Shown here: positions 1 to 64,000 of the stretch, piece after piece | Numbering within the stretch: the first letter of the stretch is position 1 | Layout: every line of letters begins with the position of its first letter | Virus record (IMG/VR): IMGVR_UViG_3300032132_000211 | Location: 1 to 64,000 of that record | Strand: one strand, 5' to 3' | DNA: 64,000 nucleotides | From: a virus | Position numbers and translations under genes: made by a program | The notes under the pieces: generated by a model | What the model was told of the DNA's origin: nothing | The model's input: the letters and a program-made list of their open reading frames with translations, nothing else | Database searches by the model: none

Positions 1-114
1 CTGCTCGAAACATCAAGCATACAGTACGATGCGGAGGTAGCCTGTACTGGCTCACCGACCGTGGGTGCTGCATTCGTATCAATTCAATGGATCTTAACCG
101 GAGCCGCGCCATAA
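1..114 (+). CDS. C-terminal end of an upstream gene (partial)
   Basis: The first frame is open from base 1 to a TAA at 112-114 and encodes 37 residues ending in QWILTGAAP. The next gene follows after 10 bases that contain an AAGGAG ribosome binding site, so the two look co-transcribed. The residues resemble the beta-rich end of a virion or fibre-type protein, but nothing diagnostic is visible. Function unknown; the rest of the gene is outside the window. Confidence 0.6.
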   Translation: MLETSSIQYDAEVACTGSPTVGAAFVSIQWILTGAAP

Positions 115-124
115 GGAGAACATA

Positions 125-2203
125 ATGAAACAAGTAATCATACCCATTTTAATCGCATCTATAGTAGCCTTTGCCCCCACGGCAGAAGCTACGTTACAAG
201 ACCCAGTCACGCAGCGTGCCTGTGGATTTGATGTTAATCATAACGGCATAGTTGGCGAAGCTGGCGAATGCGATTTCTGCGACGGATCAACTACTGATCC
301 TGATGGGGATGGGCGAGATGAGAGGATTGCTTATGTAGATTGCGGGTTCGGTATTGACTCCTCCATCTGCGGTTCCCCCGATAACCCGTGCCAGACCATT
401 AAGCACGCAAAGATCAGAGTCTCTTCCCTTTCCCCCTCCGACGAGGAGTGGATCATTTGCTTCCAAGGAAATACCTGCCGGTTAGAAAATTTCAAACCTG
501 GCAAATCAGTTCGTAACGACACAGAAGATTGTCCGTCGTACGGTGCGGAACCTGCGGGCACGGCTCAATGCTCTAAGAACCCTAACCGATTGATCGGCTG
601 GGATGCAGACGCGGATGGCGAGTACCCGCCGTACGACTCGGACGACAACTCGATCATCGTTGGCAGGACTCAAGCCTCTGGTCAGGCCATGATTGACAAC
701 AACGATTCCAGTCCCGTCCTCGACTTCAGCATGGCTCACTTTGAAGTGAATGAATACCTGTCGTTCGATCAAAGCCCCTCGACCAAAAGCAACGAAAACA
801 AATCCTTCATCAACCTTGGTGGGGGTTTCAACCGATTTGAGATGCACGACTTCTACGGATTCGGTATCCTCAAGGAACAGCCTAAGTGTGGAGGTGTGAG
901 GTTCTTCTCACTATTCATCACGCAGCCAGACGAGCCAGCCCACAATATGTTAGTTCGCCACGTTGAAACACCTGAACGAGGCGGCTACGGTATGCGTGGT
1001 GGTCACGGCCCGACCAAAACAGACGGCGACACTGGCCCCTACATATGGGCTGGATACGAAGCCACGATGCACGCTTGCGAAGGTAGCGAGTGTCCTCCAG
1101 ACCCACAGCCCGGTGACTCTACATGGTGCAGCAGCGCATTGACTTCTATGAGTGCAACCAACTGCTTAGGCAAGATGTGGGGTGACATCAGCAACATTTG
1201 GTACTCGGACATAGCCTGTGACAGTAAGCTAGGTGAACTCTATAAACAGACCGGGGGCAAGGTTGCCACGCATAGCATGTTGACTATCAACGACAACCAG
1301 CAGAACATCAATATCACACGAGCGTACGCCCAGGGCTTCAAGGTTGCTATTACCTTCCAACCTGATCTCGATGGCACCTCTTTCGTTCACAGGAACGTAG
1401 ATGACATCACCATCAAGGACAGTTGGTTTCACTGGAACGCTACTTCAGCCGCTCTGCTCCACAACAGCAGTGGCACCGCTCTGGGTACGGCTCTACGGCT
1501 GGAGCGTGGAAAGAATGGTCAAGGGAACGTAGGCCACACCGAGAACCTTACTGTGCAGAACTGCGCGGTGACATCCGAGGGTAGGATAGGTGGGTTTGTT
1601 CACGATCTGTCTGGCACGTTCTCTGGGTCCAATGCTCCTGGAGTACACACCTTTGAGAACATCACGATCAACGCCGAGCAGCACAACAGCAAGACCGATC
1701 AGAACGGTATGTTCATGTTTGGTGAGACTACTAACAACAGGCCCAGCAACCCTGTAGATAATATTGTAATAAGGAACATCGTGTTCCAAGGTGAGTCTGG
1801 CGATGGCCGAGACAGAGCCATCACGGTGACTCCCGATGTTGTCTCTGGTATGCAGTCATTCACGATAGACGAAATCAGCGCGGATGCTGACTTCACCTTC
1901 GGGTGGAACAACACTGAATACAGCACGGCTGCTGCCTTCGCTATGGCGAGTGGTAACAGCTGTGCTAACACGAACACCTGCGACACTGTGTTCCAGTCGG
2001 ATAGGTGGCATGTAGATTCTTCCGACACCTGCGCTCGTGGAAGGGGTGCTGGCGGGGACATTCTGTCATCGTGGATTCCTTATATCGGCACAACCCCATT
2101 AACCACCACGACTACCACCACGACTACTACTACCACTACCTTAGCGACTGGGAACACCCCGACCCTAAGCGGCGTAGAAATCATGGGAGGCATACACGAA
2201 TAG
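125..2203 (+). CDS. Exported beta-rich protein with Ca-loop motifs and poly-Thr linker
   Basis: The 692-residue protein starts with a clear Sec signal peptide (MKQVIIPILIASIVAFAPTA then EA, cleavage near residue 22). Residues about 33-70 are cysteine-rich with Asp/Asn-rich loops (DVNHNG, DPDGDGRDE) like calcium-binding EF-hand loops. The body has many short Asn-rich segments such as IKDSWFHWN and HTFENITIN, typical of right-handed parallel beta-helix proteins (pectate-lyase-like or tailspike-like folds). Near the C-terminus 13 consecutive Thr codons (2102-2140) form a linker before a short tail ending GGIHE. A good AAGGAG precedes the ATG. The signal peptide argues that it is exported rather than assembled in the cytoplasm. 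No catalytic motif was recognised; a polysaccharide-binding or depolymerising role is only an inference. Confidence 0.7.
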   Translation: MKQVIIPILIASIVAFAPTAEATLQDPVTQRACGFDVNHNGIVGEAGECDFCDGSTTDPDGDGRDERIAYVDCGFGIDSSICGSPDNPCQTIKHAKIRVSSLSPSDEEWIICFQGNTCRLENFKPGKSVRNDTEDCPSYGAEPAGTAQCSKNPNRLIGWDADADGEYPPYDSDDNSIIVGRTQASGQAMIDNNDSSPVLDFSMAHFEVNEYLSFDQSPSTKSNENKSFINLGGGFNRFEMHDFYGFGILKEQPKCGGVRFFSLFITQPDEPAHNMLVRHVETPERGGYGMRGGHGPTKTDGDTGPYIWAGYEATMHACEGSECPPDPQPGDSTWCSSALTSMSATNCLGKMWGDISNIWYSDIACDSKLGELYKQTGGKVATHSMLTINDNQQNINITRAYAQGFKVAITFQPDLDGTSFVHRNVDDITIKDSWFHWNATSAALLHNSSGTALGTALRLERGKNGQGNVGHTENLTVQNCAVTSEGRIGGFVHDLSGTFSGSNAPGVHTFENITINAEQHNSKTDQNGMFMFGETTNNRPSNPVDNIVIRNIVFQGESGDGRDRAITVTPDVVSGMQSFTIDEISADADFTFGWNNTEYSTAAAFAMASGNSCANTNTCDTVFQSDRWHVDSSDTCARGRGAGGDILSSWIPYIGTTPLTTTTTTTTTTTTTLATGNTPTLSGVEIMGGIHE
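2102..2140 (+). repeat. ACN trinucleotide run encoding 13 threonines
   Basis: Thirteen consecutive ACN codons (ACC, ACG, ACT mixed) encode an uninterrupted poly-Thr stretch in the 125-2203 protein. Codon mixing means the DNA is not a pure microsatellite, so length change by slippage would be in frame and slower than for a perfect repeat. Poly-Thr stretches are common linkers and possible O-glycosylation targets. Confidence 0.9.
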
Positions 2204-2205
2204 CC

Positions 2206-2235
2206 TTGTAAACGCCCCAGCGTATCTGGTATTCT
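2206..2235 (+). promoter_or_regulatory. TTGNAAAC-family promoter for the dockerin gene
   Basis: The -35 element TTGTAA (2206-2211, in GCCTTGTAAACGC) is followed by an 18-bp spacer and an extended -10 TGG-TATTCT (TATTCT 2230-2235). The extended -35 block matches six other sites in the window. It starts just after the stop codon of the 125-2203 gene. It leads to a leader with a hairpin and an RBS, unlike the 17-bp-spacer members. Confidence 0.65.
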
Positions 2236-2242
2236 AGAGATA

Positions 2243-2262
2243 GTGGGCGAGGTAACGCCCAC
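2243..2262 (+). promoter_or_regulatory. 5' leader hairpin before the dockerin gene
   Basis: GTGGGCG-AGGTAA-CGCCCAC is a perfect 7-bp stem with a 6-nt loop directly before the ACAGGAGA ribosome binding site of the gene at 2277. It could modulate translation or protect the 5' end. There is no following T run, so it is not an intrinsic terminator. Confidence 0.55.
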
Positions 2263-2276
2263 AGGAGAAACAAAAC

Positions 2277-2795
2277 ATGATTGAATTAGTATTAACAACT
2301 GCCCTACTGTGTGGCGACGTAAACGAGAATGGCTCTGTAACAGCAACCGACGCCCTGATGGCCCTATCTGCGGCCACCAACGGAGACTATGTTCTGGAAG
2401 CAGACGTAAATTCGGACGGCGAAGTAACCGCCGCCGACGCTCTCGGTATCCTTTTGGGTGCTGACTATTGCCCTATCGCAGTAACAGCCTGCACCCCTGA
2501 GCCTGTAGAGGCTGTGACTTTCAAACTCGACTACGTAGGCGATGGGCCTATTGGCGAGCTTGCGGATGTTAAATGCACTTTTAACTCTGAGTATACCCTA
2601 GGAGTAGCAGCCAACCACGTAGAAGCCCCTACGCATCCGCATGACAACTACCTGTGGCCTGATGGGGATCATTACCTTTCAGTTACAGCTATCTCGCTAA
2701 AGCCTGTCGTGGGTGAAATCGTGACCTGCTACCTGTACTCTGGCACTGAAGTTGAGCTTACAATTCACGAAGCATGCCTTTTTAAGGACTGTTAA
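2277..2795 (+). CDS. Dockerin-type double EF-hand protein
   Basis: The 172-residue protein has a short hydrophobic N-terminus (MIELVLTTALLC), then two near-identical calcium-loop repeats about 30 residues apart: DVNENGSVTATDAL and DVNSDGEVTAADAL, followed by ILLGADYC. This is the signature of a type I dockerin module (D-x-N-x-D/N-G-x-x-x-x-x-D-x-L). Dockerins bind cohesin modules and anchor enzymes to scaffolds. The C-terminal ~100 residues form an all-beta, cysteine-containing region (FKLDYVGDG ... SVTAISL ... GEIVTCYL) that vaguely resembles a cohesin-type beta-sandwich; that second assignment is weak. Export is suggested by the N-terminus but no canonical cleavage site is visible. Dockerins are rare in phages; the partner could be host-encoded or another protein in this window. 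Confidence 0.75.
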   Translation: MIELVLTTALLCGDVNENGSVTATDALMALSAATNGDYVLEADVNSDGEVTAADALGILLGADYCPIAVTACTPEPVEAVTFKLDYVGDGPIGELADVKCTFNSEYTLGVAANHVEAPTHPHDNYLWPDGDHYLSVTAISLKPVVGEIVTCYLYSGTEVELTIHEACLFKDC

Positions 2796-2811
2796 AAATA
2801 TCATTTTTGCC

Positions 2812-2840
2812 TTGGAAACAAGGGTAAAAGATGATATAAT
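2812..2840 (+). promoter_or_regulatory. TTGNAAAC-family promoter, leaderless start at 2846
   Basis: TTGGAA (2812-2817, within GCCTTGGAAACA) is separated by 17 bp from TATAAT (2835-2840), with an extended TGA before the -10. Only 5 nt lie between the -10 and the ATG at 2846, so transcription should begin at or next to the start codon. No Shine-Dalgarno sequence is present upstream. Confidence 0.75.
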
Positions 2841-2845
2841 AAGAT

Positions 2846-3109
2846 ATGACTTTGGATAAAGTACTAGCAGCACTGACCATTGTGGCAATTATAGCAGGGG
2901 CAGGTATGACCTATCAAGCAATGGCAAATGATGTAAATGATACCGCTAAGAACCTAGAACAGCTATCCAACGAGACTATAAAAATTCAAGAGAATCTTGG
3001 CTCATTAGTAAACCAACATGAGAAAGAGGCTCTAATAGAGAAGAACAAGAGACTGAAGAAAAAGCTTTCCGCCCTACAAGGCGGCGAAACTCCCCCTGGA
3101 AATCCGTAG
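2846..3109 (+). CDS. Small membrane-anchored coiled-coil protein
   Basis: This 87-residue protein has one N-terminal membrane segment (about residues 5-25, VLAALTIVAIIAGAGMTY), then a charged helical region (about 30-80) with heptad-like spacing and a Lys-rich stretch (KNKRLKKK), ending in Pro/Gly. The topology resembles inner-membrane spanins or small phage membrane effectors, but it lies outside the lysis region and function is unknown. The start is set by the leaderless promoter: the ATG is 5 nt from the -10 box and has no RBS. Confidence 0.6.
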   Translation: MTLDKVLAALTIVAIIAGAGMTYQAMANDVNDTAKNLEQLSNETIKIQENLGSLVNQHEKEALIEKNKRLKKKLSALQGGETPPGNP

Positions 3110-3123
3110 GGGTGCGTTAAACG

Positions 3124-3149
3124 GTGTGAGCAGTAAGTGTGAGCAGTAA
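3124..3149 (+). repeat. Perfect 13-bp tandem direct repeat
   Basis: GTGTGAGCAGTAA occurs twice back to back (3124-3136 and 3137-3149) in the 82-bp gap before the single-strand binding protein gene. It could be a regulator binding site, as the gap must hold the control region of the replication genes. No good sigma70 promoter was found here. Confidence 0.6.
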
Positions 3150-3191
3150 TGGTGCTGCCACTAATACCTGAACCTAAAGGAGAAACCTGAT

Positions 3192-3980
3192 ATGAGTGAT
3201 TTTAATGAAATGAATCTCGATGATATCGAAAAGTCCGATGAGTCGGCAAATAGACCCCTTAAACTAGATGACGGAGACAGCGTGCTACGCATCATGCCTC
3301 CACACCGCAAAGGTGCATTGTACTTCAAGAAGTACCGTATGCACTTTGGCATTGTAGACTTGCGTGAATTTGGCCTTCGTACTGATGGCTGGTTTGCCGA
3401 GCCTTGTCTAGCTGAACGGGTTGTCGTTGATGACGACACAGAAAAGACCCTAACCGGCCAACCGTGCCCACTTTGCGAAATTGCAAATAAGGCATACCAG
3501 GTCGGCAGTCGTACCAAGGACGAAAGCGTTCTAGCGATTGCAAAGAAAGTGCGTGCCAAAACGCAGTACGTATCTAATGTCATTAACATGGATGATGTGG
3601 GCAGTGGTGTCCAGCGCTATGTCTTTGGCAAAAAGATCAACGATGCTGTTAAAGGCATCTTTCGTCGTAAGGGTAACATTACCAATCCACACGAGGGTCG
3701 TGCAGTCTGCATTTCCAAAACTATCGTGGGCGATTGGCCTGAGTACGCAGTAAGTGCGGAGGATGCCAGTGATCTTGGTGACGTATGGGATACGGCCAAA
3801 GAGAACTTACATAACCTGGACGAATATCCTATTTACTCTAACTATGCTGACCTTGATAAGAAGGTTGAAGGTGTATCCTTTGACCTTGAAGTCCAAGAAA
3901 TTCCTGGGTATAACTCCGGGTCTGAGACTGGTCTTGAAGGCAAAGAAGATGCAAGCCTTGATGCTCTTTTAGAAGGTTAG
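3192..3980 (+). CDS. gp32-like single-stranded DNA binding protein
   Basis: The 262-residue protein has the T4 gp32-type layout: a short acidic N-terminus, a core with a small zinc-binding element (C72 and the CPLC at residues 92-95) and an acidic, flexible C-terminal tail (KEDASLDALLEG) that in this family recruits replication proteins. It would coat single-stranded DNA during replication and recombination. The next gene encodes a RecA/UvsX-like recombinase, the expected partner. An AAAGGAGAA ribosome binding site precedes the ATG. Identification rests on the domain pattern, length and neighbourhood. Confidence 0.75.
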   Translation: MSDFNEMNLDDIEKSDESANRPLKLDDGDSVLRIMPPHRKGALYFKKYRMHFGIVDLREFGLRTDGWFAEPCLAERVVVDDDTEKTLTGQPCPLCEIANKAYQVGSRTKDESVLAIAKKVRAKTQYVSNVINMDDVGSGVQRYVFGKKINDAVKGIFRRKGNITNPHEGRAVCISKTIVGDWPEYAVSAEDASDLGDVWDTAKENLHNLDEYPIYSNYADLDKKVEGVSFDLEVQEIPGYNSGSETGLEGKEDASLDALLEG

Positions 3981-3989
3981 AATAAACTT

Positions 3990-4073
3990 CACCCCTGACC
4001 GTGTGGGCACTGGCTTTGCGACCACTTAGCCCTCGGAGTGCTGCATTTGCAGTTGTACCACACGGCGGGGGTG
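3990..4073 (+). promoter_or_regulatory. Structured leader RNA upstream of the recA-like gene
   Basis: The gap before the recombinase gene folds into nested stems. Outer pair CACCCC (3990-3995) with GGGGTG (4068-4073); second pair CCGTGTGG (3999-4006) with CCACACGG (4058-4065), a perfect 8 bp; inner pair GCACT (4007-4011) with AGTGC (4037-4041); hairpin CTGCA-TT-TGCAG (4041-4052), which competes for base 4041. It lies 20 nt before the ATG at 4094 and has no following T run, so it looks like a translational or stability control element rather than a terminator. Similarity to any known riboswitch was not recognised. Confidence 0.6.
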
Positions 4074-4093
4074 AGCCAATTGAGGAGAAATGC

Positions 4094-5131
4094 ATGGATA
4101 TCGAAGATTTGATGACTAACATCAACAAAAAATTTAAAGTAAAGAAGAGCGATAGCAAAGTAAATTTATTGTCGAACGTAGAAGAAATCCCCTACTGGGT
4201 GCCGACAGGTAGCTCACTACTAGATGCAGCTGTTAACGAAGGTATTCCAGGTGGTAAGATTATCGAAATCTCTGGGCACTCTGCCACAGGGAAGTCTGCC
4301 GTTGCATACACCATTCTGGGCAACGTGCAAAAGATGGGTGGCGTGGCTATCTTACTAGATACGGAGTGTTCCATTGATATGGACTTCGCTAGGAAGATGG
4401 GCATTGACCCTGAGAAGCTGATCGTAGCGGAGCCACAAACTATCGAGGAGTTGTTTAACATCACCAAAGATATTTGTGACTCTGTTCTAGAGGCTCGTAA
4501 AGGCGAGAAGAACGACAAGCCTATCGTTGTTGTCGCAGATAGCTGCACATCAGCCACTTTAGAAGAACGTAAGAAGTCTTTCGGTGAAGAGTTGAAGATG
4601 GGTAACAACGCCAAGCTACAACGACGGGGACTGCGCAATCTAATGCCTTACTTCCAAGCGAACGGTATCACGTTCATCGGAATTAACCACCTGACTGCAA
4701 AGTTGAACTCTAGTCCCTACGGTCCTAAAGAGGACCAAACGGGTGGTACTGCCTGGAAGTACTACCCACATGTTCGTATAGTCCTTGGTAACATGGTTAA
4801 GATCAAAGGCAAAAGCACCGGATCTATTTCTGGTGTGCATGTAACTGCTAAGGTAGTTAAGAACCGTGTGGGTCCACCTCACAGAACGGCTCCTATGATT
4901 ATCAACTTCGATAAAGGATACGACGACATTGGTGCTCTGTTAGAGTACGGCAAAGAGAACGGTCTCTTTGGTGCTAAACAAGGTTGGCTGGAGTTCGAGG
5001 GAACCTCGTATCGTAAATCTGATCTAAACAAGTACCTTGTGTCTAACCCAGAGAAGCACGCTGCAATAGCTGCTGAGTGTCAGACCCTTTTAAAGTCTAC
5101 TGAAACGTCCGTAGAGGTAGATGAAGACTGA
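4094..5131 (+). CDS. RecA/UvsX-like recombinase
   Basis: 345 residues from the ATG at 4094, chosen because TGAGGAG lies just before it and because the longer open frame (from 4001) runs through the structured leader. Walker A is GHSATGKS (residues 61-68) and Walker B is PIVVVADS (143-150); FIGINHLTAK and GGTAWKYYPHVRIVLG match RecA/UvsX/RadA cores. The protein would form filaments on single-stranded DNA and drive strand exchange. SSB upstream and SbcCD-like nucleases downstream complete a phage recombination module. The acidic C-terminus (VEVDED) is typical of the family. Confidence 0.9.
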   Translation: MDIEDLMTNINKKFKVKKSDSKVNLLSNVEEIPYWVPTGSSLLDAAVNEGIPGGKIIEISGHSATGKSAVAYTILGNVQKMGGVAILLDTECSIDMDFARKMGIDPEKLIVAEPQTIEELFNITKDICDSVLEARKGEKNDKPIVVVADSCTSATLEERKKSFGEELKMGNNAKLQRRGLRNLMPYFQANGITFIGINHLTAKLNSSPYGPKEDQTGGTAWKYYPHVRIVLGNMVKIKGKSTGSISGVHVTAKVVKNRVGPPHRTAPMIINFDKGYDDIGALLEYGKENGLFGAKQGWLEFEGTSYRKSDLNKYLVSNPEKHAAIAAECQTLLKSTETSVEVDED

Positions 5132-5133
5132 CA

Positions 5134-5421
5134 ATGAAGTTCTCAGGTAAACAACCTAAGAGTTTCACACGCCTTGTGGAGACGGTAGGACTAGAGGCAA
5201 CTCTAGCTCTTATCGTTGCCTTCGGGGGGAAGTCCTTGCATATCCCTAAAGTGAACAACTTCCTTATAAATAGAAGGAACAAGAAGATCTTTGAAGACCA
5301 CTCGTCTAAGAAGTATACGCAGAAACAATTAATGGCTAAGTGGGACATGCCTATGAGCACTATCTACACAATAGCCCGCAGATATAAAGCAGCAATGCTT
5401 GAGGCAGATAAAGATGAATAA
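5134..5421 (+). CDS. Mor-family transcription regulator
   Basis: The 95-residue protein matches the phage Mu Mor/C pattern: GLEATLALIVAFGGKSLHIPK (split here only by the beta-strand dimerisation segment), then a helix-turn-helix at about residues 63-86 (YTQKQLMAKWDM, PMSTIYTIARRY). Mor activators bind upstream of promoters that lack a good -35 and recruit RNA polymerase through the alpha and sigma subunits. It begins 3 nt after the recA stop and overlaps the next gene, so it is expressed with the recombination genes. It is a natural candidate to activate the late - strand promoters, which have an extended -10 and mostly no -35. Confidence 0.7.
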   Translation: MKFSGKQPKSFTRLVETVGLEATLALIVAFGGKSLHIPKVNNFLINRRNKKIFEDHSSKKYTQKQLMAKWDMPMSTIYTIARRYKAAMLEADKDE

Positions 5422-5791
5422 ACCATTAACGAAAGGGCAAGCAATCAAACTAACGTGTTACGGATGTTCGGCTGGAGAGAAGGCGGATGTAAAAAGCTGT
5501 CCGGTCAAGAGCTGCGCATTACATGCTTTTCGCATGGGCAAGAAATCACCGAAAGCAAAGGGCAGTATGCTATCGGCTATTAAGCAGTACTACTATGAGC
5601 TACAAGGGTTTTCCCGATCCGAGGTAAGGGATTTCCCTATCGGCATCCCGGTTGACGCCTGGAGAACTGGCGTGAATCCTAAAGAACCAGTCTTTGATAC
5701 TCCTGAGAATAGGGATGAATGGTTCCCCTGGAGGGTCCAAGAAAGAGAGGACAAACTACGTAGGAAAAAGGAAGCTAAGGAAGAGGGGTAG
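5414..5791 (+). CDS. Cysteine-cluster phage protein, unknown function
   Basis: 125 residues from ATG 5414, chosen over the upstream TTG because GAGG lies 9 nt before it. The N-terminal CYGCSAGEKADVKSCPVKSC carries C-x2-C and C-x4-C pairs, a conserved putative zinc-binding block seen in a family of small phage proteins of unknown function. The rest is basic (KKSPKAKG at the middle and RRKKEAKEEG at the end), suggesting nucleic acid binding. It overlaps the Mor-like gene by 8 bp. Confidence 0.65.
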   Translation: MNKPLTKGQAIKLTCYGCSAGEKADVKSCPVKSCALHAFRMGKKSPKAKGSMLSAIKQYYYELQGFSRSEVRDFPIGIPVDAWRTGVNPKEPVFDTPENRDEWFPWRVQEREDKLRRKKEAKEEG

Positions 5792-5816
5792 GCAAGGTAT
5801 AGGAGAGAAAAAACGA

Positions 5817-5845
5817 AGTGGAAATACGTCGTATAGCGCCACTTT
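5817..5845 (+). terminator. Possible intrinsic terminator after the recA/Mor operon
   Basis: AGTGG (5817-5821) pairs with CCACT and is followed by TTTTT, with an inner ATACG/CGTAT stem inside. It lies about 25 bp after the 5414-5791 gene. A second inverted repeat (TTTTTGGT with ACCAAAAA) follows within 45 bp. The stems are modest, so termination may be partial. Confidence 0.45.
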
Positions 5846-5909
5846 TTGGTCTAGAAAGTATGTATAGAGCACCAAAAATAGACCCCCACGGACAAGGAGA
5901 AATCAGGGA

Positions 5910-6959
5910 ATGAAGGTTCTGCTAGTTAGTGATCTTCATTTCCACATGTGGCCTGAGTTCGCCCATAAGAACTTGAAAGGCAGCAGCAGGTTGTGGGATA
6001 TCACAGTCGCATTGGGGCAGGTGTACGATCACGCCATAGCCAGAGACATTGAACACGTATTTATCCTAGGCGATATCTTTCACAAGCGCAACGTTGTGGA
6101 TGTCACAGTTTTGAATGCTTTTAATTCGCAGATTAAGTATGCGGAAAACAATTGTATAACGACTCACTTGTTGGTTGGAAATCACGATCAACCGACGTAT
6201 GAGGGCGGAAAGACCAAAAACAACGCTTTAGATTCATTTAATAGCCAATTTACGCACGTCTATCATACGAAATGGTATCTAAACCTCGACGGTGCAGCCA
6301 TAAGCCTATGTCCATATATTCATGATGAGAGGGAATTGGCGAGTGTGATTAAAAGAGAAGTTGAGTTCCTACGTGACAGCACTGGGCCGGGACCAACATA
6401 CTTCTTCGGGCACATGGGAATCTCTGGTGCAAAGATAATCGACACGGACTACACGATCCCACATCCTGTACCAGCTAAAGCATTTGACGACCTAACTGCG
6501 GCCTTCCTAGGACACTACCACACGCCCCAAAAGGTTACAGGTTCTAAGAACACTCACTATGTAGGATCACACGTACACCACACCTTCAGTGATGAGGGCC
6601 AAGAGAAGGGCTTCATAGAATTGAATCTAGACACGGGTAAGTTCAAGCGTATCAAAACAGATTACCCCAGCCTCAACACACTTCATGTCTCCTCGATGAA
6701 GGAGCTTATGGACGGGCTGTCAGACGACTACTTTAAAATCTATTTAAAAGACTTCGTTTTGAGTGAGAATGAATTACAAGAAGTCCGCAAAGTGGCTCGT
6801 GGATTTACTTTACTTCCAGAGGCGACAGAACGCGTGGCTAACACCAGCAAGACCTTTTCATTTAATTCAGCTTTAAAGGATTATATCAAGGACAACGAAC
6901 GGGTGCATCGTAAAGAGATTTATAGTAAAGCTAAGGAGCTTATGAATGTTAAAGATTAA
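5910..6959 (+). CDS. SbcD/Mre11-like nuclease (gp47 type)
   Basis: The 349-residue calcineurin-like phosphoesterase has all metal-binding motifs in order: SDLHFH (residues 7-12), GDIFHKRN (about 49-56), GNHD (about 90-93), GHMG (about 168-171) and GHYH (about 204-207). Followed directly by an SbcC/Rad50-like ATPase, it is the nuclease subunit of an SbcCD/gp46-gp47 complex that processes DNA ends for recombination-dependent replication. ACAAGGAG precedes the ATG. The 3' end overlaps the ATPase gene by 14 bp. Confidence 0.88.
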   Translation: MKVLLVSDLHFHMWPEFAHKNLKGSSRLWDITVALGQVYDHAIARDIEHVFILGDIFHKRNVVDVTVLNAFNSQIKYAENNCITTHLLVGNHDQPTYEGGKTKNNALDSFNSQFTHVYHTKWYLNLDGAAISLCPYIHDERELASVIKREVEFLRDSTGPGPTYFFGHMGISGAKIIDTDYTIPHPVPAKAFDDLTAAFLGHYHTPQKVTGSKNTHYVGSHVHHTFSDEGQEKGFIELNLDTGKFKRIKTDYPSLNTLHVSSMKELMDGLSDDYFKIYLKDFVLSENELQEVRKVARGFTLLPEATERVANTSKTFSFNSALKDYIKDNERVHRKEIYSKAKELMNVKD

Positions 6960-8595
6960 TAAGGTTAGTTTCAAGAACTTCTTCTCCTATGGTGAACCTC
7001 TAACAACCGTGGACTTCACCCACACCTCCCCAAGACTTATCTATGGTGTGAATGGTGCTGGCAAGTCTACGATTTTCGAGGCGGTTATCTGGGGCCTCTT
7101 TGGTGAGACTCTGAAGGGTGTGGCTGCTGACGATGTGGTCAACAGGGCCAATGACGCCAACTGCTGTGTCACCATCCTGGGAGAAATCAACGAGAACAAC
7201 TTCGTTATTCGTAGGTACAGGAAGGACAAAGAGAAGAAGAACTACATTGAGTTTGAGTTGAATGGGGCGATAACCGTTGGGGAGACGAACAAGGCTACCC
7301 AAAAGATCATCTGCAAGACGTTGGGTGTGACCTATGATTCATTCCTATACACCTCGTATTTCAATCCGTCCTTGTCGGAGTCGTTTGCAAGCCTAGGAGA
7401 TAAGAAGCAGAAAGGAATTATTGAGCAGCTGATCGCGTCTGACATCTGGGATACCTGCGGGGAGAACGCATCTGAGGAATTGAAGCTGCTGCAAGGACAG
7501 CAAAACAAGCAGGTGTCAGATAGGGCTGTGCTTGCCAGCAATAAGGTTACGGTTGTAAATGGAGTTACGGAACTGCGGGACCTTCTCAAGCAATCCAACC
7601 TCAAGGGTTTAAAGTCGAATATAGATAAGAACACAGCTCGTATAGTTGTGTGCCGACAGGCCATGTCGAAGAGGGCGGGATTAGAAAAGAAGATTAGGGA
7701 AATGGAAACCCGCAAACAAGAGGCAACACACCAGTACAACCTGGCAGATAAGTACCTGACCTTAGCTATGCAAGGTAAGTGCCGTCACTGTGTGCGGGCG
7801 TTTGAACTGTCCAAAGACGAGAGGGAACGGCTAGAATCCAAAAAGAAGCTAATGCACGAAGCTCTCACAGCTGCACAGAGTTCCCACAAGTCTCTCAGCG
7901 CAGAACTGAATACCATCTGGAACCTGGAGCTAGAGGAGAGTAAGCTATGCGCTGAGCTAGAAAGCTTTGACGCAATGTTCGACTTGGCTCAAGCTACTAA
8001 GGATAAGCTGGATAAAGCAAAGAAGACTGTTAAGGCGCTGACCAACAGGCTAGTCGCAGTGAATAAGAGCATAACTGGCCTAGACCAGAAGATCGGAATA
8101 CTGGAGAGCGTCAAGAAGCTAGCCGGTCCTAGAGGAGCTAGAGTGTATGCACTCAACCATCTCATCCCCCACCTGAATAGAAGCCTGAAGATGTACTCAA
8201 ATGAACTATCCGAGGGAACTATGGGAGTCTCTTTGACCTTTGATCCAAAAACGGCTAGGACATCTGTCCAGTGTGAGTTCGATCATGTGATGGACTACGC
8301 CAGTTGCTCTTCTGGTCAGGCTAGGCGGGTAGACCTCTGTATAATGCTTGCTTTCCTTGAGTTACTGAAATATTTAGGTAAGAATACTAATTTTTTGATA
8401 TTAGATGAGTTTTTAGACAGCCTAGACAAAAAAGGCGTTGAAAACACATTGCAGATACTGTATAATTTAAGGTATGACAATGTGTTCATCATATCCCACA
8501 ATACAGAACTTAAGGACACGTTTGAAAATAAACTATTGGTTAAAAAGACGCCAAGAGGATTTAGTTATTTTGCAGAGCCTAGAGGACCTAGATAA
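6946..8595 (+). CDS. SbcC/Rad50-like ATPase (gp46 type)
   Basis: 549 residues with the SMC-like layout. Walker A is GVNGAGKST (residues 34-42), two coiled-coil arms flank a CRHC zinc-hook motif at about residue 276-279, and the C-terminal half holds the signature-like CSSGQARRVDL followed by Walker B FLILDEFLDSLD. It works with the SbcD-like subunit encoded just upstream. It is shorter than cellular Rad50, as usual for phages. The last ~40 codons also carry a promoter and the start of the next gene in another frame. Confidence 0.9.
   Translation: MLKINKVSFKNFFSYGEPLTTVDFTHTSPRLIYGVNGAGKSTIFEAVIWGLFGETLKGVAADDVVNRANDANCCVTILGEINENNFVIRRYRKDKEKKNYIEFELNGAITVGETNKATQKIICKTLGVTYDSFLYTSYFNPSLSESFASLGDKKQKGIIEQLIASDIWDTCGENASEELKLLQGQQNKQVSDRAVLASNKVTVVNGVTELRDLLKQSNLKGLKSNIDKNTARIVVCRQAMSKRAGLEKKIREMETRKQEATHQYNLADKYLTLAMQGKCRHCVRAFELSKDERERLESKKKLMHEALTAAQSSHKSLSAELNTIWNLELEESKLCAELESFDAMFDLAQATKDKLDKAKKTVKALTNRLVAVNKSITGLDQKIGILESVKKLAGPRGARVYALNHLIPHLNRSLKMYSNELSEGTMGVSLTFDPKTARTSVQCEFDHVMDYASCSSGQARRVDLCIMLAFLELLKYLGKNTNFLILDEFLDSLDKKGVENTLQILYNLRYDNVFIISHNTELKDTFENKLLVKKTPRGFSYFAEPRGPR
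8438..8466 (+). promoter_or_regulatory. TTGNAAAC-family promoter inside the SbcC gene
   Basis: TTGAAA (8438-8443), 17-bp spacer, TATAAT (8461-8466). The 17-bp stretch GCGTTGAAAACACATTG is identical to that at the thyX promoter (60631-60647). The ATG at 8474 lies 7 nt after the -10. The promoter is embedded in the coding sequence for VENTLQILYN of the SbcC-like protein. Confidence 0.7.
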
Positions 8596-8944
8596 TGGTA
8601 GTAGCCTAGTACTACATGAAAGCGCCAAGAGTGATCTCTCCCCGGAACAAAAACTTTCCAGGGCGATGATTGTTCTAGCAGTACAAGATCTTAATCTGGA
8701 GAACCACTTCCCAGAACTTAAACGACACTTCGTCGTTGCAAAAACCAAAAAAATAAAGAGACCCAATGTGATCTCCGCTATAGACTATATACTAAGCGAG
8801 GGGGATCAGGGCGCGCTCTGTTACGACAACGCGTGCATGAACCTTCTTATAGACCGTGAAAGTCTAAGAAACCTTCTCATAAAATGCATCAAAGAGAACG
8901 ATGGCGAAGTCTTTGAAATCTACCGATCATGGAGGAGTGTCTAA
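8474..8944 (+). CDS. Unknown protein, out-of-frame overlap with SbcC gene
   Basis: 156 residues if the leaderless promoter start is used; the first ~40 residues are encoded in a different frame of the SbcC gene's last 122 bp. A shorter protein starting at an internal codon cannot be excluded. The non-overlapping part is alpha-helical, with Leu-rich segments (KLSRAMIVLAVQDLN, ESLRNLLIKCI). No known domain recognised. It ends in TAATG with the following nuclease gene, so the two are translationally coupled. Confidence 0.6.
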   Translation: MTMCSSYPTIQNLRTRLKINYWLKRRQEDLVILQSLEDLDNGSSLVLHESAKSDLSPEQKLSRAMIVLAVQDLNLENHFPELKRHFVVAKTKKIKRPNVISAIDYILSEGDQGALCYDNACMNLLIDRESLRNLLIKCIKENDGEVFEIYRSWRSV

Positions 8945-9501
8945 TGAGAAAAGGAGGCTCTAAAGCCAAAGGAAATAATTTTGAATGGGAAGTCGCCAGG
9001 GCGTTAGGCTCCTGGTACTACGACAACAGTGAGGCATTAATACGTATGCCCACGTCTGGTGCGCTGGCAACTATGTTGCCAGCTAACCGGGAACACCTAG
9101 TAGGAGATGTACTGCAGGTTGTCGGTGAAGGCTTCCCGTTTTCGGTCGAATGTAAGCACCACAGGGATCTACCACTCGTGCATCTACTGTTCGAGCGTAA
9201 GACATCCAAGCTGTACAAGTTTTGGAAGCTGATTAAACGTGAGGCCAGAAAGGCGGACAAGATCCCTATGCTGGTTTTCAAGTCAAACTTCCAAGAGCCA
9301 CTAGTTGTGTTGCCTAGGCTATCTGTTATAGACGACAACATAGAATCAGTAGGCGGGTATATACTAACACCTACCTTTATTGTAATCAAGTTCAAGGACA
9401 TGCTGGAGACTCCCATCTGGCTTGAGCTACTTTCACGACTGGATAAAGGTAACAGACTGGAAGAAGATAGAATAGACATGCTGATTCGGGGGTACAACTG
9501 A
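8944..9501 (+). CDS. PD-(D/E)XK nuclease, Holliday-junction-resolvase-like
   Basis: 185 residues from ATG 8944, which has GGAGGAG 8 nt upstream. KAKGNNFEWEVARAL supplies the first acidic helix, HLVGDVLQV the active-site Asp, and FSVECKHH the E-x-K motif, in the order seen in Hjc/RecB-type PD-(D/E)XK nucleases. Next to SSB, RecA and SbcCD-like genes, a junction-resolving or end-processing role fits. Assignment is by motif only; restriction-type activity is an alternative. Confidence 0.65.
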   Translation: MRKGGSKAKGNNFEWEVARALGSWYYDNSEALIRMPTSGALATMLPANREHLVGDVLQVVGEGFPFSVECKHHRDLPLVHLLFERKTSKLYKFWKLIKREARKADKIPMLVFKSNFQEPLVVLPRLSVIDDNIESVGGYILTPTFIVIKFKDMLETPIWLELLSRLDKGNRLEEDRIDMLIRGYN

Positions 9502-9881
9502 TGAACATACTATTTAAAGACGAAAAAGACAACGTGTACTATATTGAGAAGGACTGCCTCAAGGTAGATATCCCCAAGCTGGGTATTACCCGTAATATTG
9601 GAATGATCTCGTCCAACTTAACCACAGGTAAGTCGAACCTAACAGTACACCGCAAGTCCACTCAGAAGTGGAAGTTGGGCTACATGATCTCGGCAGCGCC
9701 GTTTGAGCATATGGATTTCAATAGGCTCACGTTGATTGAAGATGACAGAAACATGTACGTGCTAGACTGGGACACAGTCTCTAAGGTATGGAAGTCTTGG
9801 ACATTCAAACCCGACAATGGTATGGAGAAGATGCTAATCATACCGCAGGCTGTTTGGTCTGAAGTAAAGTTAGATTTCTAA
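9501..9881 (+). CDS. Unknown protein at the end of the recombination operon
   Basis: 126 residues, predicted mixed alpha/beta with aromatic-rich strands (KWKLGYMIS, MYVLDWDTVSKVWKSW). No motif recognised. Its start overlaps the stop of the nuclease gene, and its last 44 bp overlap the convergent acetyltransferase gene, so this is where the + early operon meets the - late operon. Confidence 0.65.
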   Translation: MNILFKDEKDNVYYIEKDCLKVDIPKLGITRNIGMISSNLTTGKSNLTVHRKSTQKWKLGYMISAAPFEHMDFNRLTLIEDDRNMYVLDWDTVSKVWKSWTFKPDNGMEKMLIIPQAVWSEVKLDF

Positions 9882-10371
9882 ACTCTGATAGCCGAAGCCG
9901 CATAACAAAGAATTGCCGGTCAGCATCATCTGTAGTCTTTGTAGATACAATCTTGAAACCTAGTTTCCTGTACAGTTGCAAAGCCGGATGGTTCTTAGTA
10001 GAGACCTCAAGATAAGCGCTCTTATAATCAGCAGCGATCAGCCACTGTATAACTTGCCTATACGCCCATTCAGCATAACCTTTACGGCGCTGGCAAACGT
10101 GGATGCTCACACCAACCCAGATAGACTCACCTAGATCTCTACTTGTTCGCACGTAGCCAACAGGGACCTGGTCGTCCTCGATAATCAGCCAAAAAGGAGA
10201 AGCGAGATCAAACCACTCGTAGGTCTCCTTTAAACTATAACGATTCTGATCGTGCAGTTTTATTCTAGTCGAGTAATGGTTCCTGACTAGATTGATAAAC
10301 GGGCAGTCAGCCCTTGTTGCTTCTCTTAGTGTCAACAATCCACCTCGTACGCGGCGCAGGGTGTTCCGCAT
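9838..10371 (-). CDS. GNAT-family N-acetyltransferase (copy 1)
   Basis: 177 residues from ATG 10371, or about 165 from TTG codons at 10338/10335, which align better with the start of its paralogue. The GNAT core is clear: a beta4 strand VPVGYVRTSRD, the acetyl-CoA loop QRRKGYAEWAYRQ and the late LQLYRKLGF motif. It is paralogous to the next gene (both have a LREA/LREI start, FIN-x-VRNH and a WFD segment). With the adjacent DegT aminotransferase it likely N-acylates an amino sugar nucleotide. Last gene of the long - strand transcription unit. Confidence 0.8.
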   Translation of the reverse strand: MRNTLRRVRGGLLTLREATRADCPFINLVRNHYSTRIKLHDQNRYSLKETYEWFDLASPFWLIIEDDQVPVGYVRTSRDLGESIWVGVSIHVCQRRKGYAEWAYRQVIQWLIAADYKSAYLEVSTKNHPALQLYRKLGFKIVSTKTTDDADRQFFVMRLRLSEFRNLTLLQTKQPAV

Positions 10372-10433
10372 TTGTATAGAGCCATCATAGTAGACTTCCC
10401 CTGCCTTGTTCTTATGTGTACAGCGGCCTTTAA

Positions 10434-10907
10434 TTACTTCCTTTTACTAAAGTCTTTCAGTTGTAGAACCATATTGTAAACTTCCCTGGGTGGTGTCCCA
10501 TTAATCAGCGTACGTTCTACTTCAAACCCGATAGACTTGTACGTAGCAAGGGCTGCCTCGTTCGTGGTCAAGACCTCTGTGTGAACGTTATCGTATCCTT
10601 GGTCCTTTAGCCTCTGGAAGAACTCGTCGTAACCCCAGCGAGCGTAACCACGACGCCTATGATTTGGGTCTACGTCAGCCCCTATCTGGACACTGGTCTT
10701 GGTGTCGTCATCCGTCCTTATGTAACCAACATTCTCGTTATCGTCGTTTACAATAATATACCATTTTGGGTCGGTTGCGTCGAACCACGCCTCAGTTTGC
10801 TCTAAAGTAAACTCTGAGGTGTTGCTCAAAACACTCCGTGTGGACTCGTGATTGCGAACCCTGTTTATAAACGCGCAATCTGATTTTTGTATCTCTCTTA
10901 ATTTCAT
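10434..10907 (-). CDS. GNAT-family N-acetyltransferase (copy 2)
   Basis: 157 residues with the full GNAT pattern: NVGYIRTDDD, the pyrophosphate-binding loop HRRRGYARWGYDE and ATYKSIGFEVERT near the end. It starts 12 bp after the DegT aminotransferase gene, a pairing typical of pathways that make acylated amino sugars (for example PseH or QdtC-type steps). The paralogue immediately downstream suggests tandem duplication with divergence, perhaps for two acyl donors or two sugar positions. Confidence 0.8.
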   Translation of the reverse strand: MKLREIQKSDCAFINRVRNHESTRSVLSNTSEFTLEQTEAWFDATDPKWYIIVNDDNENVGYIRTDDDTKTSVQIGADVDPNHRRRGYARWGYDEFFQRLKDQGYDNVHTEVLTTNEAALATYKSIGFEVERTLINGTPPREVYNMVLQLKDFSKRK

Positions 10908-10919
10908 TTCATGTACTCC

Positions 10920-12056
10920 TTAAATCCATCCTTGTTTTATTGTGTCTACTATATATTCTCTGTCTTCCGGTGTTACCCACCAACCTACTGGTATACATAC
11001 TATCTCGTCGCCAACTATGTCTAAGTTTGGTAGGAAAGATTTAAATTCATTTACGCAGCTATATATGTCGTTGCGCTCATGTACTCTGCTTGTAGTTATA
11101 CCTTTGTCCGCGAGTGCGGCCATAAAGGACTCTCGGTTCCGTACCCGCAAGGTGTACAACCAATAGGATGACGTTGTGTCGTCAAGAACCTCTGTAGCCA
11201 AACCTTCTGGGAGATTAGCGTCATAATATTCTGCGTTCTCCAAATGTACATGTAGCAAGTTGTTAACGTGCTTTAGATTCTCTATACCTATGCAAGCGTT
11301 GATGTCATTCATATGGAACTTGAAACCGTATTCTTCTACGTCATTCTGGCACCGCATATCCTTCTGCGTCCCTTCTCTATCCATGCCGTACCATCTTAGG
11401 AGCTTAGCCCGTGTGTAAAGATCCCTGTTTGGACACACCAGCATCCCACCGTCACCGCAAGTAAGATGCTTGATAGCCTGAAAAGAGAATGTTGATAGGT
11501 TGCCCGTGAAGCCCACTGATTTGCTTTTATAAGTGCTACCAAAAGCGTGAGCGCAGTCTTCAATCACGGCTGGCTTGAATCCCCACGTATGCAACGACTT
11601 CTCCTGTATCTTTGCGAGCCGGTCCAGGTCTACGGGCGCACCTCCCCAGTGGACTACCATGATAGCCTTAGTGTCAGGCCCAATCTTTCTTTCAAGATCA
11701 CCCATATCCATGTTTAGCGTTTCTGGGTCAACATCAACCCACTTAATCTTGTATCCATTTGCTAGTATGGGTGCGTTCGTAGCAAAGCAAGTTAAAGGCG
11801 TTGCCAGCACAGTATCACCCCGCTGCATACCTTGCCATTTACCGTGGGGCTTCTTTAACAAATGTAGAGCCAAGTGCTCGGCTGAGGTGCCGGAGTTAAC
11901 CGTGACCACCTTTGGCTCGTCAAACCTGCTTCCTAACAGCTTTTCAAATTCATCTACTTTAGGACCTTGCCCTATGTATCCTGTAGACATAATCTCTGCG
12001 ATTGCTTCAACTGATGCTGGTGCGCAGAACACCTTAAATAATGGTATATCTCTCAT
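10920..12056 (-). CDS. DegT/DnrJ/EryC1-family sugar aminotransferase
   Basis: The 378-residue PLP enzyme carries GTSAEHLALHLL (cofactor phosphate binding), IEDCAHAFG with Asp167 and the PLP lysine Lys196 in SFQAIKHLTCGDGG. This family transaminates keto-sugar nucleotides to amino sugars. Context with an epimerase/dehydratase, two GNATs and several glycosyltransferases supports synthesis and transfer of a modified amino sugar. The start overlaps the end of the oxygenase gene by 4 bp. Confidence 0.88.
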   Translation of the reverse strand: MRDIPLFKVFCAPASVEAIAEIMSTGYIGQGPKVDEFEKLLGSRFDEPKVVTVNSGTSAEHLALHLLKKPHGKWQGMQRGDTVLATPLTCFATNAPILANGYKIKWVDVDPETLNMDMGDLERKIGPDTKAIMVVHWGGAPVDLDRLAKIQEKSLHTWGFKPAVIEDCAHAFGSTYKSKSVGFTGNLSTFSFQAIKHLTCGDGGMLVCPNRDLYTRAKLLRWYGMDREGTQKDMRCQNDVEEYGFKFHMNDINACIGIENLKHVNNLLHVHLENAEYYDANLPEGLATEVLDDTTSSYWLYTLRVRNRESFMAALADKGITTSRVHERNDIYSCVNEFKSFLPNLDIVGDEIVCIPVGWWVTPEDREYIVDTIKQGWI

Positions 12057-12733
12057 GCAAGTCTCTCCTTTTTATACAACGTGGAATGGCTCTTTGACTT
12101 CTCTTTGTCAGGCCGGTTTTTGGTGTAGTAATACAACGCTATTGAGTCTCTAGTCCTGTTCGTTGGGCAAGTTAAAGGTTCAGGGTGCCCGTGGTACGAG
12201 GTATCCGTAGTGTTAAATATGACTGCTCGGTTACATATAGGTAGTATCCTACTCTTGCACTGTTTGAGGCCCCACAGCTCTAAATGGCCACCATATTTTT
12301 CTTTCCAATCTTCATTTAAATACAGGAGGACATTTACTCTCCTGTGCAACTCCCCCAAAAAATTGTGGTCAGCGTGTACATTTAGAAAGCCGCCTCTCTC
12401 TATACGATGAATACCTGATCCGGTTAAAGCCAAGTCTGGTATAAGCCCGTGTATTCCAGTCAAGACCTGTAGCTTAGTGATAAACTCCTTAGAATTAAGA
12501 TAGGTGACGGCACTCCTGGTGTGCTGGCCCATGAAGTCTAGGTTAGATAGCCCCTGTTTAACACCAGTACTTCTCTTCTTGCTGCTCCACACACTAGTTA
12601 CCTTAGTGCGGCGCAGCTCCTCTACGACATCACCTATAATACTGGCTTCTAGGAAGTTGTCTATGACAGCATGTGGAAAAGGATCTGCCACTGCATAATT
12701 TACACGTAGTTTAATTATATCAGCACAGAGCAT
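12053..12733 (-). CDS. 2-oxoglutarate/Fe(II)-dependent oxygenase
   Basis: 226 residues with the prolyl-4-hydroxylase-like double-stranded beta-helix pattern: HADHN (His120, Asp122), LLYLNEDWKEKYGGHLELW, the second iron histidine in SYHGHPEPL (His181 or His183) and the 2-oxoglutarate arginine in RDSIALYYY (Arg195). Such enzymes hydroxylate sugars, amino acids or lipids; in phages and in polysaccharide clusters they often sit beside glycosyltransferases. The gene overlaps both neighbours by a few bases. Confidence 0.85.
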   Translation of the reverse strand: MLCADIIKLRVNYAVADPFPHAVIDNFLEASIIGDVVEELRRTKVTSVWSSKKRSTGVKQGLSNLDFMGQHTRSAVTYLNSKEFITKLQVLTGIHGLIPDLALTGSGIHRIERGGFLNVHADHNFLGELHRRVNVLLYLNEDWKEKYGGHLELWGLKQCKSRILPICNRAVIFNTTDTSYHGHPEPLTCPTNRTRDSIALYYYTKNRPDKEKSKSHSTLYKKERLA

Positions 12734-13551
12734 TAGTAAACTCCTTCTCCAGCTGTGGCAGCGTCTACAATTTGTCCGTTCTGGTTTTTATAGTGCAACA
12801 TATTCGATCCTTTCCCTATCTGTGCTATGAGCTTACCGTCCATTTGCGCCTGCGGCCAGACAAGCTGCATCTCCTGTGCTTTTGATTCAAACCTATTCTG
12901 TGGCGCGGGCCACTTCATATTCTTGCCCCAAGAGTTTCGTAAGCTCCAGTATGTAGAGCACAGCATATACTTGTACTCAGTGGCCTTCTTTAGCACTTTT
13001 GGTCCTGCAGCCACGACATCTGGGTTAGCGTCGTACAGGTCTATGTACTGCTGTAGCCAGTTATCTTGTTGTACCACACACGCCTCATTCATAAAGAATG
13101 TGAACTCATAATTGTGTTTTAAAAGATCGTGAGCGAGGTGGTGCCCACCCATGTCTTCTCCAACATTGCCACGACTTATAGTTACTTTATTGGTCTTGTA
13201 TGGCACCCTGAATGAGTCGATCATAGCATTTACTGTGGATACGTTAGAGCCTCTAACATCCGCCCGGTTCAAGGCACCAACATCGTATGTGTTTTGTACA
13301 AAGTATATATCAACATCGCACCCTGGAGGGTGCTCCTTGTAGCTCTGGAGGAACACGTCTAAACGTTTCGGGTAATGAGCGAACACCACCAATGCCATCC
13401 TTGGCTTTGTCTCCACCTTATCCAGATCTAGGTGGCCGTGCCAGTACAAACCATCGACGTTGCACGCCGGGCAAGTAACTACGTGCTGGGCTGGGTACTC
13501 AATAGGAGAAACCTGCTCACAGGACTTACACCTGTATTCGTAAAGCGCCAT
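12733..13551 (-). CDS. FmdB-type zinc ribbon fused to a GT-A-like domain
   Basis: 272 residues. The N-terminus MALYEYRCKSCEQ ... TCPACNVDG is a FmdB/CxxC-CxxC zinc ribbon (Cys8, Cys11, Cys27, Cys30). The rest (from about residue 50) resembles a GT-A glycosyltransferase: MALVVFAHYPKRLDVFLQSY, EFTFFMNEACVVQQDNWLQQY in the position of the acceptor/metal site, and WPQAQMDG near the end. A canonical DxD was not found, so catalytic activity is uncertain. The fusion of a small zinc ribbon to a glycosyltransferase-like domain is unusual. Confidence 0.6.
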   Translation of the reverse strand: MALYEYRCKSCEQVSPIEYPAQHVVTCPACNVDGLYWHGHLDLDKVETKPRMALVVFAHYPKRLDVFLQSYKEHPPGCDVDIYFVQNTYDVGALNRADVRGSNVSTVNAMIDSFRVPYKTNKVTISRGNVGEDMGGHHLAHDLLKHNYEFTFFMNEACVVQQDNWLQQYIDLYDANPDVVAAGPKVLKKATEYKYMLCSTYWSLRNSWGKNMKWPAPQNRFESKAQEMQLVWPQAQMDGKLIAQIGKGSNMLHYKNQNGQIVDAATAGEGVY

Positions 13552-14465
13552 TATACTAGACTCCTATAGTACTCTACAGTCTCAGCCACACCGTCTTCAA
13601 GGGAAGTCAGTTCTGGTTGTTTGCCATCGTACAGCGGAGCCAGCGTGCTAGGGTCGCCAAGAACAACTGAGTTCTCAGGTTCGCCACCGCGCATCGGCAC
13701 GTAGTTAATGCTTCCCGAACCGGCGCAGGCGATCACGATTTCAGCGATCTCCGTAACCGTAGTGTCCCGGCCAGTGCCAGCATCGAACTTAAACTGTGTG
13801 TCTTGGTCCTTTTCTGGTTGTTGAGCGTACTGCCCGTGTTCAACCGTTCCGGCCCGGACTAGTACGTCTGCGACATCCGCGACGTGGATCATGTCCATGA
13901 TCTGTGAGCCGTCACCGTAAACAGTGATTGCCTCTCCTCGCAGAGCGGGGAGTACAAAGTTCGGCATGATCTTCCTAACTGGCTTGGACTTCTGTCCAGG
14001 GCCGTAGGCGTTCAGTGCTCGGACAACTGAGATTTCAGTTCCGTGCTCTTGATTAAACATCCAGGCGAATCTCTCAGCCGTGGTTTTTGAAATTGAATAA
14101 CTGTTGTTCATCCAGTAGTTACCTACGGTGATATACACGCATTTCTTTTCGTAGTTCCTGCAAGCTTGAAATATATTCAAACTGCCAAGAATGTTCACTT
14201 CAATCGCGGGCCTGGGCTCGTTGATTGTCTCTGAAGTACCCAAGACACCAGCGCAGTGAAACACTACGTCGTGAACGGCAACTGCTTCGTTGACCGCTGT
14301 AAAGTCTCTGATATCTCCTACCCACCAATTCACCTTCTTGTGCTCTGCGAAGAAGTCGTTGCCGTTAAACCTGTCAAAGACAGTGACCTCATGCCCCTCT
14401 TTGAGAAGCTTATCCACTGTATACCCACCTATAAATCCATTACCACCTGTCACTAAAGCCTTCAT
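13551..14465 (-). CDS. NAD-dependent sugar epimerase/dehydratase
   Basis: 304 residues from ATG 14465, chosen because GAGGAG lies just before it and it overlaps the upstream stop as ATGA. The extended-SDR hallmarks are present: GGNGFIGG (residues 7-14) for NAD binding, VFHCAGVLG, and the catalytic Tyr123-x3-Lys127 in SYSISKTTAERF. NAYGPGQ and the YGDGSQIMDMIHVADVA block are typical of GalE/RmlB-type nucleotide-sugar enzymes. It likely supplies the sugar nucleotide used by the DegT enzyme or the glycosyltransferases. Confidence 0.88.
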   Translation of the reverse strand: MKALVTGGNGFIGGYTVDKLLKEGHEVTVFDRFNGNDFFAEHKKVNWWVGDIRDFTAVNEAVAVHDVVFHCAGVLGTSETINEPRPAIEVNILGSLNIFQACRNYEKKCVYITVGNYWMNNSYSISKTTAERFAWMFNQEHGTEISVVRALNAYGPGQKSKPVRKIMPNFVLPALRGEAITVYGDGSQIMDMIHVADVADVLVRAGTVEHGQYAQQPEKDQDTQFKFDAGTGRDTTVTEIAEIVIACAGSGSINYVPMRGGEPENSVVLGDPSTLAPLYDGKQPELTSLEDGVAETVEYYRSLV

Positions 14466-15247
14466 ATTACTCTCCTCACCCAATCCGGGTATTCAGTTGC
14501 GTTTTTGTGGCCCTTAGTAAACCACTTTTTGAGTTCCACATCATCAGTAACACGGTTATGTACGCCCCGTCCGCTTTCAATCTCTTCAGGACTCCAAATA
14601 TAAGCAGCTTTTCGTGCGTGCTCTTTTTTAATAGTATTCCAGTCAAGTCTGTGCAGATGCAATAGAAGTAAATTAGGGTCCGGTATGTCCGCCATTCCAC
14701 GATGATGCCCCACTTTCCAGCGTTGGAACTCACGCAGAACCAAGGGCTTGCACATTGCCTTGCTCTGCCACCATTTAGATCTTTGCTCAAGCAGTGGAGT
14801 GTTGGACCAGTCCAGAGCCGCCTCTCCTTCAGCTTGAATTATTTCAAAGCCACTAGTAGTGACTACCTTTTTCTTATTCCTATCTAAAAAATCCCGTAGG
14901 TCTTCATACTTTTCTAAGTTTGGAACCATGATCTCATCTATGTCTGCGTGTATAACCGTTTTATACTCATTCAAAAGAACGGAAGCTGCAGAGTTCATAG
15001 TGTCGATAATAGAGATATGGTCAAACGCATAACCTCCCTTTACGGTTCCTGAGTAACCCGCTTGGCCGAAGTCAATCGTGCGTACATTTATACTATCCGG
15101 TACGTGTGCCTCTACACAACCATCTGTGCTGCCGTTGTCGTAAATATAAATGTCCTCGTCGTCTATGTTCTTTCTGTAGTAATCCATGAACGTTGGCAAC
15201 ATTATGTTCTCGTCTTTTAGTATAGTTACTAAGGCCGTTTTACCCAT
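14462..15247 (-). CDS. Glycosyltransferase (GT2/GT92-like)
   Basis: 261 residues beginning ALVTILKDENIMLPTFMDYY, with IYIYDNGSTDG (nucleotide binding) and the metal-binding HADIDEIM (Asp102, Asp104). LHLHRLDW towards the C-terminus is typical of the Glyco_tranf_2_4/GT92 group that adds galactose or related sugars. It overlaps both neighbouring genes in the ATGA/TAATG style of the operon. Confidence 0.85.
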   Translation of the reverse strand: MGKTALVTILKDENIMLPTFMDYYRKNIDDEDIYIYDNGSTDGCVEAHVPDSINVRTIDFGQAGYSGTVKGGYAFDHISIIDTMNSAASVLLNEYKTVIHADIDEIMVPNLEKYEDLRDFLDRNKKKVVTTSGFEIIQAEGEAALDWSNTPLLEQRSKWWQSKAMCKPLVLREFQRWKVGHHRGMADIPDPNLLLLHLHRLDWNTIKKEHARKAAYIWSPEEIESGRGVHNRVTDDVELKKWFTKGHKNATEYPDWVRRVI

Positions 15248-16548
15248 TAAACCAGACCCCCACGTATATAAAACTTCTCCTCGTGCTCCAGTACCAAGTC
15301 CTTATCTATGAAACCACAGTTAATAGCGTCATGCAACTGTCCGACCCACAGGCTTTCCAGTGGATGTCCGTGCTTCAGCCAAGGTTGGTTTTGCATATTG
15401 GTAAAGTGTAGGAGCTTTGTTTCGCCTTCTGTGTATTTATCCAAGCAATTCCAGCAGCTGTCAATCGACTTATTCACGTCACATATCTCAAAATCAAACA
15501 TAAGACTCTCGTATGTAAGCTCGCCGCTGTCCAACATCTTAACTATCTGGTGTATGTCCCAGTTTATATTACCATCTAAAAGCAGCATCGCGTAATCAGA
15601 AGTTTTCCACCCCTCGGCGTCTAGGCGGCCTACCGCTAAGACATCAGAATCATTGAAAGGCATTTTAAATACCTTGGCAATATCACCGAACACCATCATG
15701 TCTGAGTCCAGGTACATTGAGACACGCTTAGTCAGACTTGGTATCCAAAAGCGCTGAAAACTGAATGGGGTTCTAGGCCCGTTCCTAGGCAGCTTAGGCG
15801 CTTCATGTTCAATCTCTCTGGTGTAAAGTGGAACCACCTCTGTAAGCTTATCAGTGTGCTTCTTGATAGTGTAGTCCAAAACCAACGTAGGGATCAGCTG
15901 CTTCTCAGTGGCCCCGACAAAAATCTCTAGAGGTTCAGTTAAGCCAAGATTTATAAACTTAGCTTTATTAGCGTGCTCAAATCGTGTGATGCTGTCAAAC
16001 TGCTTATCAAACGTAGTGTGTCCGCCAGTAAACGGGGTCAGGTCTGAGAACGACGGGTCGTAAGAAACCTTGCCGTCTATTCCTAGAGCGAATACCTCTT
16101 TCTCACCGAACGCTGTAAGCATGGAAAAGATAGTATCACCGCTAAAGAAGCCACTTCTGATCTGATCCCCAAACTCCTTAGCTGTCACATGTCCTGTTGA
16201 CAGGTTGTATGTGTACACTCTGCCCTCGTCAACCATTTTCTTTAATACTGGAAGCTCTTTGGTAAAGTCATTTAAGGTCTTAGCAGTTCCTCTGAACTTT
16301 ATGTGCGGGCACCACGGAACCACAAGTATCTCACAGTTCGCGTAGATAGAGTCTTGGCAGTCTTCAAATACGTCGAAGTCAATCAAATGCGCGATGGTAG
16401 CCTTCTGCTCACGTATAGCGTGATTAAGCGTTATAGTCGTGTACTTGCTTAGTAGTAGATTCTTTCTCTTACTAAACGACGGGCCTTTACCCAACAAAAG
16501 TATGGGCTTCTTATTACCCTTTAACCAGTCAGAAAATGGTTTAATCAT
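15247..16548 (-). CDS. Two-domain protein: DUF115-like plus GT8-like glycosyltransferase
   Basis: 433 residues. Residues about 10-200 (ILLLGKGPSFSKRKN, VFALGIDGKVSYD, then TPFTGGHTTFDK) look like the DUF115/Maf-type Rossmann domain associated with glycosyltransfer to flagellin or surface sugars. Residues about 208-420 are GT8-like: IFVGATEKQLIP, the DxD in MYLDSDMMVFGDI (about residue 278) and LLHFTNMQNQPWLKHG. The two-domain arrangement suggests that sugar recognition and transfer are linked. Assignment of the first domain is moderate. Confidence 0.7.
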   Translation of the reverse strand: MIKPFSDWLKGNKKPILLLGKGPSFSKRKNLLLSKYTTITLNHAIREQKATIAHLIDFDVFEDCQDSIYANCEILVVPWCPHIKFRGTAKTLNDFTKELPVLKKMVDEGRVYTYNLSTGHVTAKEFGDQIRSGFFSGDTIFSMLTAFGEKEVFALGIDGKVSYDPSFSDLTPFTGGHTTFDKQFDSITRFEHANKAKFINLGLTEPLEIFVGATEKQLIPTLVLDYTIKKHTDKLTEVVPLYTREIEHEAPKLPRNGPRTPFSFQRFWIPSLTKRVSMYLDSDMMVFGDIAKVFKMPFNDSDVLAVGRLDAEGWKTSDYAMLLLDGNINWDIHQIVKMLDSGELTYESLMFDFEICDVNKSIDSCWNCLDKYTEGETKLLHFTNMQNQPWLKHGHPLESLWVGQLHDAINCGFIDKDLVLEHEEKFYIRGGLV

Positions 16549-17213
16549 CTGTGTTCTCCTAGTGGCGGTCCGGCCAAGTATTTCAGGTCGTGCTTTTTAT
16601 CAAAAATTTCATACTGGTATCCATCGGAAGCCAAACGCTTATCAGTCCAACCACCGTGCTCAAGCCACAGAGTTCGTTTCATAACTAGCTGCAAGGCGTC
16701 TATAGCGTTGACTACCACGTTGTCACCGGCAAGTACCTTAACTATATTGCGGTTAATCTTTATTGGTCCGTTCTTAAAAACAGACTCCTGAATGGCTATT
16801 CGGCCAGCGTACTTGTCAAGGTGCTCTGTTAGGCCGTGCATGTACTTAAGTACACCGCGATCAGTCATGATTATCGGGAATGTAAACCCATCTATATCAC
16901 CTTCACACTCTATAAAGTCCGCCATTCGTTTAAGCGTCCCTGGGTATAGGATGTTGTCAGCGTTGAAATGCAGAATGTAGTCATGTGTTGCATGATGAAT
17001 TCCAGCGTTACGATTAGTATGTCCCCAGTCTCCTATAAACTTAGGTGGTACTTGTATATCCACGGGCAACGGAACATCTTCCAGAAGAGGGCCGTCGTGG
17101 TAGCACAGAATCTCGTAGTCTGTAAAATCCTGCGTGAGTAAGGAGTCCATCGAGTCCAAGAACTGAGCGTGTGCTACCACACCTTGATAGTGTGGCACTA
17201 TGATAGAAAACAT
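16545..17213 (-). CDS. GT2-family glycosyltransferase
   Basis: 222 residues starting MFSIIVPHYQGV, the standard GT-A opening, followed by DYEILCYHDGP, GHTNRNAGIHHA and the acceptor-side motif LHFNADNILYPG (DxN in place of DxD). It is short for the family but complete over the catalytic fold. First gene of the glycosylation island, 6 bp after the SNase gene stop, with GAGGATAACC before the ATG. Confidence 0.82.
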   Translation of the reverse strand: MFSIIVPHYQGVVAHAQFLDSMDSLLTQDFTDYEILCYHDGPLLEDVPLPVDIQVPPKFIGDWGHTNRNAGIHHATHDYILHFNADNILYPGTLKRMADFIECEGDIDGFTFPIIMTDRGVLKYMHGLTEHLDKYAGRIAIQESVFKNGPIKINRNIVKVLAGDNVVVNAIDALQLVMKRTLWLEHGGWTDKRLASDGYQYEIFDKKHDLKYLAGPPLGEHR

Positions 17214-17219
17214 CTCTGG

Positions 17220-17807
17220 TTATCCTCTTTTACCGCCGCAATATACAGGAGACTCTGGGCGTGCGTTGTGACCTGCGTTTACAATCGCTCGGTTCAAGCA
17301 CTCGCCGGTCTTGTTGTCACAAACATGAGTTAGAGGTCGTCCGTACTTACCGATGCCAAAAGCAATGAACATCAAGTTGTCCTTATGTTCATCAAGCCAA
17401 GCTGTAGTGAACTCTTTGGCAGCGAGCCCTTCTACTTTACTAGCAACGCGATTTGATTCTGGAGTATCGACACCAAGAAAGCGGAGCCTGTACTCTGAAG
17501 TAACTGCTACAGCGGTCTTCTTCATGGGAAGAGCTACGTTGTTCGTAACGAGAACGTCAATGGTATCGCCATCTACAATGTTGATAACACGGTCGATTAC
17601 ATACGTTTTTCCGTTCTTCTTACCACAAGCCATCTCACCAATATCAGCCTGTAGCCTCTCAAAAGCTACCTGGGCTGGGGGCTTAACGATCTCAGAGGTC
17701 ACTGCCTCTGATTCCTGTGCCTGGCACATCGACCAGCAACATAACACGCAGCTTGCTGCAATGGCGCAAGCCACTATAACTGGGAGTAGTCTATTGTTAT
17801 TATACAT
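17220..17807 (-). CDS. Exported SNase-like (thermonuclease) protein
   Basis: 195 residues with a hydrophobic, Cys-rich N-terminal export segment (VIVACAIAASCVLCCWSMCQA) and an SNase domain from about residue 65: VINIVDGDTID, YRLRFLGVDTPES with the family's catalytic Arg, FGIGKYGRPL and NRAIVNAGHN. Thermonucleases cut DNA and RNA with calcium. Export to the periplasm, directly after the lysis genes, suggests degradation of host or extracellular DNA at or after lysis. It has its own AAGGAG and overlaps the transglycosylase gene by 8 bp. Confidence 0.85.
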   Translation of the reverse strand: MYNNNRLLPVIVACAIAASCVLCCWSMCQAQESEAVTSEIVKPPAQVAFERLQADIGEMACGKKNGKTYVIDRVINIVDGDTIDVLVTNNVALPMKKTAVAVTSEYRLRFLGVDTPESNRVASKVEGLAAKEFTTAWLDEHKDNLMFIAFGIGKYGRPLTHVCDNKTGECLNRAIVNAGHNARPESPVYCGGKRG

Positions 17808-18420
17808 CTTGTAATATCTCCTTGAATTTATTCATTTGTTGTTTTACTGATTCCACATAGGGGGCGTTTATAAGTGTGTTTGTTTTACTGTGGTACTTAG
17901 GTGTACCGCTGTTGAACGCTGCGATATGCTCTTCTAGACTTGGGTGCCTCTTTATCCTGCTAAGTAGATACTTAGTAGAGTAGTAGATACCCTGATCTGG
18001 ATCGCACAGTTCAGTTAGGTAGGGGCCTTTGAAGCCCATCTCCCTAGCTGTTTGTCCTAGGATCTGCATCGGACCGTACGACGTTGACCGCCCTACCATC
18101 TCTGTCTTTTTACTGACGTACTGCTTCAATCCACGTACTGCGTCATCTCCTGAGATTCTCCTAGAAAGCCAGCTGAAAAACCCCGGCTCGTACCGATAGG
18201 CATAGGGGTTGCCTCTACTCTCTTGGTACATGATAGCGAACACAAGCTCTTTAGGGATGTAGTAGGTACTTGTGTCTCCTGTTAAGGCGGATATAACCGT
18301 TTCAACTCTACCGAAGTAGGTATCAACAATCCACTTACGCAGGTCGTCATCGTTAGTTTGGACATCATAGTACTTGTCCATGTTTACTGCGGTTGCTGCC
18401 GCTATGCATTCAACTATCAT
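17800..18420 (-). CDS. Lytic transglycosylase (SLT-type endolysin)
   Basis: 206 residues from ATG 18420, selected because TAGGAG lies 8 nt upstream; longer in-frame starts lie inside the preceding phosphoesterase gene. The SLT fold is shown by the catalytic glutamate in IMYQESRGNP (Glu67), SYGPMQILGQTAREMGF and a late LEEHIAAFNSG motif, matching the ES, GLMQ-like and AYN-like blocks. It cleaves peptidoglycan glycan strands and is the likely endolysin. No clear signal peptide; release would depend on a holin. Confidence 0.85.
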   Translation of the reverse strand: MIVECIAAATAVNMDKYYDVQTNDDDLRKWIVDTYFGRVETVISALTGDTSTYYIPKELVFAIMYQESRGNPYAYRYEPGFFSWLSRRISGDDAVRGLKQYVSKKTEMVGRSTSYGPMQILGQTAREMGFKGPYLTELCDPDQGIYYSTKYLLSRIKRHPSLEEHIAAFNSGTPKYHSKTNTLINAPYVESVKQQMNKFKEILQDV

Positions 18421-18430
18421 ATAATTACTC

Positions 18431-19252
18431 CTAGCATTCAAAAATTTTTCCATCGTATATGGCTCTTCTTTTGTTTCCAGTCTTGCCATGAGACTTAATG
18501 TGGATTAACTGTGCGTTATAGTCCTTGTTTCCGTCGTTACGGTAGTGGACTACTGCCATACCATGCTGCCAGTTTGGTTCAGGCAGATACTCTACAGTTT
18601 CTCTCTCACAAAGACAACCTATTTCAAAACCGGCCTGGTCGCCGCCACCGCGAGTCTTTCGATAGAAAGCCCCTAACCTGTGAATATGACCTAGCATTAC
18701 ATCGCAATTCATCTTCTCAATATTTGACTTGGCTGTCATTGCTGAGTGGGCGCAGCCGCCCTTAGATACTCGATCTCCGTGAGAGATAAACAGTCGGCCT
18801 AGGTACATGAACTCTTTATACGACACCTTTTTGTCGTCAACACCTAGAAGAGATTGAACGTTCAAGCTCCTAAGACCCTTCAGTCCTGGTGCCTTCTCTA
18901 CTAGGTACTTATCCAGCCTAGCTTCGTGATTACCAGACAAGATTGTCACTGGAGCCAGTTCAGCCCACTTGTGGATGATGCTTGATGCCTCATCCAACTC
19001 TTTTTGTAAATGAACGCCAGAAGCGCGATCAGGATCTTTTGTGTATCTAGACACTGGGTAGAAGTCTACTAGGTCTCCAACTTGAACAATTTGATCTGGC
19101 TTTACGTAGTTCATAATTGCTTCAGCTAGTTTGAGTGATGCCTTGTCCTGGTATGGAATATGCACGTCTGGCAGAACACATGCAATTTTTAACTTGGTGT
19201 TTACTACATTCTTCTTAGAGAGTGAGTTGCTAGGCTTTTTAGTTTTAATCAA
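18431..19252 (-). CDS. Calcineurin-like metallophosphoesterase
   Basis: About 273 residues from TTG 19252, which has TAGGAG 8 nt upstream; an upstream GTG at 19288 overlaps the previous gene. All metal motifs are visible: LPDVHIPYQD, QVGDLVDF, LSGNHEARLDK, ISHGDRVSKGG and MLGHIHRLG. It differs from the SbcD-like enzyme (5910-6959) and matches single-domain phage phosphoesterases that act on nucleotides or proteins. Its presence inside the lysis cassette is odd; substrate unknown. Confidence 0.8.
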   Translation of the reverse strand: MIKTKKPSNSLSKKNVVNTKLKIACVLPDVHIPYQDKASLKLAEAIMNYVKPDQIVQVGDLVDFYPVSRYTKDPDRASGVHLQKELDEASSIIHKWAELAPVTILSGNHEARLDKYLVEKAPGLKGLRSLNVQSLLGVDDKKVSYKEFMYLGRLFISHGDRVSKGGCAHSAMTAKSNIEKMNCDVMLGHIHRLGAFYRKTRGGGDQAGFEIGCLCERETVEYLPEPNWQHGMAVVHYRNDGNKDYNAQLIHIKSHGKTGNKRRAIYDGKIFEC

Positions 19253-19266
19253 TTTATAAGCTCCTA

Positions 19267-19548
19267 CTATCTGTTTATTTCCGCGCACTGTGCGTTTAAC
19301 AGTTTAATATGATTTTTGAGCAAAAGTTCTCGCTCAAATAATATGTAATAATTAAACTCGTCAAAGCATCTATACTCCTCACCCATCTCCCATATCTTTT
19401 CCGGGAAGGCCGCAGGCAGTTGGGGCCTGGCATGAGTTTCACAAACGAGTTCTAATGGTTTACGTGCGCAGCCAATGCTAAGAACTACGAAAATTATCGT
19501 CAATATCGTCTGTACTAGCGGACCGTAATTTCTTTTTAAGTTTTTCAT
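19267..19548 (-). CDS. Lipobox protein, candidate outer-membrane spanin
   Basis: 93 residues: a hydrophobic signal (TILTIIFVVLSIGC) ending in the lipobox LSIGC, so it should be lipid-modified and placed in the outer membrane or periplasmic face. Its first 71 bp lie out of frame within the preceding coiled-coil gene, the nested arrangement known for Rz/Rz1 spanin pairs. It is longer and less Pro-rich than lambda Rz1, so the spanin call rests on lipobox, overlap and position next to a transglycosylase. Confidence 0.6.
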   Translation of the reverse strand: MKNLKRNYGPLVQTILTIIFVVLSIGCARKPLELVCETHARPQLPAAFPEKIWEMGEEYRCFDEFNYYILFERELLLKNHIKLLNAQCAEINR

Positions 19549-19723
19549 TTAGCTCTTTCCGAGCCTCCTTTGTTCTCAATCTGACCTCAAGGGTCTTTAC
19601 TTTATTCTCTAATCTATGTATCTTAGAGCGCATAAGTCGCGTTCTTAGATCCGCTAGCCAACCGGGTATCCGGTTGGCTAGCTTCATTAGTCCTGCGGCT
19701 ATCTGTAGGACGTTAACCAGCAC
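19478..19723 (-). CDS. Coiled-coil protein, candidate inner-membrane spanin
   Basis: About 81 residues from GTG 19723 (AAAGGA 10 nt upstream) or 93 from TTG 19759. A moderately hydrophobic N-terminal stretch (VLVNVLQIAAGLMKL) is followed by a basic coiled coil (KIHRLENKVKTLEVRLRTKEARKELNEK, here given in halves: KIHRLENKVKTLE and VRLRTKEARKEL). The lipobox gene starts inside it in another frame. Topology and nesting fit an i-spanin, though the membrane segment is weak. Confidence 0.5.
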   Translation of the reverse strand: MLVNVLQIAAGLMKLANRIPGWLADLRTRLMRSKIHRLENKVKTLEVRLRTKEARKELNEKLKKKLRSASTDDIDDNFRSS

Positions 19724-19922
19724 CTGTGTCTTGTCCTTTACTAGGACGACGCTGTTCAAAATAGCTGGTCACGATTAACGTGAAAGCCATTATTGACCAG
19801 TCTTCAACCGCCAGCTGATTAACTGCCATGTAGAGCAAAGCTCCAACAGTCGCTAACGCGATGGTCGCCCTGACGGAGCCTTCCGGTAGCCAGAGTGGCG
19901 TGGACTTTTTGAGATTAGCCAT
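19713..19922 (-). CDS. Small two-TM membrane protein, candidate holin
   Basis: 69 residues from ATG 19922 (a GTG at 19934 is the alternative). Two membrane helices are likely: ATIALATVGALLYMAV and IMAFTLIVTSYF, preceded by WLPEGSVRA. Size, topology and position next to spanin-like and transglycosylase genes are typical of holins, which permeabilise the inner membrane at a set time. It overlaps both neighbours. No family-specific motif was recognised. Confidence 0.5.
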   Translation of the reverse strand: MANLKKSTPLWLPEGSVRATIALATVGALLYMAVNQLAVEDWSIMAFTLIVTSYFEQRRPSKGQDTGAG

Positions 19923-20256
19923 TGCCAGAGCCACCTACCGCGCCTTCATCCTTTAGCTTGGCAAGAGCACTCTCGATAATGAAGTTAAGTAGATTCCCAG
20001 CTAGCGAAAATCCAGCTTCAGTAGCACGTGCCTTTAAGTACGCAGCAACTTCACCGCGTTTCTCAAGTCCGCTGCCGGGGGCAGGGAACTTGTTCTCTGC
20101 GTCGAGGATAGCGCGTTGGGCTTCTACCATCAGCATGTCTGCACCTAGCTTTCCGACTACGGCTATTAGCTGAGTTGCAACGTCGAGAACGGCCCGACCG
20201 AATACCGAATTGTATAGTAAGCGAAAGAAATCTCTGATCTTAGTGAAAAATGACAT
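19915..20256 (-). CDS. Unknown small protein upstream of the lysis genes
   Basis: 113 residues: an amphipathic N-terminus (MSFFTKIRDFFRLLYNSVFG), a helical region rich in Ala/Val (AVLDVATQLIAVVGKLGADML) and a Gly-rich end. ACAGGAGG precedes the ATG. It could be a holin-like or tail-associated protein; there is no clear long hydrophobic helix. Overlaps the next gene by 8 bp. Confidence 0.55.
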   Translation of the reverse strand: MSFFTKIRDFFRLLYNSVFGRAVLDVATQLIAVVGKLGADMLMVEAQRAILDAENKFPAPGSGLEKRGEVAAYLKARATEAGFSLAGNLLNFIIESALAKLKDEGAVGGSGNG

Positions 20257-20277
20257 ATGTATGCCTCCTGTATTTGT

Positions 20278-21123
20278 TTATATTGTTTCTATTAAACCGA
20301 TGGTGAGAGAGAAGACCTCGCCAGTAACTTTGTACTGTACCTTTGTGGCCTTATTTATCACCGCTCGGGTGGTATAGGCTCTGCCTAAATTTCCATCGTT
20401 CTCAAAGAAAATAATAGGTGTAGTTCGGTTTAGGAACACATCTAGTATCGCCGTTTGGCTGTCCTCTAGGTAGTCTCGTGAGGGTATGTTAATAGTAACG
20501 AACCGCTCCCCTACCTCAACAGGCTCAATCGCGCCGCCTGGAAACTTTGTGACAATCTGAGGGTCGGTGATAGAGTAACTTATATTGTTAATCTTTCCGC
20601 CTTCCAGACCTAACTCATTGCCCTCTTCTACGTAAGTAACCGCGCCCCATTCAAAGCCAGCGGTGTACGCTGCGTCTGCGGCTAGTGTTGTACTGCCGCC
20701 AGCTATTACTCTGATCTTGTCTATGGTGCTTCCGTTGAAAGTTACTGTACTATCAAACCGGACGTAAACCTTTCTACGCCCTGTGAACGGGTCTTTTACA
20801 ATTGTCTTACCTGCTGAGTCGGCAGTCACCGTTAACTGGTTGCCCAGGGCAGAGTTGAACGTATGGAATGTAACCTCTCCATCAAAATTAACATTGTCCA
20901 CAAAACACCCTGCAAGAACCGTGCCAGACGGAACGTCCATCAACACTTTTGAAGCAGAAGCAGTATCCGTAGTTCTGAACGTGCGGAGAGGATGCGTCCT
21001 GTCCTGAACGTTCACTAGCCCGTAATCGACATCAGCGATCTCAGTGGAACTGCCCGTGGTTTCAGCTACGATCCCTGCTTCCGCATCAAGTACTAAAATT
21101 GGCCCTATTATTGAAGTAGACAT
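20278..21123 (-). CDS. Putative tail-tip/baseplate protein
   Basis: 281 residues, all-beta in appearance (KVYVRFDSTVTFNG, VEVGERFVTINIPSRDYL, EVFSLTIGLIETI). It follows the large tail-tip gene in the tail module, so it is probably a distal tail or fibre-attachment component. No signature motif. It is preceded by an extended -10 5 nt before the ATG and no RBS is visible, so it may be translated from a leaderless mRNA as well as from read-through. Confidence 0.55.
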   Translation of the reverse strand: MSTSIIGPILVLDAEAGIVAETTGSSTEIADVDYGLVNVQDRTHPLRTFRTTDTASASKVLMDVPSGTVLAGCFVDNVNFDGEVTFHTFNSALGNQLTVTADSAGKTIVKDPFTGRRKVYVRFDSTVTFNGSTIDKIRVIAGGSTTLAADAAYTAGFEWGAVTYVEEGNELGLEGGKINNISYSITDPQIVTKFPGGAIEPVEVGERFVTINIPSRDYLEDSQTAILDVFLNRTTPIIFFENDGNLGRAYTTRAVINKATKVQYKVTGEVFSLTIGLIETI

Positions 21124-21128
21124 AGTAC

Positions 21129-21137
21129 ATTATATCA
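21129..21137 (-). promoter_or_regulatory. Extended -10 (TGATATAAT), leaderless start at 21123
   Basis: On the - strand TGA-TATAAT (TATAAT 21134 to 21129) lies 5 nt before the ATG at 21123. No recognisable -35 at 16-18 bp. It matches the late-type extended -10 found at ten other - strand sites. Confidence 0.55.
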
Positions 21138-24100
21138 TCATCTCCCCGTAGAAGCGATAATATTTTCATCTCCTGGTAGCGGGCCGGGATCATAATCGAA
21201 GATTTGAGCCGAATACCCGTTTAGCGTTAGTTGAACTGTGATTCCATCAGAGGACACTTCTGCCACCTGAAAGATTTCTGATGTGATATTTAGCCTAGGA
21301 ATGGAGATCTCAACCAGATTTCCGTACTTGAGAGGCATGCCTTCCTGCCCTACGGTTATGTTTAAGACCTTTGAAGCAACTCGCAGCTTCTTTCCTAGGT
21401 AATCTGCCACCTTGTCTGCCGTCTTGTGATCCAAAATATAAGGATTCTGGTATACCTTCTTGGATGCCCCATAAGGCAGGACATTCCTCTCCACAAATGA
21501 GTGGTAATTCAAGTTACCTTCCGTGTCGTGAAACTGCCTGTACTCGATCCTAACGTCTTTAACTGCTTCATCGGAAGACCTGTGTTTCAAGGACTTCACG
21601 TTTACAATGTTATTAAACACGCCATCGCCCTGACCGAACTTAGCTGCTACTACCGTATTCGAGTCATCCACGAGGATCTTCCATTTGCCAGTAGCTGTTT
21701 TCTTTACGGTCATGCCACGAACCATGCCCAGGTCATTCAGAATATCTGATAGCTTCCTGGGAGTAGCCTGAGCGAAGTCACACTTTAATTCAAGGTCATC
21801 TAGGATAACAGTTGACAGATCGAAGTTCAATCCGTCTACTCGTTCTCCTGCTCCGGTGATAGGATCGGAGAGTACGCGTTTAATTGTCTGGACATAATTT
21901 CTGTGCAGATTCCTGTTCTTAATTGAAGTTCCAGTTCCTTCAATAAAGGGCACATGTATAGTTGTATTCTTTTCAAAATCACTGTTCTCTCCTTGTAGTT
22001 CCTGGCAGAAGCCGCCTTTAATTCCTCGGGACATGAGATCTAGTTGCATCTTGGCGAATTCCAGCCCGCCTGCGTAGTCCAATATACCGAAGAACGATAT
22101 GTCTCCTACCCATCTCTGACTGTAGATTGCGTTTGAAGCGACGACTAAGTCACTTGAATCAAAATCACTTGACAGTGATTTGCCACATGCTCGGGTCGCT
22201 TCCAACTGTCCGTTCAGATATAAGTTCAATGTAGCCCCTGCGCGCTCTAGCTGCATGTAGACAGGAACCTTGGAATCAGCGGGAGTCAAAGATTCGGCTC
22301 CACTTGCTGCTGTTCCGATATCCACCATAGAGCCATTCACCCTCACAGACCCGAAAGCCTTACCACCCGCCATGCCTAGAGCATAGCTCGGTTTTGAATT
22401 AGTTGAAGTCTCTTTTGCCACGGCGATTGAATCTTCTGCTACATCACCGCGCCATACTCCGTAGAAGTAAACAGTGAAGTCTCCTTCATGAGTCATCAAA
22501 GCTGGAACGTCATCGAACTCAACACGTCCGTTCTTGTCGCCAGGAACACCGCCTAGGAAAGTGGTTTCATCTAATCCTGATGTGCCCAAGTTCCACGCGC
22601 TCTCTGGGTTAGAGAAGTTAAACCTAACAGCATAACCGGAGTCTCCCGGTCCCTGCACCCAAGACATTGTAGTAGAACCCATCAAGGGCACTGTAGATGT
22701 AATGGCTGTTGGAACAGTGTCACAACCTGCGACTTTCATGTCGTAGCCAATCGGGAAGATATTACTGCCTACCGGGACTGGATTAGATGCCACTACGTTG
22801 TTGTACTCCCAGATAGCTTCGTAAGAATCTCTGATGTAAGTCCAGTCAATCGAGTAGTCCACGCCTTCTTCGGGATCGCCTTCTCCATCCTCGGCTAAAA
22901 CCACATTGTGAATCAATCCTTTGAAGTCACCCGTGCTAGCCGCTGATCCTCCGATCACGAGATCACCCGCACCGTCTAGCTCATATCTTTGGTTGCTAAG
23001 AAGTGACGCCAGCTCTGAGTCTTGCATTATGTCGTCAACCATCAGTCTAGAGTAGTCCCTGTCTGCACTAGCAAAGTCTCGCTTAACAAGCAGGTCGATC
23101 TTGTGGATGTTCCCGTCGTTCAGCTGAATTCCTGTAGTGATAGACGCAGAGTAAAGTGTGTCGTAAGAACCTAGGCCCACGTCACCTAGACGTGCCCTAG
23201 CTACGTACTTGTCGGCGTCACCGCCAGCAGGCAAGAAAGTGTCCTCGCTCTGAATGTCTAAGATAAAGCCGTCTGTAGTGCCAGTGCTTCTTCGTGCAAC
23301 GGTTCCTTCCAGTTCACCCGCACCGTTCTGGGATACGTATGCTGTCAGGCGGAAGTCCTCAGTCGGTGAGAAGTCAAGCTGCGTGGTGGGTGTTATCCCA
23401 GCGTGCAGGATGCTTACAGTCCCAAGACCCGCTGTGCCGAATGCTTCCAGTGCTGTCTTAGCACTATTGTATGTAGGTTGGCTGTCGTCCCCTGTTAAGT
23501 GGTTCGTTGCTACAGAGTCATTTATATCTCCGTTGAATTTCCATTCGCCTCGCTTGTCTTTAATCGGGGACCAATTTATTTTGTCTTCTAAACTTCTGTG
23601 CCTATTGGTGCTTGCCACCGTGTAGTGATCTCCCTCTGTGAAATCCATGTAACCGATAGTAGCGTCGCTTATGTCAACAAGAGTCTGCGACACGCCGACT
23701 ACTGCCGTGACCTGTGTGAACTGCGCGGTAGTAGTGGCCCCTGTGAAAGTATCTGTGAACCCACTTCCTGCCAGCTTATTAGCCGAGGTTCCTGCCTGTC
23801 TAGAGAATGTACCTGTAGTTACTCCTGCCGCAAACACTGAAGGCTGTGTTGCTCCGTCTATTCCTGAAGTGAGAGCGGGGAGGAAAGTTATACCATCAGA
23901 ATTGTTAGGATGAGTTTGCCAGTCTCTGCCTTCCACATATCCTATTGCGGAAAGGAACTTTGAAACAGGAGTGAAAGCAGGGTATAGATTGTAAGGCGTA
24001 GCCAAGCCAACATCCACGCCATGGTCAGCTACGGGGTGCGGAAGAGCTAAAGGCCCGGTCCTGACACTGGTTGTGATGATGAAAGAAGCGAACCTAACAA

Positions 24101-26363
24101 CAGGTACTGGCTTGCCTTCGATAGCGTACTTGTCAAATGACACAACGTCTGACCCGTCTTCAAACTCTTCTGTTGCTGTAACTCCTAGCCAGCCTCTGTA
24201 TATTCCCCTTTCTACAAACTCATCGTCAAAGATAACCGACCTGTACTGCGAGGCTAAGAGCGGCCCGCCGATGGCGTAGTCCGCAAACGAGTTAAGCCAG
24301 TCTGGGTCGGTAGTCGTGTCACCAAAGGACTTGCCCGCGCTAGGCGCTAAAGTCCTGCGTGCTTTACCGAAGAACAATGGCACAACAGCCTCTGGGTTAT
24401 CAGGGCTTAACAGTATGTCATTATCGAAAGAGTCATCTCTTGCTAAGTCACTTACAATAACGGTAGGAATCTCTGTGTCGAGAACGTCCATGTTAGGGTT
24501 GATAGCCGTGACCTTAATCGTGTCGCTTGCTTCAACGTCTATGATCTTGCCGTTGAACCTGGTGTACAGCGTTTTGTTGATCGTATCGTAATTCATTATT
24601 TTGAGATCACAGCCAAACAGATCTTCCAAATCATGATCGTCGGTAAACTCGCTATCGTTATTCGCGAATGAGATAGAAGCCTTCTCAACTCCAACGACTC
24701 CGAAGTACGCGTCTGGTGCCGTGGTAGCCAGCTTAATTGACTTAGCTACTCCACGCTTGTATAAACGGTTAAGCGAGGAAAACGTGAAGTGCTCCGAAAC
24801 AGGTGATGTGGTGACGCCTTCCGGCATCCCCGAGTCCAGGTCCAATAGGCTCGCAGCAGAAACTGTAGCTCCTGCGTTGATCGCGTCTATCACCTGCTGC
24901 CCGGTTACAACCGAGTTTATAACTGAGGCTTCATCTATATCACCTGACTGAATCTTTGTAACAAGCTCACTGGACGTAACCCCGTCCATCAGGTAAATGT
25001 CGTCTGATGTGGAGTAGCGATGTATGTCGAGAGGTTTGCTTATCTCTACTAACGTGTGCGACGAGTACCGTTCTTTAGGAGTAGGTGTAGCCGAGTCAGT
25101 TGCTGTTCCCACTGCTTGCTGGAATTGAAGCAACATTAAGTTGCGGTGTTCCATAGCCGACTTGTGAGTGTCGAGAGCACTTGGTGCTAGTATCTGGTCG
25201 AAACCGTTCCGTACTAGCATCTCGTCCGTGGAAGAATCAACTGTTGCTTTGTGTACGTGGAAACTCACAGCCTGTTGCCCAGAAATAGGTAGCAGTTCGT
25301 TAGACGAGGCTAATAGCCGAGCGGTAGAGAAGTTCATCAGATCATCTCTGGTCACTGTGTCGAAGTCAGTAGAGGAGCCTGTTATACCTAGTCCTCTGTA
25401 GCGCATTGTAACGTGTCCGTAATGCGTAGCGTGACTAGGGCCTGATCGCATAGAGCCTAGAACCATGTAAGTCAAGCCAGCAAATGTTTGGTGCGTTGTC
25501 CTAAGAACGTTCGTGGTAACGCCAGCCGTGTTCTCTGTACCCGTGTATATGGTTCGGTCTTTAAACTGATTTATAGCAGAGACTACGAAAGGATTCCCAC
25601 TAAGAGGGATCAAAGCACAGCGAAGCCTACGGAAGTTTGCTTCGTCTCCTCCTCCTGAAAAGCTTTGCGTTGAAAACACCAAGTGATGCTCTCCTTTAGC
25701 CAGCTGCATTCTCTCAGCAGAGGCAACGCCCACCCAGCAGTCGCTAGAACTTTTACGGTGCGTGGTGTCAAGCAGGGTAGTCTCGGTGTTGTTCTCTTGG
25801 TCAAAGTATACTTTAAGCCCCACATGTTCGTCAGCTGATCCTGGGTTTGGCTGTACCTCTCCGTAAGTCAGCACCAATGCGTCAGTAGTCTTTGGGTGGA
25901 ATATATGCTGCATCAAGATTTTATTTAATCTTGTTTCAGTTCCTATGATCTCTGTGGTCGGGTCTGCGCCTTGCTCCACTATCTCCCACTCTTCAACGCC
26001 AAAAACAGCTAGCCTTGTGTTCTCAAACATCTGGTTAGTTGTATAAGAAGATTTTCCTCTCAGTACTATGGTATGTGACGCGATGGATAACTCACCAAAC
26101 CAAATCATCGAAGCAACGCCGCTTGTTGTATTAAGCTCACAGACAGTAGTGCCGTCAACAGTTACCGCCCAATCTCCAACATTTGAGGGCCAGCACTGGT
26201 CTGGGTCTGCTAGGGACGTGTCTTCTTGTTGCCCATACGCTGTAGCCACGAACTTAGTTAAAGCCGTGGGCGTAAACGTGATGGACTCTAGATCTTGCCA
26301 GCTGGAGGTTACGGTCGTACCAGCTGACGCCCTAGAGAAAAATACTTCTGAATCTGCCGCCAT
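21138..26363 (-). CDS. Large tail-tip protein with two LamG-like domains
   Basis: 1741 residues. The N-terminal half is beta-rich and carries ILMQHIFHPK and DEASVINSVVTGQQVI segments with no clear family. Residues about 940-1165 and 1230-1450 form two LamG/concanavalin-like lectin domains (RGEWKFNGDINDSV ... LVIGGSAASTGDFKGLIHNV and EGDFTVYFYGVWRGD ... QRWVGDISFFGIL). The C-terminal ~240 residues (LSDILNDLGMVRGM, KDVRIEYRQFHD, LKYGNLVEISIP) resemble siphovirus tail-hub/gpJ-type proteins. LamG domains likely bind surface glycans, making it the main adsorption candidate. It directly follows the tape measure gene. Confidence 0.75.
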   Translation of the reverse strand: MAADSEVFFSRASAGTTVTSSWQDLESITFTPTALTKFVATAYGQQEDTSLADPDQCWPSNVGDWAVTVDGTTVCELNTTSGVASMIWFGELSIASHTIVLRGKSSYTTNQMFENTRLAVFGVEEWEIVEQGADPTTEIIGTETRLNKILMQHIFHPKTTDALVLTYGEVQPNPGSADEHVGLKVYFDQENNTETTLLDTTHRKSSSDCWVGVASAERMQLAKGEHHLVFSTQSFSGGGDEANFRRLRCALIPLSGNPFVVSAINQFKDRTIYTGTENTAGVTTNVLRTTHQTFAGLTYMVLGSMRSGPSHATHYGHVTMRYRGLGITGSSTDFDTVTRDDLMNFSTARLLASSNELLPISGQQAVSFHVHKATVDSSTDEMLVRNGFDQILAPSALDTHKSAMEHRNLMLLQFQQAVGTATDSATPTPKERYSSHTLVEISKPLDIHRYSTSDDIYLMDGVTSSELVTKIQSGDIDEASVINSVVTGQQVIDAINAGATVSAASLLDLDSGMPEGVTTSPVSEHFTFSSLNRLYKRGVAKSIKLATTAPDAYFGVVGVEKASISFANNDSEFTDDHDLEDLFGCDLKIMNYDTINKTLYTRFNGKIIDVEASDTIKVTAINPNMDVLDTEIPTVIVSDLARDDSFDNDILLSPDNPEAVVPLFFGKARRTLAPSAGKSFGDTTTDPDWLNSFADYAIGGPLLASQYRSVIFDDEFVERGIYRGWLGVTATEEFEDGSDVVSFDKYAIEGKPVPVVRFASFIITTSVRTGPLALPHPVADHGVDVGLATPYNLYPAFTPVSKFLSAIGYVEGRDWQTHPNNSDGITFLPALTSGIDGATQPSVFAAGVTTGTFSRQAGTSANKLAGSGFTDTFTGATTTAQFTQVTAVVGVSQTLVDISDATIGYMDFTEGDHYTVASTNRHRSLEDKINWSPIKDKRGEWKFNGDINDSVATNHLTGDDSQPTYNSAKTALEAFGTAGLGTVSILHAGITPTTQLDFSPTEDFRLTAYVSQNGAGELEGTVARRSTGTTDGFILDIQSEDTFLPAGGDADKYVARARLGDVGLGSYDTLYSASITTGIQLNDGNIHKIDLLVKRDFASADRDYSRLMVDDIMQDSELASLLSNQRYELDGAGDLVIGGSAASTGDFKGLIHNVVLAEDGEGDPEEGVDYSIDWTYIRDSYEAIWEYNNVVASNPVPVGSNIFPIGYDMKVAGCDTVPTAITSTVPLMGSTTMSWVQGPGDSGYAVRFNFSNPESAWNLGTSGLDETTFLGGVPGDKNGRVEFDDVPALMTHEGDFTVYFYGVWRGDVAEDSIAVAKETSTNSKPSYALGMAGGKAFGSVRVNGSMVDIGTAASGAESLTPADSKVPVYMQLERAGATLNLYLNGQLEATRACGKSLSSDFDSSDLVVASNAIYSQRWVGDISFFGILDYAGGLEFAKMQLDLMSRGIKGGFCQELQGENSDFEKNTTIHVPFIEGTGTSIKNRNLHRNYVQTIKRVLSDPITGAGERVDGLNFDLSTVILDDLELKCDFAQATPRKLSDILNDLGMVRGMTVKKTATGKWKILVDDSNTVVAAKFGQGDGVFNNIVNVKSLKHRSSDEAVKDVRIEYRQFHDTEGNLNYHSFVERNVLPYGASKKVYQNPYILDHKTADKVADYLGKKLRVASKVLNITVGQEGMPLKYGNLVEISIPRLNITSEIFQVAEVSSDGITVQLTLNGYSAQIFDYDPGPLPGDENIIASTGR

Positions 26364-26366
26364 AAT

Positions 26367-29300
26367 TTATCTTGACGAGCCACGGACTTTCCTGATCTCT
26401 GTTCCCAGAGAGCCGGTCCTTACGGCCCTTATTAGCTCCTGTATAACTTCTTCGCTCAATTCGTTCGAGTCTAGTGCATCTGTGCCGTCGATGTAGATGT
26501 TTATCTCCTCGATCAGCCCCCCAAATGCTCCACCCTCTGCTGAGTCTTGGCCTACTTCACTCAGCATTATGCGGTCCACGATGAGATTTTCAACCCTTAG
26601 ATCTATTTTATCAGATAGGAGCTGTGTAATCAAGGCGTTTATGTTACCCAGTGAAGCTACTAGTACCGCGAACGCATCGCCGCCCGTTGTGAGGTTTCCA
26701 TTCGCATCGTACGTCAACGACTCATTGTCATCGCTAGATCCGGTGCTGCCGTCATCTTCTTCCTCCTCATCAGGCGCTGTGTTCTCAGCGATCTCTTTCA
26801 AGATATCAAGCTGCGACTGGAGAACATCTAATTCAGTTAAACCTTCGTTGGCTGCGATGCCGACTTCGTCAAGAATGGCAAGTAATTGCTGTTGTAATCT
26901 TTGGAACCCAGCAGAGCCTGTTTGCAGCCCAGCTATTCCTGCACCGCCGCCTTGCTGGGCAATTCCGAATATACTTGAAATCAAGTTTATGATCTCACTG
27001 GCTGAACCCTGCCTGCTAGCCACATCTCCTCCACCTCTGAATATATCCAGCTGCTCTCCAAGACTGCCTTGAGCAGAGGCCAGCTGCGCGTTGATGTTCT
27101 GGCTGGAGCCAGAGCCGAACAGTATGTTGTTCCTGGCGCTGTTAACAGAGTCAAGTATGCTCTGCCAGCCCTGTAGCAGCGACAATTGATCCGCTATCAG
27201 CTGTGACTGCTTATCAAGTGTTCCGCGATATGCATCCAGTAGATCATTATCACCGAAGATCTGCGCTATCAAGTCCAGGATCGGTCCAAGTAACTCAGCA
27301 GCGCCTTCAATCCCAGCCAGTGCTTCGGGGAGGAAATCTTGGATAAACTGTAAGATGTCATCCTGTGAAGCATCTCCGCTCAGTAGCTCTCCTATCTTAT
27401 CGAAGAACGGTGCCAGCGTGGCGATGAACAGTTGGTTTGTGAGCGTCTCGACGAATGCATCAATGATGCTGTCACCGATTCCTCTTTTAAATGTTAATTT
27501 AAACTTCTCTACAGCAGCCGCCGTATCCCCGGAGGTCAAAGCTTCTATGATTGATGTCTTGAATGCATTAGCTAACTGGTTGAATACGTTCAGGCTTGCT
27601 GTGACAAGACGTGTAAACTTGTCTACATCCAATTCGCCTGCCTCGTTTAAAGCAGCTTCAAATAGCTCGACAACGTCTATAGCTTTGGGCAGCTCTTCTT
27701 GCAACGAGTCTAAGCTCTGCTCGATTAAAGTTTGTTTTCTATTTTGGCCAATTATGCCTTCTTCTCTGGCTTGGCTAATCAGCGCAAAGGCAGCGATGAA
27801 CTCTTCTACGTTAGACACATTCTCGGAGAGGTCGGTCAATGCTTTCCTGATGTTTTTCTTGCCTTCTTTGATAGCATCCTCTGCGCCTGTTATCAGATCA
27901 GCGAACTCTTCATCGAAGGTAGCGAACACTATCTTCATCACTTCTGGATCAAACAGCTTGTCACTAGCCTTCAGGATACCGTCGTCTTTAAGGTCTTTGA
28001 AACGCTCCTCAAACTGCTCGAAAGAAACACCTGTGAGGTCTTCTAACTCTCGGAAGATCTCATCCCTAGCTGCTACGGCCTCATCTCTAGCGTCAACTAT
28101 ATTGTAAATACCAGCTACTCTTTTGGTCCCTACCTTGATTTCATCTGATTCTACGGTCGTGGAACCGACTTGCGTCGAACCACCCTTGGCCCCCTTTCTG
28201 TTGAGGTAGAACGTAAGACCGCTACCAAGCCCACCTGACACGGTGCCATGCATATTCACACCCGCGTTGTTATGCCCTAGGGCGTAGAACACTATCGGGA
28301 ATGACTTTTTGGGGTCGCCACCGCTCAAAATGTGTTCGGCTGCTTCATTTAAGACTCCTTGGTCTACCGTTCCTACACTGGGGTCTACCCCTTGTGAAAT
28401 GGCAACCTTTTTTATCTGCTTTAACAGGTATTTCTTGAACTGGTCTTTCAGGTTGTTGTATTCTTCTTGTGCGTCTTGTGTGTCCGCCGTCGAGTCAACC
28501 AGCGCGGTCCCGGTCAAGAACTCAAGATCGCTGCCTCCTCCTCTAAACGCGTCAGCTGCGCTGGTTGCGTTTGTGAACGGCTCTAGGAAACCTTTCCTGT
28601 CATCAACCTTATCTCCGAAATCCAAGAAGCTCTTGTCTGATATGATTCCGCGCAAGCCTTCAAGCGGTAGACCCAGTGTTGAGCCCAAGGCCAAGAACGT
28701 GTCTTCAAAGATGCTTCGGAACTGTTGGAAGCTAGGCAGCACGTCCTGTGACATTACATTACGAATAGCCGCGCCGAATTGCTCGAACGTAATCTCACCA
28801 GAAGCTAGTTGTATGTTTAGCTCTGAAATCTGATCCGTCAGAGGTACGACAATTCCTTCTTGCAAGACAGACTGTGTGAGCGATTGAGTGAACGCGCCGA
28901 TTACTTGCTGCTGAATGAACTCATCGAACTTCTTTCCTAGCAGATTGAAGGCTGTGTCTAGGGTGCCTCCTGAAAGTGCTAGCTTAAGTGGCTCCTCAAC
29001 TATAGAGCCAATGCCCCCAGCTGCGGTCTCCAAAGTACCCTGTATGGTTTCTTGCAGCTTCTCCATGTCAACTTCGCCGTCTATTCTAAATTGCCTTACT
29101 GCTTTAGAAGCAACATCAATTCCTTTCGGGAATTCATTGCTAAAGATTAGCGCCGCACCTCGTATCGCTGACTCCAATGAAGCCATTGTGTCTGCATTTA
29201 GTTTTCCTTTCTTGTCCAAATGCTCAAATGACTCGGCCACTTGCTCTACTGTAGTTGAGAAGTTGCCTGCAACTCCACCCAGACCTTCAAAAAGCCTTTC

Positions 29301-32300
29301 TAAATCAAGGTCTTTCAGAGATAATCCACTTTCAACTAGATCAAGTAGAATCCTGTTAGAGAGTCCGACTGCGGCGTTAAAGCCTCTTTTACCGTCCAAG
29401 CCAGAAGCCACGCCAAAGCCTAACGCAGTTAATGCGTCAGCTAGATCCGCTATGTCTTTTACATTCGATCCCCTGCCACGAAGGCCCTGTTCCAAACGTT
29501 CTTGAGTTCTGTTCAGTCTGTCGTCGTGGACTCCTTGTCTGCCAATATTAGGATCGAACCTTCGCAGATCGTCCTCTAGAGAACTTTCTCTACCTACGCC
29601 GATATCCAAACCAGTCAGGCCAGCCCTTCCGAACTCCTCTTCAATAATCGGGAACGCAGCTTTTGAAATAGTTTTTAAGAAGGAGAATTTCTTTGCGTTA
29701 ATGATTTGTATCACAGTGAAGATGATAACAGCTAAAATTGCCACAATAGCTGCCGCGCCTGCTGCTGTACTCGCTGCGCCTGTTTGCCCAATGCCTCCTG
29801 CGCCTACAGAGCCATTCAGAACTGCCGGTGAAGCTAGTCCGCCGCCTAAACCGTAGCCACCTAACGAAGCTCCGTAAGATGCAGCAGAAGTTCCGATAAC
29901 ACCACCAGTAGCAGAGTAGGCTGCTGCTGATACGCCAGCCGTTAAACTGCCGCCACCCGCTGTAACAGCCGAGAACTCTGCAAGAGCCATTACCGCCCCG
30001 TAAGCTCTGTAGGCGTCAATTGCTCCTCTTCCCGCCATAGCAGCAGTGCTGTTACCTCCGATCTCATCCCTGATAAGTCCCGCCGTAAATATGCCACCTG
30101 TTCCACCACCTCCGCCAAACAGTCCCCCCAAGCCACTGAAGATTCCGCCTCCGCCGCCTCCAGATCCAAAGCTCGCAAGAGTACTTAGAACATTGCCTCC
30201 ACCACCACTGGCTCCGTCGCCTGATATAGCTGAGAAGACTTTAGCGAATGCACCGCCTATGTTTTCAATTACGTTCTCTCCTAGTCCAAAGATATTATCT
30301 TTAAACTTAATATCAAACTTTAGCTTCTCTTTTATGCTCTCTGCGAATGCGTTTTTAAAGCCGTCTAACAAAGAGTCTTTAACTACGTCTCCGATGTCCG
30401 ACAGCTTGCCGCCCTCGAACACAACGTCTGTAATAGCGTCTGCCAGGTCATCTCTAACTGTGTCAGCCATCTGCTGCCAGATCTGCTGCATAGTTGTGAG
30501 TTCTATTATCTCTCTTTGTAGCAGGTTCAGCCTGTGCTCTTGTGTTTGGACAGCTAGCTCCTGTGTTTCCACAGTCTTTGCCGCATTCTGAATTTTCTTC
30601 TGCTCTTCAATTTCTAGCTGCCTGTCCTTCTGCTTTAGCTTATCAACTTCAGCCTTAAGCGCCCTAGCGGCTTTTAACTTCTCTTTCGCAGTTTTGAGTG
30701 CAGCACGAGAAGCCTCCTGTTCTAGCCTCAGACCTGCTACTCGGGCGTCTTCAGTAGTGAGACTGCCGAGCTTAACTTCTAAATCCAGCTCCTCTCTCTT
30801 TTGCGCTATTACCTGCTGCTTCTTTTTTCCTACAGCGTTTATGCGCTCTATTTCAGAGTTGTAGTTAGCTATTCGCTGATTCTCTAAGTCCTCTTCATGT
30901 CGTGCAATTTCTCTGTCAAAAGCTAGTTGTCGTTTTTGACCTAGCACAGTTCCCGCCAGTCTAGCTTTAGCTCTAGCAGCTTCCTCTTCTGCTGCTTTTA
31001 TAATAGCTCTTTGAACCTCTTGGTCCACGACGCTGGGATTTTCCTGCTTTTTCAACTCGGCAAGCCTTTCTTGTGCGAGTTTTATCTCAACTGCCGAGCC
31101 TTTAATAACCAGACGCAAACGTTCTTGCTCATCCGAAAACAGCGCGGCCTTAGCTTCTACACTGTCAAGTTCTTTTGCTAAGTCCCTAAAGTTCGTAGCA
31201 GTATTTTTGGTTATGTCAGCCAGTTCCTTACCGAACGCAACGTTTACTTCCTGAGAGGAGCTGTACGCGTCAAAGCTGAGTTTTTGCCTGTCTATGATAT
31301 TGGTCATAAACTCGACATCCGTCCCTGCTTCTGCGGCTCTTACCTTTATAGCTTCTAGGGTTGCTATGAATTCCCTCTGTAGCTCTACAGTTGGTGCTAG
31401 CTCTACTTGCAATTCTTTATACTTCTCTCGGTGTCTGTCTATCACTAGAGAAACACCATCACGAAGTTCGTTAGTAGTAGCAAATAGGTCGGGGTTATCA
31501 CTCTCATCAAATTTGTTAGCTGAAAGTGAGGCGCGCAATTGCTTCTCTGCTCGTACTCTCTCGTCTATAGCGGCGGTGTGCGCCGCATGTCCCTGCTTAG
31601 AGGCTATCCGCTCCTTATGCTGCGCCTCCTCCAAAACTGCCAAATCTCCTCTAAGACTTTCTATCTTAATACTGATGCCAGAGAACGTGCGTAGTGCTTC
31701 TTGGTTTTCAGCCTCAATCTGGTCAAAGAATCTGCTGGAAGCATTGCGGAAGTGCGTTTCAATAAGCGTCGGCAACGAAGATATCTGGCCGTCAATTTTC
31801 GCAATCTCCTCTTTTATATCTCTGATTCTTGCTGTTGCTGGATCTTCATAGTCAGCTGCTGCATGGCTCCTAAGCCCTGAGACCCTAGCAGCCTTCGAGA
31901 AGAGCGAAAATATCCCTGCACGGCTTTTAGCTTTGGCCTCTTGCGATACTAACTCGTCTTCTAATTTCTCTTTATTCTTAGCAAACTTCTCTTGAGCCGT
32001 TGCTGCTATGTCGAAAGCATCTCCCAACCCCTTCAACTGAAGCTTCAATCCGTCAGTCGGTTTTATCAGCTTTAACAGAGACTTCTCCATGTAGACGAGA
32101 GCGGCACCTGCTAATGTAACTTTAGTGGCTGTCAGCGCCATGCCCGCCGCCATCGCCGGGAGTCCAGCTCCACCAGCCAGCGAGGCTATGGCCCCAGTAA
32201 CAATCAGAAGAACACCCGCCATCTTAGTGAGATCTCCGGTTAGTTTAATTATCCACTCTAAAGCTTCTATTGTCTTCTGCTTAAGGAATTCAAATGCGTT

Positions 32301-34151
32301 ACCCACGTTACCAATACTTTCTATCATGTTGCCGGTTTTAGCAACAAATATAGCCATCTGGTCGATGACTTGACCGAAGCCTCTTAGCAGAGATTTGAAG
32401 AACAGCCTAGCGCCATCTGTGTTGAACAAATCTAGCAGCCTTTGCTTTAACCTTTCAAATGTCTTTTCCAGGCCAGTCATCTGCGTTTCCATTGCGATGG
32501 CCGCAGCGTTTGTGCCTTCGATGTTAAGTTTTAACGACTTATACGCAGCTACGTTTTGAATAAGGGCGTTAGCTGAGTTAGCTGTTCTACGATCTAATGC
32601 TCTAAACGCAGCGGCCGTTGAGAACCCAGCGTCTTTAAGCGTTTGCAGAATATCGCCAAAGTCATTGAACAGAGGGTTAATGTCATCCATGTTAATGCTT
32701 AACGCTCTTAACTCTGACCTGAATTTATCTGTAGGAGCGAGCAACGCAGCCAGTACCTGCCTGACGCCTGTGCCCTGGGTAGATGCTCGAATACCTTGGT
32801 TAGCCATTGTGCCCAAGGCCGCAGCCAATTCTTCAATTTGCAGTCCTGCTCCAGACGCCGCTGGCGCGGCGAAGTTAAACGCTGTGTTCAAGCCTTCGAC
32901 TGTTAGCTTACTTCTGTTGATCGCAGCTACAAGAACGTTAGAGACATCTGTCGCCTGTTCAGCTGTGAGCTTAAACGCACGCAATGTCGTGGTCAAAACC
33001 TTTACTGATTCGTCAATAGAAGACAGTGTGCCGATACTCAAAGACACAACGGCGTTTAGAGCCGCCATCCCTTCTGCTGCTTTGAAACCCGCCTGTCCTA
33101 ATTGTGTTAACCCTGCTCCAAGCTCGGCGGCTGAGAACGGGGTTCTTACCGCCAAGTTACGTAGTGATACTGCTAGGTTATTTATCTCCTCTGTCGTGGC
33201 AACAGTAATAGCCGCAATGTTATGCAGCTGCTGGTCAAACGCGAATATGTTTTGAAGTGCATCTCGCCCTAATTTAAGAGTTCCGTTCCACAGTTTCCAA
33301 ATCGAGTTTACAAGAATAATTCGTCTGGCGAAGTCCCCCAGCTTCAAGTCTAGGCCGGTGACCTTCTGTAGCAGCCCCTGTACGTGCTGCTTAGTCTGGC
33401 CCATAGCGCGGCCCATAGAAGTCGTGTTTGTGGCTGCTCTGGCAGTGGAAGCGCCGGATTTAGTGGAGATCTTCTCCAGCTCATTCATTTTTAATGCAAA
33501 TTTACCTGCATCACCTAGAGATGACTTCCAAGCTCGTTGCATTGCTTGAATCGCTGTCGTACCTGTTATGGATGCAAGATTGTTCTTTTCCCAGTTCTTA
33601 GTCATCTTGGTCATCTGCCTGCTAAAGCCTGATAGGTTGGCTTCGCTGTTCTTGACCGCTGTAGACCATTTAACGATGTTCGGGTGGAAGCCCCTAAATC
33701 TGTCGGCCACATTTTTGAGTCCCTGTCCGAATATGCCCCAGGCTTTACCAGACTTTATTGTCTGCGCTGAAGATTCCTTCATAACCCCTATCTGGGCGCG
33801 TATGCTTTTTATTGTATTCTGCTGGGCTGTAGACAGCGTTTTGAAGTTTTCACCATATTGCTTGGTTACTTTAGCAGCCGCTGCTTGCTTCTTGTTTAAC
33901 GCATCAGTCTCTTCAGCGTTCAGCTTGGTCGTTTTGCTAGCTTCTCGTTCAGCCGTTTTAAGGGCCTGGAAAGCCTTGGTCATCTTGTCGAGCTGTTTGA
34001 AGGATTCGTCGAACTTACGGACCTGCTTATTCAGCTCACCACCCAGTTTCTCCATTGCGGTAGAAACAGTTTTGAGAGCAGCAAGGAGTTCCTTGGCATC
34101 TGCTGTGATTTTTACTGAGAGGACGCCTAGGTTTTGATTGCCACCGGCCAT
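26367..34151 (-). CDS. Tape measure protein (TP901 type)
   Basis: 2594 residues. N-terminal ~320 residues are coiled coil; residues about 320-580 match the TP901-type tape measure core (FAFDQQLHNIAA, VRTPFSAAELGAGLTQLGQAG, ALDRRTANSANALIQN). Further coiled coils follow at about 750-1230, then a Gly-rich stretch (GLGGLFGGGGGTGG) and a hydrophobic helix near residue 1470 (AAIVAILAVIIFTVIQII). The C-terminal half contains repeated helical blocks. It sets tail length; at about 0.15 nm per residue it predicts a tail near 0.39 micrometre. Preceded by a late-type promoter and a ~120-nt leader. Confidence 0.93.
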   Translation of the reverse strand: MAGGNQNLGVLSVKITADAKELLAALKTVSTAMEKLGGELNKQVRKFDESFKQLDKMTKAFQALKTAEREASKTTKLNAEETDALNKKQAAAAKVTKQYGENFKTLSTAQQNTIKSIRAQIGVMKESSAQTIKSGKAWGIFGQGLKNVADRFRGFHPNIVKWSTAVKNSEANLSGFSRQMTKMTKNWEKNNLASITGTTAIQAMQRAWKSSLGDAGKFALKMNELEKISTKSGASTARAATNTTSMGRAMGQTKQHVQGLLQKVTGLDLKLGDFARRIILVNSIWKLWNGTLKLGRDALQNIFAFDQQLHNIAAITVATTEEINNLAVSLRNLAVRTPFSAAELGAGLTQLGQAGFKAAEGMAALNAVVSLSIGTLSSIDESVKVLTTTLRAFKLTAEQATDVSNVLVAAINRSKLTVEGLNTAFNFAAPAASGAGLQIEELAAALGTMANQGIRASTQGTGVRQVLAALLAPTDKFRSELRALSINMDDINPLFNDFGDILQTLKDAGFSTAAAFRALDRRTANSANALIQNVAAYKSLKLNIEGTNAAAIAMETQMTGLEKTFERLKQRLLDLFNTDGARLFFKSLLRGFGQVIDQMAIFVAKTGNMIESIGNVGNAFEFLKQKTIEALEWIIKLTGDLTKMAGVLLIVTGAIASLAGGAGLPAMAAGMALTATKVTLAGAALVYMEKSLLKLIKPTDGLKLQLKGLGDAFDIAATAQEKFAKNKEKLEDELVSQEAKAKSRAGIFSLFSKAARVSGLRSHAAADYEDPATARIRDIKEEIAKIDGQISSLPTLIETHFRNASSRFFDQIEAENQEALRTFSGISIKIESLRGDLAVLEEAQHKERIASKQGHAAHTAAIDERVRAEKQLRASLSANKFDESDNPDLFATTNELRDGVSLVIDRHREKYKELQVELAPTVELQREFIATLEAIKVRAAEAGTDVEFMTNIIDRQKLSFDAYSSSQEVNVAFGKELADITKNTATNFRDLAKELDSVEAKAALFSDEQERLRLVIKGSAVEIKLAQERLAELKKQENPSVVDQEVQRAIIKAAEEEAARAKARLAGTVLGQKRQLAFDREIARHEEDLENQRIANYNSEIERINAVGKKKQQVIAQKREELDLEVKLGSLTTEDARVAGLRLEQEASRAALKTAKEKLKAARALKAEVDKLKQKDRQLEIEEQKKIQNAAKTVETQELAVQTQEHRLNLLQREIIELTTMQQIWQQMADTVRDDLADAITDVVFEGGKLSDIGDVVKDSLLDGFKNAFAESIKEKLKFDIKFKDNIFGLGENVIENIGGAFAKVFSAISGDGASGGGGNVLSTLASFGSGGGGGGIFSGLGGLFGGGGGTGGIFTAGLIRDEIGGNSTAAMAGRGAIDAYRAYGAVMALAEFSAVTAGGGSLTAGVSAAAYSATGGVIGTSAASYGASLGGYGLGGGLASPAVLNGSVGAGGIGQTGAASTAAGAAAIVAILAVIIFTVIQIINAKKFSFLKTISKAAFPIIEEEFGRAGLTGLDIGVGRESSLEDDLRRFDPNIGRQGVHDDRLNRTQERLEQGLRGRGSNVKDIADLADALTALGFGVASGLDGKRGFNAAVGLSNRILLDLVESGLSLKDLDLERLFEGLGGVAGNFSTTVEQVAESFEHLDKKGKLNADTMASLESAIRGAALIFSNEFPKGIDVASKAVRQFRIDGEVDMEKLQETIQGTLETAAGGIGSIVEEPLKLALSGGTLDTAFNLLGKKFDEFIQQQVIGAFTQSLTQSVLQEGIVVPLTDQISELNIQLASGEITFEQFGAAIRNVMSQDVLPSFQQFRSIFEDTFLALGSTLGLPLEGLRGIISDKSFLDFGDKVDDRKGFLEPFTNATSAADAFRGGGSDLEFLTGTALVDSTADTQDAQEEYNNLKDQFKKYLLKQIKKVAISQGVDPSVGTVDQGVLNEAAEHILSGGDPKKSFPIVFYALGHNNAGVNMHGTVSGGLGSGLTFYLNRKGAKGGSTQVGSTTVESDEIKVGTKRVAGIYNIVDARDEAVAARDEIFRELEDLTGVSFEQFEERFKDLKDDGILKASDKLFDPEVMKIVFATFDEEFADLITGAEDAIKEGKKNIRKALTDLSENVSNVEEFIAAFALISQAREEGIIGQNRKQTLIEQSLDSLQEELPKAIDVVELFEAALNEAGELDVDKFTRLVTASLNVFNQLANAFKTSIIEALTSGDTAAAVEKFKLTFKRGIGDSIIDAFVETLTNQLFIATLAPFFDKIGELLSGDASQDDILQFIQDFLPEALAGIEGAAELLGPILDLIAQIFGDNDLLDAYRGTLDKQSQLIADQLSLLQGWQSILDSVNSARNNILFGSGSSQNINAQLASAQGSLGEQLDIFRGGGDVASRQGSASEIINLISSIFGIAQQGGGAGIAGLQTGSAGFQRLQQQLLAILDEVGIAANEGLTELDVLQSQLDILKEIAENTAPDEEEEDDGSTGSSDDNESLTYDANGNLTTGGDAFAVLVASLGNINALITQLLSDKIDLRVENLIVDRIMLSEVGQDSAEGGAFGGLIEEINIYIDGTDALDSNELSEEVIQELIRAVRTGSLGTEIRKVRGSSR

Positions 34152-34275
34152 TGAATACTCCTAAATAAAGCTACTAATACTGTCGTACAAGTGTTAACTT
34201 CATTCGGGGGTGTGGAGTGTTTTTATAGTTAATTAGTCACTACCCACAGGAACGGTTAAAAACTCGTTATACCTC

Positions 34276-34298
34276 ATTATATCACAGTTTTTACTGTG
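34276..34298 (-). promoter_or_regulatory. Late promoter of the tape measure gene with palindromic spacer
   Basis: On the - strand TGA-TATAAT (TATAAT 34281 to 34276) is preceded by a perfect inverted repeat CACAGT-TTTT-ACTGTG (34283-34298, + strand reading) that exactly fills the usual -35/-10 spacer. No good -35 is present. The palindrome could be an operator or an activator site. The transcript has a ~120-nt leader before the ATG at 34151. Confidence 0.55.
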
Positions 34299-34302
34299 AA
34301 GC

Positions 34303-34346
34303 CCATCTAAATATCCCACCCAGAATTAAGTAGGATATTTAGATGG
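34303..34346. terminator. 14-bp inverted repeat between chaperone and tape measure genes
   Basis: CCATCTAAATATCC (34303-34316) and GGATATTTAGATGG (34333-34346) are perfectly complementary, with a 16-nt loop. It begins 5 nt after the stop of the frameshifted chaperone. In the - direction there is no U run after the stem, so it may be an mRNA 3'-end stabiliser or weak terminator rather than a classical intrinsic terminator. Confidence 0.55.
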
Positions 34347-34351
34347 TTTTG

Positions 34352-35079
34352 CTATTCGTCTACCTGGACATTGAAGTTTTTCAAGTCCTGTGCGGTAAAT
34401 TTGTCTACAGATGGGACACCAGACTCAGTGCCTGGGGCTTTATTACGAACTGCATCGGTAGCCTCTTTCTCACGCATATAGCGCAGATTGATGGCGTTCA
34501 CCATAGCTCTGACTTCTTCACCGGACATACAATCTAAGATAATCTCTAAAGACCACCCATATTCGTTTGCCAGCGTGTCAATCGTTGAGGCTATTGGCGT
34601 GTCTCTGTACCGCTGACCAAGTTCTTCGCTGATTCGATAGCCGCTGCTGTCGTCTGATTTTGCAGATACGGAGCTATCTTCTCCCCTATCAGGTCCAATC
34701 TGCTTTTCAATAAAGGGACGATAACACCAAGGATCTCTGTGCTGTCGAGTTCATTCTCGACCCACTCAGTATCCTTGCCCATAACAATCGACATAAATTC
34801 TGTTACCTTTTCAGGAATATTCTGAAGAGCATACTGGATCAGATCCGCAGGCGTCGATTCAACCGGAACCTTTACTTCTGATACGACATTAGTAATAGGA
34901 TCAGTTACCTCTTCTGTTACGGTGCGATTGGATTGCTCTACGATGATTGCAACACTGCCTTCGATGATCTTAAGAAGCTGTAGCTCCTTCTTCCATGAAA
35001 GCTTGGGAATTTTAACTTTGTCGCCACTGACTGTGACGACTTTATTGTTCTCTGGAACGAAAATTTTTACATCTGACAT
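34352..35079 (-). CDS. Frameshifted tail assembly chaperone (gpGT-like fusion)
   Basis: A -1 slip at the heptamer C-CCT-TTA (34717-34711) joins 123 codons of the chaperone frame to 119 codons in the -1 frame, giving 242 residues and ending at TAG 34354-34352. The -1 frame encodes a convincing second domain: YRISEELGQRYRDTPIAS, NEYGWSLEIILDCM, EEVRAMVNAINLRYM. This matches the conserved siphovirus design in which a short and a frameshifted long chaperone bind the tape measure and tail tube proteins. Codon phase was checked by hand: zero-frame codon starts are divisible by 3, and the fusion stop is in the -1 phase. Confidence 0.8.
34591..35079 (-). CDS. Tail assembly chaperone, short form (gpG-like)
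   Basis: 162 residues, mostly helical after a short beta start (VKIFVPENNKVVTVSG), containing KLSWKKELQLLKIIEG and EYVENEL-like acidic helices (GKDTEWVENELDST). Position between the tail tube gene and the tape measure gene identifies it as the tail assembly chaperone. It ends at TAG 34593-34591 when no frameshift occurs. AAGGAGACACAAAG precedes the ATG. Confidence 0.78.
   Translation of the reverse strand: MSDVKIFVPENNKVVTVSGDKVKIPKLSWKKELQLLKIIEGSVAIIVEQSNRTVTEEVTDPITNVVSEVKVPVESTPADLIQYALQNIPEKVTEFMSIVMGKDTEWVENELDSTEILGVIVPLLKSRLDLIGEKIAPYLQNQTTAAAIESAKNLVSGTETRQ
34711..34717 (-). other. Programmed -1 frameshift heptamer CCCTTTA
   Basis: On the - strand C-CCT-TTA fits the X-XXY-YYZ rule in the zero frame (CCT starts at 34716, TTA at 34713). 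Slippage lets tRNA re-pair as CCC-TTT and continue with ATT GAA AAG. The downstream -1 frame is open for 119 codons. Confidence 0.8.
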
Positions 35080-35139
35080 CTTTGTGTCTCCTTTTTTAAT
35101 AGTAAAACTTGGAAGTTTGACTCCTCAGTATAAGTTTAT

Positions 35140-35733
35140 TTAGACTTTCTGTAACGAAATTCGGAACAACTGCTGCTCTGTAGCAAGCGCGGGACCCAGT
35201 AGACCAGTGGTTTGACTCCACTCGAAACCTGAGTTAATCGCATTAAACGAATAAGGAATTTCGTGTAGGTCGTCGCCAAAAGTAACAGTCATCTCGCCTG
35301 CACCCTGTGCAGCCCAAATCCTAATGGTTAGTGTATAACCAGAAGGCATGACGTGTACAAATTTAGCAGCAACGTCGGCAATGTTAAGATCTCCACCAAA
35401 TCCATATGTTTCTGGATCTGAAGACTCTTGAGCAACACCAGCGCCTAGTGCTAGATTAAGCTGAGTCAGGTCCCATTCGAGACCATTGACAGTTAGGCTA
35501 GCAGTTTCAGCTGTGACAAACTGTTTGACGAGAGTGATGGGTGAACCCTGGTTCACGTCAAGCTTAGTCCTAGTTACGTTAAATGTTCCACCTGAACGTA
35601 CGGCTCCAACATCGACAAGGTCGAGTGCTTCGTCAACGGCCTTTGCACCACCGGCAGTGATGCCAACGATGGAAAGGACGCCAGGTCCGAACGAAAATTT
35701 CAGGGGGTCATTAGTAGGAATATTTACAGCCAC
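35140..35733 (-). CDS. Major tail tube protein
   Basis: 197 residues, all-beta, rich in Gly and Thr (VGAVRSGGTFNVTRTKLDVNQG, in parts SGGTFNVTRTKLDV; EWDLTQLNLALGAG; IPYSFNAINSGFEW), the composition of siphovirus tail tube subunits. It begins at GTG 35733 with GTTGGAGG 7-8 nt upstream. It is followed by the chaperone and tape measure genes. Its own promoter and ~110-nt leader fit a protein needed in many copies. Confidence 0.8.
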   Translation of the reverse strand: MAVNIPTNDPLKFSFGPGVLSIVGITAGGAKAVDEALDLVDVGAVRSGGTFNVTRTKLDVNQGSPITLVKQFVTAETASLTVNGLEWDLTQLNLALGAGVAQESSDPETYGFGGDLNIADVAAKFVHVMPSGYTLTIRIWAAQGAGEMTVTFGDDLHEIPYSFNAINSGFEWSQTTGLLGPALATEQQLFRISLQKV

Positions 35734-35848
35734 TTAAAGTACCTCCAACAAAAATTATGACTTTAACCAGGACCCTACTTCTCGGTGCGGAGAATTAGAG
35801 CGTCATGTCTGGGCGAATATTGGGGTTGTAGTCGCACCACCATAATGT

Positions 35849-35877
35849 ATTATATCACAAACAAGTAAAATTTACAG
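35849..35877 (-). promoter_or_regulatory. Late promoter of the tail tube gene
   Basis: On the - strand CTGTAA (35877-35872), 17-bp spacer, TGA-TATAAT (TATAAT 35854 to 35849). This is the only late-type site with a fair -35. The leader to GTG 35733 is about 110 nt. Confidence 0.6.
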
Positions 35878-35878
35878 G

Positions 35879-36139
35879 TTATTTATCGGTTTGTTCAGTA
35901 ATAGTAGCTAGATTCCCGCATGAACGACATAAAATGCTGAACGATTTAGGGTCTTGGACAAAGACATATAGGTCTTTATACTTAACTCGAATCTGACTCT
36001 TCGTTTCACGGTCAACGAAAGCTAGCAATGAATCACACTTGGTGCATTTAAAAGGGATGTCTCTACACGAGTCTGCGATAGAGTACTCAGCGTCTACGCG
36101 AGAGGATTTTCTCTGTGGGTTTCCATTATTGTTTCTCAT
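35879..36139 (-). CDS. Small zinc-ribbon protein (Com-like?)
   Basis: 86 residues with FKCTKCDSLLAF and ILCRSCGNLATI, two CxxC pairs 35-40 residues apart forming a zinc ribbon. Small zinc-ribbon proteins of this type include phage Mu Com, a translational regulator; similarity here is limited to the cysteine pattern. It lies between the tail terminator and tail tube genes, an unusual place for a regulator, and might control tail gene translation. Confidence 0.55.
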   Translation of the reverse strand: MRNNNGNPQRKSSRVDAEYSIADSCRDIPFKCTKCDSLLAFVDRETKSQIRVKYKDLYVFVQDPKSFSILCRSCGNLATITEQTDK

Positions 36140-36167
36140 TTATTTTTCCTTATTAGACTTAATAGTC

Positions 36168-36584
36168 TTATGGTGTTTCTATGGTTTTGACCTGCCAAGT
36201 GTTGCTGTAAACGTATAAAAGCTTATCCCCATACAGTCCTGATGCATCTATTGGCAGCGTGTCCTCTCGTATGATAAAGTAGTCTTGGTTATCAGTATCC
36301 GAGAAAAGTTCTGTGTTTATAAGTGACTTAAGTTGTTTGTAAATCTTGGCAGCTTCGTCTACGGAGTTATCTGAAATGAAGGACATGTCCAGCAAGATCA
36401 CATTAGATGCATAGTTGTCTGCATCTGGGAACCCTCCCATAAGGGAAAAGGTTATCATCGGGAATGTGTTTGTATCAGTCTCCAGGTCTACGTTTTCTGG
36501 AAAGAACCTTGTCCCTATCATATCGTATAAGGTTGAGTCTGCCAGTGCTGTAGCCCTGAGTTTCTGTTGTATAAAAGCTATCAT
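36168..36584 (-). CDS. Tail terminator / tail completion protein (DUF3168-like)
   Basis: 138 residues opening MIAFIQQKLRATALADSTLYDMIGTRFFPENV with PMITFSLMGG and IRLDMSFIS-like strands (VILLDMSFISDN); the pattern of short helix, G-x-R-x-(F/Y), then beta strands, matches siphovirus tail completion proteins of the DUF3168 type. The start overlaps the stop of the gp10-like gene as ATGA. It sits directly before the tail tube block, as expected. Confidence 0.65.
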   Translation of the reverse strand: MIAFIQQKLRATALADSTLYDMIGTRFFPENVDLETDTNTFPMITFSLMGGFPDADNYASNVILLDMSFISDNSVDEAAKIYKQLKSLINTELFSDTDNQDYFIIREDTLPIDASGLYGDKLLYVYSNTWQVKTIETP

Positions 36585-37222
36585 TTTTTCTTTAGTTCTC
36601 TCTTAACATTATTTTCGACAGCGCGGATCGTTCTCCGCTGTAGAATATCCATCACCAGCGCGAGACGTAAAACGTTCCTGCCAACTATCTTTTCATTGCC
36701 TAGCAGGACAGCTGGGACGTACTCTCCAGGTTGCATACCTGTGATGTACTTCGTAAGTGCCCACTTGTTACCACCCTTCTTAGAGGTGACAACAAACTTG
36801 CCAACAAAAAGCTTCTTTCTCGGCCAGTCAACCTTATTTCTAGTAGCTCTTCCTGGCGGCGTCTTCGGTATCAACGTTTTAGAATACCCGATCTCACTTG
36901 AAACTGAGGTATTGGTCTTAGAAGGCATCCGACGCAAGCTGCTTCTCATACGCCCAGTCCTGACACCAATAGAGCCTCTCCCTGGTGGGGCAGGCATTTC
37001 CAAGCCTGAGCCTGGCTGAGCCTGGCCCTTTGCGAACTTCCTGTTAACGCCGATGTAGTTGTTCTTCCATCCAGTCCCACCCATAGAAGCTAGAACGTCT
37101 CCGTAGAGCTTTTCTGAGCTTTCTTTAACACCAGCTTCCGCACCAGTCAAAGCACGGTCAACCACTCTCTTTAAGTTGGTTTTAACTATGTCAAGACCTT
37201 TTATTTCAAATTTAATAGGCAT
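36581..37222 (-). CDS. HK97 gp10-like head-tail joining protein
   Basis: 213 residues from ATG 37222. A longer frame starts at GTG 37240, but an extended -10 (TGG-TATAAT, 37234 to 37229) lies 6 nt before ATG 37222, so transcription would start at that ATG. FEIKGLDIVKTNLKRVVDRA, given as FEIKGLDIVKTNL, and the basic C-terminus resemble HK97 gp10/minor tail completion proteins, and position between connector and tail terminator agrees. No RBS is visible, consistent with a leaderless mRNA. Confidence 0.65.
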   Translation of the reverse strand: MPIKFEIKGLDIVKTNLKRVVDRALTGAEAGVKESSEKLYGDVLASMGGTGWKNNYIGVNRKFAKGQAQPGSGLEMPAPPGRGSIGVRTGRMRSSLRRMPSKTNTSVSSEIGYSKTLIPKTPPGRATRNKVDWPRKKLFVGKFVVTSKKGGNKWALTKYITGMQPGEYVPAVLLGNEKIVGRNVLRLALVMDILQRRTIRAVENNVKRELKKK

Positions 37223-37228
37223 ATACTT

Positions 37229-37237
37229 ATTATACCA
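37229..37237 (-). promoter_or_regulatory. Extended -10 (TGGTATAAT), leaderless start at 37222
   Basis: On the - strand TGG-TATAAT, TATAAT 37234 to 37229; 6 nt to ATG 37222. It overlaps the 3' end of the glycosyltransferase gene, giving the tail-completion genes a separate start of transcription. No clear -35. Confidence 0.55.
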
Positions 37238-39635
37238 CACTCCCAGGATTTCCTACCTTCACATGCGCTGCAGCCAGTGGCTGCAGCTTGGTGTAGATCT
37301 CCCTTACGGAGTTCAACATGTCGGCATCTGCGTGCATACCATCGGTACACTTAATGATCTCGAAAGCCTCGGTGATCTTCATCAGACTCAGCTCTCTCCA
37401 GGCAGCAATGAGATCCGGGTTGACGCTCACCGCTGTACGGAGAAGCTCCTCTGCCCTAGGCAGGTTCCCGTAGTTGCGATAATGCAAAGCAAGCTCGAAC
37501 ATAGCCTTGGAATTGTCTGGGTTGTCTACAAGCTCTAGTTCCAGCAACTCTGCGTAGACAGCTAACTTCTTATGAATCTTCTCATCAGGCTCCAAGAACC
37601 CCGTGTTAACAGACTTGATGTTGTAATCCTCTGAGTGAATTTTAGGGTAGGGGAGGAGTGCCTTGTCCAATGTCTCATGTACCCTACCACTGTAGAAGTA
37701 CTTAGGAGAGTTCTTGAAAATCCTAGGCTGGAAGGTTGTTACCCTGTGGCCTGTCTTCTGTACGTTCTCTAGACGCCAAACAGCAACCTCTGGACCTTTT
37801 GGAAGCATGGCTATAATCTTATGTAGCCCACCTTCTTCCAGCCGCTCATCGGGGTCGATGTGCATACAATACTTGGAGGTAGACAGCTCGATACATCTGT
37901 TTCGTACAGCGGAGAAGTTCTTGTTTAGATCCATCTTCGTGTAAGGAACACCTACCATATCTAGGTTCTTCATAGTGTTGTCTGTTGACCCGGTGTCGAT
38001 AAGAATGAACTCATCCACAATGGCGAAGTACTGCATCAGCATCAGGCCAATATTCATTTCTTCATTGAGCATCATTGTGTTAACAGATAGTGTCCAAGGT
38101 TTCGGGGCCATCATTGTCAGGCCAGACTCGTTAGTGAGGTGGTCGTATCCGTTGTCTCCTACTAGAGACTGCTTAATAGAGTCTGGGGTGGTGTCGATCT
38201 TTTCGTACCACTCCTTCTTTTCTTTGGTTCTCTCGAAATCAATATACCCGTAATGGTCTACCGACAAGTTACAAGGCATGCTACAGCTCATTGGAATACT
38301 GATTGGGATTCCGCCTGTGTGAAGACCTGGATCGTCAACAGACATCTTTGGACGTAATTTAGGTTTAAACACGTTCTTCCACATACGCCGCATGAACATC
38401 GTGCCCCAGTTGCCGTCAGTTCTGGCAAGCTCCTTGGAGCGCCAGAAGTTGTTGAAGTACATTTCGTAGCACAGAATGTTTGGGTCCAACGGATGCATCA
38501 GCGTCTGGACACGTTCTGCTTTAGCGCCCTCCGAGAAACACTCATCATGGTCCATCATAATGCACCAATCGAAGTCTGCGTCGTAAGCTGCTTGTAAGAG
38601 GTTCAGCCGATCCCTGGTTTCGCTAAAGCCAGCTGACTTTTTAACTGGAATGAACTGCCGTAGCTTATCACCGAACATTTCCTTAGCGATTTCGTAAGTC
38701 AGCAGTTTTGACCTGTCAGATAGAATTATAACACCATCAACCAGCGGCAAGTTCCTAGCTGCACAGTCACGGAATAATTGCAATTGTTCCTCGTCGTCAA
38801 TTTTAACGCGCTGTGTTAAAAGCAATGTCTTCGTATCTTTTTCAATATACTTATTAACGTAAGTAGCCCAGTTAGCTACCCCGCGAGACAGTTCGGGGAA
38901 AAGCTTGTCAAGAGTTTTGTGGCCCTTGTGGTAGATAAAGCACGTAGGCGAGATTACTGACGCGAAGCCAGCCTCTGTAGCCCTGTGGACAAAGTCGTTA
39001 TCACAGAAACCACCTGGGGAGAATCTCTCGTCAATTCCGCCTATCTTTTCATAGACAGCACGGGTCATCATCAAGCAAAAGCCGCTCAGGAAGCCTACCA
39101 TAGAGTAGTCTACATTCCAAACACTGCCGTCGTTTTGTTGTCCCTTCTCTGCTTGCAATCTACGAGTTTCTCTATCCAGATCGGCTATTACTTTAGGAAT
39201 GTCTTTGATCGTAGCCTCCTGCAAGCTTTGGTGAGACTGCATTCCAGCTGCGTTATTAGACAGCGGGCCTACGAGACCTACGTTGTCGTGATGGAAGTTA
39301 GGAGTCGTAATGCCCCTTAGCATACGCTCCAGCCAGTTTTCACAAACTACCGTATCGTCATTGAGCCACACAATGTACTTGCCTGTTGATGCTGCCATGC
39401 CCTGATTTGTTGCTGTACAAAAGCCTTTGTTGTCCTCGTTGGTGATGACCTTTAAGTTCTTTACAGTCTTGTTTTCTGCAAGGTATTCTAGGAATTTTGG
39501 AGTGTTGTCTGTTGAGCCGTTGTCTACTACGATTAATTCTAGGTCGTCTAAGTTTGAACAACTTACTATTGATTCTGTACACTCAATTAGATCTTGAACA
39601 TTATCCACCGTTGGAATTATTACACTAAATTTCAT
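37230..39635 (-). CDS. Multi-domain glycosyltransferase with TPR end
   Basis: 801 residues with three GT-A-like regions. Residues about 1-260: GT2 with FSVIIPTVDN, LIVVDNGSTDN, YIVWLNDDTV and RFSPGGFCDNDF. Residues about 300-500: a second region with DWCIMMDHDECF (DxD-like). Residues about 515-690: TLSVNTMMLNEEMN, FILIDTGSTDNT, YCMHIDPDERL. The last ~100 residues are TPR-like (AMFELALHYRNYGNLPRAEELL). Large multi-domain glycosyltransferases occur in phages with glycosylated surfaces. It sits in the structural module and is expressed late, so virion proteins are plausible acceptors (inference). Confidence 0.8.
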   Translation of the reverse strand: MKFSVIIPTVDNVQDLIECTESIVSCSNLDDLELIVVDNGSTDNTPKFLEYLAENKTVKNLKVITNEDNKGFCTATNQGMAASTGKYIVWLNDDTVVCENWLERMLRGITTPNFHHDNVGLVGPLSNNAAGMQSHQSLQEATIKDIPKVIADLDRETRRLQAEKGQQNDGSVWNVDYSMVGFLSGFCLMMTRAVYEKIGGIDERFSPGGFCDNDFVHRATEAGFASVISPTCFIYHKGHKTLDKLFPELSRGVANWATYVNKYIEKDTKTLLLTQRVKIDDEEQLQLFRDCAARNLPLVDGVIILSDRSKLLTYEIAKEMFGDKLRQFIPVKKSAGFSETRDRLNLLQAAYDADFDWCIMMDHDECFSEGAKAERVQTLMHPLDPNILCYEMYFNNFWRSKELARTDGNWGTMFMRRMWKNVFKPKLRPKMSVDDPGLHTGGIPISIPMSCSMPCNLSVDHYGYIDFERTKEKKEWYEKIDTTPDSIKQSLVGDNGYDHLTNESGLTMMAPKPWTLSVNTMMLNEEMNIGLMLMQYFAIVDEFILIDTGSTDNTMKNLDMVGVPYTKMDLNKNFSAVRNRCIELSTSKYCMHIDPDERLEEGGLHKIIAMLPKGPEVAVWRLENVQKTGHRVTTFQPRIFKNSPKYFYSGRVHETLDKALLPYPKIHSEDYNIKSVNTGFLEPDEKIHKKLAVYAELLELELVDNPDNSKAMFELALHYRNYGNLPRAEELLRTAVSVNPDLIAAWRELSLMKITEAFEIIKCTDGMHADADMLNSVREIYTKLQPLAAAHVKVGNPGSVV

Positions 39636-39677
39636 ACTTTCTCTCCTGCCTCTAGGGCGTTTTACTAAGTTTTAAAA

Positions 39678-40274
39678 CTATTCTTTTCTGCCGAGCAAAC
39701 ATTCCGTGTGATGATACCCAAAGGAATCTGACACGTCATTTACATCTGTGACTGTGAATTTCTCAAGGGTAGCTAGGTCTGTAACTATATCCTTATAAGA
39801 TATTATACCAGTTCCAGCGAGTGAAAACAAGGCTTTTGTGTCCGCATCGCCAACTAGGTCGTTATTTATTTCTAGTCTGCTTTTCTTCACTGAACTGAAC
39901 CTGGCTTTCGATGTGGTTAAGATTGTAGATAGCGTCAGAAGGGGCTGTCCCGATCTGGTGCGGCTCTCGATTGATAGGGTAGCTGCTGATCCGCCTGATG
40001 TAGATACAGTTGAAAGGCCGTCGAAGTAATTGATGGACACTCTAGTATCTGGGCCTACGCCATCAAATGTGATGATCTCGGTCTTAGTAGCCCCACCCTG
40101 GATGCCTGTTAGAGTAACTGTCGCGGTGGACCCAGCTGTCACGGTCAACTCAAACGTAGCTGCCTGGTCTGGGAAGGTTTGAGCGGGTGTTTCACTTACA
40201 GGTAAAGCTGTAGCGGCGAGGAGCGTATCTCCCAGTCGTTCTAGCTTTATATTGTCTATTAAAAGTTCTTCCAT
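39678..40274 (-). CDS. Putative virion protein, beta-rich
   Basis: 198 residues with Thr/Ser-rich beta strands (TATVTLTGIQGGATKTEIITFDG, in parts TVTLTGIQGG and TEIITFDGVG). The Ig-like composition suggests a decoration or fibre-type domain. It begins at an ATG overlapping the end of the carbohydrate-binding-like gene with no clear RBS, so translation is probably coupled. Function unknown. Confidence 0.55.
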   Translation of the reverse strand: MEELLIDNIKLERLGDTLLAATALPVSETPAQTFPDQAATFELTVTAGSTATVTLTGIQGGATKTEIITFDGVGPDTRVSINYFDGLSTVSTSGGSAATLSIESRTRSGQPLLTLSTILTTSKARFSSVKKSRLEINNDLVGDADTKALFSLAGTGIISYKDIVTDLATLEKFTVTDVNDVSDSFGYHHTECLLGRKE

Positions 40275-40275
40275 T

Positions 40276-41235
40276 TTAGTTACAAGTTACTGCTAACAGT
40301 TCTACTAGTATTCTTAGATCATCGTAGTCTGTCGTGCCGTTAAAATCAAGATCGCAGCTAACATTATTTGGAATAGTTGTGCTTGGCAGTAGCGTCACAG
40401 TTGACGTGGTGGTTGGGAACGAGGAGTAATTGTCTCCTGGTGTCCCGTCTACATTTGTAAGGTAAATCAAATCAATTCCTGGGGACTGCTGCAGGCCATC
40501 AGCTTCTCGCTTGTAGATAGTTAGAGTGTGAGCGCCTTCCGAAACTAGGCCCAGATCAACAGGCTTGAGCCTAACGTCATCGTAGCCATCGCCATCCCAG
40601 AACCATTCATCGAATACTGGGTTGTTGCCGAGCCTAGTGTCAAACGAATCAAAAGTCATCCAAAATGAGTTGGCAGCGTTATCGTCGCCCCCTGATACAG
40701 CCTTCATTCGTATCCACAGCTTCCAGTTTCCCGATGCTGGTATGTCCACGGTGTATTTCACGGAGTCTTGTCTCTGAGAGCCGTTCTTGTCGTCACCAGC
40801 TCCGTTCGGGTAAACAACCGTTCCTGACAAAGCTTCATCATCAAACCCTACTGAGAACGAGCCGCTTATTCCTGTGAAGTCTGCGCTGTCGATATAAAAG
40901 GAATGATCCTCTACTACAGCAAACGCTTCTGCTGGAAATGTCTTGGTGTTAGAGGCCAGTACTACGCCCTCTGGCATAAGGGCTAAGATGCCCACCGTTA
41001 CTTCCTCGCTTATGATGGGGAATGTATCTGTTTCAAATACTATATCGCCTGCTGAGTTTATACCTAGACCTGGGTCAACCTCTGTGACGTACTCCCAATC
41101 TTCCTGGCTGACAACCACTACATGAGAGTCTGCGCCAACACTAGGTTGGAAGCTAACCTTAAACCAGTTGTTGTCACTAGCATAGGCAGAGGTGGCCAGT
41201 AGCAGGCTTAGGGCAAACGCAGTCAGTTTCTTCAT
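40276..41235 (-). CDS. Exported carbohydrate-binding-like protein with half dockerin
   Basis: 319 residues from ATG 41235 (AAAAGGA 9-10 nt upstream). Sec signal peptide MKKLTAFALSLLLATSAYA. Residues about 100-260 resemble a galactose-binding-type beta-sandwich module (YTVDIPASGNWKLWIRM, GAHTLTIYKREADG, GIDLIYLTN), common in CBMs. A Thr/Ser linker (TTTSTVTLLPSTTIP) leads to a single EF-hand-like loop CDLDFNGTTDYDDLRIL, half of a dockerin. It thus shares the linker-plus-Ca-loop end with the 125-2203 and 2277-2795 proteins. Export into the periplasm argues against assembly in the cytoplasmic virion. Confidence 0.7.
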   Translation of the reverse strand: MKKLTAFALSLLLATSAYASDNNWFKVSFQPSVGADSHVVVVSQEDWEYVTEVDPGLGINSAGDIVFETDTFPIISEEVTVGILALMPEGVVLASNTKTFPAEAFAVVEDHSFYIDSADFTGISGSFSVGFDDEALSGTVVYPNGAGDDKNGSQRQDSVKYTVDIPASGNWKLWIRMKAVSGGDDNAANSFWMTFDSFDTRLGNNPVFDEWFWDGDGYDDVRLKPVDLGLVSEGAHTLTIYKREADGLQQSPGIDLIYLTNVDGTPGDNYSSFPTTTSTVTLLPSTTIPNNVSCDLDFNGTTDYDDLRILVELLAVTCN

Positions 41236-41236
41236 G

Positions 41237-42100
41237 TTAAAAAATCCTTTTGCTATAACGTGATAATACACTAGAAATAATTGGGTCTTCTAGTATTGAT
41301 TGTTTCTCAAAGACTATTTTATAGTCACCGATGCTTTCAGATAAGACGCCGTTTCTTAGACGACGCGAATACTCAGCAGTAGCCAACTTCTTAACAGCCA
41401 TCCTGATATCTTCTGGGATGACTGGGAATCCTGCTGTGAACTCAATCACAGTAGGATAAGGGGCTTTAGGGAAAGTGCCGCCGTCTACCCGGCGAATCAC
41501 ACCTTCGGTATCCAGAACCCAATTCCTGATTCCGCCAGTTGAGGCATCCAAGGTTGTACCGTCAATGACGATACTGGTTACGGTGTCTGCTGGGAACGCA
41601 GGTAATATAAGGAAGTTGGAAATTTGCTCGGGATAGAACGTAGTCGTGTATGTTTTATAGCTGAGCACACGGTCCAATGAGTTCTCGATAAAGGCGCTGC
41701 TTGAGCGCACCAGACCGAAAAGCAGGCCGTCCTTACTTGTGTCAGTTATGTTTAAATTAGCTTTAAGCTCATCAACTGTGTAGAGGATGTTAATGTCCTC
41801 TGAAACGATGAGAGTTACGTCCTCTTCGTGGACGTTGTTGGTGCTAGTAAGGCCAGTCTTTACTGTGATCTTGTAGACAGTATCTGCTGTGCCAGCATTA
41901 ATCCTGAATGTAAGTACACCTGATGCGTGGGCTAGTGTTCCCGACGCATAAATGGTGGAAGTCGCATCCGCCCCTCCAACTACTGCTATTACAGTAACGG
42001 TTGCGTTGCCCAGAGTTATAGTCTCTCCAGAAGAGAGAACCGGGGAAAAGTCTATGGATACCGATTTAGTCTCGGCTATTTGCTTTAATATACTCTGCAC
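41237..42100 (-). CDS. Head-tail connector (HK97 gp6-like) with Ig-like N-terminus
   Basis: 287 residues from GTG 42100 with AGGAG 6-8 nt upstream. Residues about 100-285 fit the gp6/Phage_connect_1 pattern (YTVDELKANLNITDTSKDG, given as VDELKANLNI; LVRSSSAFIENSLDRVLSY; IPEDIRMAVKKLATAEYSRR). The first ~95 residues form a beta-rich Ig-like domain (FSPVLSSGETITLGNATV) not usual in gp6. The connector would ring the portal and bind the gp10-like protein. A late-type extended -10 lies 18-19 nt upstream of the start. Confidence 0.7.
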   Translation of the reverse strand: MQSILKQIAETKSVSIDFSPVLSSGETITLGNATVTVIAVVGGADATSTIYASGTLAHASGVLTFRINAGTADTVYKITVKTGLTSTNNVHEEDVTLIVSEDINILYTVDELKANLNITDTSKDGLLFGLVRSSSAFIENSLDRVLSYKTYTTTFYPEQISNFLILPAFPADTVTSIVIDGTTLDASTGGIRNWVLDTEGVIRRVDGGTFPKAPYPTVIEFTAGFPVIPEDIRMAVKKLATAEYSRRLRNGVLSESIGDYKIVFEKQSILEDPIISSVLSRYSKRIF

Positions 42101-42118
42101 TGAACTCTCCTATACTCC

Positions 42119-42127
42119 ATTATATCA
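42119..42127 (-). promoter_or_regulatory. Late-type extended -10 before the connector gene
   Basis: On the - strand TGA-TATAAT, TATAAT 42124 to 42119, in the 32-bp gap between the repeat-protein gene and the connector gene. It leaves room for a short leader with an AGGAG ribosome binding site before GTG 42100. Confidence 0.5.
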
Positions 42128-42132
42128 GATTT

Positions 42133-43221
42133 TCACTTAGAACCGAGGTTATTTTTGTCATTAGAATCAATGTCTGCATCGGAAGTTTCACCTGATATAT
42201 CTGTCTTATCGTGTACCTCTGTGGCCGAATTAGTCGGCCTAACGTCTATGTCTTCATCTCTCGCAGAGGCTGAAAGCTCAAAGAAAGGTGAGGCAACAGC
42301 CGGGCTGATGAGATCCAGCAGAATGTCTATTATCGTTGTGCTGCTACCAGTAGAGCTGACTATTACCTTTCCATCTATTAGCTCAGTTAGAGCTTCTGTG
42401 ACCTGTAACTTGATATCTACCAATTCTGTTGCACCGCTAGTAACAGCCACCTTTGAATCAAATACCTCTGTGTCAGCATCCCCTATTTGAACCTTACTGT
42501 CAAAGACTTCTGTTAAGGAATCTTGTACTAGAAGTTTTGAGTCAAATATACTAGTCACTAGATCTTGTACCGCCAATTTAGCGTCTATTATGCTAGTATC
42601 AGCATCTTTTAATACTAATTTACTATCTATTACATTCGTAATTGTATCGGCTAATAGAATTTTCGCGTCTATCACTTGAGTATCTGACAAGCTGACAACT
42701 ACCTTTGAATCAAATACCTCGATATCATCATCTGCGATTACTACTTTGCTATCGAATACCTCTGTATCTGTATCGGCCAGGACGATCTTACCGTCGATGA
42801 CCTGCGTGTCTGCTAGGCTGATAATTACCTTTGAATCAAATACCTCGATATCGTCATCTGCGATTATTATCTTGTTATCAAATACTTCTGTGTCGGCATC
42901 CGCGACTATAACTTTAGCGTCTATTAGATCCGCTAATGCTTCTACTACAATAGCTTTCAAATCGAATACGTCTGAAAGGCTGTCTTGTACTATTACCTTT
43001 GAATCAAAGACCTCGGTATCGTCGTCTGTGATTACTATCTTGTCGTCGAACAGTTCTGTGCTTGCGTCTTGCACTATCGCCTTGGCGTCTATGATATCAG
43101 TTAGATCATCTTGGACTATAGCTTTCGCGTCGAACACGGTCGTAAGGTTTTCCAATACGATTATCTTCGCGTCGATTAACTCGGTTGATTCTTCTCCGAC
43201 ATTGAATAAAAGTGTTAACAT
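42133..43221 (-). CDS. Tandem 14-residue repeat protein (20 copies)
   Basis: 362 residues from ATG 43221 (TAGGAGA upstream). After ~15 residues it consists of 20 units of 14 residues with consensus V-(F/I)-D-(S/A)-K-V-I-V-x-D-x-x-T-E, for example VFDSKVIVQDSLSD and VIDAKILLADTITN, ending near residue 300; then a charged, Asp/Ser-rich tail (ISGETSDADIDSND). The alternating hydrophobic pattern with fixed Asp/Lys suits a beta-solenoid or stacked fibre. No signal peptide, so it stays in the cytoplasm and could be part of the virion. Its place between exported proteins and the connector is unusual. No family recognised. Confidence 0.8.
   Translation of the reverse strand: MLTLLFNVGEESTELIDAKIIVLENLTTVFDAKAIVQDDLTDIIDAKAIVQDASTELFDDKIVITDDDTEVFDSKVIVQDSLSDVFDLKAIVVEALADLIDAKVIVADADTEVFDNKIIIADDDIEVFDSKVIISLADTQVIDGKIVLADTDTEVFDSKVVIADDDIEVFDSKVVVSLSDTQVIDAKILLADTITNVIDSKLVLKDADTSIIDAKLAVQDLVTSIFDSKLLVQDSLTEVFDSKVQIGDADTEVFDSKVAVTSGATELVDIKLQVTEALTELIDGKVIVSSTGSSTTIIDILLDLISPAVASPFFELSASARDEDIDVRPTNSATEVHDKTDISGETSDADIDSNDKNNLGSK
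42280..43170 (-). repeat. 42-bp tandem repeat array
   Basis: The 14-codon units of the 42133-43221 gene are visible as degenerate 42-bp repeats. Some neighbouring blocks are nearly identical at DNA level: three-unit blocks of 126 bp containing ADDDIEVFDSKV and SL(A/S)DTQVID occur twice in tandem, which indicates recent duplication by unequal recombination. Boundaries are approximate. Confidence 0.8.
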
Positions 43222-43230
43222 CAATATCTC

Positions 43231-46200
43231 CTATGGCGTGAAGTCACAACTCCATGTCGCGCAGTCGAGATTGTTGGTGCATGGTCGTGGGCGAATACCT
43301 GCGGAGCAGACATTTGCAGTGCAGACTCCATCGTGTACGGTTACGCCATCGTTATCGAAACAGGCAACAGCCTGGTCTACGACTGTATCGTATCCGGTTT
43401 GGCTCCAGTGTACCGCGTCGTTGAATAGGTCAGCGCGTGGGCCTGTCCCTGCCCTGACGTAAGCCTGGAACGCATCTTCGTGGGACATAAAGTGGTCCCC
43501 GTTGTCGTGGGCTGTGGTCAAGATGTATTCTTGAAGGTGTCGCTGGGCTTGGTTGTGGGCGCGGAAGGCGTTTGCGCCCTTGCCGGTGTACACCAGGTCA
43601 CCGGATGGTTGAGTGCCCCAAATGATCTCTACGGCTGACGCTCCGGTTCTAGCCGCTGCAATCGACCTGATTGTATCAACGCTGCGCTTGGCCTCTGCTA
43701 TCGGGTTCGACCCGACACACAATCCAGAGCAACTGTTGGTATTCAACTCACCATCTATTAGCCAGTCACCGTTCGGCGCGCCTGGTGCGTCAACCCGGTT
43801 GAACGCTTGTAGGGAAATGGACACAGCACAGGTGCCAGAAGTACACTCGCCTATGCAAACACTGCCTACGCAAGTCGCGTCTGCATAGGCAACCTCTGTT
43901 TGGCAATCGGCATCCGCTACACACGGGATCACCGTTTCGCAGTCAGCGTCTGCAGAGCAGGTCGCGCATGTGGCAGCGTCGGTCGTGGACAGGAAGATGT
44001 CTTTCGTAGCGTTGCTGTTGAAACAATATGTGTCACCAAGATCCGCGCCACCTAATGCCCACCCACCGTTGGTTCGGTTCAGTTGGCAGGGGTAGCCGTT
44101 GTCCGCTCCTTCGCTCAGGCAGTAGCCTGGGTACTCTTGGCAAGACCCGCCGCCTGCACATGCGAATGAGGTGCCCGTGCAGTCATCATCACAGCAGCGG
44201 CCATGATCTGTGCCGCCGACACAGTACTTGCTGCTGGCGATGTTGCCACCCGCGAGTGTGTTGTACCCACCAATGATCCAGACGTAATCGGCGTTGGCTG
44301 CGCTGCCTTTGCGTACGCGGCAGTTCATGTCGGTGCCTATAGTTCCATCAAGCGCCTGCGTTAAACTAGTCTCGAAGTTACCCAGAGTCGTGCTGCCTCT
44401 CGTGCAGAGCGTGATGTTGTTGAACGCTGCAAGGTTGGAGAGCAGCAGGCCGTGGAACGATCCTTGGTTCGCTGTGCTGTCACCAAACAGAACGAGCGTA
44501 TTCACTTCATCACCGTTCACGTCATCGAACGCGCCGGTCAGAACAACCGGGTCCATCTCGACATCTATAGTCGCGCCCATCTCAGTGAAGTTAACATTGC
44601 AGCTTGAGCCTTCGCACGCGCCATCTGTAGCGGGGCGAAGTGTTATCAAATCTACGTCACTGTCCGACCACCCCGTGGTACCTGGGTAATCCAATACGTG
44701 GTGGTCCACGGCCAGGATCTCTGTCGCGTCCGCTTCATCCGATACGTCAAACCAGCCGGACGAGATGTAGGCCACAGACCCACCACCCGAAGCGTTGGAA
44801 GTCGCGGTTGAGTCCGCTTCTAGTGTGAACGAGTCGGCGTTCACAATCGTCATCGCTCCGGTGACTTGCAGTTCTGATGCTGACAGCCCACCGAAAGCAG
44901 TAGCGCCCTGAAGCGACACGATGGCTCCGTTGGCAAGGCCATGTCCGGTTTCGTTGATAGTGATCGTAGCGTCCGTGTTCACCGTGTCGATTTGGTCTGT
45001 TCCCAGCAACACTCGCATCCCGGTGCAGTCATCTCCCTCAGCTACGCTGTTACTGACGCAGATGCCCGTGTTCTTGCCAGAGCCCGCGCCCTTGTTCGAG
45101 TTGTCCTTGACGTAGGAGTACAGGTGCATCGATGCGTTGTCGTTCAGATCGGCAGCGTCGTTGGTGGTAAGCGTGAGGTCTTGCAACTCAAGGTGCTCGC
45201 CTTCCACGCTGCCAGCAGCACCTACGATGAAGTCGGTGTGGTCTGGAGTCGTAGCCGTAGCCCATTCGTCAACCGTGAGGTGTAGCGTGCTGCCGATACC
45301 GCATGTACCAGTACAACCGAAGTCGCTGTCCGCGTTCGTCGCGGCAGACATCCCGTCAGGTGCGAAGTCTACCAAGCGCACAACAGCCATGCCTGAGTCG
45401 GAAGCGTTGTCCACGAGTATGTCATCGTAGTCAAAGTACATCTTGCTGCCGAGTAGCGGCAGTGGGCCGGACGCGTGAGCGCCAAAGGAGATGCCGTTCT
45501 GTTTGTTGTTCACGAGATCCTGACACTCGTTCTCAGAGGGCGAGCAGTTGACACAATCGCTATTCGAGTTGCAAGAGTGACCCCCTCCGTCGCAGTTACC
45601 TGGGCAAAGCCCAGTGTCCGCTAGTCCAGACCCCATCTCGATGCCGTTGACGGTCAGTGTGACTCGCGTCTGTTGAGCGGTGCCCTCGGTGTCATCCTCG
45701 ACTATCAGCACCTCTACCCATTCGCCTGCTGCCAGGTTGCCCGGTGTTCGCGCTATGTAGTCAGACACACACCATTGCTCACCACCAGTGTCAGCTAGGC
45801 ATACGTCGTCGCAAGCGCCTTGTGGGCCTGGGTTCTCGCAGATCTCATCATCGACTCCACAGTCCGAGTCGTCGGTACATGGTGTGCAACTGATTCCGTC
45901 GTTGTTACCACCAGAGCAGACGTTGCCTGCGTAGAAGTGGTACGCGGCTAGAGAGTAGGTGTCTGTGCATTCGCCAGACCCGCTATTGCAATCTGAATCG
46001 GTGGTACAACTGGTTCCTATGTCGGTCCCGGCTTTACATCGCTTGTCAGAGAATCCGTTCGGTAGTAGTGAGCGTTCCGCTTGTATGCTGGTTCCGGGGC
46101 CAGTACCGTCTTGCGAGAACCGTATGATAGAGGGCCATGCGCCCGAAGCATAGGATCTCCAGTCTACGATCTTGAACAGGAAGTGGACCGCTGTGTAGTC

Positions 46201-46641
46201 TGCTGCGGTGAACGTTTCTACGCCCCAGTTCACAGAGTCCTGGTTGGTAGCAGACAGCCGCATGTAGCAGTCGTTGTTCGGTGATCCGTTCCAACACTCC
46301 AACTCGCAGTCCGCGTCGGTAGCGCAGTCGTGTCCCGCGTCAAGCGCACCCGCGCCGTACTGGCACCAGTCTTGTCGTGCGCCCGTCACCTCAACGCTCA
46401 AGCACGCGCAGGTGCCGGTGTCCAGGCCGGTGCAACAGGCGTATGGGGCGCTGGACCCAGTGCAGTCCCCGTTGTCTTGATCGCAGTCCCCTTGTTCAGA
46501 GGGCAAACCCATGATGTGCGCCGAGTTCCCAACAGGGGCCTCACAGAACTCGAAGCCCCACGGAGGCGAAATGCGCTCCGCGTGAGCCATCGTAGCCGTG
46601 AGTAGAAGGGCTGCTGCTATTGTTAAGACCTTAGCCATCAT
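43231..46641 (-). CDS. Exported SGNH-hydrolase-like protein with Cys-rich repeats
   Basis: 1136 residues with signal peptide AKVLTIAAALLLTATMAHA. At least seven cysteine-rich repeats of the type C-x-x-(D/N)-x-D-C occur (CATDADCELEC, CTTDSDCNSGSGEC, CTDDSDCGVDDEIC, CNSNSDCVNC, CVADADCQTEV). A C-terminal SGNH/GDSL-like hydrolase has LVLFGDSTANQG (Ser near 720), GGYNTLAGG and the Asp-His pair in NDAVHWSQTGYD (about 1074), with an insertion of cysteine repeats between them. SGNH enzymes deacetylate or de-esterify sugars and lipids. The composition is like secreted proteins of Myxococcota-type bacteria, suggesting acquisition from such a host (inference). Confidence 0.72.
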   Translation of the reverse strand: MMAKVLTIAAALLLTATMAHAERISPPWGFEFCEAPVGNSAHIMGLPSEQGDCDQDNGDCTGSSAPYACCTGLDTGTCACLSVEVTGARQDWCQYGAGALDAGHDCATDADCELECWNGSPNNDCYMRLSATNQDSVNWGVETFTAADYTAVHFLFKIVDWRSYASGAWPSIIRFSQDGTGPGTSIQAERSLLPNGFSDKRCKAGTDIGTSCTTDSDCNSGSGECTDTYSLAAYHFYAGNVCSGGNNDGISCTPCTDDSDCGVDDEICENPGPQGACDDVCLADTGGEQWCVSDYIARTPGNLAAGEWVEVLIVEDDTEGTAQQTRVTLTVNGIEMGSGLADTGLCPGNCDGGGHSCNSNSDCVNCSPSENECQDLVNNKQNGISFGAHASGPLPLLGSKMYFDYDDILVDNASDSGMAVVRLVDFAPDGMSAATNADSDFGCTGTCGIGSTLHLTVDEWATATTPDHTDFIVGAAGSVEGEHLELQDLTLTTNDAADLNDNASMHLYSYVKDNSNKGAGSGKNTGICVSNSVAEGDDCTGMRVLLGTDQIDTVNTDATITINETGHGLANGAIVSLQGATAFGGLSASELQVTGAMTIVNADSFTLEADSTATSNASGGGSVAYISSGWFDVSDEADATEILAVDHHVLDYPGTTGWSDSDVDLITLRPATDGACEGSSCNVNFTEMGATIDVEMDPVVLTGAFDDVNGDEVNTLVLFGDSTANQGSFHGLLLSNLAAFNNITLCTRGSTTLGNFETSLTQALDGTIGTDMNCRVRKGSAANADYVWIIGGYNTLAGGNIASSKYCVGGTDHGRCCDDDCTGTSFACAGGGSCQEYPGYCLSEGADNGYPCQLNRTNGGWALGGADLGDTYCFNSNATKDIFLSTTDAATCATCSADADCETVIPCVADADCQTEVAYADATCVGSVCIGECTSGTCAVSISLQAFNRVDAPGAPNGDWLIDGELNTNSCSGLCVGSNPIAEAKRSVDTIRSIAAARTGASAVEIIWGTQPSGDLVYTGKGANAFRAHNQAQRHLQEYILTTAHDNGDHFMSHEDAFQAYVRAGTGPRADLFNDAVHWSQTGYDTVVDQAVACFDNDGVTVHDGVCTANVCSAGIRPRPCTNNLDCATWSCDFTP

Positions 46642-46642
46642 C

Positions 46643-48619
46643 TTAATCTAAGTCACAGATAACATTCATATTGGGGTTGCAGTAGGTTCCGTCAGGAGGA
46701 CAGTCCACCCCATCGCACTGAAGGAAGAAATTAATCTTACTGCCGCTTACCACAGTGGCAGTGCTTACTCCCGAATCACATGTGGTGCCAGAGCTAATCG
46801 TACAAGAGAGAACTGTAGAAGCATCATCTCTAAAACCGGCTGTTAAGACTGTAGTGCCGTCCCAGGTGCATCCAGGCGTATCCACATACAAATCGTGACA
46901 AACCATTCCAGCCTTTACTAGCTGCTGTGAGAAAGTTTCATTAGCTGAAGAACCACTCCAGATTGCATTCACCATCGGGTAAATGTCATTACCGTTTGTA
47001 AGGACGGTGTCACCACCCCAAATCCAGTTTGTAGTAGTAAAAACTTGGCGGCCTCGACCTGGGTAGTACTTGTGCTCGGCATCCGAGTAGATGTGGAGCG
47101 TACCGTCATCACTGTCTACTTCGATCTCACCCACCACCGATACGGATGGTGTTGAGTTGGACGGGATCTGAATCGTCGCGGCGCTCATGTCGAACCCGCC
47201 CGTTACGTCAACGTCGGTTCCGTTTGATTCTAGGCAACCGTCCGACCCTGCGCCCAAGCAGATGTGCTTCGCATCGTCCATGACGTTATCCGTGCTCTCT
47301 AGCATCACATCAGTAGAGGTGGTCTTCAGTACGTTTGCGTGTAGGCTGATCGTAGCCATCTTGCTTGCGGTGCATACGCCAGCAGGGGAACCAGCGCAGT
47401 CACCATCGACCGTGCAGAACGAACCCGCCTCGGAACCGCCTAGACAAGCCTTACCTGTGCCCACTACGCTGAAGTCCGCTCCCGTGAAGTCGATACCAGG
47501 TAGCGTTGCGACATAAGCGTTACCCACGTTGACGGGTGTGCCGTAGTCGTATGAGGTCAGCATGTTATAGGTCGTGTCTGTAGGATCTATGTCAGGGAAG
47601 CAGAACTGATGTTCGTCATCGTCCTTGCCAGAGCCTTCGCACAGGACGCAAGCACCCGTTGCAGTAGCAACGATCTGGCACTCGTCTGTCTCCATGCCTT
47701 CGTTGGAAGCCAGGGTGGGCGAGAAATCGTGCTCCAGCCATGTCAGGCTGTCAGCAGCAGGGACTGGTGTGTCCCAGGTGTTATCTCCAGCCCAGTAAGT
47801 CGTTGCCGTAGCGCTTGTGCCTGTAGCCATCATGCCAGCAGTGATCTCCAGTTCGTCTGTACCTCCATCTTCAAAGGCTGTCTTGGTGATGTCAATGGTA
47901 TCGCCAGTCAGTGTGATAGGAGCACCCACCGCCAGGTTAGTATCATCGCTGATGTCCACTGTGCCGAGTGTTAGCTCTTGTGAGGAGATAGTCACGTAGT
48001 TCAAGCCACTTTCTATAGTAACATCCGTTGAGTTGTCAGTACCAATAGGGTCCACACCAATAGAGGTGCGTAGCGTAGCGCCAGACTCAACCGCAGGGTC
48101 TGTAGTGCCGTCGCCCACGATCATCTGGCCATCGCTGAGCAGGCCGCTGTTAGTAACTGCACCTGTGCCACTGCCGAACAACACGCCGCCATCTATGTGT
48201 GATGACGCTCCAGTGCCGCCATCAGCTACAGCAACGTCTGTACCGCTAACGTGGTAGGCAGTAGTGTCAGTCCCCGCTCCACCCTCGATGTAGTTGCCCG
48301 TGTGAATTGTGCCCACAGAGGTAGTCCAATCGAGGTGCTCGTTGACTAGGTCGATGTGGGAGTCGATGGTCGCGTGGCTATCAGCCCCTATGTTGGTCAA
48401 CAGGGTGTGATCTAGAACATCAATGAAGTTTTCATCGACATCCTTTACTTTATTGCAGTTTGTATCGTGGTAAATCCTGTCAGCACTAGTATCTAGGCAC
48501 GTAACGCCGTCAATCTTAAGGAACCTGAAATTTGTTTTCCTGCTATTAACACTGTCTGCATAGGCGAAAGTTGCCGTGCATAGTAGCGCAGCAATAGCTT
48601 TAGCTAGTATTTTCTTCAT
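46643..48619 (-). CDS. Exported fibre-like protein with cysteine repeat
   Basis: 658 residues. Signal peptide ILAKAIAALLCTATFAYA. The middle has phage-fibre-like repeats (ADGGTGASSHIDGGVLFGSG, VTNSGLLSDGQMIVGDGTTD), common in tail fibres, then a cysteine-rich insert CLGGSEAGSFCTVDGDC of the same type as in the neighbouring SGNH protein. It ends CNPNMNVICDLD. The combination of a Sec signal with fibre motifs is odd because virion fibres normally fold in the cytoplasm. TAATG coupling with the upstream gene; GGAGAAATTCTA before the ATG. Confidence 0.65.
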   Translation of the reverse strand: MKKILAKAIAALLCTATFAYADSVNSRKTNFRFLKIDGVTCLDTSADRIYHDTNCNKVKDVDENFIDVLDHTLLTNIGADSHATIDSHIDLVNEHLDWTTSVGTIHTGNYIEGGAGTDTTAYHVSGTDVAVADGGTGASSHIDGGVLFGSGTGAVTNSGLLSDGQMIVGDGTTDPAVESGATLRTSIGVDPIGTDNSTDVTIESGLNYVTISSQELTLGTVDISDDTNLAVGAPITLTGDTIDITKTAFEDGGTDELEITAGMMATGTSATATTYWAGDNTWDTPVPAADSLTWLEHDFSPTLASNEGMETDECQIVATATGACVLCEGSGKDDDEHQFCFPDIDPTDTTYNMLTSYDYGTPVNVGNAYVATLPGIDFTGADFSVVGTGKACLGGSEAGSFCTVDGDCAGSPAGVCTASKMATISLHANVLKTTSTDVMLESTDNVMDDAKHICLGAGSDGCLESNGTDVDVTGGFDMSAATIQIPSNSTPSVSVVGEIEVDSDDGTLHIYSDAEHKYYPGRGRQVFTTTNWIWGGDTVLTNGNDIYPMVNAIWSGSSANETFSQQLVKAGMVCHDLYVDTPGCTWDGTTVLTAGFRDDASTVLSCTISSGTTCDSGVSTATVVSGSKINFFLQCDGVDCPPDGTYCNPNMNVICDLD

Positions 48620-49080
48620 TAGAATTTCTCCAGTATTCTCATAGTTACTCCAGCCGCTGCCGAAGATGTTAAAATGCCTCGCAAATCACCTGTATAATCA
48701 TCGAAGTCAGCCGAGTCACCATCCATCAACGCTATCCCCTTTCCTTGCCCAGTCGTGCCTGCTGCTATACCGTAAAAAACTATGTCGTTCGTTCCTGCTT
48801 CTGAGAAGTTCTGAATGTTCACTTTCCTTCTAGTTGTTTCTGTTGAGAAAAGCTCCGTGGGTGTTACTCCAACAGCTACAAGTACTTCGGAGTACACAGA
48901 GTTTGTGACTCCAGCAAAAGTAACTACTAGCCTGCCTGCTGAGTCAACTATTGCTTTGTTATCGGGAGTTGTTGCGTCACCAATAGTGATGTGCTGCAAC
49001 TCTACCGTTACACCGTCTAGAACACCGACATTAGTTGCTACTAACGCGGTGCCAGTATCTTTTACATTAATGAAAGCTAT
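48619..49080 (-). CDS. Small structural-type protein, probable non-ATG start
   Basis: The reading frame is open from before 49080 to 48619 and contains no ATG or GTG. Protein-like sequence continues upstream of the TTG at 48999 (AFINVKDTGTALVATNVG, LDGVTVELQHITIGD). GGAGG (49094-49090) is placed 9 nt before an ATA codon at 49080, giving 153 residues; TTG 48999 gives 126 but no good RBS. The end overlaps the fibre-like gene. Beta-rich, unknown function, probably a minor structural protein. Confidence 0.5.
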   Translation of the reverse strand: MAFINVKDTGTALVATNVGVLDGVTVELQHITIGDATTPDNKAIVDSAGRLVVTFAGVTNSVYSEVLVAVGVTPTELFSTETTRRKVNIQNFSEAGTNDIVFYGIAAGTTGQGKGIALMDGDSADFDDYTGDLRGILTSSAAAGVTMRILEKF

Positions 49081-49493
49081 TGTACTACGCCTCCGCTCTC
49101 AGGATGAAAATGGCTGGGGCTGTCTACTGGATTACGCGGTGATTCGTATTCTCTCAGCATCTCACCTGTCTTAAATTCATATTCTTTCATATATTCCACC
49201 CGACCATCCGTCCAACCAAGCGACCATGTGTTAATAGGGCGCTTATCAAGAATCTCTGTGCCATTATCCACAAAGGTAATCCCGCTAGACCTGAAGTGTA
49301 CGAACTCCTTGAACGTAGCGGGGAGGCTTTCCTTCTCTATCACGTAATTAAAATACTTAAATCTTGCTTGTATCTTAACAATCGTGTTAAGAGGAACGTC
49401 GTGGAAGTGGACCTCTTTCGACGAAAGACTAGTGCCGTCATCGAAGAAGAACATCAACTCAGCGTTCCTATTCTTTTTGTCAGTTGGTTTCAT
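49077..49493 (-). CDS. Unknown protein of the head-proximal region
   Basis: 138 residues with AAGGAGA before the ATG. Beta strands with aromatic residues (LMFFFDDGTSLSS, IKVARF-like VKIQARFKYFNYVIEK, NTWSLGWTDGRVEYMKEY) suggest a compact beta fold. No motif recognised. It ends only a few bases beyond the putative start of the following gene, so the two are coupled. Confidence 0.55.
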   Translation of the reverse strand: MKPTDKKNRNAELMFFFDDGTSLSSKEVHFHDVPLNTIVKIQARFKYFNYVIEKESLPATFKEFVHFRSSGITFVDNGTEILDKRPINTWSLGWTDGRVEYMKEYEFKTGEMLREYESPRNPVDSPSHFHPESGGVVQ

Positions 49494-49512
49494 TCCAGAT
49501 TATCTCCTTGTA

Positions 49513-50115
49513 TTACGAGAAATCTAGTTTAAAACTGCATCGCAACTCATAACCTGAGTCCGTACCCTTATACGTTCCTGAAGTCTCCTCGTCTGCAATG
49601 GCAAAATATGATGCGATGGCAACTACTTCTGAAGCTTCACCCGTAGTTGTTACACCAGTGATTGCAATTGAAGTTGTGTCATCGGCAGCATTTACATTCT
49701 GCGCGCCTGGCTCAGCTTCTGGCACAGATGCGAATGTGTATGATCCGACTGTCGCGCCAGCGACGTAAACTTCGTCAACGTTAGTCGTAGTACCTGTATC
49801 TGCGAACGAAAGGTCAACAAACTTCATTACCGAGCCTGCCTGGTCAAATCCGTTTGAACTCAACCAAAACTTGAAGTTATCTGCGCTAGTATTGCCGTTT
49901 GCGAAGGTTACGTCGAAGAAGAGCATACGAACGCCACTATCAGCCTGCCCACCTGAGATGTCTACTGTTCCGAAGTCCCATTCGTGACCGACGCCGGTTG
50001 TAACTCCAGACTGGCCTGAGACTGCTAGTGCTCGTTCTGATTTTGTGTCCAGGGCCGTTGTAGCTGTTGCTACCGGGATACTCCTGAATTCTACTGTGGG
50101 TGTATTAGCGGCCAT
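49513..50115 (-). CDS. Putative head decoration or minor structural protein
   Basis: 200 residues: beta-rich, Thr/Ser/Asp-rich, with EWDFGTVDISGGQADSGVRM, given as EWDFGTVDISGG, and FWLSSNGFDQAGSVMKFVDL. The ending ELRCSFKLDFS resembles virion proteins. It overlaps the preceding gene as TAATG and lies two genes after the capsid protein. A decoration role is plausible by position but not shown by motif. Confidence 0.55.
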   Translation of the reverse strand: MAANTPTVEFRSIPVATATTALDTKSERALAVSGQSGVTTGVGHEWDFGTVDISGGQADSGVRMLFFDVTFANGNTSADNFKFWLSSNGFDQAGSVMKFVDLSFADTGTTTNVDEVYVAGATVGSYTFASVPEAEPGAQNVNAADDTTSIAITGVTTTGEASEVVAIASYFAIADEETSGTYKGTDSGYELRCSFKLDFS

Positions 50116-50432
50116 TACTCTTCTTTATCTCCTTCTGAGTCGCTTGGCACGCTCAGGTCCTTAATTTCGACATCTGAAGGATCTAATGCTGTGTTCTTAA
50201 ATCCAAGCCGTGTCTTAAACGTTGTAGTATATTCTTTCACTACGCTGCCTGACGTTACCTTGGGCTCTGGTAGCGTGCCGTCAATGTACTTAAAACTCTT
50301 TGGGTCAATTGCACGTAAATATGATCCAACCTCGTCGGAAACTACATAAAAGCAGTTTGGTCCGAAAGTCATCGAGCCATTATTTGGGATATCTAAAGTC
50401 CCGACGTTACTAGAGACACATTTAATTTTCAT
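50115..50432 (-). CDS. Small protein downstream of the capsid gene
   Basis: 105 residues, KIKCVSSNVGTLDIPNNG at the start and an acidic end (SVPSDSEGDKEE). TGGAGGG precedes the ATG. It has its own late-type promoter and follows the capsid terminator. By position a head-tail or decoration protein; no motif recognised. Confidence 0.55.
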   Translation of the reverse strand: MKIKCVSSNVGTLDIPNNGSMTFGPNCFYVVSDEVGSYLRAIDPKSFKYIDGTLPEPKVTSGSVVKEYTTTFKTRLGFKNTALDPSDVEIKDLSVPSDSEGDKEE

Positions 50433-50458
50433 GAAAAACCCTCCACAAGTTATACCCT

Positions 50459-50492
50459 ATTATATCATATTTTTCCGCTGATTACGCGGAAA
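50459..50492 (-). promoter_or_regulatory. Late promoter with inverted repeat after the capsid terminator
   Basis: On the - strand TGA-TATAAT (TATAAT 50464 to 50459). Upstream is a perfect 7-bp inverted repeat TTTCCGC (50472-50478) / GCGGAAA (50486-50492) overlapping the -35 area, a possible operator. The leader to ATG 50432 is ~20 nt with GGAGG. Confidence 0.55.
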
Positions 50493-50608
50493 TGAGATCT
50501 ATCAACGTTAGCAATCGGTGTATTATCCAATCTTTATTGAAATACTTAAAATCTGGCTTTTTAGAAGCCACCCAGATTACTACCATTTTGTACACCTACC
50601 TAGAGAAA

Positions 50609-50637
50609 AGGGAGGGTCCCAAAAAGGAACCCTCCCT
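50609..50637 (-). terminator. Intrinsic terminator after the major capsid gene
   Basis: AGGGAGGGT (50609-50617) pairs perfectly with ACCCTCCCT (50629-50637). On the - strand the stem is followed by TTTTCTCT. It lies 30 bp after the capsid stop. It separates the highly expressed capsid gene from the rest of the late operon. Confidence 0.75.
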
Positions 50638-50666
50638 GTCTCGGAAGAACCTGGTTAACCCAAGGG

Positions 50667-52160
50667 TTACACCAGAGCAACGTTCACAACTGCCGAAGCA
50701 ACCGTGTTCGTGGCCGAAGGAACGAGCATGGACTTGAAGTCCAAACGCTGCAAGGCAACGAGGACCTGTTGGTCTGTCTCAATTCTTTCTTTACTCTTCA
50801 GCGTAATCGCACGGCTATCACCGAAGCGGAACTGATCCCGTCTGACGAGCATGACTTCTGTCTGAGTGCCGGTGCCTGAATTCAGGCCCTCTGCATCCAG
50901 ATCTTCTGGTACATGTTCGCTGACGATAATAGGAATTCCGTCAAGTGCGCCAAGCTGACCAGCATGAATCGTAGCACGAGGGCCAAACGTGTCAACGGTC
51001 GTGACTTCTGTGAAGCCAAGAAGGTTGTTATACGCGTTAATGCCGACGAGCCAGAAAAGCTGACCAATGTCTACGCCATATTTACCCAAGTCGGTACGTG
51101 CAGCACGAACTTCCGCGAGGGAGAGCGCGCCAGCAGCATTCGAGGTCGTACCGGCGAGCTGGATGGCCCGACGATATCCGTCGTATGCAATTTTATGACT
51201 GGTGGTGAGGGTAGCACCATCAATATTCGTAAGACCGGAAGTTCGTTCGTCACCATTAATAACGGTGTTCTCCTGGGCGTTAGCCAAGGCTAGAACGATC
51301 TTCTCGCGAACATAAGGAAGAGTAGCGATGACCGAGTCTTCCGTCATTTCGGTAGAAACGACAACTCGTACGCCGACCTTCGAGGTCGCGAATGCCCGGT
51401 TGATAGTTCCCGGCGTCGATGCAGTTACACGGTTACCGGCCGTGAGGTCAGCATCGTCCGTGGTGTTCTCAGGAACGCTGTACGCCGTGGCGTCAGCTCC
51501 TTCGACAGGGAACTTGTACGGATCAGTAGGCATGTTGAATCGAGAATGCTGGTTTGCAACCCGGAGGTTGAGACGAACGTCCTCGAACAAGCTAGAACTG
51601 AAATTCGTAGGAATCCACTCGGCACCAGTGGCGCTTCCGCCAGTTTCCATTGCCTTGAACAGCGCAGGATGGTTTGTACGAGCATAATCCATAATACCTT
51701 CGCACTGGCGAAGATCACGTCCACCCATAAGGGTTTGCGCGAGATATAGTTCGTCGTTACCGCGTTGAATTTCTTCGAGTTCCGAACCGGCCTGAGCCTT
51801 ATTAGAAATTAAAGCCTTAAGTTGAACAGGGGAGTAGGAAGCTACGTTAGTATCCTCAGACACCTCAAATTCAGCTTTGCGATCTGAACGCTGATTGAGA
51901 ACGCTATTGAGCGACTTTTGCAGGCCGGTAATATCGGCTTGCACACGGTCAATCTTTTCGCGATCATCAGAGCGTCGTCCATCGTCGGAGGCTTTTTGGT
52001 CTGCTGTTGCAACCATCTCGCGAAGGTCGCTAACGGCCTTCATGAGAGTGTCTACATCACCAGTAGAATCTGTGGGTTTATCACTTTCTCCAAGCTTATC
52101 AGGATCGAGTACGATCGTCTGATCTGCTTCTTCTGTGACATCCTTTTTTTCTTCTGACAT
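50667..52160 (-). CDS. Major capsid protein (HK97 fold)
   Basis: 497 residues. N-terminal ~115 residues are charged coiled coil, the delta (scaffold) domain that the prohead protease removes. The mature part has ATGAEWIPTNFSSSLFEDVR, in parts GAEWIPTNFSSSLF, SVIATLPYVREKIVLALANAQE (VREKIVLALANAQE), LFWLVGINAYNNLL and PIIVSEHVPEDL, all typical of HK97-like capsid proteins. Preceded by GGAGG, an upstream promoter and a hairpin leader, followed by an intrinsic terminator: a self-contained high-expression unit. Confidence 0.92.
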   Translation of the reverse strand: MSEEKKDVTEEADQTIVLDPDKLGESDKPTDSTGDVDTLMKAVSDLREMVATADQKASDDGRRSDDREKIDRVQADITGLQKSLNSVLNQRSDRKAEFEVSEDTNVASYSPVQLKALISNKAQAGSELEEIQRGNDELYLAQTLMGGRDLRQCEGIMDYARTNHPALFKAMETGGSATGAEWIPTNFSSSLFEDVRLNLRVANQHSRFNMPTDPYKFPVEGADATAYSVPENTTDDADLTAGNRVTASTPGTINRAFATSKVGVRVVVSTEMTEDSVIATLPYVREKIVLALANAQENTVINGDERTSGLTNIDGATLTTSHKIAYDGYRRAIQLAGTTSNAAGALSLAEVRAARTDLGKYGVDIGQLFWLVGINAYNNLLGFTEVTTVDTFGPRATIHAGQLGALDGIPIIVSEHVPEDLDAEGLNSGTGTQTEVMLVRRDQFRFGDSRAITLKSKERIETDQQVLVALQRLDFKSMLVPSATNTVASAVVNVALV

Positions 52161-52202
52161 ATTAGAATGTTTCCTCCATTAGTTTTGAACTAAGATGTTC
52201 TT

Positions 52203-52225
52203 TTAAAGAGGAACAAGCTCTTTAA
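52203..52225 (-). promoter_or_regulatory. Hairpin in the capsid mRNA leader
   Basis: TTAAAGAG-GAACAAG-CTCTTTAA is a perfect 8-bp stem within the ~88-nt leader between the capsid promoter and start. It may raise mRNA stability. No T run follows. Confidence 0.55.
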
Positions 52226-52248
52226 TAGTATCAACCAACCCCTAATAC

Positions 52249-52276
52249 ATTCTACCATAGAATTTAGAATTTTCTT
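52249..52276 (-). promoter_or_regulatory. Putative capsid promoter
   Basis: On the - strand TGG-TAGAAT (TAGAAT 52254 to 52249), with AAGAAA 16 bp upstream (52276-52271). One mismatch in the -10. It lies at the end of the methyltransferase gene and starts an ~88-nt leader before ATG 52160. Confidence 0.45.
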
Positions 52277-53034
52277 GCTTTATTTGCATAAATAAGTACG
52301 CGAGACCCATTTCTTTCGTTTCTTCGCTCTGCTATATCTATATCTTCAAAGCCACAAGACATCAGAGCATCACACAAAGAAGCCTCTGTAAGCCATTTAG
52401 CGTGTGTACCCATACCGGCGAAAGGCAGTGCTCTACCGCCGTCCTGCTGCTTCCAATATTTGTACTTATGATCTTTGTATTCAAGAGTTTGGCACGTTTT
52501 ATTGGGGGAGGCAACATGGGTGTCGAGCATTATAGTTTCGGTGCAGAATGGTGCCAAGGTATGTAAATGTTCCACTGGATTCTCCAAGTGATAGAGCACG
52601 CCAACGTGATGAATTATGTCACAAGATAGATCTATGTTTTCTGGCATCTTTTTTTCTAAATCTAGCACAAAGGCATTAACAGGGAGCCCCAGCATAGCGC
52701 ATCTGACTATAGTTTTAACAACATGCTCGACTCTTCCATCGAAAGCCTTAACCTGTTGAGAACGCTCTGCTAACGCTGCTGTATGAACACCTTCGTAGCA
52801 TCCTACCTCTAAAACAACCTTAGAGAACAGATCAATTCGTCTGGCTAGTTCTGTTATACGGTAGTCTACATTAGGTTGTGCCGTACCTCGCTTTTCTTTG
52901 GAGTAGGGCTTACCGAATTGCCTGCCGTTAGAGTCAAGCGTGAAACACGACCACGGGAGTAGGTCGTTCAACATTTCAAGATCTTCATCTGATAATGAGT
53001 CTAATAAATTCATTGTAGGGAAATTTACCTCCAT
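52264..53034 (-). CDS. SAM-dependent methyltransferase (CmoB-like), cargo gene
   Basis: 256 residues with the class I methyltransferase core: VVLEVGCYEGVHTAALAER (motif I), QVKAFDG (motif II), CDIIHHVGVLYHLENPVEHL (motif IV region), then WLTEASLCDALMSCGFEDIDI. The HHVGVLYHLENP-like block is shared with CmoB/DUF1698 tRNA or small-molecule methyltransferases. It lies between protease and capsid genes, where structural genes are normally contiguous, flanked by a hairpin on one side and the capsid promoter on the other. Substrate could be a sugar, tRNA or lipid. Confidence 0.78.
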   Translation of the reverse strand: MEVNFPTMNLLDSLSDEDLEMLNDLLPWSCFTLDSNGRQFGKPYSKEKRGTAQPNVDYRITELARRIDLFSKVVLEVGCYEGVHTAALAERSQQVKAFDGRVEHVVKTIVRCAMLGLPVNAFVLDLEKKMPENIDLSCDIIHHVGVLYHLENPVEHLHTLAPFCTETIMLDTHVASPNKTCQTLEYKDHKYKYWKQQDGGRALPFAGMGTHAKWLTEASLCDALMSCGFEDIDIAERRNERNGSRVLIYANKARKF

Positions 53035-53066
53035 TGCTGTTTTCCTGGGAAATAATGTTGCTAAGG

Positions 53067-53096
53067 AAGGGGGCAGGACTTTAACCCTGCCCCCTT
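53067..53096. terminator. 11-bp GC-rich hairpin between protease and methyltransferase
   Basis: AAGGGGGCAGG (53067-53077) pairs perfectly with CCTGCCCCCTT (53086-53096), loop of 8 nt. On the - strand it is followed by CCTTAGC, a weak U tract. Likely a partial terminator after the prohead protease gene. Confidence 0.6.
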
Positions 53097-53124
53097 TACA
53101 GGGTAGCGAAAACCTGTCTCCAGC

Positions 53125-54135
53125 TTAAATAACGATTTTCGCGACTTTGGTTGCAAGGCCAGCAACGTCGGACTTTACGTGTTCGACGAGCTTATCGCGT
53201 TCATCTGTTATCTTTTTTAATTTTGCATCCGTGAGGAGCTTAGTTGTCGTCATGCTTTCTTCTAGCACTTCTGCCAACTCAGCCTTCTCTTGTAGCTGCG
53301 TGTAGTCTTCCGCCCACGTCTCATCTTGTTTCACAAAGCAGTCCAAACAAAGAACAAGTTCCTTGCCGGTAGGCTCGATGGCCCAAGACAGGCCCTGGAC
53401 ATCAGTCTCGTCACAAACAGAACAGTCGCCTTCCGTAAAGCTAAACGTCTGAATGATCGGCTGATTAATTACCGCAACGTCGTCAACCTCTTCCGCTTCC
53501 ACCACTTTAGTCTCGACCTCTGGGTTGATTGCGTCTTCATCCGAGCCAACGAGCTGTTTGTAGGACACTAGATCCCCACCAGTCTCGGGCTGGAACATGA
53601 TCGACTTCCAAGAACCATCCATCGTCGTAAACGTGGAGTCAGCGTTCATAGGAATCGTAACAATTGACACTTCCAGTAGTTCCATGTCTTTAATAACCGT
53701 AACATCAGTCTCTGGGTCATAGTCGCTCTTTACGGGCCGGAATCCGATGCTGAAGGAGCGTACTAGACCTTGATCCACTAACTTCCAGACCTTGTCGGCT
53801 TCTGCGAAATCGCTAGCGACTTCAGCTTCAACGAACAGTCCATCGTCACTGATTTTAAAGTCTGTAATAGTTCCAACAGGTACTGCCCAGTCATGATTGT
53901 AGAACATGACAGGGTTTTCCATATACTTGTCGATTGAACTCTTAAATGCGTCAGGCAGGACCAGATCCTTGCCTCGATCAATCGTTGCCGTGTTGGCAAA
54001 GCCTTTGATCTTTCTACTACGGCTACCACTTGCCGACTTGGTGTCTAGGCTGTTTGTGGCTTCTGTTTGGATTGCGTCAAATGTAAAGCTTTTTACTCGA
54101 CCTTCAACGACTTCTTCAGGTTGTGAATTCTTCAT
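53125..54135 (-). CDS. HK97-type prohead protease, long form
   Basis: 336 residues. Residues about 40-180 match the U35 prohead protease: IKGFANTATIDRGKDLVLPDAF, given as FANTATIDRGKDLVLP, the His of MFYNHDWAVPVGTI (His81) and the Ser of VRSFSIGFRPV (Ser127/129). A C-terminal extension of ~150 residues has two CxxC pairs (CSVCDET, LCLDCF) and a helical end (KITDERDKLVEHVKSD), so it may act as scaffold or bind zinc. It cleaves the capsid delta domain in maturation. Confidence 0.88.
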   Translation of the reverse strand: MKNSQPEEVVEGRVKSFTFDAIQTEATNSLDTKSASGSRSRKIKGFANTATIDRGKDLVLPDAFKSSIDKYMENPVMFYNHDWAVPVGTITDFKISDDGLFVEAEVASDFAEADKVWKLVDQGLVRSFSIGFRPVKSDYDPETDVTVIKDMELLEVSIVTIPMNADSTFTTMDGSWKSIMFQPETGGDLVSYKQLVGSDEDAINPEVETKVVEAEEVDDVAVINQPIIQTFSFTEGDCSVCDETDVQGLSWAIEPTGKELVLCLDCFVKQDETWAEDYTQLQEKAELAEVLEESMTTTKLLTDAKLKKITDERDKLVEHVKSDVAGLATKVAKIVI

Positions 54136-54165
54136 TCCCCTATCTCTCTTAATTAAATTTGGTAA

Positions 54166-54187
54166 ATACCATTGGTATATTATATCA
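54166..54187 (-). promoter_or_regulatory. Protease promoter with palindrome at the transcription start
   Basis: On the - strand TGA-TATAAT (TATAAT 54184 to 54179), followed immediately by the inverted repeat ATACCA-T-TGGTAT (54166-54178) which would cover +1. No clear -35. The palindrome is positioned like a repressor operator. Leader of ~35 nt to ATG 54135. Confidence 0.6.
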
Positions 54188-54198
54188 CAATTTGAAAG

Positions 54199-55644
54199 CT
54201 ATTCTGGCTTATCTTCTTCTTCGGGCTCTTCTGTGTCTTCTGGAGCGTTATCAACAGGGACAGGTGCCTCTGGTAGCTCTTCTCCTGTATGCTCCGATAA
54301 CGCTGGTGTACCTGAGTAACTGGCAAATCGTGGTGATGGTATATCGCCCCAATCTAGTATGGCTTCGTCTGGATATAGGTGGCCTAAAACCTTGTTTATG
54401 GGCCAGCCGACGCGCTCTACTAAGGTAGCAGCCGTCTCAGCTCTGACCTTCTTCATATCATCCGTCTCTCTAAGAGCCGGGATATTCGTGATATCAGGAA
54501 CAATTTCAAAATGCTGTGAGAACTCTTTCGTAAGGCTAGAGTTCAGCTTTGTTAGGATTCTGTTGGCTAGCGGTTGGATAGTACGCGACCAGAAATCAAT
54601 GTGCTGTTCTCGGACACCAGCACTGCGTCCTGAGCTGCTTTCCGCATTAAAGATGCCTACGATTGACGGCGGAACCTTGAGAATACTAAGGATTTCCTCT
54701 CTGCTATGCTTTCGCAGATTAAGGAAATCTAAATCTTTGGGATTGGGAGTTGTTTGTTGCCAATTCATTCCTCCAGACAAAATAATAATCTTACCGACCT
54801 TACTTGTGCCCTCATAACTCTGTTTCAGTTCTCTTTTTGCTCTACGATACTCTTCTTCGTTAAGGCCGTCCTCAACGGTGATAACGCCAGAAGGCCATGT
54901 CGCGTTGCTAAAGTACGATGCGTTCCAATTAAGAGCTTCCCAATCTAAGTCCATTGTCTGCCTGATCGCTGCAATTGGGGCTAACCCATAGTGGGACTCA
55001 CCTCGGGGATCAGGCATTTTTATATGGATCACCTCGTCAGGACTAAATGAGATTTTAATTTGGTTGACAGTGTACACATAGCCCTTGACAAACTTCGTAG
55101 GATGGGGCAGAACTTGCATGTTTTTTGGATTTAGTACATACAGCTCATGTGGTCGGCCTCTTGAGTCTAGTGCGGCTTTTTCAATATATGCGTTCCCCGT
55201 GAGAAGGAGGTGCATAGCCACTGTCTCCTTAAATTCTACTGCGCTCATCCAAGGATTTGGATTATTAAGAAGAGGGGACAGCCCAACGCCATCTCCCTTC
55301 ACAGCCTCGTTTGGCTGGCCTTTTCTGCGCTTATCAATTACCCTGAAATTAACTTGGCTTAATGCTCCAGCAATCGTGCTTACTCCAATGTAGAGCCAGA
55401 CGGATCTTGCATACTTATTCAGTAATGTAGAGTAGCCTTCGTCGCCCTGCATCCCTAGATCGCCAAATCCAGAGCCAGAACCAAAATAGTTGTTGGTGTA
55501 TACGTTTGAATCTTGGTGCGCTGCTCTAGCTGCCCCTGAATCCTTCGTGTCGATCTGGCCGTGCTGTTGCTCCAGCATTTCGATACGGGAATCTCTACGG
55601 GAACTAGGCAAAATTGCGCTAAGTGTATCTCTAATTAAGCCCAT
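54199..55644 (-). CDS. Portal protein (HK97 family)
   Basis: 481 residues, with ARSVWLYIGVSTIAGALSQVNF (RSVWLYIGVSTIAGAL), LLNNPNPWMSAVEFKE, HLLLTGNAYIEKA, EVIHIKMPDPRG and LRKHSREEILSILKVPPSIVG, the hallmark blocks of HK97-like portals. The C-terminus is acidic and Pro/Glu-rich. It forms the dodecameric DNA entry ring and docks the terminase. The ATG lies 5 nt after an extended -10 and has no RBS, so a leaderless mRNA is predicted. Confidence 0.92.
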   Translation of the reverse strand: MGLIRDTLSAILPSSRRDSRIEMLEQQHGQIDTKDSGAARAAHQDSNVYTNNYFGSGSGFGDLGMQGDEGYSTLLNKYARSVWLYIGVSTIAGALSQVNFRVIDKRRKGQPNEAVKGDGVGLSPLLNNPNPWMSAVEFKETVAMHLLLTGNAYIEKAALDSRGRPHELYVLNPKNMQVLPHPTKFVKGYVYTVNQIKISFSPDEVIHIKMPDPRGESHYGLAPIAAIRQTMDLDWEALNWNASYFSNATWPSGVITVEDGLNEEEYRRAKRELKQSYEGTSKVGKIIILSGGMNWQQTTPNPKDLDFLNLRKHSREEILSILKVPPSIVGIFNAESSSGRSAGVREQHIDFWSRTIQPLANRILTKLNSSLTKEFSQHFEIVPDITNIPALRETDDMKKVRAETAATLVERVGWPINKVLGHLYPDEAILDWGDIPSPRFASYSGTPALSEHTGEELPEAPVPVDNAPEDTEEPEEEDKPE

Positions 55645-55649
55645 AAGAT

Positions 55650-55677
55650 ATTATACCATAGTTATTTGCGGTTTCAG
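55650..55677 (-). promoter_or_regulatory. Late promoter, leaderless start of the portal gene
   Basis: On the - strand CTGAAA (55677-55672), 16-bp spacer, TGG-TATAAT (TATAAT 55655 to 55650), 5 nt, ATG 55644. It is the late site closest to the + strand TTGNAAAC family (CTGAAACCGCA). Confidence 0.65.
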
Positions 55678-55695
55678 TCATGTTTTACCCATGTT

Positions 55696-56454
55696 TTATA
55701 CAACAAATATACGCTTAGATACGTACGATATGCTGTCTATGGCCGCTCGTCTGGCAAACCAGAGGGCCATCATAGTATCATCGTGCCTGCCAATTGGATA
55801 AGAAGTCAATTCATTGATTAAAATGCCGCACAGATCCCTCTCATCCTCACCCATCATGGGAATAGTCCAGTTGTGCTTCTCAAACTCTACTGCCATTCGT
55901 GGGAGGCCGTTCTCAAGATCGTTCTTATTGACGGCGTTGGTTGTGAAAGACTTTACCGGCAGATCGGTCTTTCTTTTTAGTTCTTGGACAATGGCCTCCT
56001 GATATGCGTTGTTTTCAACCATAATTAAATTCGGGTCGAAATAATCAGCCCACAGCTCGATCTTCCTGATTTGTTCACTGAATGTCAGGCCCCGGTCTCG
56101 AAACATTCCGACTAAAGTCTTACGCCTCGTAGTTTTGTCACAAACTATAATTGAAATACAAAAGAAGTCACCTTGACTCTTCTTAGTAGCAATTGCGAGG
56201 TCAACTCCCATGAAACATTTATATGATTCTGGAAAAGTCCCTCTGAATGTGTTTTCTTGGCCTGGGAAGTATAGCTCCGCTTCTGAGTCAATACATTCTT
56301 CTACGTGTTCCGGCCTGAATAGAATGTCGTCCGTTGCCAAGGGCTGCTGACGCCAGCCACGAGCAAACTCTCGCTTCCCTACTTCCTCTTCTTTGTTTTT
56401 AAGTACCTTTGCGTTCCACTTCTCCCACAAAGGAACCTGCGCTGTAAGTTTCAT
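55696..56454 (-). CDS. Terminase large subunit, nuclease domain (separate ORF)
   Basis: 252 residues. Contains the RNase H-like nuclease motifs of TerL: MGVDLAIATKKSQGDFF (first Asp), IMVENNAYQEAIVQEL and HDDTMMALWFARR (last Asp pair), preceded by GKREFARGWRQQPL, the usual linker after the ATPase. It begins in an ATGA overlap with the ATPase fragment. A full-length TerL would need both; here the nuclease is a separate polypeptide. AAGGA lies before the ATG. No slippery heptamer fits the overlap, so re-initiation is likelier than frameshift. Confidence 0.82.
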   Translation of the reverse strand: MKLTAQVPLWEKWNAKVLKNKEEEVGKREFARGWRQQPLATDDILFRPEHVEECIDSEAELYFPGQENTFRGTFPESYKCFMGVDLAIATKKSQGDFFCISIIVCDKTTRRKTLVGMFRDRGLTFSEQIRKIELWADYFDPNLIMVENNAYQEAIVQELKRKTDLPVKSFTTNAVNKNDLENGLPRMAVEFEKHNWTIPMMGEDERDLCGILINELTSYPIGRHDDTMMALWFARRAAIDSISYVSKRIFVV

Positions 56455-57233
56455 ATTAAAATTTCCTTTAACTCGTGCCCGAAGTATTCCTTGTACTCTT
56501 CTACGTGCTGATCTGGAATGATTACGTCGCAGTCCAATCCAGAGAAGTCGTCAGCCACCTTCTGAATCAACACACCGTATTGATTGAGCATGATGGGGTC
56601 TGAGGTAACAAATCCAAGAAGGTCGTCTTCGTGCCAACGAGTACAAATTGCTATCACCTGGCGTTTATTTTCATTGCCTTCTACGTTTGGCTCCACACGA
56701 GACAGCCAGACCTGTGCGTAAGTTGCTAGATGCTGCTCTCGTGTTGATGGCTGCGATACCGCAGTTCTCTGGTCGAAGATATCGTCAACAAGCAGTATGT
56801 CTGCTCGTCCACCAATCGCTGAGGACATAATACCTTTAGCATCGACGCTTGCGTCTTTTGCGATTGTCTTACGTTCAACGAACAGCTTATGTTTGCTCCA
56901 TTCCTCCTTGTTTCCTGGAATAATGCCGGGGAACAAGGTTTTGAAGTCTTCGTCTGTTTCTATATAAGCCTTAATAGCAGAGAGCCGCTCTTTGGCAGCA
57001 TCGTCTGATAGGCATACTAGTTTAATTCTTAATGTAGGATCATTCCCTAGTAGAAATAGTGGCAGTGCGACTGCCGTGATCTGAGTGTTATGTGACACCA
57101 CGCCGTTAGTAACGTGGTTGTTAGTACCTTCGACTTCTAGGCCGATGGTTTGCTGGACGCCTACGTCTTCTACTGAAGCAACCTCGTCCCAGCCTTCATT
57201 CTCGTTATCTATTGCTAATTTAAGATTTGGCAT
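56451..57233 (-). CDS. Terminase ATPase C-part with C-terminal split intein half
   Basis: 260 residues. The first 49 residues are the C-terminal half of a split intein: block F WDEVASVEDVGVQQTIGLEV, given as VEDVGVQQTIGLEV, and block G NGVVSHN, followed by +1 Thr50. The extein then reads TQITAVALPLFLLGN ... Walker B ADILLVDDIFDQ, and the coupling motif AICTRWHEDDLLGF. After splicing the junction would recreate APMSSGK-TQIT, the Walker A lysine-threonine pair. The start is ATG 57233, overlapping the endonuclease gene by 14 bp. Confidence 0.88.
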   Translation of the reverse strand: MPNLKLAIDNENEGWDEVASVEDVGVQQTIGLEVEGTNNHVTNGVVSHNTQITAVALPLFLLGNDPTLRIKLVCLSDDAAKERLSAIKAYIETDEDFKTLFPGIIPGNKEEWSKHKLFVERKTIAKDASVDAKGIMSSAIGGRADILLVDDIFDQRTAVSQPSTREQHLATYAQVWLSRVEPNVEGNENKRQVIAICTRWHEDDLLGFVTSDPIMLNQYGVLIQKVADDFSGLDCDVIIPDQHVEEYKEYFGHELKEILI

Positions 57234-57558
57234 GTGGTTTAATCCTTGTAGCTGATACAGCTCTACCTTTGTATTTATACCTGTAGGCTTCTATTTTCTT
57301 ATCGGCTTCCGCTGACTGTTGTTCAGGGGTTTGCCAGGAGCAGTTGTGGACTGAATAGTTGCCCAAGTCCATTCGCCTGCCCAATGTAGTTCCAAATGGC
57401 CTTTCACCCATTTGCTTTAAAAATTTGTTGTAGTCTTTCCATGAAGGGTCGTACGTAACGCCTCTGCCGCCGTAATAAGCAAAATATATGTGCTCTGTGT
57501 TATCGCAGCGGTCTTTCATATAGAGCCAAGACTGATATGTTCCGTTAGGGTCTTTCAT
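57220..57558 (-). CDS. Free-standing homing-endonuclease-like gene in the split
   Basis: 112 residues carrying the block YGGRGVTYDPSWKDYNKFL, then GERPFGTTLGRRMDLGNYSVHNCSWQT, given as GERPFGTTLGRRMDLGNY and VHNCSWQTPEQQ. This G-x-TL-x-R-x-D-x-G-x-Y-x-x-x-NC-x-W pattern marks a family of small phage endonuclease-like (HNH or related) proteins that are often free-standing homing genes. Here Asp/Asn positions deviate slightly (RRMD for RIDN). It lies between the two intein halves and overlaps the start of the C-terminal half, so it was probably the agent that fractured the gene. Confidence 0.72.
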   Translation of the reverse strand: MKDPNGTYQSWLYMKDRCDNTEHIYFAYYGGRGVTYDPSWKDYNKFLKQMGERPFGTTLGRRMDLGNYSVHNCSWQTPEQQSAEADKKIEAYRYKYKGRAVSATRIKPHAKS

Positions 57559-57628
57559 CTAGTAACCAAAGTAGCAGTGCTACAAATTCCCCCAAAATTA
57601 TAAAGTCGTGTTCCATTTTGTGTTCTAT

Positions 57629-57662
57629 AACCCAGGGAAGCTGGTTAAAGCCTCCCTGGGTT
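57629..57662. terminator. 10-bp inverted repeat, possible terminator or mRNA stabiliser
   Basis: AACCCAGGGA and TCCCTGGGTT form a perfect 10-bp stem with a 14-nt loop. In the - direction no U run follows; in the + direction GTTACTTTT follows. It lies ~70 bp before the endonuclease start. Confidence 0.5.
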
Positions 57663-57754
57663 GTTACTTTTAGTCTCTTGATATCATCATCGACCGGCCT
57701 GGCTCCCTCTTCCCCTTCTTTTCAGTCGAAGCTTTGGGTGCGAAGCACTGGATC

Positions 57755-57876
57755 TTTTTTTCTTCATCTTCTTTTTACTCTTCTTTTATTTCTCTTCTCT
57801 TCTCTTTATTTCTTATTATTTCTTCTTCTCTTCTTTCTTCTTCTTTTGTTTTTTCTTCTGTTGTTTCTTTATAAAG
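57755..57876. repeat. ~120-bp pyrimidine-rich tract
   Basis: The + strand is almost entirely T and C with occasional A (TTCTTCTCTTCTTTCTTC-like), so the - strand transcript would be rich in GAAGAAG. Its reading on either strand gives only low-complexity peptides. It may be an imperfect triplex-prone sequence or a relic of an eroded gene. Confidence 0.75.
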
Positions 57877-57988
57877 GGTCGCCACTCAGTTACCTATATG
57901 TCGTTGAAAACATTCGGGAATGCTGACGTTGCCCCGGTCGGTAGGATTCTGGTCCTACCCCATGGCCCATGTACTTGAGGATCTCCAT

Positions 57989-59140
57989 TTATACGATTCC
58001 CAGAATCCTCGTAAATTCGGGTATTTGTTCATCTTTAAGTACAACAGCAATAACGCGCTTTATTTCAGGGTCCCAGGTTACTCCACTCACATTATCAGGC
58101 TCTTCAGCATCATTGCCTACTATACCTGCCTGTGCGTGAGGTTGTCGCTGCTTTTGTTGTGTGAGTAGTTCTTCGTCTAGAAGTATTAAATTCTCCACTG
58201 AACTCTCCCCACATGTATATTGTAGCAAACGCTGTATGCCGTTTGCAAGGCTTTTCGAGTCCGTTGCCATATAAATTATCTTCTGCTCCTTGTCCCATAC
58301 GCCAAGACAGTCGAAATAGCCTTTTAAGAAGAACTTCACTACCTTTTTACTATGTAAACTGATTTGATTTATGATGTCTTGTTCACACAGGTCGTAGGTC
58401 CCGATAGCCCGTGTGTAGTAGTCAGACTTGTAATCCTTGTTCTTACTGAACTTGTAAGGGTCGAATTCCACATCGCGTTCCTTACTAAAATCAGAGTAAA
58501 AGCCGATAGCACCGTCCTTGGCTCCGTAGTAGTCAGTGTTCTTAGCCAGTATACATCCAATCATGTACGCGTCTGTAGTCGTGTACATGTCTAGGACGTG
58601 TTCCTTCTCCCATTTTATAAGTGTCTTTACTTTATCCTTCTTAGGACGCAGATCCTGCGCCTCTATCCAGCCCGAGTCTGTCAAGAACGGGTGATCTTCG
58701 CTGACGGTAATTCTCCTTCCACTTTTAAATGTGACTTCAATGCACTTCTTCTCAAAGCTCTCCTTCTTGCTAACTGGCTTCCATACTGGCTTCCTGTTCT
58801 CTTCATCATAGCTGAGAACCCTGTCACCAGGCTCGATTGACTCAGCTTCTACATAACCGGCCTGTGTTAATACGGGTGTATCTGGGGCCATGCATTTACC
58901 CGATGACATTGGGGCCAGGATAAGGCAATTCAAATTGTTAGCTTTACAAAAGGATATGTGTCGTATCCAAGTCTTTTGTAGCTCGGCTAGTTCAATCTTA
59001 GCGCCGGAGCTTTCGTCCTTGACTACATATTCACAGAACGCCATGAAGTCTTCTCTGGCATTCTGCCTCTTCTTCTCCTCTAGGAGACCTTCTCGTTCTT
59101 TAAGTAGAGCTTCTTGTTGCTTCAGTATTGATGCGTCCAT
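57989..59140 (-). CDS. Terminase N-terminal part with N-terminal split intein half
   Basis: 383 residues. Residues 1-82 are the TerL start, ending ILAPMSSGK, i.e. Walker A cut after the Lys. Cys83 begins the intein: CMAPDTPVLTQAGYVEAES (block A), then block B RITVSEDHPFLTDSGW. From about residue 190 there is a DOD/LAGLIDADG-like endonuclease region (AYMIGCILAKNTDYYG and FFLKGYFDCLGVW). In active enzymes both blocks carry an acidic catalytic residue in a D-G pair; here they read KNTD and CLG, so the domain is probably inactive. The ORF stops after ILGIV with no C-terminal intein motifs; these are on 56451-57233. Confidence 0.88.
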   Translation of the reverse strand: MDASILKQQEALLKEREGLLEEKKRQNAREDFMAFCEYVVKDESSGAKIELAELQKTWIRHISFCKANNLNCLILAPMSSGKCMAPDTPVLTQAGYVEAESIEPGDRVLSYDEENRKPVWKPVSKKESFEKKCIEVTFKSGRRITVSEDHPFLTDSGWIEAQDLRPKKDKVKTLIKWEKEHVLDMYTTTDAYMIGCILAKNTDYYGAKDGAIGFYSDFSKERDVEFDPYKFSKNKDYKSDYYTRAIGTYDLCEQDIINQISLHSKKVVKFFLKGYFDCLGVWDKEQKIIYMATDSKSLANGIQRLLQYTCGESSVENLILLDEELLTQQKQRQPHAQAGIVGNDAEEPDNVSGVTWDPEIKRVIAVVLKDEQIPEFTRILGIV

Positions 59141-59685
59141 TATAAGTCAACCTTCTCCTTTTTATCCATCGCCTCAAACTCAGCATCCAAGGCATCAAGT
59201 TTGGCTTTGTTTTCATCTAGCTTATCTTTGATCTCTTTAGGATTGTCAATCTTGACTTCGTGCTCATGCTTAACAACCTTGTCTGGTTCACCCATAAGCG
59301 ACCTTACTAGGTCTACTGCATTCGCCATAGAAGAAGAAAGCTCTTTGATCGTAGCCTTCTCAATCTTATCAGAGTCAACAATTGCCGCCGATGCCATGCT
59401 TATGAATGCTACCATGTTGATAATGGTTTCTTTTTTCTTAATATTATAATATGCTTCTAATTCTTGATCGTCATCAAAGTAAGTTTTTAATTCACCTTTA
59501 CGATACTGTGAATACATATCCCAAGAAAGCTTTGCCAAGTCGGGTCCCGCCGCTAGCATTATTTCAGATGTTTTGCTGTTGGCCTCCTTAACCTTCTTCT
59601 CAAGATCCTTCACAGCCACCACGGAGTCGGCTTCTTTATCCGCCTCTAGCTCCTTCTCGTCAAACTTTACAATTTTCTTTGTCAT
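59140..59685 (-). CDS. Putative terminase small subunit
   Basis: 181 residues, largely helical, ending in an acidic coiled-coil (DKLDENKAKLDALDAEFEAM). It is coupled to the terminase large subunit by a TAATG overlap, the usual place for TerS, which recognises the packaging site. No clear helix-turn-helix was recognised, so the assignment depends on position and general composition. Confidence 0.5.
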   Translation of the reverse strand: MTKKIVKFDEKELEADKEADSVVAVKDLEKKVKEANSKTSEIMLAAGPDLAKLSWDMYSQYRKGELKTYFDDDQELEAYYNIKKKETIINMVAFISMASAAIVDSDKIEKATIKELSSSMANAVDLVRSLMGEPDKVVKHEHEVKIDNPKEIKDKLDENKAKLDALDAEFEAMDKKEKVDL

Positions 59686-59696
59686 AAGTATCTCAA

Positions 59697-59924
59697 CTAG
59701 TTAAAATTTTTGTCTCGGCTAGAAACGTGTTGTAGGATTAACGCAGCTAACCTCTCTAGATCTACGTCGCCTAATATGAACACGCTCTTGTTAACCCCTG
59801 ACTTAGAATCTACAAACAGGAAGAGTCCTTCTATATCACCTTGCAAGGATAGCTCTTCTACTGTGTCGCTGAATCGGTCCAACACCTCATCATGCGTGTC
59901 AGCCTCCAGATCTACAACTTTCAC
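59697..59924 (-). CDS. Unknown small acidic protein
   Basis: 75 residues from GTG 59924, overlapping the upstream stop (GTGA). VKVVDLEADTHDEVLD-like start and two helices (FSDTVEELSLQGD, DLERLAALILQHV). No family recognised; co-transcribed with the terminase genes. Confidence 0.5.
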   Translation of the reverse strand: MKVVDLEADTHDEVLDRFSDTVEELSLQGDIEGLFLFVDSKSGVNKSVFILGDVDLERLAALILQHVSSRDKNFN

Positions 59925-60154
59925 TTCTTTGCCCGATCCCTATACTTCTTGTGGTGCTGCTTCACCTTTTCAGGGTGCTCAGTTTTCCAATTCTTATGGT
60001 AGTCCGGGTGCTCGGCCTTCCATTTACGATAATAATTGCCTTTACACGTTTTGCAAGGATAAACGATCTTGTTTGTCGTTTTCCTGGTATAGAATTGATC
60101 TTCGGGCTGGTCCGTTCCACATTTTTTACAATGATATGTTAATTTGTCCGTCAT
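59921..60154 (-). CDS. Small zinc-binding basic protein, first gene of late operon
   Basis: 77 residues: YHCKKCGTDQPEDQFY and YPCKTCKGNYYRKW give a C-x2-C / C-x2-C zinc ribbon, followed by basic repeats (KAEHPDYHKNWKTEHPEKV). Similar zinc-ribbon modules precede HNH or endonuclease VII domains in phages, but no nuclease domain follows here. AAGGAGAAAAG is upstream. It may bind DNA or RNA; function unknown. Confidence 0.6.
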   Translation of the reverse strand: MTDKLTYHCKKCGTDQPEDQFYTRKTTNKIVYPCKTCKGNYYRKWKAEHPDYHKNWKTEHPEKVKQHHKKYRDRAKK

Positions 60155-60182
60155 TTAATCTTTTCTCCTTATCATATATGCT

Positions 60183-60191
60183 ATTATATCA
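60183..60191 (-). promoter_or_regulatory. Late-type extended -10 for the late operon
   Basis: On the - strand TGA-TATAAT, TATAAT 60188 to 60183, ~30 nt before ATG 60154 with an RBS in between. It heads the long - strand late transcription unit. No clear -35. Confidence 0.55.
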
Positions 60192-60209
60192 TATATAGAC
60201 TTTTTTTTA

Positions 60210-60223
60210 TTGAGAAAACTCAA
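60210..60223. promoter_or_regulatory. Palindrome TTGAG-AAAA-CTCAA in the divergent promoter region
   Basis: A perfect 5-bp-arm inverted repeat lies between the late - strand start (60154) and the + strand gene at 60244, just before the latter's AAAGGAG. It could be an operator serving both directions. Confidence 0.5.
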
Positions 60224-60243
60224 AAGGAGATAAAATAAATACT

Positions 60244-60636
60244 ATGGCCAAGCTACCATTTCGCAAACTTAAGATAGGCCCACATAAATGGGACATTAAA
60301 TTTGCTCCTTTGAACGATGAGGACCATCGTAGCAAGAAGTATAAGAAGGAAATGGAAGGTTGTGGCAAGCACGCTGTATTTTTTGGTGAGACTGATTTTG
60401 AGAAAACCCTGATTAGGTTGAACGAGAATATGGATGAGGAGATGATGGGGGAAGTAATCGTGCATGAGATTATTCACATCGCAATAGACGAATGCAATCT
60501 TAGAGCACAAATCAAAGTAGGTGATGAAGAGCAAATCGTTCAGAACCTAGGTGTGTGGCTGCTGATGGCCTTCAGAGATAACCCTTGCCTCAAAGATATC
60601 ATCTTCCCTCCTAAAAAGAATAGAAAAAAGCGTTGA
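60244..60636 (+). CDS. SprT/zincin-like metalloprotease-fold protein
   Basis: 130 residues with HEIIHIAID (His74, Glu75, His78), the HExxH zinc-binding motif, in an otherwise short protein with KIGPHKWDIKFAPLND upstream and a basic end (PPKKNRKKR). Similar small phage proteins with HExxH are common in early regions; the substrate is unknown. AAAGGAG lies ~13 nt upstream of the ATG, longer than usual. The stop codon TGA lies within the -35 of the thyX promoter. Confidence 0.7.
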   Translation: MAKLPFRKLKIGPHKWDIKFAPLNDEDHRSKKYKKEMEGCGKHAVFFGETDFEKTLIRLNENMDEEMMGEVIVHEIIHIAIDECNLRAQIKVGDEEQIVQNLGVWLLMAFRDNPCLKDIIFPPKKNRKKR

Positions 60637-60661
60637 AAACACATTGTGAAGTTGGTATACT
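60633..60661 (+). promoter_or_regulatory. TTGNAAAC-family promoter, leaderless start of thyX
   Basis: TTGAAA (60633-60638), 17 bp, TGG-TATACT (TATACT 60656-60661), 7 nt, GTG 60669. No RBS upstream. The -35 region is identical to that of 8438. Confidence 0.75.
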
Positions 60662-60668
60662 ATAAACA

Positions 60669-61334
60669 GTGAACCTAGCAAGAATATCCGTTGAGCTTAT
60701 CGACAACCTGGGAAGTGATCTTACTGTAGTCAACGCGGCACGCGTGTCTTTTGATAAGCACCACGATGCACTGGACAAATCTGATGAAGGACTTATCAGG
60801 TATTTAGCTGCGCACGGACATTGGACGCCCTTTTCACATCCGCAGATTCAACTCAGGATTACAGCACCGATCTTCGTAGCGCGGCAAGCGTTCAAACACA
60901 AAGTGGGGCTAACCGAGAACGAGATCAGCAGACGGTACGTTGACTCAGAGCCTTCCTTCTATATACCAGGCAACTGGAGAGCGCGTGCAGAGAATAAGAA
61001 GCAAGGATCGGGTGGTGCAGTAAGCGCAGAAGATAACTCGGCAGCAGCAATAGAGTGTATAAAGCATTACTACAATTGTTTGGAGATCTACAACAATATG
61101 TTGGAGCGAGGGGTGTGCCCTGAGCAAGCGCGGGTGGTTTTACCTCAGAGCATGATTACATCTTGGTATTGGACTGGCAGCTTGTTTGCTTTCGCAAGAG
61201 TGTGCAATCTGCGCAACAGTCCAGATGCTCAAGAAGAAATTCAAGAACTTGCGCGGCAAATAGAAGAAGCCGTAAAGAATCTATATCCCCTATCATGGGG
61301 GGAGCTAACAAAAAAGGAGAAACTAAAATGCTAA
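60669..61334 (+). CDS. thyX: Flavin-dependent thymidylate synthase
   Basis: 221 residues from GTG 60669, converting dUMP to dTMP with FAD and methylenetetrahydrofolate. Core motifs: AARVSFDKHHDALD, GHWTPFSHPQIQLRI, the ThyX motif in QAFKHKVGLTENEISRRYV (canonical RHR is KHK here) and LPQSMITSWYWTGSLFAF for substrate binding. Length is typical. It supplies dTTP for phage replication. The KHK form occurs in some phage-type ThyX proteins as far as the pattern suggests. The mRNA is predicted to be leaderless. Confidence 0.9.
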   Translation: MNLARISVELIDNLGSDLTVVNAARVSFDKHHDALDKSDEGLIRYLAAHGHWTPFSHPQIQLRITAPIFVARQAFKHKVGLTENEISRRYVDSEPSFYIPGNWRARAENKKQGSGGAVSAEDNSAAAIECIKHYYNCLEIYNNMLERGVCPEQARVVLPQSMITSWYWTGSLFAFARVCNLRNSPDAQEEIQELARQIEEAVKNLYPLSWGELTKKEKLKC

Positions 61335-61630
61335 AGACAGAAGAAGGGTTTGAAGGCGAGGAACTCAACCAAGACGTAAGCGTAGAGGACAATATTATTA
61401 TTGAGAACATGTTCAAGGGCAGCCACTACGTAGTGGGCGTTCAAGCACAACTCTTACAGCTTGTACCTCTACACGACATTCTAGAAACACTAGAAGCTAA
61501 GATTAAAGCCGCCGGTATGGTGCCCATCAAAACAGACGACGACGACACTCAGTTGTTTATGATTGCATACGGCACACCAGATGGTGAATACCCGGAAGAA
61601 GAAGATGATGATGACGCAGTACAAGAATAG
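61328..61630 (+). CDS. Unknown acidic protein
   Basis: 100 residues from ATG 61328 (AAGGAG 8 nt upstream), overlapping the thyX end by 7 bp. It has a central hydrophobic helix (HYVVGVQAQLLQLVPLHD) and a very acidic C-terminus (PEEEDDDDAVQE). No family recognised. The overlap suggests co-translation with ThyX. Confidence 0.6.
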   Translation: MLKTEEGFEGEELNQDVSVEDNIIIENMFKGSHYVVGVQAQLLQLVPLHDILETLEAKIKAAGMVPIKTDDDDTQLFMIAYGTPDGEYPEEEDDDDAVQE

Positions 61631-61910
61631 TACTAGCAAGGTCGATCACCCTAGCCATTACAACAAGGGCGGAGTTGAAACCATTGATATCATTCGCACG
61701 TACCTCACTGCCGACGAATACGTCGGCTTCCTTCTTGGGAATGTGCTTAAGTACAAGCAACGTGCCCAGTTCAAAGGTGGCGAGGAAGATCTCGCTAAGG
61801 CCGACTGGTACATCAAACGTCTTGAAGAGTGCCAAGTGTACTGGAGTGACAAGGCGATGGATGAGTTCGTAGACAACCTCGAAAGAATAAAAAGCCTTGA
61901 AAACGCATGA
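61605..61910 (+). CDS. DUF3310 protein
   Basis: About 101 residues if begun at one of three adjacent ATGs (61605-61613); an upstream ATG at 61563 is possible. KVDHPSHYNKGGVETIDIIR, given as VDHPSHYNKGGVETID, then FLLGNVLKYKQRAQFKGGEEDL, is the DUF3310 signature found in many phages, sometimes fused to nucleotide-metabolism enzymes (as in T7 gp1.7, a nucleotide kinase). It overlaps the previous gene and its last codons (SLENA) form the -35 of the next promoter. Confidence 0.85.
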   Translation: MMMTQYKNSTSKVDHPSHYNKGGVETIDIIRTYLTADEYVGFLLGNVLKYKQRAQFKGGEEDLAKADWYIKRLEECQVYWSDKAMDEFVDNLERIKSLENA

Positions 61911-61925
61911 GTAATTTGGTATAAT
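61897..61925 (+). promoter_or_regulatory. TTGNAAAC-family promoter, leaderless start at 61933
   Basis: TTGAAA (61897-61902), 17 bp, TGG-TATAAT (TATAAT 61920-61925), 7 nt, GTG 61933. The 19-bp AAAAGCCTTGAAAACGCAT is identical to the site before 63685. Confidence 0.78.
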
Positions 61926-61932
61926 ATAAATA

Positions 61933-62151
61933 GTGGCAACAGCTAACAAAAAAGATGCAGTACAAGCCCAAGCATGGGCACTACAATATACGAAGGGCGA
62001 CAAGGTGACTCTAGATCCCTTTACTTTCGTATCCAAACAGGACGCTATGGCGGGCTACGAGCACGACGATAGAAATCCTGGTATCTCCTACAAGCAAGGC
62101 CGCAGAAGTGGCGTTGTAAAAATAGTACGAGTCAAGGTTGTTGCACTTTGA
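61933..62151 (+). CDS. Unknown small basic protein
   Basis: 72 residues from GTG 61933, set by the leaderless promoter. Polar and basic (NPGISYKQGRRSGVVKIVRV), beta-rich at the end, perhaps a small nucleic-acid-binding or SH3-like protein. Overlaps the next gene in TGATG. Confidence 0.55.
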   Translation: MATANKKDAVQAQAWALQYTKGDKVTLDPFTFVSKQDAMAGYEHDDRNPGISYKQGRRSGVVKIVRVKVVAL

Positions 62152-62570
62152 TGCCTTCGAGAAAGAAAACGCTCTTCGGTGCATTATCTTACACAATACA
62201 CAAAGATAGGATGCATAAAGACGTTTTCTCGGAGGCGTCAACCTTACTAGAAGATGAGACAGACGAAGAAGGAATTCAAAACAAGGTCGTCTCTATCAGA
62301 AACAAGGCTGGGATAGATCCGTGCTGCATAGTGTGCAGACGGCCCCACGCACCTAGATTTTTAGAATACCACGACGATATCATATTTTTCTGTGACCAGG
62401 GATGCTTACAAGAGCTTGATAATCATGCCAGCACGTATCTGGACAAAAAATATATTAGAATTAAGTTTAGAGTTGAGAGTTACTTGCGTGTCATAGGGTT
62501 TCTTGCTGCCCTATGCACGCTGCTGGCCCCGCTACTTAGTGCCTGCGTTCTTGCCCTTTCGGCGCAGTAA
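62151..62570 (+). CDS. TRASH/MYM-like zinc protein with C-terminal membrane helix
   Basis: 139 residues from ATG 62151 (TGATG overlap with the previous gene). PCCIVCRRPHAPRFLEYHDD followed by FFCDQGCLQEL is a C-x2-C ... C-x3-C treble-clef-like zinc site resembling MYM/TRASH domains. The C-terminus (VIGFLAALCTLLAPLLSACVL) is a membrane anchor. Function unknown; a membrane-bound sensor is a guess. Confidence 0.55.
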   Translation: MPSRKKTLFGALSYTIHKDRMHKDVFSEASTLLEDETDEEGIQNKVVSIRNKAGIDPCCIVCRRPHAPRFLEYHDDIIFFCDQGCLQELDNHASTYLDKKYIRIKFRVESYLRVIGFLAALCTLLAPLLSACVLALSAQ

Positions 62571-62583
62571 GGACTTCACTAGT
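62569..62583. promoter_or_regulatory. Small hairpin before the 62609 gene
   Basis: GGACT-TCACT-AGTCC is a 5-bp stem in the short gap after the 62151-62570 gene. Weak; may be partial terminator. Confidence 0.3.
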
Positions 62584-62608
62584 CCTGCACAGGGGCCAGC
62601 TCCTTTTT

Positions 62609-62890
62609 ATGGATTGGCTTACAATAGCATACGCAACTACAAGTATAGACTGGGTATCTTGGTCAGCTGCTGGGCTGTCCTTGTCTGGTGCATACAGGAT
62701 CGCTCGGAAAGATCACCGAGGATTCTACCTAATGATGGGTTCTAACTTTTGCTGGTTTTATTGGGCGGTAGCACAGGCACCAGCTGTGCCAGCACTGGCC
62801 ACTATAGACTCTATCTACTTCTGTATTAACATCTATGGTTTACACTCTTGGACTAAAAAATCCAAAAAACCCAGCTTTACAACCAGATAG
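62609..62890 (+). CDS. Small multi-TM protein, PnuC-like?
   Basis: 93 residues with about three membrane helices (WLTIAYATTSIDWVSWSAAGLSL, given as DWVSWSAAGLSL; GFYLMMGSNFCWFYWAVA; ATIDSIYFCINIYGLHSW). The spacing of aromatic residues and the final YGLHSWTKK recall half-size PnuC/SemiSWEET-like transporters, but length is short and the assignment is tentative. AGCTCCTTTTT precedes the ATG, so no clear RBS. Confidence 0.45.
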   Translation: MDWLTIAYATTSIDWVSWSAAGLSLSGAYRIARKDHRGFYLMMGSNFCWFYWAVAQAPAVPALATIDSIYFCINIYGLHSWTKKSKKPSFTTR

Positions 62891-62921
62891 AAACTAACAA
62901 AACGGCCATAAGATGAAGCAC

Positions 62922-63197
62922 TTACTGTTGCATAACATGCTGTTCCATAGGGCCATATATAGCGCTCTCTCCATCTCCCTTAACCTCACCTTTGCCCTTG
63001 AGCGTATGATAACGCTGGCGCTTCAATTCTCTATGTTCCTCAAGAAGTTCCATCACCCGTGCTATAGCTCGTTGGTTCGCAGCTATCGCAGCCAATAATT
63101 CCATGCCTGCCTTCCCCGCTGGGTGATTATCATGGGCTATATCCGCAACCACCGGGGCGGGTATCAGCAACGCAACGATGAGCAGCGCAGCGATCAT
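62922..63197 (-). CDS. Small exported helical protein
   Basis: 91 residues with a signal peptide (IAALLIVALLIPAPVVADIA) and a helical coiled-coil-like middle (ELLAAIAANQRAIARVMELLEE). It overlaps the upstream - gene by 4 bp (ATGA). On the opposite strand to its neighbours. Unknown function; a periplasmic partner of the membrane protein encoded just upstream is plausible. Confidence 0.5.
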   Translation of the reverse strand: MIAALLIVALLIPAPVVADIAHDNHPAGKAGMELLAAIAANQRAIARVMELLEEHRELKRQRYHTLKGKGEVKGDGESAIYGPMEQHVMQQ

Positions 63198-63565
63198 CTC
63201 GTATTGTCTCGCACCTCGTCAGAGAGCCGATCAAAACTCGCGGCCTGTCGGTCGAGCATGTGCGTCTGCGCTTCAATAGCCTTTGTCAGTTCGCGCGTGG
63301 CCGTCACTAAGCTACGCGGCACGTACCAAAGTGGAACTCGGTCAGGATCAAACACATTATGCCAGTCGTAGAGCTTCTGAATCTGCCCAACAACTCGCTC
63401 GCTCGTGCCAGAATCAGAACTCCACGTCGCAGCGAACGAGTCACGCGCTTCATCCTCTCCCCAACGCGCATCAGCCGCGTACAACAATATCCCGAATACT
63501 ACGACAACAAGCGGTGGTCCCCATTTATCCCACACGGTAAGTTTGTTATGTTGATAGTCTTCCAT
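63194..63565 (-). CDS. Single-TM protein with coiled-coil end
   Basis: 123 residues: N-terminal membrane helix (GPPLVVVVFGILLYAAD) and a C-terminal coiled coil (LTKAIEAQTHMLDRQAASFDRL). Together with 62922-63197 (exported helical protein, 4-bp overlap) this resembles the topology of two-component spanins or membrane/periplasm pairs, but no lipobox is seen. A late-type extended -10 lies upstream, which suggests late expression. Confidence 0.55.
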   Translation of the reverse strand: MEDYQHNKLTVWDKWGPPLVVVVFGILLYAADARWGEDEARDSFAATWSSDSGTSERVVGQIQKLYDWHNVFDPDRVPLWYVPRSLVTATRELTKAIEAQTHMLDRQAASFDRLSDEVRDNTR

Positions 63566-63621
63566 TAGTAATCTTACTTTCCGACTTTTGACTTCCCATT
63601 TCCGTTGCAGGATATATATAT

Positions 63622-63630
63622 ATTATATCA
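63622..63630 (-). promoter_or_regulatory. Late-type extended -10 for the two - genes
   Basis: On the - strand TGA-TATAAT, TATAAT 63627 to 63622, ~57 nt before ATG 63565. It is divergent from the + strand promoter at 63650. Confidence 0.5.
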
Positions 63631-63649
63631 TTCTTTTAAGACAAAAGCC

Positions 63650-63678
63650 TTGAAAACGCATAAACAAGCTGATATACT
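63650..63678 (+). promoter_or_regulatory. TTGNAAAC-family promoter, leaderless start at 63685
   Basis: TTGAAA (63650-63655), 17 bp, TGA-TATACT (TATACT 63673-63678), 6 nt, ATG 63685. No RBS. Confidence 0.78.
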
Positions 63679-63684
63679 TAGAAT

Positions 63685-63957
63685 ATGGACCGGACTAGCT
63701 CTAAATGCTCTGAATGCAACGTTGATCTAACTTGCTTGGCCTGTGGTAGACCAATTATGTCCTCAGTAGAACAAGAAGATCTCTGTGTACGCCATCGGCT
63801 GCAGTGGCTTCTGGCTTTGAACGACGGCGAGAAAATGTCGAATAGCATAAGGTCTCACATCATCGACTACCACTGCTGCTCTGCCTCGTGCAGGGAGTTT
63901 TCCTCTATATTCGAGACCTTGGACTGTGGTGAGCACATAAGCCTTGCAAACACCTAG
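63685..63957 (+). CDS. Small cysteine-rich zinc-finger protein
   Basis: 90 residues: KCSECNVDLTCLACGRPI gives two CxxC knuckles, and CCSASCREFS a third Cys/His cluster. Likely zinc binding, possibly a transcription or RNA-binding modulator; no family recognised. The last codons (SLANT) form the -35 of the promoter that follows, as SLENA does at 61897. Confidence 0.6.
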   Translation: MDRTSSKCSECNVDLTCLACGRPIMSSVEQEDLCVRHRLQWLLALNDGEKMSNSIRSHIIDYHCCSASCREFSSIFETLDCGEHISLANT

Positions 63958-63973
63958 ACCGATCTGATACACT
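63944..63973 (+). promoter_or_regulatory. TTGNAAAC-family promoter for a gene beyond the window
   Basis: TTGCAA (63944-63949, in GCCTTGCAAACAC), 18-bp spacer, TGA-TACACT (TACACT 63968-63973), followed by a leader with AGGAGG just before the window end. Like 2206 it has an 18-bp spacer and a conventional RBS. Confidence 0.5.
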
Positions 63974-64000
63974 ACAGGTAGGGTAGCAGGAGGTAGACGT

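Follow-up and report, generated by a model that had tools for sequence, protein, structure and literature searches.

The gene at 2277-2795 of the viral record IMGVR_UViG_3300032132_000211 (the window analysed here comprises 64,000 nucleotides of that record) encodes a small protein in which an intact type I dockerin, established at the level of sequence by profile matches and by the presence of all the usual calcium-loop residues, precedes a second domain that likely, if short of proof, belongs to a family of cohesin-like domains found beside dockerins in uncultured ‘Deltaproteobacteria’. The reading we favour, tentatively and with somewhat less than even confidence, is that of a host-derived adaptor composed of a dockerin and a divergent cohesin. 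The record is that of a tailed phage, with a portal, terminase large subunit, head protein and protease recognised by PHROGs and a tape-measure-type PhageMin_Tail match in Pfam. The gene and its parts are laid out as follows:

2277-2795, plus strand: dockerin gene, 172 aa, with a type I dockerin at the N-terminus and a beta-type domain at the C-terminus
2243-2268, plus strand: perfect 7-bp inverted repeat GTGGGCG/CGCCCAC, with the AGGAGA ribosome-binding site directly after it
2313-2444, plus strand: two-repeat type I dockerin module (PF00404, 36.9 bits; bacterial dockerin profile, 52.9 bits)
2469-2747, plus strand: likely divergent cohesin-like domain, matched in two co-linear segments that an extra stretch separates

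The reading frame opens with an ATG behind the ribosome-binding site (2263-2268), and residues 13-56 of its product match PF00404 at 35.7 bits (E 9.6e-9), the curated Pfam cut-off being 22.9 bits. A six-frame search of the whole 67,998-base record with the same model recovered this dockerin at 36.9 bits and no second one, and a profile built from related bacterial dockerins scored it at 52.9 bits, the next best stretch in the window reaching 4.8; together these scores argue that the call is not a product of chance. Both repeats quoted in the original prediction are present in the translation, and at loop positions 1, 3, 5, 9 and 12, where we take the calcium-binding residues of dockerins to lie, one reads D-N-N-T-D and the other D-N-D-T-D, so that both loops are complete by sequence reading and the claim of two canonical type I repeats is confirmed. 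Structure prediction of the dockerin part, called for beforehand, returned two helices at a block pLDDT of about 64-79, with weak matches to EF-hands (Z about 2.3-2.5). The protein is absent from the list of Sec signal peptides produced by a crude heuristic, which did list 125-2203, 40276-41235 and 46643-48619. No relative of the whole protein or of its C-terminal domain was found in viral_contigs, and a tblastn search of the phage collection also found none. The inverted repeat upstream (GTGGGCG-6-CGCCCAC, 2243-2262) has a second copy with two mismatches at 13129; 0.09 matches with up to two mismatches are expected by chance.

The second domain is less firm. Evidence for its identity comes from a domain of about 115 aa, here termed COH, that lies beside dockerins of uncultured ‘Deltaproteobacteria’; the search was seeded from a protein of the genome OFTM64 (locus L127) whose domain right after the dockerin resembles the phage C-terminus, and three seeds were iterated to 9 and then 41 copies. 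The resulting profile ranked the phage gene first among 639 stretches of the window, at 12.6 bits (E 0.0037, the next stretch having an E-value of 1.4), over residues of about 65-113 and 130-157, and only one of 4000 shuffles of the domain scored as high. Removing the nearest member from the profile left the phage domain in first place (E 0.0062); removing all OFTM64 members left it first narrowly (7.1 vs 7.0 bits) with an E-value of 0.19. Every one of 4142 stretches taken from viral loci and from seven bacterial ones scored below it, the best, at 10.5 bits, being one picked by the COH-family pattern. Alignment of the phage domain to the family with hhalign gave an E-value of 0.0086, with none of 300 shuffles scoring as high, at a probability of only 4.7%. 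Two cysteines invariant in the family are both found in the phage domain, within DVKC and EIVTC.

Direct searches with or against the phage domain returned little. It has no Pfam match and is not classed with the Pfam cohesins, PF00963 being absent from both the protein and the record; nor does a true-cohesin profile match it directly, and a PDB sequence search with the domain alone found nothing credible. AlphaFold2 modelled it at a pLDDT of about 32-60, and Foldseek and VIA-align, applied to this low-confidence model, yielded beta-barrel matches with Z of at most 5.1, no cohesin being listed among them. A scan of viral_contigs with the COH pattern produced four stretches, judged to be chance. 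On the profile evidence we regard membership of the bacterial dockerin-associated COH family as likely. The ‘faint cohesin-like features’ of the original prediction survive in part, as a possible remote kinship through the bacterial family, but not as a Pfam cohesin in the protein or its record.

As for the family itself, none of nine COH members has a credible Pfam match, and COH profiles found nothing credible in the PDB. Alignment of a 27-member family to twenty PF00963 cohesins with hhalign, however, gave a probability of 89.1 and an E-value of 2.3e-6 over 100 columns; its score of 38.6 was reached by none of 300 column shuffles (best 17.9) and by neither reversed control (12.7 and 14.1). 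In the reverse direction, a true-cohesin profile run against 719 stretches, 30 of which hold the domain, placed COH members in ranks 1-12. On the alignment, its controls and the reverse ranking, ‘divergent cohesin-like domain’ is the most fitting name for the family, as far as sequence comparison can define it. Five of six dockerin-bearing genomes contain 93 copies in total (28, 20, 12, 28 and 5), and the sixth has none. In 18 stretches fetched for holding the domain there are 30 COH open reading frames, 19 with at least two copies and 10 also with a dockerin, in orders such as COH-COH-DOC and COH-COH-COH-DOC-COH and commonly with Thr-rich linkers; seven more frames in these stretches carry a dockerin only, several of them adjoining COH frames. 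Read from domain order, this arrangement follows a scaffoldin-like logic. Across these loci (L196-L213) the domain occurs in scaffoldin-like arrays, and COH and dockerin-only frames lie near each other in the genomes G002, G003 and G040. Three bacterial proteins have a dockerin followed by COH with 8-11 residues between them, close to the order in the phage. Among 297 drawn genomes, 293 have no COH match and the four positives all fall among the five that are dockerin-positive (Fisher p 1.6e-8). This co-occurrence, like the copies counted in the dockerin-bearing genomes, arises partly by construction, because the profile was itself built up from sequences flanking dockerins in these very genomes, which may also be close kin.

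The bacteria in question were reached through the dockerin. The pattern CGDxNxxGxVTATDA occurs in seven stretches of genome_contigs, all in the Deltaproteobacteria MAGs OFTM64 and OFTM47 or the uncultured LJ-5-9m_bin-0318, three genomes with 28, 17 and 7 matches to PF00404. When 297 genomes were drawn from the phylum to which OFTM64 belongs, the phage protein found matches at E of 0.001 or below in 5 of them; identity between phage and bacterial dockerins is about 35-65%, with the dockerin being all that most alignments span. Pfam cohesins, which occur in 27 of the 297 drawn genomes, are absent from all three genomes behind the pattern loci; among dockerin genomes none is listed for G001 and G040, none is found in G003, and a single weak match in G264 falls short of the cut-off. 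Thr-rich linkers precede the dockerin or half dockerin in phage and bacterial proteins alike, and two further phage proteins, encoded at 125-2203 and 40276-41235, share domains with dockerin-bearing bacteria. These resemblances support a host-like origin for the phage dockerin, and we infer that the modules probably derive from a host among such uncultured ‘Deltaproteobacteria’.

Those two proteins and the gene downstream make up the relevant surroundings:

125-2203, plus strand: upstream neighbour, 692 aa, with a signal-peptide-like start and a C-terminal Thr run
2846-3109, plus strand: downstream neighbour, 87 aa, with a hydrophobic N-terminal segment followed by a charged coiled-coil-like part
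40276-41235, minus strand: tail-region protein, 319 aa, with a signal-peptide-like start
40276-40356, minus strand: degenerate half dockerin CDLDFNGTTDYDDLRILVELL, 3.1 bits, not significant alone

For the upstream neighbour, a search of 99 genomes yielded a homologue in OFTM64 alone (32% identity over residues 7-643, E 4.2e-60), where it is flanked by genes that by eye resemble a polysaccharide deacetylase and a glycosyltransferase, in a genome rich in dockerins. It has no Pfam domain at E 0.1 and no relatives in viral_contigs. Its calcium-type loops (DVNHNG and DADADG), earlier counted as possible docking elements, align with similar loops of the bacterial homologue and are not dockerins. A ‘beta-helix’ description of this protein was no more than an impression, the single-sequence model having a mean pLDDT of 34.8, and was set aside. 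The downstream neighbour has sub-cut-off Pfam matches only. In the tail region, residues of about 125-271 of 40276-41235 are common to two bacterial dockerin proteins (37% identity, E 1.2e-20; 40%, E 5.3e-13), found in two of six genomes; both homologues have a full dockerin after the shared domain, and at that position the phage protein has a degenerate half repeat behind a Thr/Ser-rich linker. The proposed ‘half dockerin’ at the end of this protein thus occupies the place of its homologues’ dockerins, although at 3.1 bits it is not significant alone. With the loops of 125-2203 being something else, the suggestion that several phage proteins might dock to one partner shrinks to a basis of one good dockerin and one degenerate half.

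Other parts of the record can be noted briefly. The minus-strand tail-region proteins at 40276-41235, 46643-48619 (by the heuristic) and 43231-46641 (by eye) have Sec-signal-like starts, which seem unusual for particle proteins. Sugar genes at 10920-17213 and 37230-39635 of the window (a DegT aminotransferase, an epimerase and several glycosyltransferases) suggest glycan modification, and 42133-43224 encodes a 363-aa protein of short repeats, such as TEVFDSKVVI, with no clear family. The record contains no TSP3 repeats. Relatives of the portal and of UvsX were found at three and six distant loci respectively, and none of those nine records has a dockerin.

How exceptional is a dockerin in a virus? 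Two narrow motif scans of viral_contigs returned 10 and 58 stretches, giving 68 open reading frames, of which 52 match PF00404 at E 0.001. Their companions include collagen-like repeats (7), RCC1 (4), GH108 (3), GH25 (2) and amidases; the three GH108 frames may represent look-alike loops, and some of the records may derive from a host genome or a prophage. Within this set, four related proteins starting with MGR (L002, L005, L010 and L011) have RCC1-like repeats with a dockerin insertion, and three amidase-type lysin-like frames (L003, L008 and L009) have dockerin repeats at their end. In a 107-kb virus record (L109:2594-4586), a dockerin gene whose product looks like a lipoprotein is followed, two genes further along, by one for another lipoprotein-like protein that has additional dockerin-like loops. 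Of the 68 records, 50 were tested for Pfam cohesins, and one of these has a match above the cut-off. A single 251-kb viral record (G325; loci L076 and L125), which may be host DNA, combines a dockerin-motif frame with a Pfam cohesin in a frame resembling a protein with a signal peptide and membrane anchor. In the phages collection of 50,697 records, a lysin-type dockerin query matched five records and two other dockerin queries matched none. Among the part of the matching literature covered, no paper had a title or abstract on phage-encoded dockerins, and on novel cohesin-like domains a single paper, on Ruminococcus, matched. A 2012 report on Vibrio phage VvAW1 notes similarity of gene 40 to dockerin type I and suggests a bacterial origin (PMC3558961). 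The original statement that phage-borne dockerins are rarely reported is therefore fair as regards print, but by motif and profile they are not rare in sequence data.

The function we propose, at the less-than-even confidence given above, is that of an adaptor. Both modules would have been acquired from a dockerin-bearing uncultured ‘Deltaproteobacteria’ host. As a recognisable signal peptide is missing, the protein would leave the cell at lysis or within the particle; outside the cell its dockerin, loaded with calcium, could bind a cohesin-like domain of the host or one presented on a protein of the phage, and its own cohesin-like domain could capture a dockerin-bearing protein. The phage protein would in this way link phage products to the host’s network of surface or secreted proteins, or rewire that network. 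In cellulosome bacteria, single-cohesin adaptor scaffoldins link proteins in a comparable manner. Against an adaptor role, the bacterial versions look secreted, whereas the phage version has no recognised signal peptide. A bolder extension, which we consider rather unlikely, is that some uncultured ‘Deltaproteobacteria’ run an overlooked dockerin-cohesin system and that the phage took a mini-adaptor from it, plugging its own products, such as the tail-region protein with the half dockerin, into the host surface network.

The strongest competitor, itself somewhat unlikely in our estimation, is that the dockerin acts only as a calcium-stabilised folding or adhesive module of an accessory or particle protein and is followed by an unrelated phage beta domain, without any cohesin-type binding. 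The missing Pfam cohesin in the record and the failure of the phage domain against true cohesins speak for such a module, as do the fibre-like (RCC1, collagen) and lysin contexts of viral dockerins and the scarcity of Pfam cohesins over the cut-off in the tested dockerin-motif records. It fits poorly with the ranking of the second domain above 638 other stretches of the window and the 4142 from elsewhere against the COH profile, the order and the cysteines being preserved. A protein whose two modules bind each other, whether as a closed, inert monomer or in head-to-tail chains that build a fibre or coat, appears distinctly less probable; the proximity of a dockerin and a cohesin-like domain in one chain, and the recurrence of that order in three bacterial proteins, would suit it, and yet to our knowledge the dockerin of a scaffoldin in cellulosome bacteria is normally not bound by its own cohesins.

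Two further explanations take the host-like character of the protein as their starting point. It might be a decoy that, once expressed or released, occupies host cohesin-like domains or dockerins and strips surface proteins, for example exposing or blocking receptors in superinfection exclusion. The modules are indeed host-like and the neighbours resemble host secreted proteins, but no signal peptide was recognised, and we judge this very unlikely. Lower still we place a recently captured, non-functional host fragment carried as moron cargo: no relatives turned up among the viral and phage sequences searched, as would be expected of such cargo, but the frame is full-length with a good ribosome-binding site, every calcium-loop residue is intact, and an identity of about 50% to bacterial dockerins has been reached without stops.

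The adaptor reading, if correct, would matter beyond this phage. Dockerins in bacteria without recognisable cohesins have no known partners, and a phage gene has here led to a cohesin-like family that is invisible to Pfam, present in dozens of copies in dockerin genomes and arranged in scaffoldin-like order. Were binding to be demonstrated, these dockerins would gain a partner and the phage protein would offer a very small natural unit for testing it; the gene would also exemplify the use, by a phage, of a protein-docking code from bacteria.

Set against known systems, the phage dockerin has the two-repeat build of PF00404, exceeds its curated cut-off and keeps the calcium-loop residues, and differs from the related bacterial dockerin profile in an inter-repeat segment that is two residues shorter and without the cysteine pair found there. 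The COH family aligns to PF00963 over 100 columns, whilst both its members and the phage domain miss the Pfam model. VvAW1 gene 40 likewise belongs to a phage and resembles type I dockerins, in that case on a reported BLAST similarity only. The 107-kb virus also has a small dockerin gene, with a lipoprotein-like signal start and no second domain. The cellulosome frame of the original prediction does not fit: no enzymes were found and no link to cellulose, the lack of the latter being the reason why a cellulosome reading was rejected, and the related bacteria have no Pfam cohesins (none of three genomes), yet many divergent cohesin-like domains. A cellulosomal scaffoldin has several cohesins and a carbohydrate-binding module, whereas the phage protein, at 172 aa and with at most one cohesin-like domain, falls outside that class. 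The adaptor scaffoldins of cellulosome bacteria consist of one cohesin and one dockerin; the phage protein differs from them in sequence and host, and with its putative cohesin-like domain would combine the same two kinds of module in a small protein.

What the first reader, a model, noticed from the sequence alone, without database searches (positions are those of the whole stretch)
55696..59140. Fractured terminase gene: split intein in the Walker A motif with endonuclease gene between the halves
Seen: the N-terminal ORF ends its extein at APMSSGK and continues with intein blocks A and B; the C-terminal ORF begins with intein blocks F and G (ending NGVVSHN) and continues TQITAVALPLF. Joining them restores GKT of the Walker A motif. 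Between them lie a free-standing endonuclease-like gene and 430 bp of non-coding DNA. Known: such 'fractured genes' with split inteins and an endonuclease gene have been described from environmental phage-type sequences (Dassa et al. 2009). Inference: packaging depends on trans-splicing, which adds a step at which late assembly could be controlled.
Basis: partly seen in the sequence, partly recalled or inferred. Interest (0 to 1): 0.9.

Follow-up and report, generated by a model that had tools for sequence, protein, structure and literature searches.

The report
Fractured phage packaging-motor gene with split intein
In this uncultured phage the gene for the DNA-packaging motor is broken inside a self-splicing protein insert (intein), so the motor's ATP-binding site should exist only after two separately made proteins are stitched together; such broken genes are known, but this one still carries the dead remains of two selfish DNA-cutting genes.

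Summary
On the minus strand, ORF-N (57989-59140) is an 82-aa TerL N-extein ending ...APMSSGK plus a 301-aa IntN. ORF-C (56451-57233) is a 49-aa IntC plus a C-extein starting TQITAV. Joining them restores Walker A where intein-free relatives are continuous: 93 TerL loci align across the junction, 73 with no gap beside it.

Three corrections. (1) The RNase H nuclease domain is a third, separate gene (55696-56454), so the predicted trans-spliced product is a ~293-aa ATPase, not ~540 aa. (2) IntN keeps a LAGLIDADG endonuclease domain that has lost both catalytic acids (conserved in 12/12 relatives). (3) The gene between the halves is HNH-family and has lost its conserved D/E and final N (conserved in 10/10). 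No RNA intron was detected.

Relatives show other states of the same site: empty, full LAGLIDADG intein, mini-intein. Best reading: an HNH-bearing segment broke a LAGLIDADG intein; both nucleases decayed while exteins and core splicing residues stayed, so the ATPase should depend on trans-splicing. Splicing is untested, and control of packaging by it has no evidence. New variant of a known kind.

The parts
57989..59140 (-). ORF-N, 383 aa: TerL N-extein + IntN
   Evidence: TIGR01445 and PT-HINT hits; GGAGAAGG ribosome-binding site upstream
58895..59140 (-). TerL N-extein, 82 aa, ends APMSSGK (first half of Walker A)
   Evidence: aligns to L001 and L002 immediately before their Walker A T/S
57992..58894 (-). 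IntN, 301 aa: Cys1, Hint blocks A and B, decayed LAGLIDADG domain
58535..58567 (-). LAGLIDADG motif 1, IGCILAKN in place of (A/G)DG
   Evidence: acid kept in 12/12 aligned inteins, lost here
58298..58333 (-). LAGLIDADG motif 2, FFLKGYFDCLGV in place of ..DG
   Evidence: acid kept in 12/12 aligned inteins, lost here
57559..57988 (.). Non-coding stretch with purine tracts (minus strand) and a 14-bp-stem hairpin at 57629-57662
   Evidence: no Rfam match
57220..57558 (-). HNH-family ORF, 112 aa, conserved D/E and final N of the motif lost
   Evidence: PHROG 8790 E 1.4e-27; alignment of ten relatives
57243..57247 (-). AAGGA, likely ribosome-binding site of ORF-C, inside the HNH ORF
   Evidence: sequence
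56451..57233 (-). ORF-C, 260 aa: IntC + TerL C-extein (ATPase)
   Evidence: Intein_splicing match and terminase PHROG 38 E 2.2e-26
57087..57233 (-). IntC, 49 aa, blocks F and G, ends NGVVSHN
56454..57086 (-). TerL C-extein, 211 aa, +1 Thr, Walker B LLVDD, motif TRWHEDD
55696..56454 (-). Separate TerL nuclease (RNase H-type) gene, 252 aa
   Evidence: Terminase_6C E 0.00067 (just below cut-off) and PHROG 38; 47% identical to L050
59140..59685 (-). Candidate small terminase gene (by position only)
   Evidence: overlaps the start of ORF-N; no convincing family hit

Best explanation
The gene for the large terminase subunit of this tailed phage is fractured. A class 1 intein sits between K and T of the Walker A motif (GK|T). 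It is encoded in two pieces, IntN (301 aa) on ORF-N and IntC (49 aa) on ORF-C. The two proteins should associate and trans-splice (Cys1, penultimate His, terminal Asn, +1 Thr), ligating 82 + 211 residues into a ~293-aa ATPase that works with a separately encoded RNase H-type nuclease. Origin (inferred): a LAGLIDADG intein homed into TerL; its endonuclease lost function; an HNH-bearing segment (~755 bp) inserted between the LAGLIDADG domain and block F and brought the ribosome-binding site that now starts ORF-C; that HNH gene has since decayed too. The order of the two losses is not known. The result is a non-mobile split intein, hard to lose because it sits in an essential motif. Shown by sequence: anatomy, junction, core splicing residues, loss of nuclease residues, separate nuclease gene. 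Inferred: splicing, insertion history, essentiality.
For: Intein HMMs built without the window hit only these two ORFs; TIGR01445 and PT-HINT hits. Extein boundaries coincide with intein-free L001 and L002, and 93 TerL loci span the junction. The same site carries continuous inteins in 13 other distinct contigs: L056 and L250 with LAGLIDADG (~406 aa), L217 mini (~134 aa). The C-end of the L056 intein is 41% identical over all 49 IntC residues, so no large part of the intein seems missing at the break. Both LAGLIDADG acids are kept in 12/12 relatives and lost here. HNH D/E and N are kept in 10/10 and lost here. TerL motifs and nuclease acids are retained. No Rfam intron. Window and L050 group 100/100 and both have a separate nuclease gene. 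L050 has an ORF with a weak phrog_8790 hit (E 0.004) between its ATPase and nuclease genes. A split intein with an HNH gene between its halves is described for PolB of phage MIJ3 (PMC6892783).
Against: No activity data. Block F has lost Asp (G) and His (N), though Mxe GyrA, an active intein (own knowledge), aligns here without them, and the Asp is also absent in L056 and L217. Only one contig shows the break; L050 ends inside the ATPase gene, so misassembly or a defective genome cannot be excluded by a second copy. The AlphaFold model of ORF-N is poor (mean pLDDT 52) and adds nothing firm. The HNH ORF is still open over 112 codons, so its decay may be recent or it may have another role.
Confidence: 0.77

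Rival explanations
1. Dead intein and defective terminase: the break inactivated TerL, and the contig is a defective or satellite genome, or uses another terminase.
For: Both nucleases lack catalytic residues; block F residues are lost; single contig.
Against: All extein ORFs are open with ATPase and nuclease motifs intact; Cys1, block B His, His-Asn and +1 Thr are kept. No PF03354 match in the record and no other TerL among the large ORFs scanned, but PF03354 is only one terminase family and not every ORF was scanned.
Confidence: 0.1
2. An RNA intron (group I or II) carrying the HNH ORF interrupts a continuous intein gene; RNA splicing removes 57234-57991 and the intein then splices in cis.
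For: HNH genes often sit in phage introns; the gap is about intron-sized; the intein parts look contiguous across it.
Against: No Rfam match at the gathering score, nor at E up to 5 in the 2-kb region. ORF-C has its own ATG and AAGGA site, and the HNH ORF overlaps its start.
Confidence: 0.05
3. Assembly artefact: the HNH segment was joined into a continuous intein gene by misassembly of related phages.
For: One metagenomic contig only; no second copy of the junction was found.
Against: G+C and GC3 of all segments are alike (0.41-0.46 and 0.45-0.49); the HNH ORF and the ORF-C start overlap smoothly; such gene arrangements are known from isolates.
Confidence: 0.05

Closest known systems
Fractured genes with split inteins (Dassa et al. 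2009, NAR 37:2560; paper not held, content from memory)
   Same: Phage-type gene broken at an intein into two ORFs, with a free-standing endonuclease gene between the intein halves
   Different: Here the endonuclease is HNH-family and looks dead; the new family of the 2009 paper is, from memory, the EDxHD/Vsr-like one. IntN here keeps a decayed LAGLIDADG domain.
DNA polymerase B of Pseudomonas phage MIJ3 (PMC6892783)
   Different: Other host gene; its intein resembles a mini-intein, and no LAGLIDADG remnant is mentioned in the passages read
AceL-TerL and GOS-TerL split inteins (PMC11766414)
   Same: Naturally split inteins in phage-type large terminases
   Different: IntN of 25-37 aa there against 301 aa here; break at a different place in the intein
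Continuous TerL Walker A inteins (L056, L250, L217 here; Caulobacter phage phiCbK annotated as intein-containing)
   Same: For L056, L250 and L217 the same insertion site; Cys1, His-Asn end, +1 Thr
   Different: One uninterrupted ORF; LAGLIDADG acids kept (L056, L250) or the domain absent (L217)
TerL with separate ATPase and nuclease genes (Arthrobacter phage Kitkat; L002)
   Same: ATPase and nuclease domains encoded by separate genes
   Different: No intein; ATPase gene continuous

Membership tests
Split intein / fractured gene | Host protein broken into two ORFs, one ending in IntN, the other beginning with IntC | tested here: met
Split intein / fractured gene | Joined exteins match intein-free homologues across the junction | tested here: met
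   93 loci span the junction, 73 without a gap beside it
Split intein / fractured gene | Free-standing endonuclease-family gene between the halves | tested here: met
   HNH-family ORF 57220-57558; residues suggest it is inactive
Split intein / fractured gene | Trans-splicing activity | not testable with these tools
   needs co-expression
Class 1 intein | Cys1, block B His, penultimate His, terminal Asn, +1 Cys/Ser/Thr | tested here: met
   C83 of ORF-N, SEDH, VVSHN, T
Class 1 intein | Block F Asp and His | tested here: not met
   G and N here; the solved Mxe GyrA intein also aligns without them
Active LAGLIDADG homing endonuclease | Catalytic acid in both motifs | tested here: not met
   AKN and CLG against DG in 12/12 relatives
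Active HNH endonuclease (PHROG 8790/3377 type) | Conserved D/E before R and final N of the motif | tested here: not met
   G and E against 10/10 relatives
EDxHD (Vsr-like) homing endonuclease | EDxHD-family gene between the halves | tested here: not met
   only HNH and restriction-endonuclease PHROGs (and one of unknown function) hit; no dedicated EDxHD model was run; the 2009 paper was not readable
Large terminase (TerL) | Walker A and B, TRWHEDD motif, RNase H acidic residues | tested here: met
   spread over three ORFs
Large terminase (TerL) | ATPase and nuclease on one polypeptide | tested here: not met
   separate nuclease gene, shared with L050
AceL-TerL type atypical split intein | Very short IntN (25-37 aa) | tested here: not met
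   IntN 301 aa, IntC 49 aa
Group I or II intron | Recognisable intron RNA | tested here: not met
   no Rfam match at gathering or at E up to 5

The most novel reading that the evidence does not exclude
A packaging motor assembled from three separately translated polypeptides in which the ATP-binding P-loop exists only after protein trans-splicing, with the dead LAGLIDADG domain of IntN retained because it helps the halves associate or gates splicing, so that packaging starts only when splicing has occurred.
Probability: 0.12. Interest if true: 0.8.

Novelty: new variant of a known kind. Interest (0 to 1): 0.52.

Why it matters
How naturally split inteins arise is mostly inferred from end products. 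Here one TerL insertion site shows an empty state, a full LAGLIDADG intein, a mini-intein and a fractured intein that still carries the remains of its own endonuclease and of a second, inserted one. That makes one route testable: a second homing gene breaks a first homing element, both decay, the split stays. It also offers a naturally split intein with an unusually large IntN for biochemistry, and an essential viral motor whose ATPase site should depend on trans-splicing.

Tried and rejected
RNA intron in the 755-bp gap: no Rfam match. Programmed frameshift joining ATPase and nuclease: rejected because the nuclease ORF has its own ribosome-binding site and L050 and L002 keep the two genes apart. 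Search for other copies of the broken arrangement: ORF-N as a single query found none; profiles A7, A12 and A13 found only continuous inteins or empty sites; a portal profile found only the known sister among close relatives; genome contigs gave none. These scans rely on short peptide patterns, and records very near the window may be left out, so absence is weak evidence. AlphaFold of ORF-N: too poor to use, so no fold search was run. PF03354 in the own record: none.

Full report
The window is part of an IMG/VR virus record of 67,998 bp. The packaging and head genes run on the minus strand: candidate small terminase 59140-59685 (by position only), ORF-N 57989-59140, HNH-family ORF 57220-57558, ORF-C 56451-57233, nuclease 55696-56454, portal 54199-55644 (Phage_portal, E 6e-68), prohead protease 53125-54135 (Peptidase_S78) and capsid 50667-52160.

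Observation. ORF-N begins with 82 residues of TerL ending LILAPMSSGK and continues with an intein N-part: Cys1, block B ITVSEDHPFLT, TIGR01445 at 5.8e-11, PT-HINT at 1.7e-8. ORF-C begins with 49 residues of an intein C-part ending NGVVSHN, then TQITAVALPLF. Intein HMMs built from other inteins in the fetched loci, without the window, hit only ORF-N and only ORF-C among all window ORFs (E 2.8e-17 and 7e-10). In the intein-free TerLs L001 and L002, the two exteins align to adjoining residues at the Walker A lysine and the following T/S. Joined in a script to show the empty site, the exteins align across the junction with 93 TerL loci, 73 of them with no gap within four columns. The break is therefore at GK|T.

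Third piece. The RNase H nuclease domain is not part of ORF-C. It is a separate ORF with a 4-bp ATGA overlap and its own AAAGGA site. The closest sister, L050 (nuclease 47%, portal 49% identical), also ends its ATPase gene with a similar tail and starts the nuclease separately; window and L050 group with 100/100 support. The separation thus most likely predates their divergence, and the predicted spliced product is ~293 aa, not ~540. Separate ATPase and nuclease genes also occur in L002 and Arthrobacter phage Kitkat, so this part is not new.

Dead endonuclease 1. IntN is 301 aa because it contains a LAGLIDADG domain (LAGLIDADG_3 at 270-307). Aligned with 12 full-length inteins from fetched loci, the acid of both motifs (DG in 12/12) is replaced: GCILAKN and FDCLG.

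Dead endonuclease 2. The ORF between the halves belongs to PHROG 8790/3377 and is up to 51% identical to phage HNH proteins. In ten aligned relatives the acid before Arg (D/E) and the final Asn are invariant; here they are Gly and Glu. It has no clear ribosome-binding site, while the one for ORF-C (AAGGA) lies inside it. In L050 a different, opposite-strand ORF with a weak match to the same PHROG (E 0.004) sits between the ATPase and nuclease genes, which hints at repeated insertion of such genes into this locus.

Other states of the site. In about 230 loci with a TerL match (a few contigs counted twice), 13 distinct contigs carry a continuous intein at the Walker A site and the window alone is split (the sample was drawn by similarity and is not random). 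L056 and L250 are full LAGLIDADG inteins of ~406 aa, L217 is a mini-intein of ~134 aa, and L001, L002 and L244 are empty. L251, whose TerL sits next to L217 on very short branches, is empty at this site but carries an intein at Walker B. Inteins are therefore gained or lost here. The window IntC aligns with L056 from its first residues, so the break falls just before block F with no large part of the intein evidently missing.

Mechanism. Shown: anatomy, junction, core splicing residues, loss of nuclease residues, intact TerL motifs. Inferred: the two proteins trans-splice by the class 1 route. Block F Asp and His are missing, but the Mxe GyrA intein, the best match to ORF-C among solved structures (weak, E 0.042), also with +1 Thr, aligns without them and is active (own knowledge). 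Inferred: the HNH segment broke a LAGLIDADG intein and supplied the new start signals of ORF-C. Control of packaging by splicing remains a guess.

Compared with what is known. Split inteins around a free-standing endonuclease gene were described as fractured genes (Dassa et al. 2009; text not held) and, with an HNH gene, in PolB of phage MIJ3 (PMC6892783). The split TerL inteins AceL-TerL and GOS-TerL are known but have tiny IntN (PMC11766414). Terminases are described as a common intein target (PMC8228797). What I did not find described is a split intein that still carries a decayed LAGLIDADG domain together with a decayed HNH gene; literature access was limited, so this is a modest claim.

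Noticed in passing
L049 (Vibrio phage 1.238.A) 3065-6793: TerL of this isolated phage has a continuous LAGLIDADG-type intein near Walker A and, at the RNase H DD site, what looks like a second, fractured intein: the ORF ends in an IntN, an HNH-like frame follows, and a separate ORF annotated hedgehog/hint holds the IntC.
   Followed up: partly
L014 6404-7078; L216 7906-8553: HNH-like ORFs lie out of frame inside continuous TerL inteins, a possible step towards fracture.
   Followed up: no
L050 83-979, minus strand: ORF with a weak match to the same PHROG as the window HNH gene, between the separate TerL ATPase and nuclease genes of the sister phage.
   Followed up: partly
L056 2334-5486; L250 2434-5598; L064 898-4272: TerL genes with two inteins each: Walker A plus Walker B in L056 and L250; Walker B plus a later site in L064.
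   Followed up: partly
window 57629-57662 and 57702-57847: A 14-bp-stem hairpin and long purine tracts (minus strand) in the non-coding stretch between IntN and the HNH ORF; role unknown.
   Followed up: no
window 59921-60154: 77-aa ORF related to endonuclease VII-like PHROGs just upstream of the terminase genes, possibly another homing-gene remnant.
   Followed up: no
window 10920-12056, 13551-14483, 37230-39635: DegT/DnrJ aminotransferase, NAD-dependent epimerase and glycosyltransferase genes in the phage.
   Followed up: no

What the first reader, a model, noticed from the sequence alone, without database searches (positions are those of the whole stretch)
57989..58580. Decayed DOD endonuclease domain in the N-terminal intein half
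The N-terminal intein half still carries a DOD/LAGLIDADG-like domain (AYMIGCILAKNTDYYG; FFLKGYFDCLGVW), but the usual acidic catalytic residue of both blocks is replaced. A free-standing endonuclease of another family sits next door. This looks like loss of the resident endonuclease followed by takeover, an intermediate state rarely seen.
Basis: partly seen in the sequence, partly recalled or inferred. Interest (0 to 1): 0.7.

Follow-up and report, generated by a model that had tools for sequence, protein, structure and literature searches.

The report
Split terminase intein, both endonucleases dead
A virus's DNA-packaging motor gene is broken in two by a self-splicing protein insert whose built-in DNA-cutting domain has lost its catalytic residues, and the second DNA-cutting gene sitting in the break has apparently lost its own too, so this looks like a parasite that can still splice but probably no longer spreads.

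Summary
The N-half of a split intein in terminase TerL (57992-58894, -) carries a whole two-subdomain LAGLIDADG (DOD) domain. Both catalytic acids are replaced: block C by Lys (K118 of the intein, 58541-58543) and block E by Leu (L197, 58304-58306). The closest relative (L139, an uninterrupted intein at the same Walker-A Lys|Thr site) has Asp at both places. The splicing residues are kept.

The 'takeover' fails on its own criterion. The PacI-like HNH gene in the break (57220-57558) has lost its metal-binding acid (Gly60; Asp or Glu in 85 of 85 relatives) and the helix Asn (Glu84; Asn in 78 of 85), and has no Shine-Dalgarno. The 'rare intermediate' is also doubtful. Acid-less DOD domains are the rule in same-site TerL inteins of Caulobacter and Brevundimonas giant phages, where pairwise dN/dS of the dead domain is 0.02-0.34. 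A degenerate PhoVMA intein has been crystallised.

Best reading: a fractured-gene split intein, trans-splicing but probably immobile, holding the remains of two homing endonucleases. New here is the complete dead DOD kept on a split half. Order of events and activity are inferred; no close relative was found.

The parts
58895..59140 (-). TerL N-extein (residues 1-82), up to and including the Walker-A Lys (...APMSSGK)
   Evidence: homologous to empty-site TerL ...APWGHGKTEQ in L001 and L155
58595..58894 (-). Intein N-half, Hint splicing part: Cys1 and block A, block B SEDHPF
   Evidence: TIGR01445 intein_Nterm E=5.8e-11, 43.2 bits vs cut-off 24.5; PT-HINT E=1.7e-8
57992..58591 (-). Catalytically dead LAGLIDADG (DOD) domain, intein residues 102-301, both subdomains; ends at the last strand and helix (IKRVIAVVLKDEQIPEFTRILGIV)
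58541..58543 (-). Block C catalytic position: Lys118 of the intein (P0001 K200) in place of Asp
   Evidence: Asp in L139, L010, L149, L151
58304..58306 (-). Block E catalytic position: Leu197 of the intein (P0001 L279) in place of Asp/Glu
   Evidence: gapless profile alignment
57559..57988 (-). Spacer of 430 bp with no recognisable intein remnant: purine-rich tract (about 57756-57866) and a hairpin (57629-57662)
   Evidence: three-frame translation; repeats
57220..57558 (-). Free-standing PacI-like HNH gene, 112 aa, with Gly60, Glu84 and Gln49 at conserved positions; stop overlaps the C-half start by 14 bp; no Shine-Dalgarno
   Evidence: phrog_8790 E=1.4e-27
57087..57233 (-). Intein C-half, 49 aa, blocks F and G, ending VVSHN; own Shine-Dalgarno AAGGA
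   Evidence: Intein_splicing C-end match E=0.0012; L139 WDRVVAVEDLGGQETYALEVDGYQSYVTEDVVVHN
56451..57086 (-). TerL ATPase remainder (C-extein, +1 Thr)
   Evidence: phrog_38 E=2.2e-26
55696..56454 (-). TerL nuclease domain as a separate ORF, overlapping the ATPase ORF by ATGA
   Evidence: Terminase_6C, phrog_38; separate also in L139 and L002

Best explanation
This is a naturally split, trans-splicing intein in phage TerL, inserted at the Walker-A Lys|Thr junction in a fractured-gene arrangement. It descends from a one-piece TerL intein with an active LAGLIDADG endonuclease, as L139 still appears to have. The resident endonuclease lost both catalytic acids. The intein gene was broken after the DOD domain, where L139 has about 110 further residues before the C-half, and a PacI-like HNH homing endonuclease gene lies in the break. 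That HNH has since lost its metal-binding acid and helix Asn. Both halves keep the residues for splicing (Cys1, block B His, His-Asn, +1 Thr), so the TerL ATPase can be rebuilt by trans-splicing while neither endonuclease is expected to cut. Shown: anatomy, residue losses, intact relative, empty-site relatives. Inferred: trans-splicing, lack of cleavage, order of events, and that the HNH once drove homing here.
For: Split ORFs and conserved splicing blocks. Same-site one-piece intein with both Asp in L139. Empty sites in L001 and L155. Leu in the Asp column of block E in a gapless profile alignment; I-DmoI-like fold over both subdomains. HNH acid at position 60 in 85 of 85 relatives but Gly here; Asn84 in 78 of 85 but Glu here; Asp49 in 84 of 85 but Gln here. 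The HNH model has a strand 58-61, strand 73-76, helix 78-95 core (pLDDT 86), with PacI, Gme HNH and I-HmuI among its structural alignments. The spacing D60-R61...N84 equals Gme D53-H54...N77, and R61...Y68 equals PacI R93...Y100 (PMC3765158). Shine-Dalgarno before the C-half but none before the HNH.
Against: One record only; no close relative to show the order or rate of decay. Missing residues do not prove missing cleavage. The DOD reading frame is still open over 201 codons (chance 2e-6 for random sequence of that base make-up), although an early stop would cost the intein nothing if the domain were useless; that fits recent loss or a kept non-catalytic role. The intein model is of low confidence, so the block C assignment rests on the motif and the structural offset more than on a profile.
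Confidence: 0.6

Rival explanations
1. One reading: the HNH took over homing after the DOD died and is active now, cutting intein-free terL and carrying intein and HNH together (collaborative homing).
For: HNH ORF intact, predicted with high confidence, placed exactly between the intein halves. Collaborative homing and HEG turnover are described for phage terL introns (PMC10448857).
Against: Gly at the position that is Asp or Glu in 85 of 85 relatives; Glu for the helix Asn; Gln for Asp49. No Shine-Dalgarno. Only 112 aa, with no DNA-binding domain recognised. No sampled relative lies near a TerL of this family.
Confidence: 0.12
2. The dead DOD domain is not decaying but kept for a non-catalytic job, such as stabilising the N-half, helping the halves associate, or binding the terL DNA.
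For: Same-site TerL inteins of Caulobacter and Brevundimonas giant phages have all lost both acids, yet pairwise dN/dS over the DOD is 0.13, 0.19, 0.30, 0.34 and 0.02 in Caulobacter phages. Here the frame is open to the very end of the domain. Dead LAGLIDADG domains have other uses, as in WhiA, which aligns with the model (Z 10.3). PMC8966425 reports that a HEN domain likely contributes to splicing.
Against: Constraint was measured in other phages, not in this lineage, with few sites. Subdomain 1 here looks shortened. Mini-inteins and known split inteins splice without a HEN domain.
Confidence: 0.25
3. One or both endonucleases are active by an unusual catalytic residue set.
For: Other acids lie nearby (DOD Asp in TDYYG and in the FDC of block E; HNH Asp64, Glu84). 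Twelve HNH relatives carry Glu at position 60, so the site varies.
Against: The nearby acids are off the aligned positions; the Asp of FDC matches the first, non-catalytic Asp of the FDADG motif. No relative has a neutral residue at HNH position 60.
Confidence: 0.06
4. Assembly or sequencing artefact: a one-piece intein gene wrongly broken.
For: Metagenomic record, no second copy found.
Against: The break holds a 430-bp spacer and a whole HNH ORF, and the C-half has its own start and Shine-Dalgarno. The residue changes in both endonucleases lie at several separate sites, more than one sequencing error could give.
Confidence: 0.03

Closest known systems
Fractured genes with split inteins and free-standing endonucleases (Dassa et al. 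2009, cited in PMC3229294 and PMC7090010; the paper itself was not readable here)
   Same: Host gene broken inside an intein, halves on separate ORFs, free-standing endonuclease gene in between. The same layout with a GIY-YIG-like gene was met in L141.
   Different: The N-half here also carries a complete dead LAGLIDADG domain, the break lies after that domain, and the free-standing gene is a PacI-like HNH lacking conserved catalytic residues. From memory, the described split inteins have no nested DOD.
AceL-TerL and GOS-TerL naturally split inteins (PMC11766414)
   Same: Natural split inteins named for TerL.
   Different: Those have very short N-halves (25 and 37 aa); here the N-half is 301 aa with a DOD domain. 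Whether the insertion site is the same was not tested.
Degenerate HEN inteins such as PhoVMA (PMC8966425)
   Same: Intact LAGLIDADG architecture, active-site acids missing in blocks C and E, splicing domain kept.
   Different: PhoVMA is one piece and no second endonuclease gene is described in it.
TerL inteins of Caulobacter and Brevundimonas giant phages (Dolichocephalovirinae)
   Same: Same Walker-A insertion site, DOD domain with both acids lost.
   Different: One piece; no endonuclease gene inside; Pro rather than Cys as first intein residue.
PacI-like phage HNH endonucleases (PMC12724721)
   Same: Motif GGRG...W...F...MG...R...Y...NC.W...Q; two strands and a helix at the active site.
   Different: Metal-binding acid and helix Asn replaced.

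Membership tests
Split intein in a fractured gene | Hint blocks A/B and F/G on separate ORFs flanking parts of one host gene | tested here: met
   TerL parts on both sides
Split intein in a fractured gene | Free-standing endonuclease-family gene between the halves | tested here: met
   HNH families, E down to 1.4e-27
Split intein in a fractured gene | Conserved splicing residues (Cys1, block B His, His-Asn, nucleophile at +1) | tested here: met
   C83, SEDH, SHN and T50 by sequence
Split intein in a fractured gene | Protein trans-splicing | not testable with these tools
   needs expression of both halves
LAGLIDADG (DOD) domain | Two-subdomain LAGLIDADG fold | tested here: met
   Pfam LAGLIDADG_3; I-DmoI Z 12.6 over both subdomains, on a low-confidence model with subdomain 1 weak
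Active LAGLIDADG homing endonuclease | Acidic residue at the end of both LAGLIDADG helices | tested here: not met
   Lys118 and Leu197
Active LAGLIDADG homing endonuclease | Cleavage of the intein-free allele | not testable with these tools
   needs protein and DNA
Degenerate HEN intein (PhoVMA-like) | HEN architecture kept, active-site acids lost, splicing blocks kept | tested here: met
PacI-like HNH endonuclease | Family motif and two-strand-plus-helix metal fold | tested here: met
   W11, R17, C18, G33, W40, R61, Y68, N72, C73, W75, Q81 kept; model
PacI-like HNH endonuclease | Metal-binding acid before the catalytic Arg/His, and helix Asn/His | tested here: not met
   Gly60 (85 of 85 relatives acidic); Glu84 (78 of 85 Asn, 3 His)
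Collaborative homing locus | Free-standing nuclease cuts at the insertion site of the neighbouring element | not testable with these tools
   no cleavage assay; the catalytic residues argue against it

The most novel reading that the evidence does not exclude
The catalytically dead LAGLIDADG domain has been put to use in the split terminase intein, as an assembly or stability module for the N-half or a DNA-binding regulator of terL, and is kept by selection, as the dN/dS of the dead same-site domains in Caulobacter phages hints. The HNH in the break is then the failed remnant of a later invasion.
Probability: 0.2. Interest if true: 0.6.

Novelty: new variant of a known kind. Interest (0 to 1): 0.42.

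Why it matters
How internal endonucleases are swapped for free-standing ones is an open point; PMC10448857 proposes turnover and purging to explain collaborative homing. This locus keeps both generations in one place, each with its catalytic residues gone, so it is a snapshot in which the first endonuclease was not purged before the second also died. It also points to a testable anomaly: acid-less DOD domains in TerL inteins at this site evolve under constraint in other phages, which the simple decay model of the homing cycle does not predict.

Tried and rejected
Close relatives: the N-half found none in IMG/VR, the HNH alone found none, the TerL ATPase found only L139, L001, L002 and L155 at 38-42% identity, and GTDB genomes gave none; so no dN/dS for this lineage. 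Nucleotide search of phage records: no match. Rfam on 55600-60300: no RNA family, so no group I intron in the spacer was found. The spacer was translated for a leftover of L139's extra C-terminal region: none recognisable. PDB sequence search with the HNH family profile: only chance hits; Foldseek gave no confident match, and VIA gave PacI at Z 5.3, tied with an unrelated chain, so the active-site mapping rests mainly on conservation and on residue spacing given in PMC3765158. GC make-up does not mark the DOD or HNH as foreign. The original fractured-gene paper (PMC2677866) is not held.

Full report
What is there. The window lies in a 68-kb IMG/VR virus record. On the minus strand a terminase large subunit gene is in three ORFs. 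ORF 57989-59140 holds the TerL N-terminus up to the Walker-A lysine (...LILAPMSSGK), then an intein N-half that begins with Cys. ORF 56451-57233 holds 49 residues of intein C-half ending VVSHN and then the rest of the ATPase domain from Thr. ORF 55696-56454 is the TerL nuclease domain, overlapping the ATPase ORF by ATGA. Between the first two lie a 430-bp spacer and an HNH-family gene, 57220-57558. The splicing blocks are sound: intein_Nterm 43.2 bits against a cut-off of 24.5, Cys1, SEDH in block B, His-Asn at the end and +1 Thr.

The DOD domain. Intein residues 102-301 (57992-58591) form a LAGLIDADG domain. LAGLIDADG_3 is matched at E=1e-4. A profile of five intein DODs, four of them with both acids, aligns without a gap from residue 177 to 225, and the Asp column of block E holds Leu197. 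An AlphaFold model made with 12 sequences is weak (mean pLDDT 57; 71-81 around block E; below 50 at 120-172 and 238-280), yet 102-300 aligns with I-DmoI 5-180 at Z 12.6, 4.0 A over 138 residues, and the whole with PI-PfuI at Z 12.3. At the start-of-helix offset I-DmoI Asp21 corresponds to Lys118 (I-DmoI numbering is from memory). The last strand and helix of subdomain 2 are the last residues of the ORF, so the break lies just behind the domain. Subdomain 1 is recognisable only by its helix and seems shortened.

The likely ancestor state. L139 (IMGVR_UViG_3300036766_000949) has a one-piece 411-aa intein at exactly the same junction (...ILAPYGTGK / C...HN / TTLPGIALPLYLLG), with Asp in both blocks (LLGYFVGDGC, YLGAYVTCDGTV), and its TerL too is divided into ATPase and nuclease ORFs. 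L001 and L155 are empty-site relatives (...APWGHGKTEQ...). Vibrio phage 1.238 (L149), L010 and L151 have same-site inteins with both acids. Compared with L139, the window lost both acids and about 110 residues between the DOD and the C-half, and gained a break with an HNH gene.

The neighbour is decayed too. Eighty-five HNH relatives (80 from IMG/VR, five from phage records), aligned together, keep an acid at position 60 (73 Asp, 12 Glu); the window has Gly. Position 84 is Asn in 78 and His in 3; the window has Glu. Position 49 is Asp in 84; the window has Gln. At columns conserved in at least 85% the window breaks 7 of 27; the most by any relative is 6, and 80 of 85 break three or fewer. The model is good (pLDDT 86) and shows strand 58-61, strand 73-76, helix 78-95, with residue 60 in the first strand and 84 on the helix. 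PMC3765158 gives Gme HNH active-site residues Asp53, His54 and Asn77, and the PacI site as H42-R93-Y100-N113 with Arg in place of the usual His. The family's D60-R61 and N84 have the Gme spacing exactly, and R61-Y68 the PacI spacing. So two positions that correspond to active-site residues are both changed here. The HNH also lacks a Shine-Dalgarno, whereas the C-half and the nuclease ORF have one. A third piece, ORF 59921-60154, matches only the N-terminal half of endonuclease VII families.

Is a dead DOD rare? No. TerL inteins of Caulobacter and Brevundimonas giant phages, inserted at the same site, lack both acids throughout the sample. The dead domains in the Caulobacter phages are not drifting freely: pairwise dN/dS (Nei-Gojobori) over the DOD is 0.13, 0.19, 0.30, 0.34 and 0.02 in five close pairs, similar to the Hint part. 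These are small samples. In archaea the PhoVMA intein has been crystallised with both acids missing and its architecture kept, and grafting the active-site residues restored cutting (PMC8966425). So catalytic loss with domain retention is a known state that can last.

How it most likely works. The two halves associate, splice in trans and rebuild the ATPase part of TerL, which then works with the separately encoded nuclease domain. Neither endonuclease is likely to cut, so the element is probably inherited vertically. Anatomy and residue losses are shown; splicing, lack of cutting, and the order (DOD loss, break with HNH, HNH loss) are inferred. The open reading frame through the whole DOD (chance 2e-6) means either recent loss or a kept non-catalytic role; this cannot be decided without close relatives, which were sought and not found.

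Relation to what is known. The layout is that of fractured genes with split inteins (Dassa et al. 2009, cited in PMC3229294 and PMC7090010, not readable here). AceL-TerL and GOS-TerL are natural split TerL inteins with N-halves of 25 and 37 residues (PMC11766414). PMC10448857 proposes that collaborative homing arises by turnover, with a free-standing nuclease gained and the internal one purged. This locus fits turnover but shows the internal one unpurged and the newcomer damaged as well. I rate it a new variant of a known kind.

Noticed in passing
55696-57086: TerL ATPase and nuclease domains are separate ORFs overlapping by ATGA. The same division is seen in L139 and, with about 500 bp between the ORFs, in L002, so it looks like a lineage feature and not an error.
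   Followed up: partly
59921-60154: A 77-aa ORF matches only the N-terminal half of endonuclease VII families: a truncated third endonuclease near the terminase genes.
   Followed up: partly
L141:4374-6796: RecA/UvsX-like gene fractured by a split intein with a free-standing GIY-YIG-like ORF between the halves (5279-6208), a fractured gene of another kind.
   Followed up: no
L140, L142, L143, L145, L147, L148, L150: Acid-less DOD domains in TerL inteins of Caulobacter phages show low pairwise dN/dS (0.02-0.34), suggesting that dead intein endonucleases are kept by selection.
   Followed up: partly
L051:2857-6585: Vibrio phage 1.238 TerL has a second intein-like start near its C-terminus (CSSGDTLIKERLPSGKVV...), followed by a separate 'hedgehog/hint' gene: possibly a second, split intein in the same gene.
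   Followed up: no
57756-57866: About 110 bp of almost pure pyrimidine (+ strand) in the spacer between the N-half and the HNH gene, and a 14-bp inverted repeat at 57629-57662.
   Followed up: no
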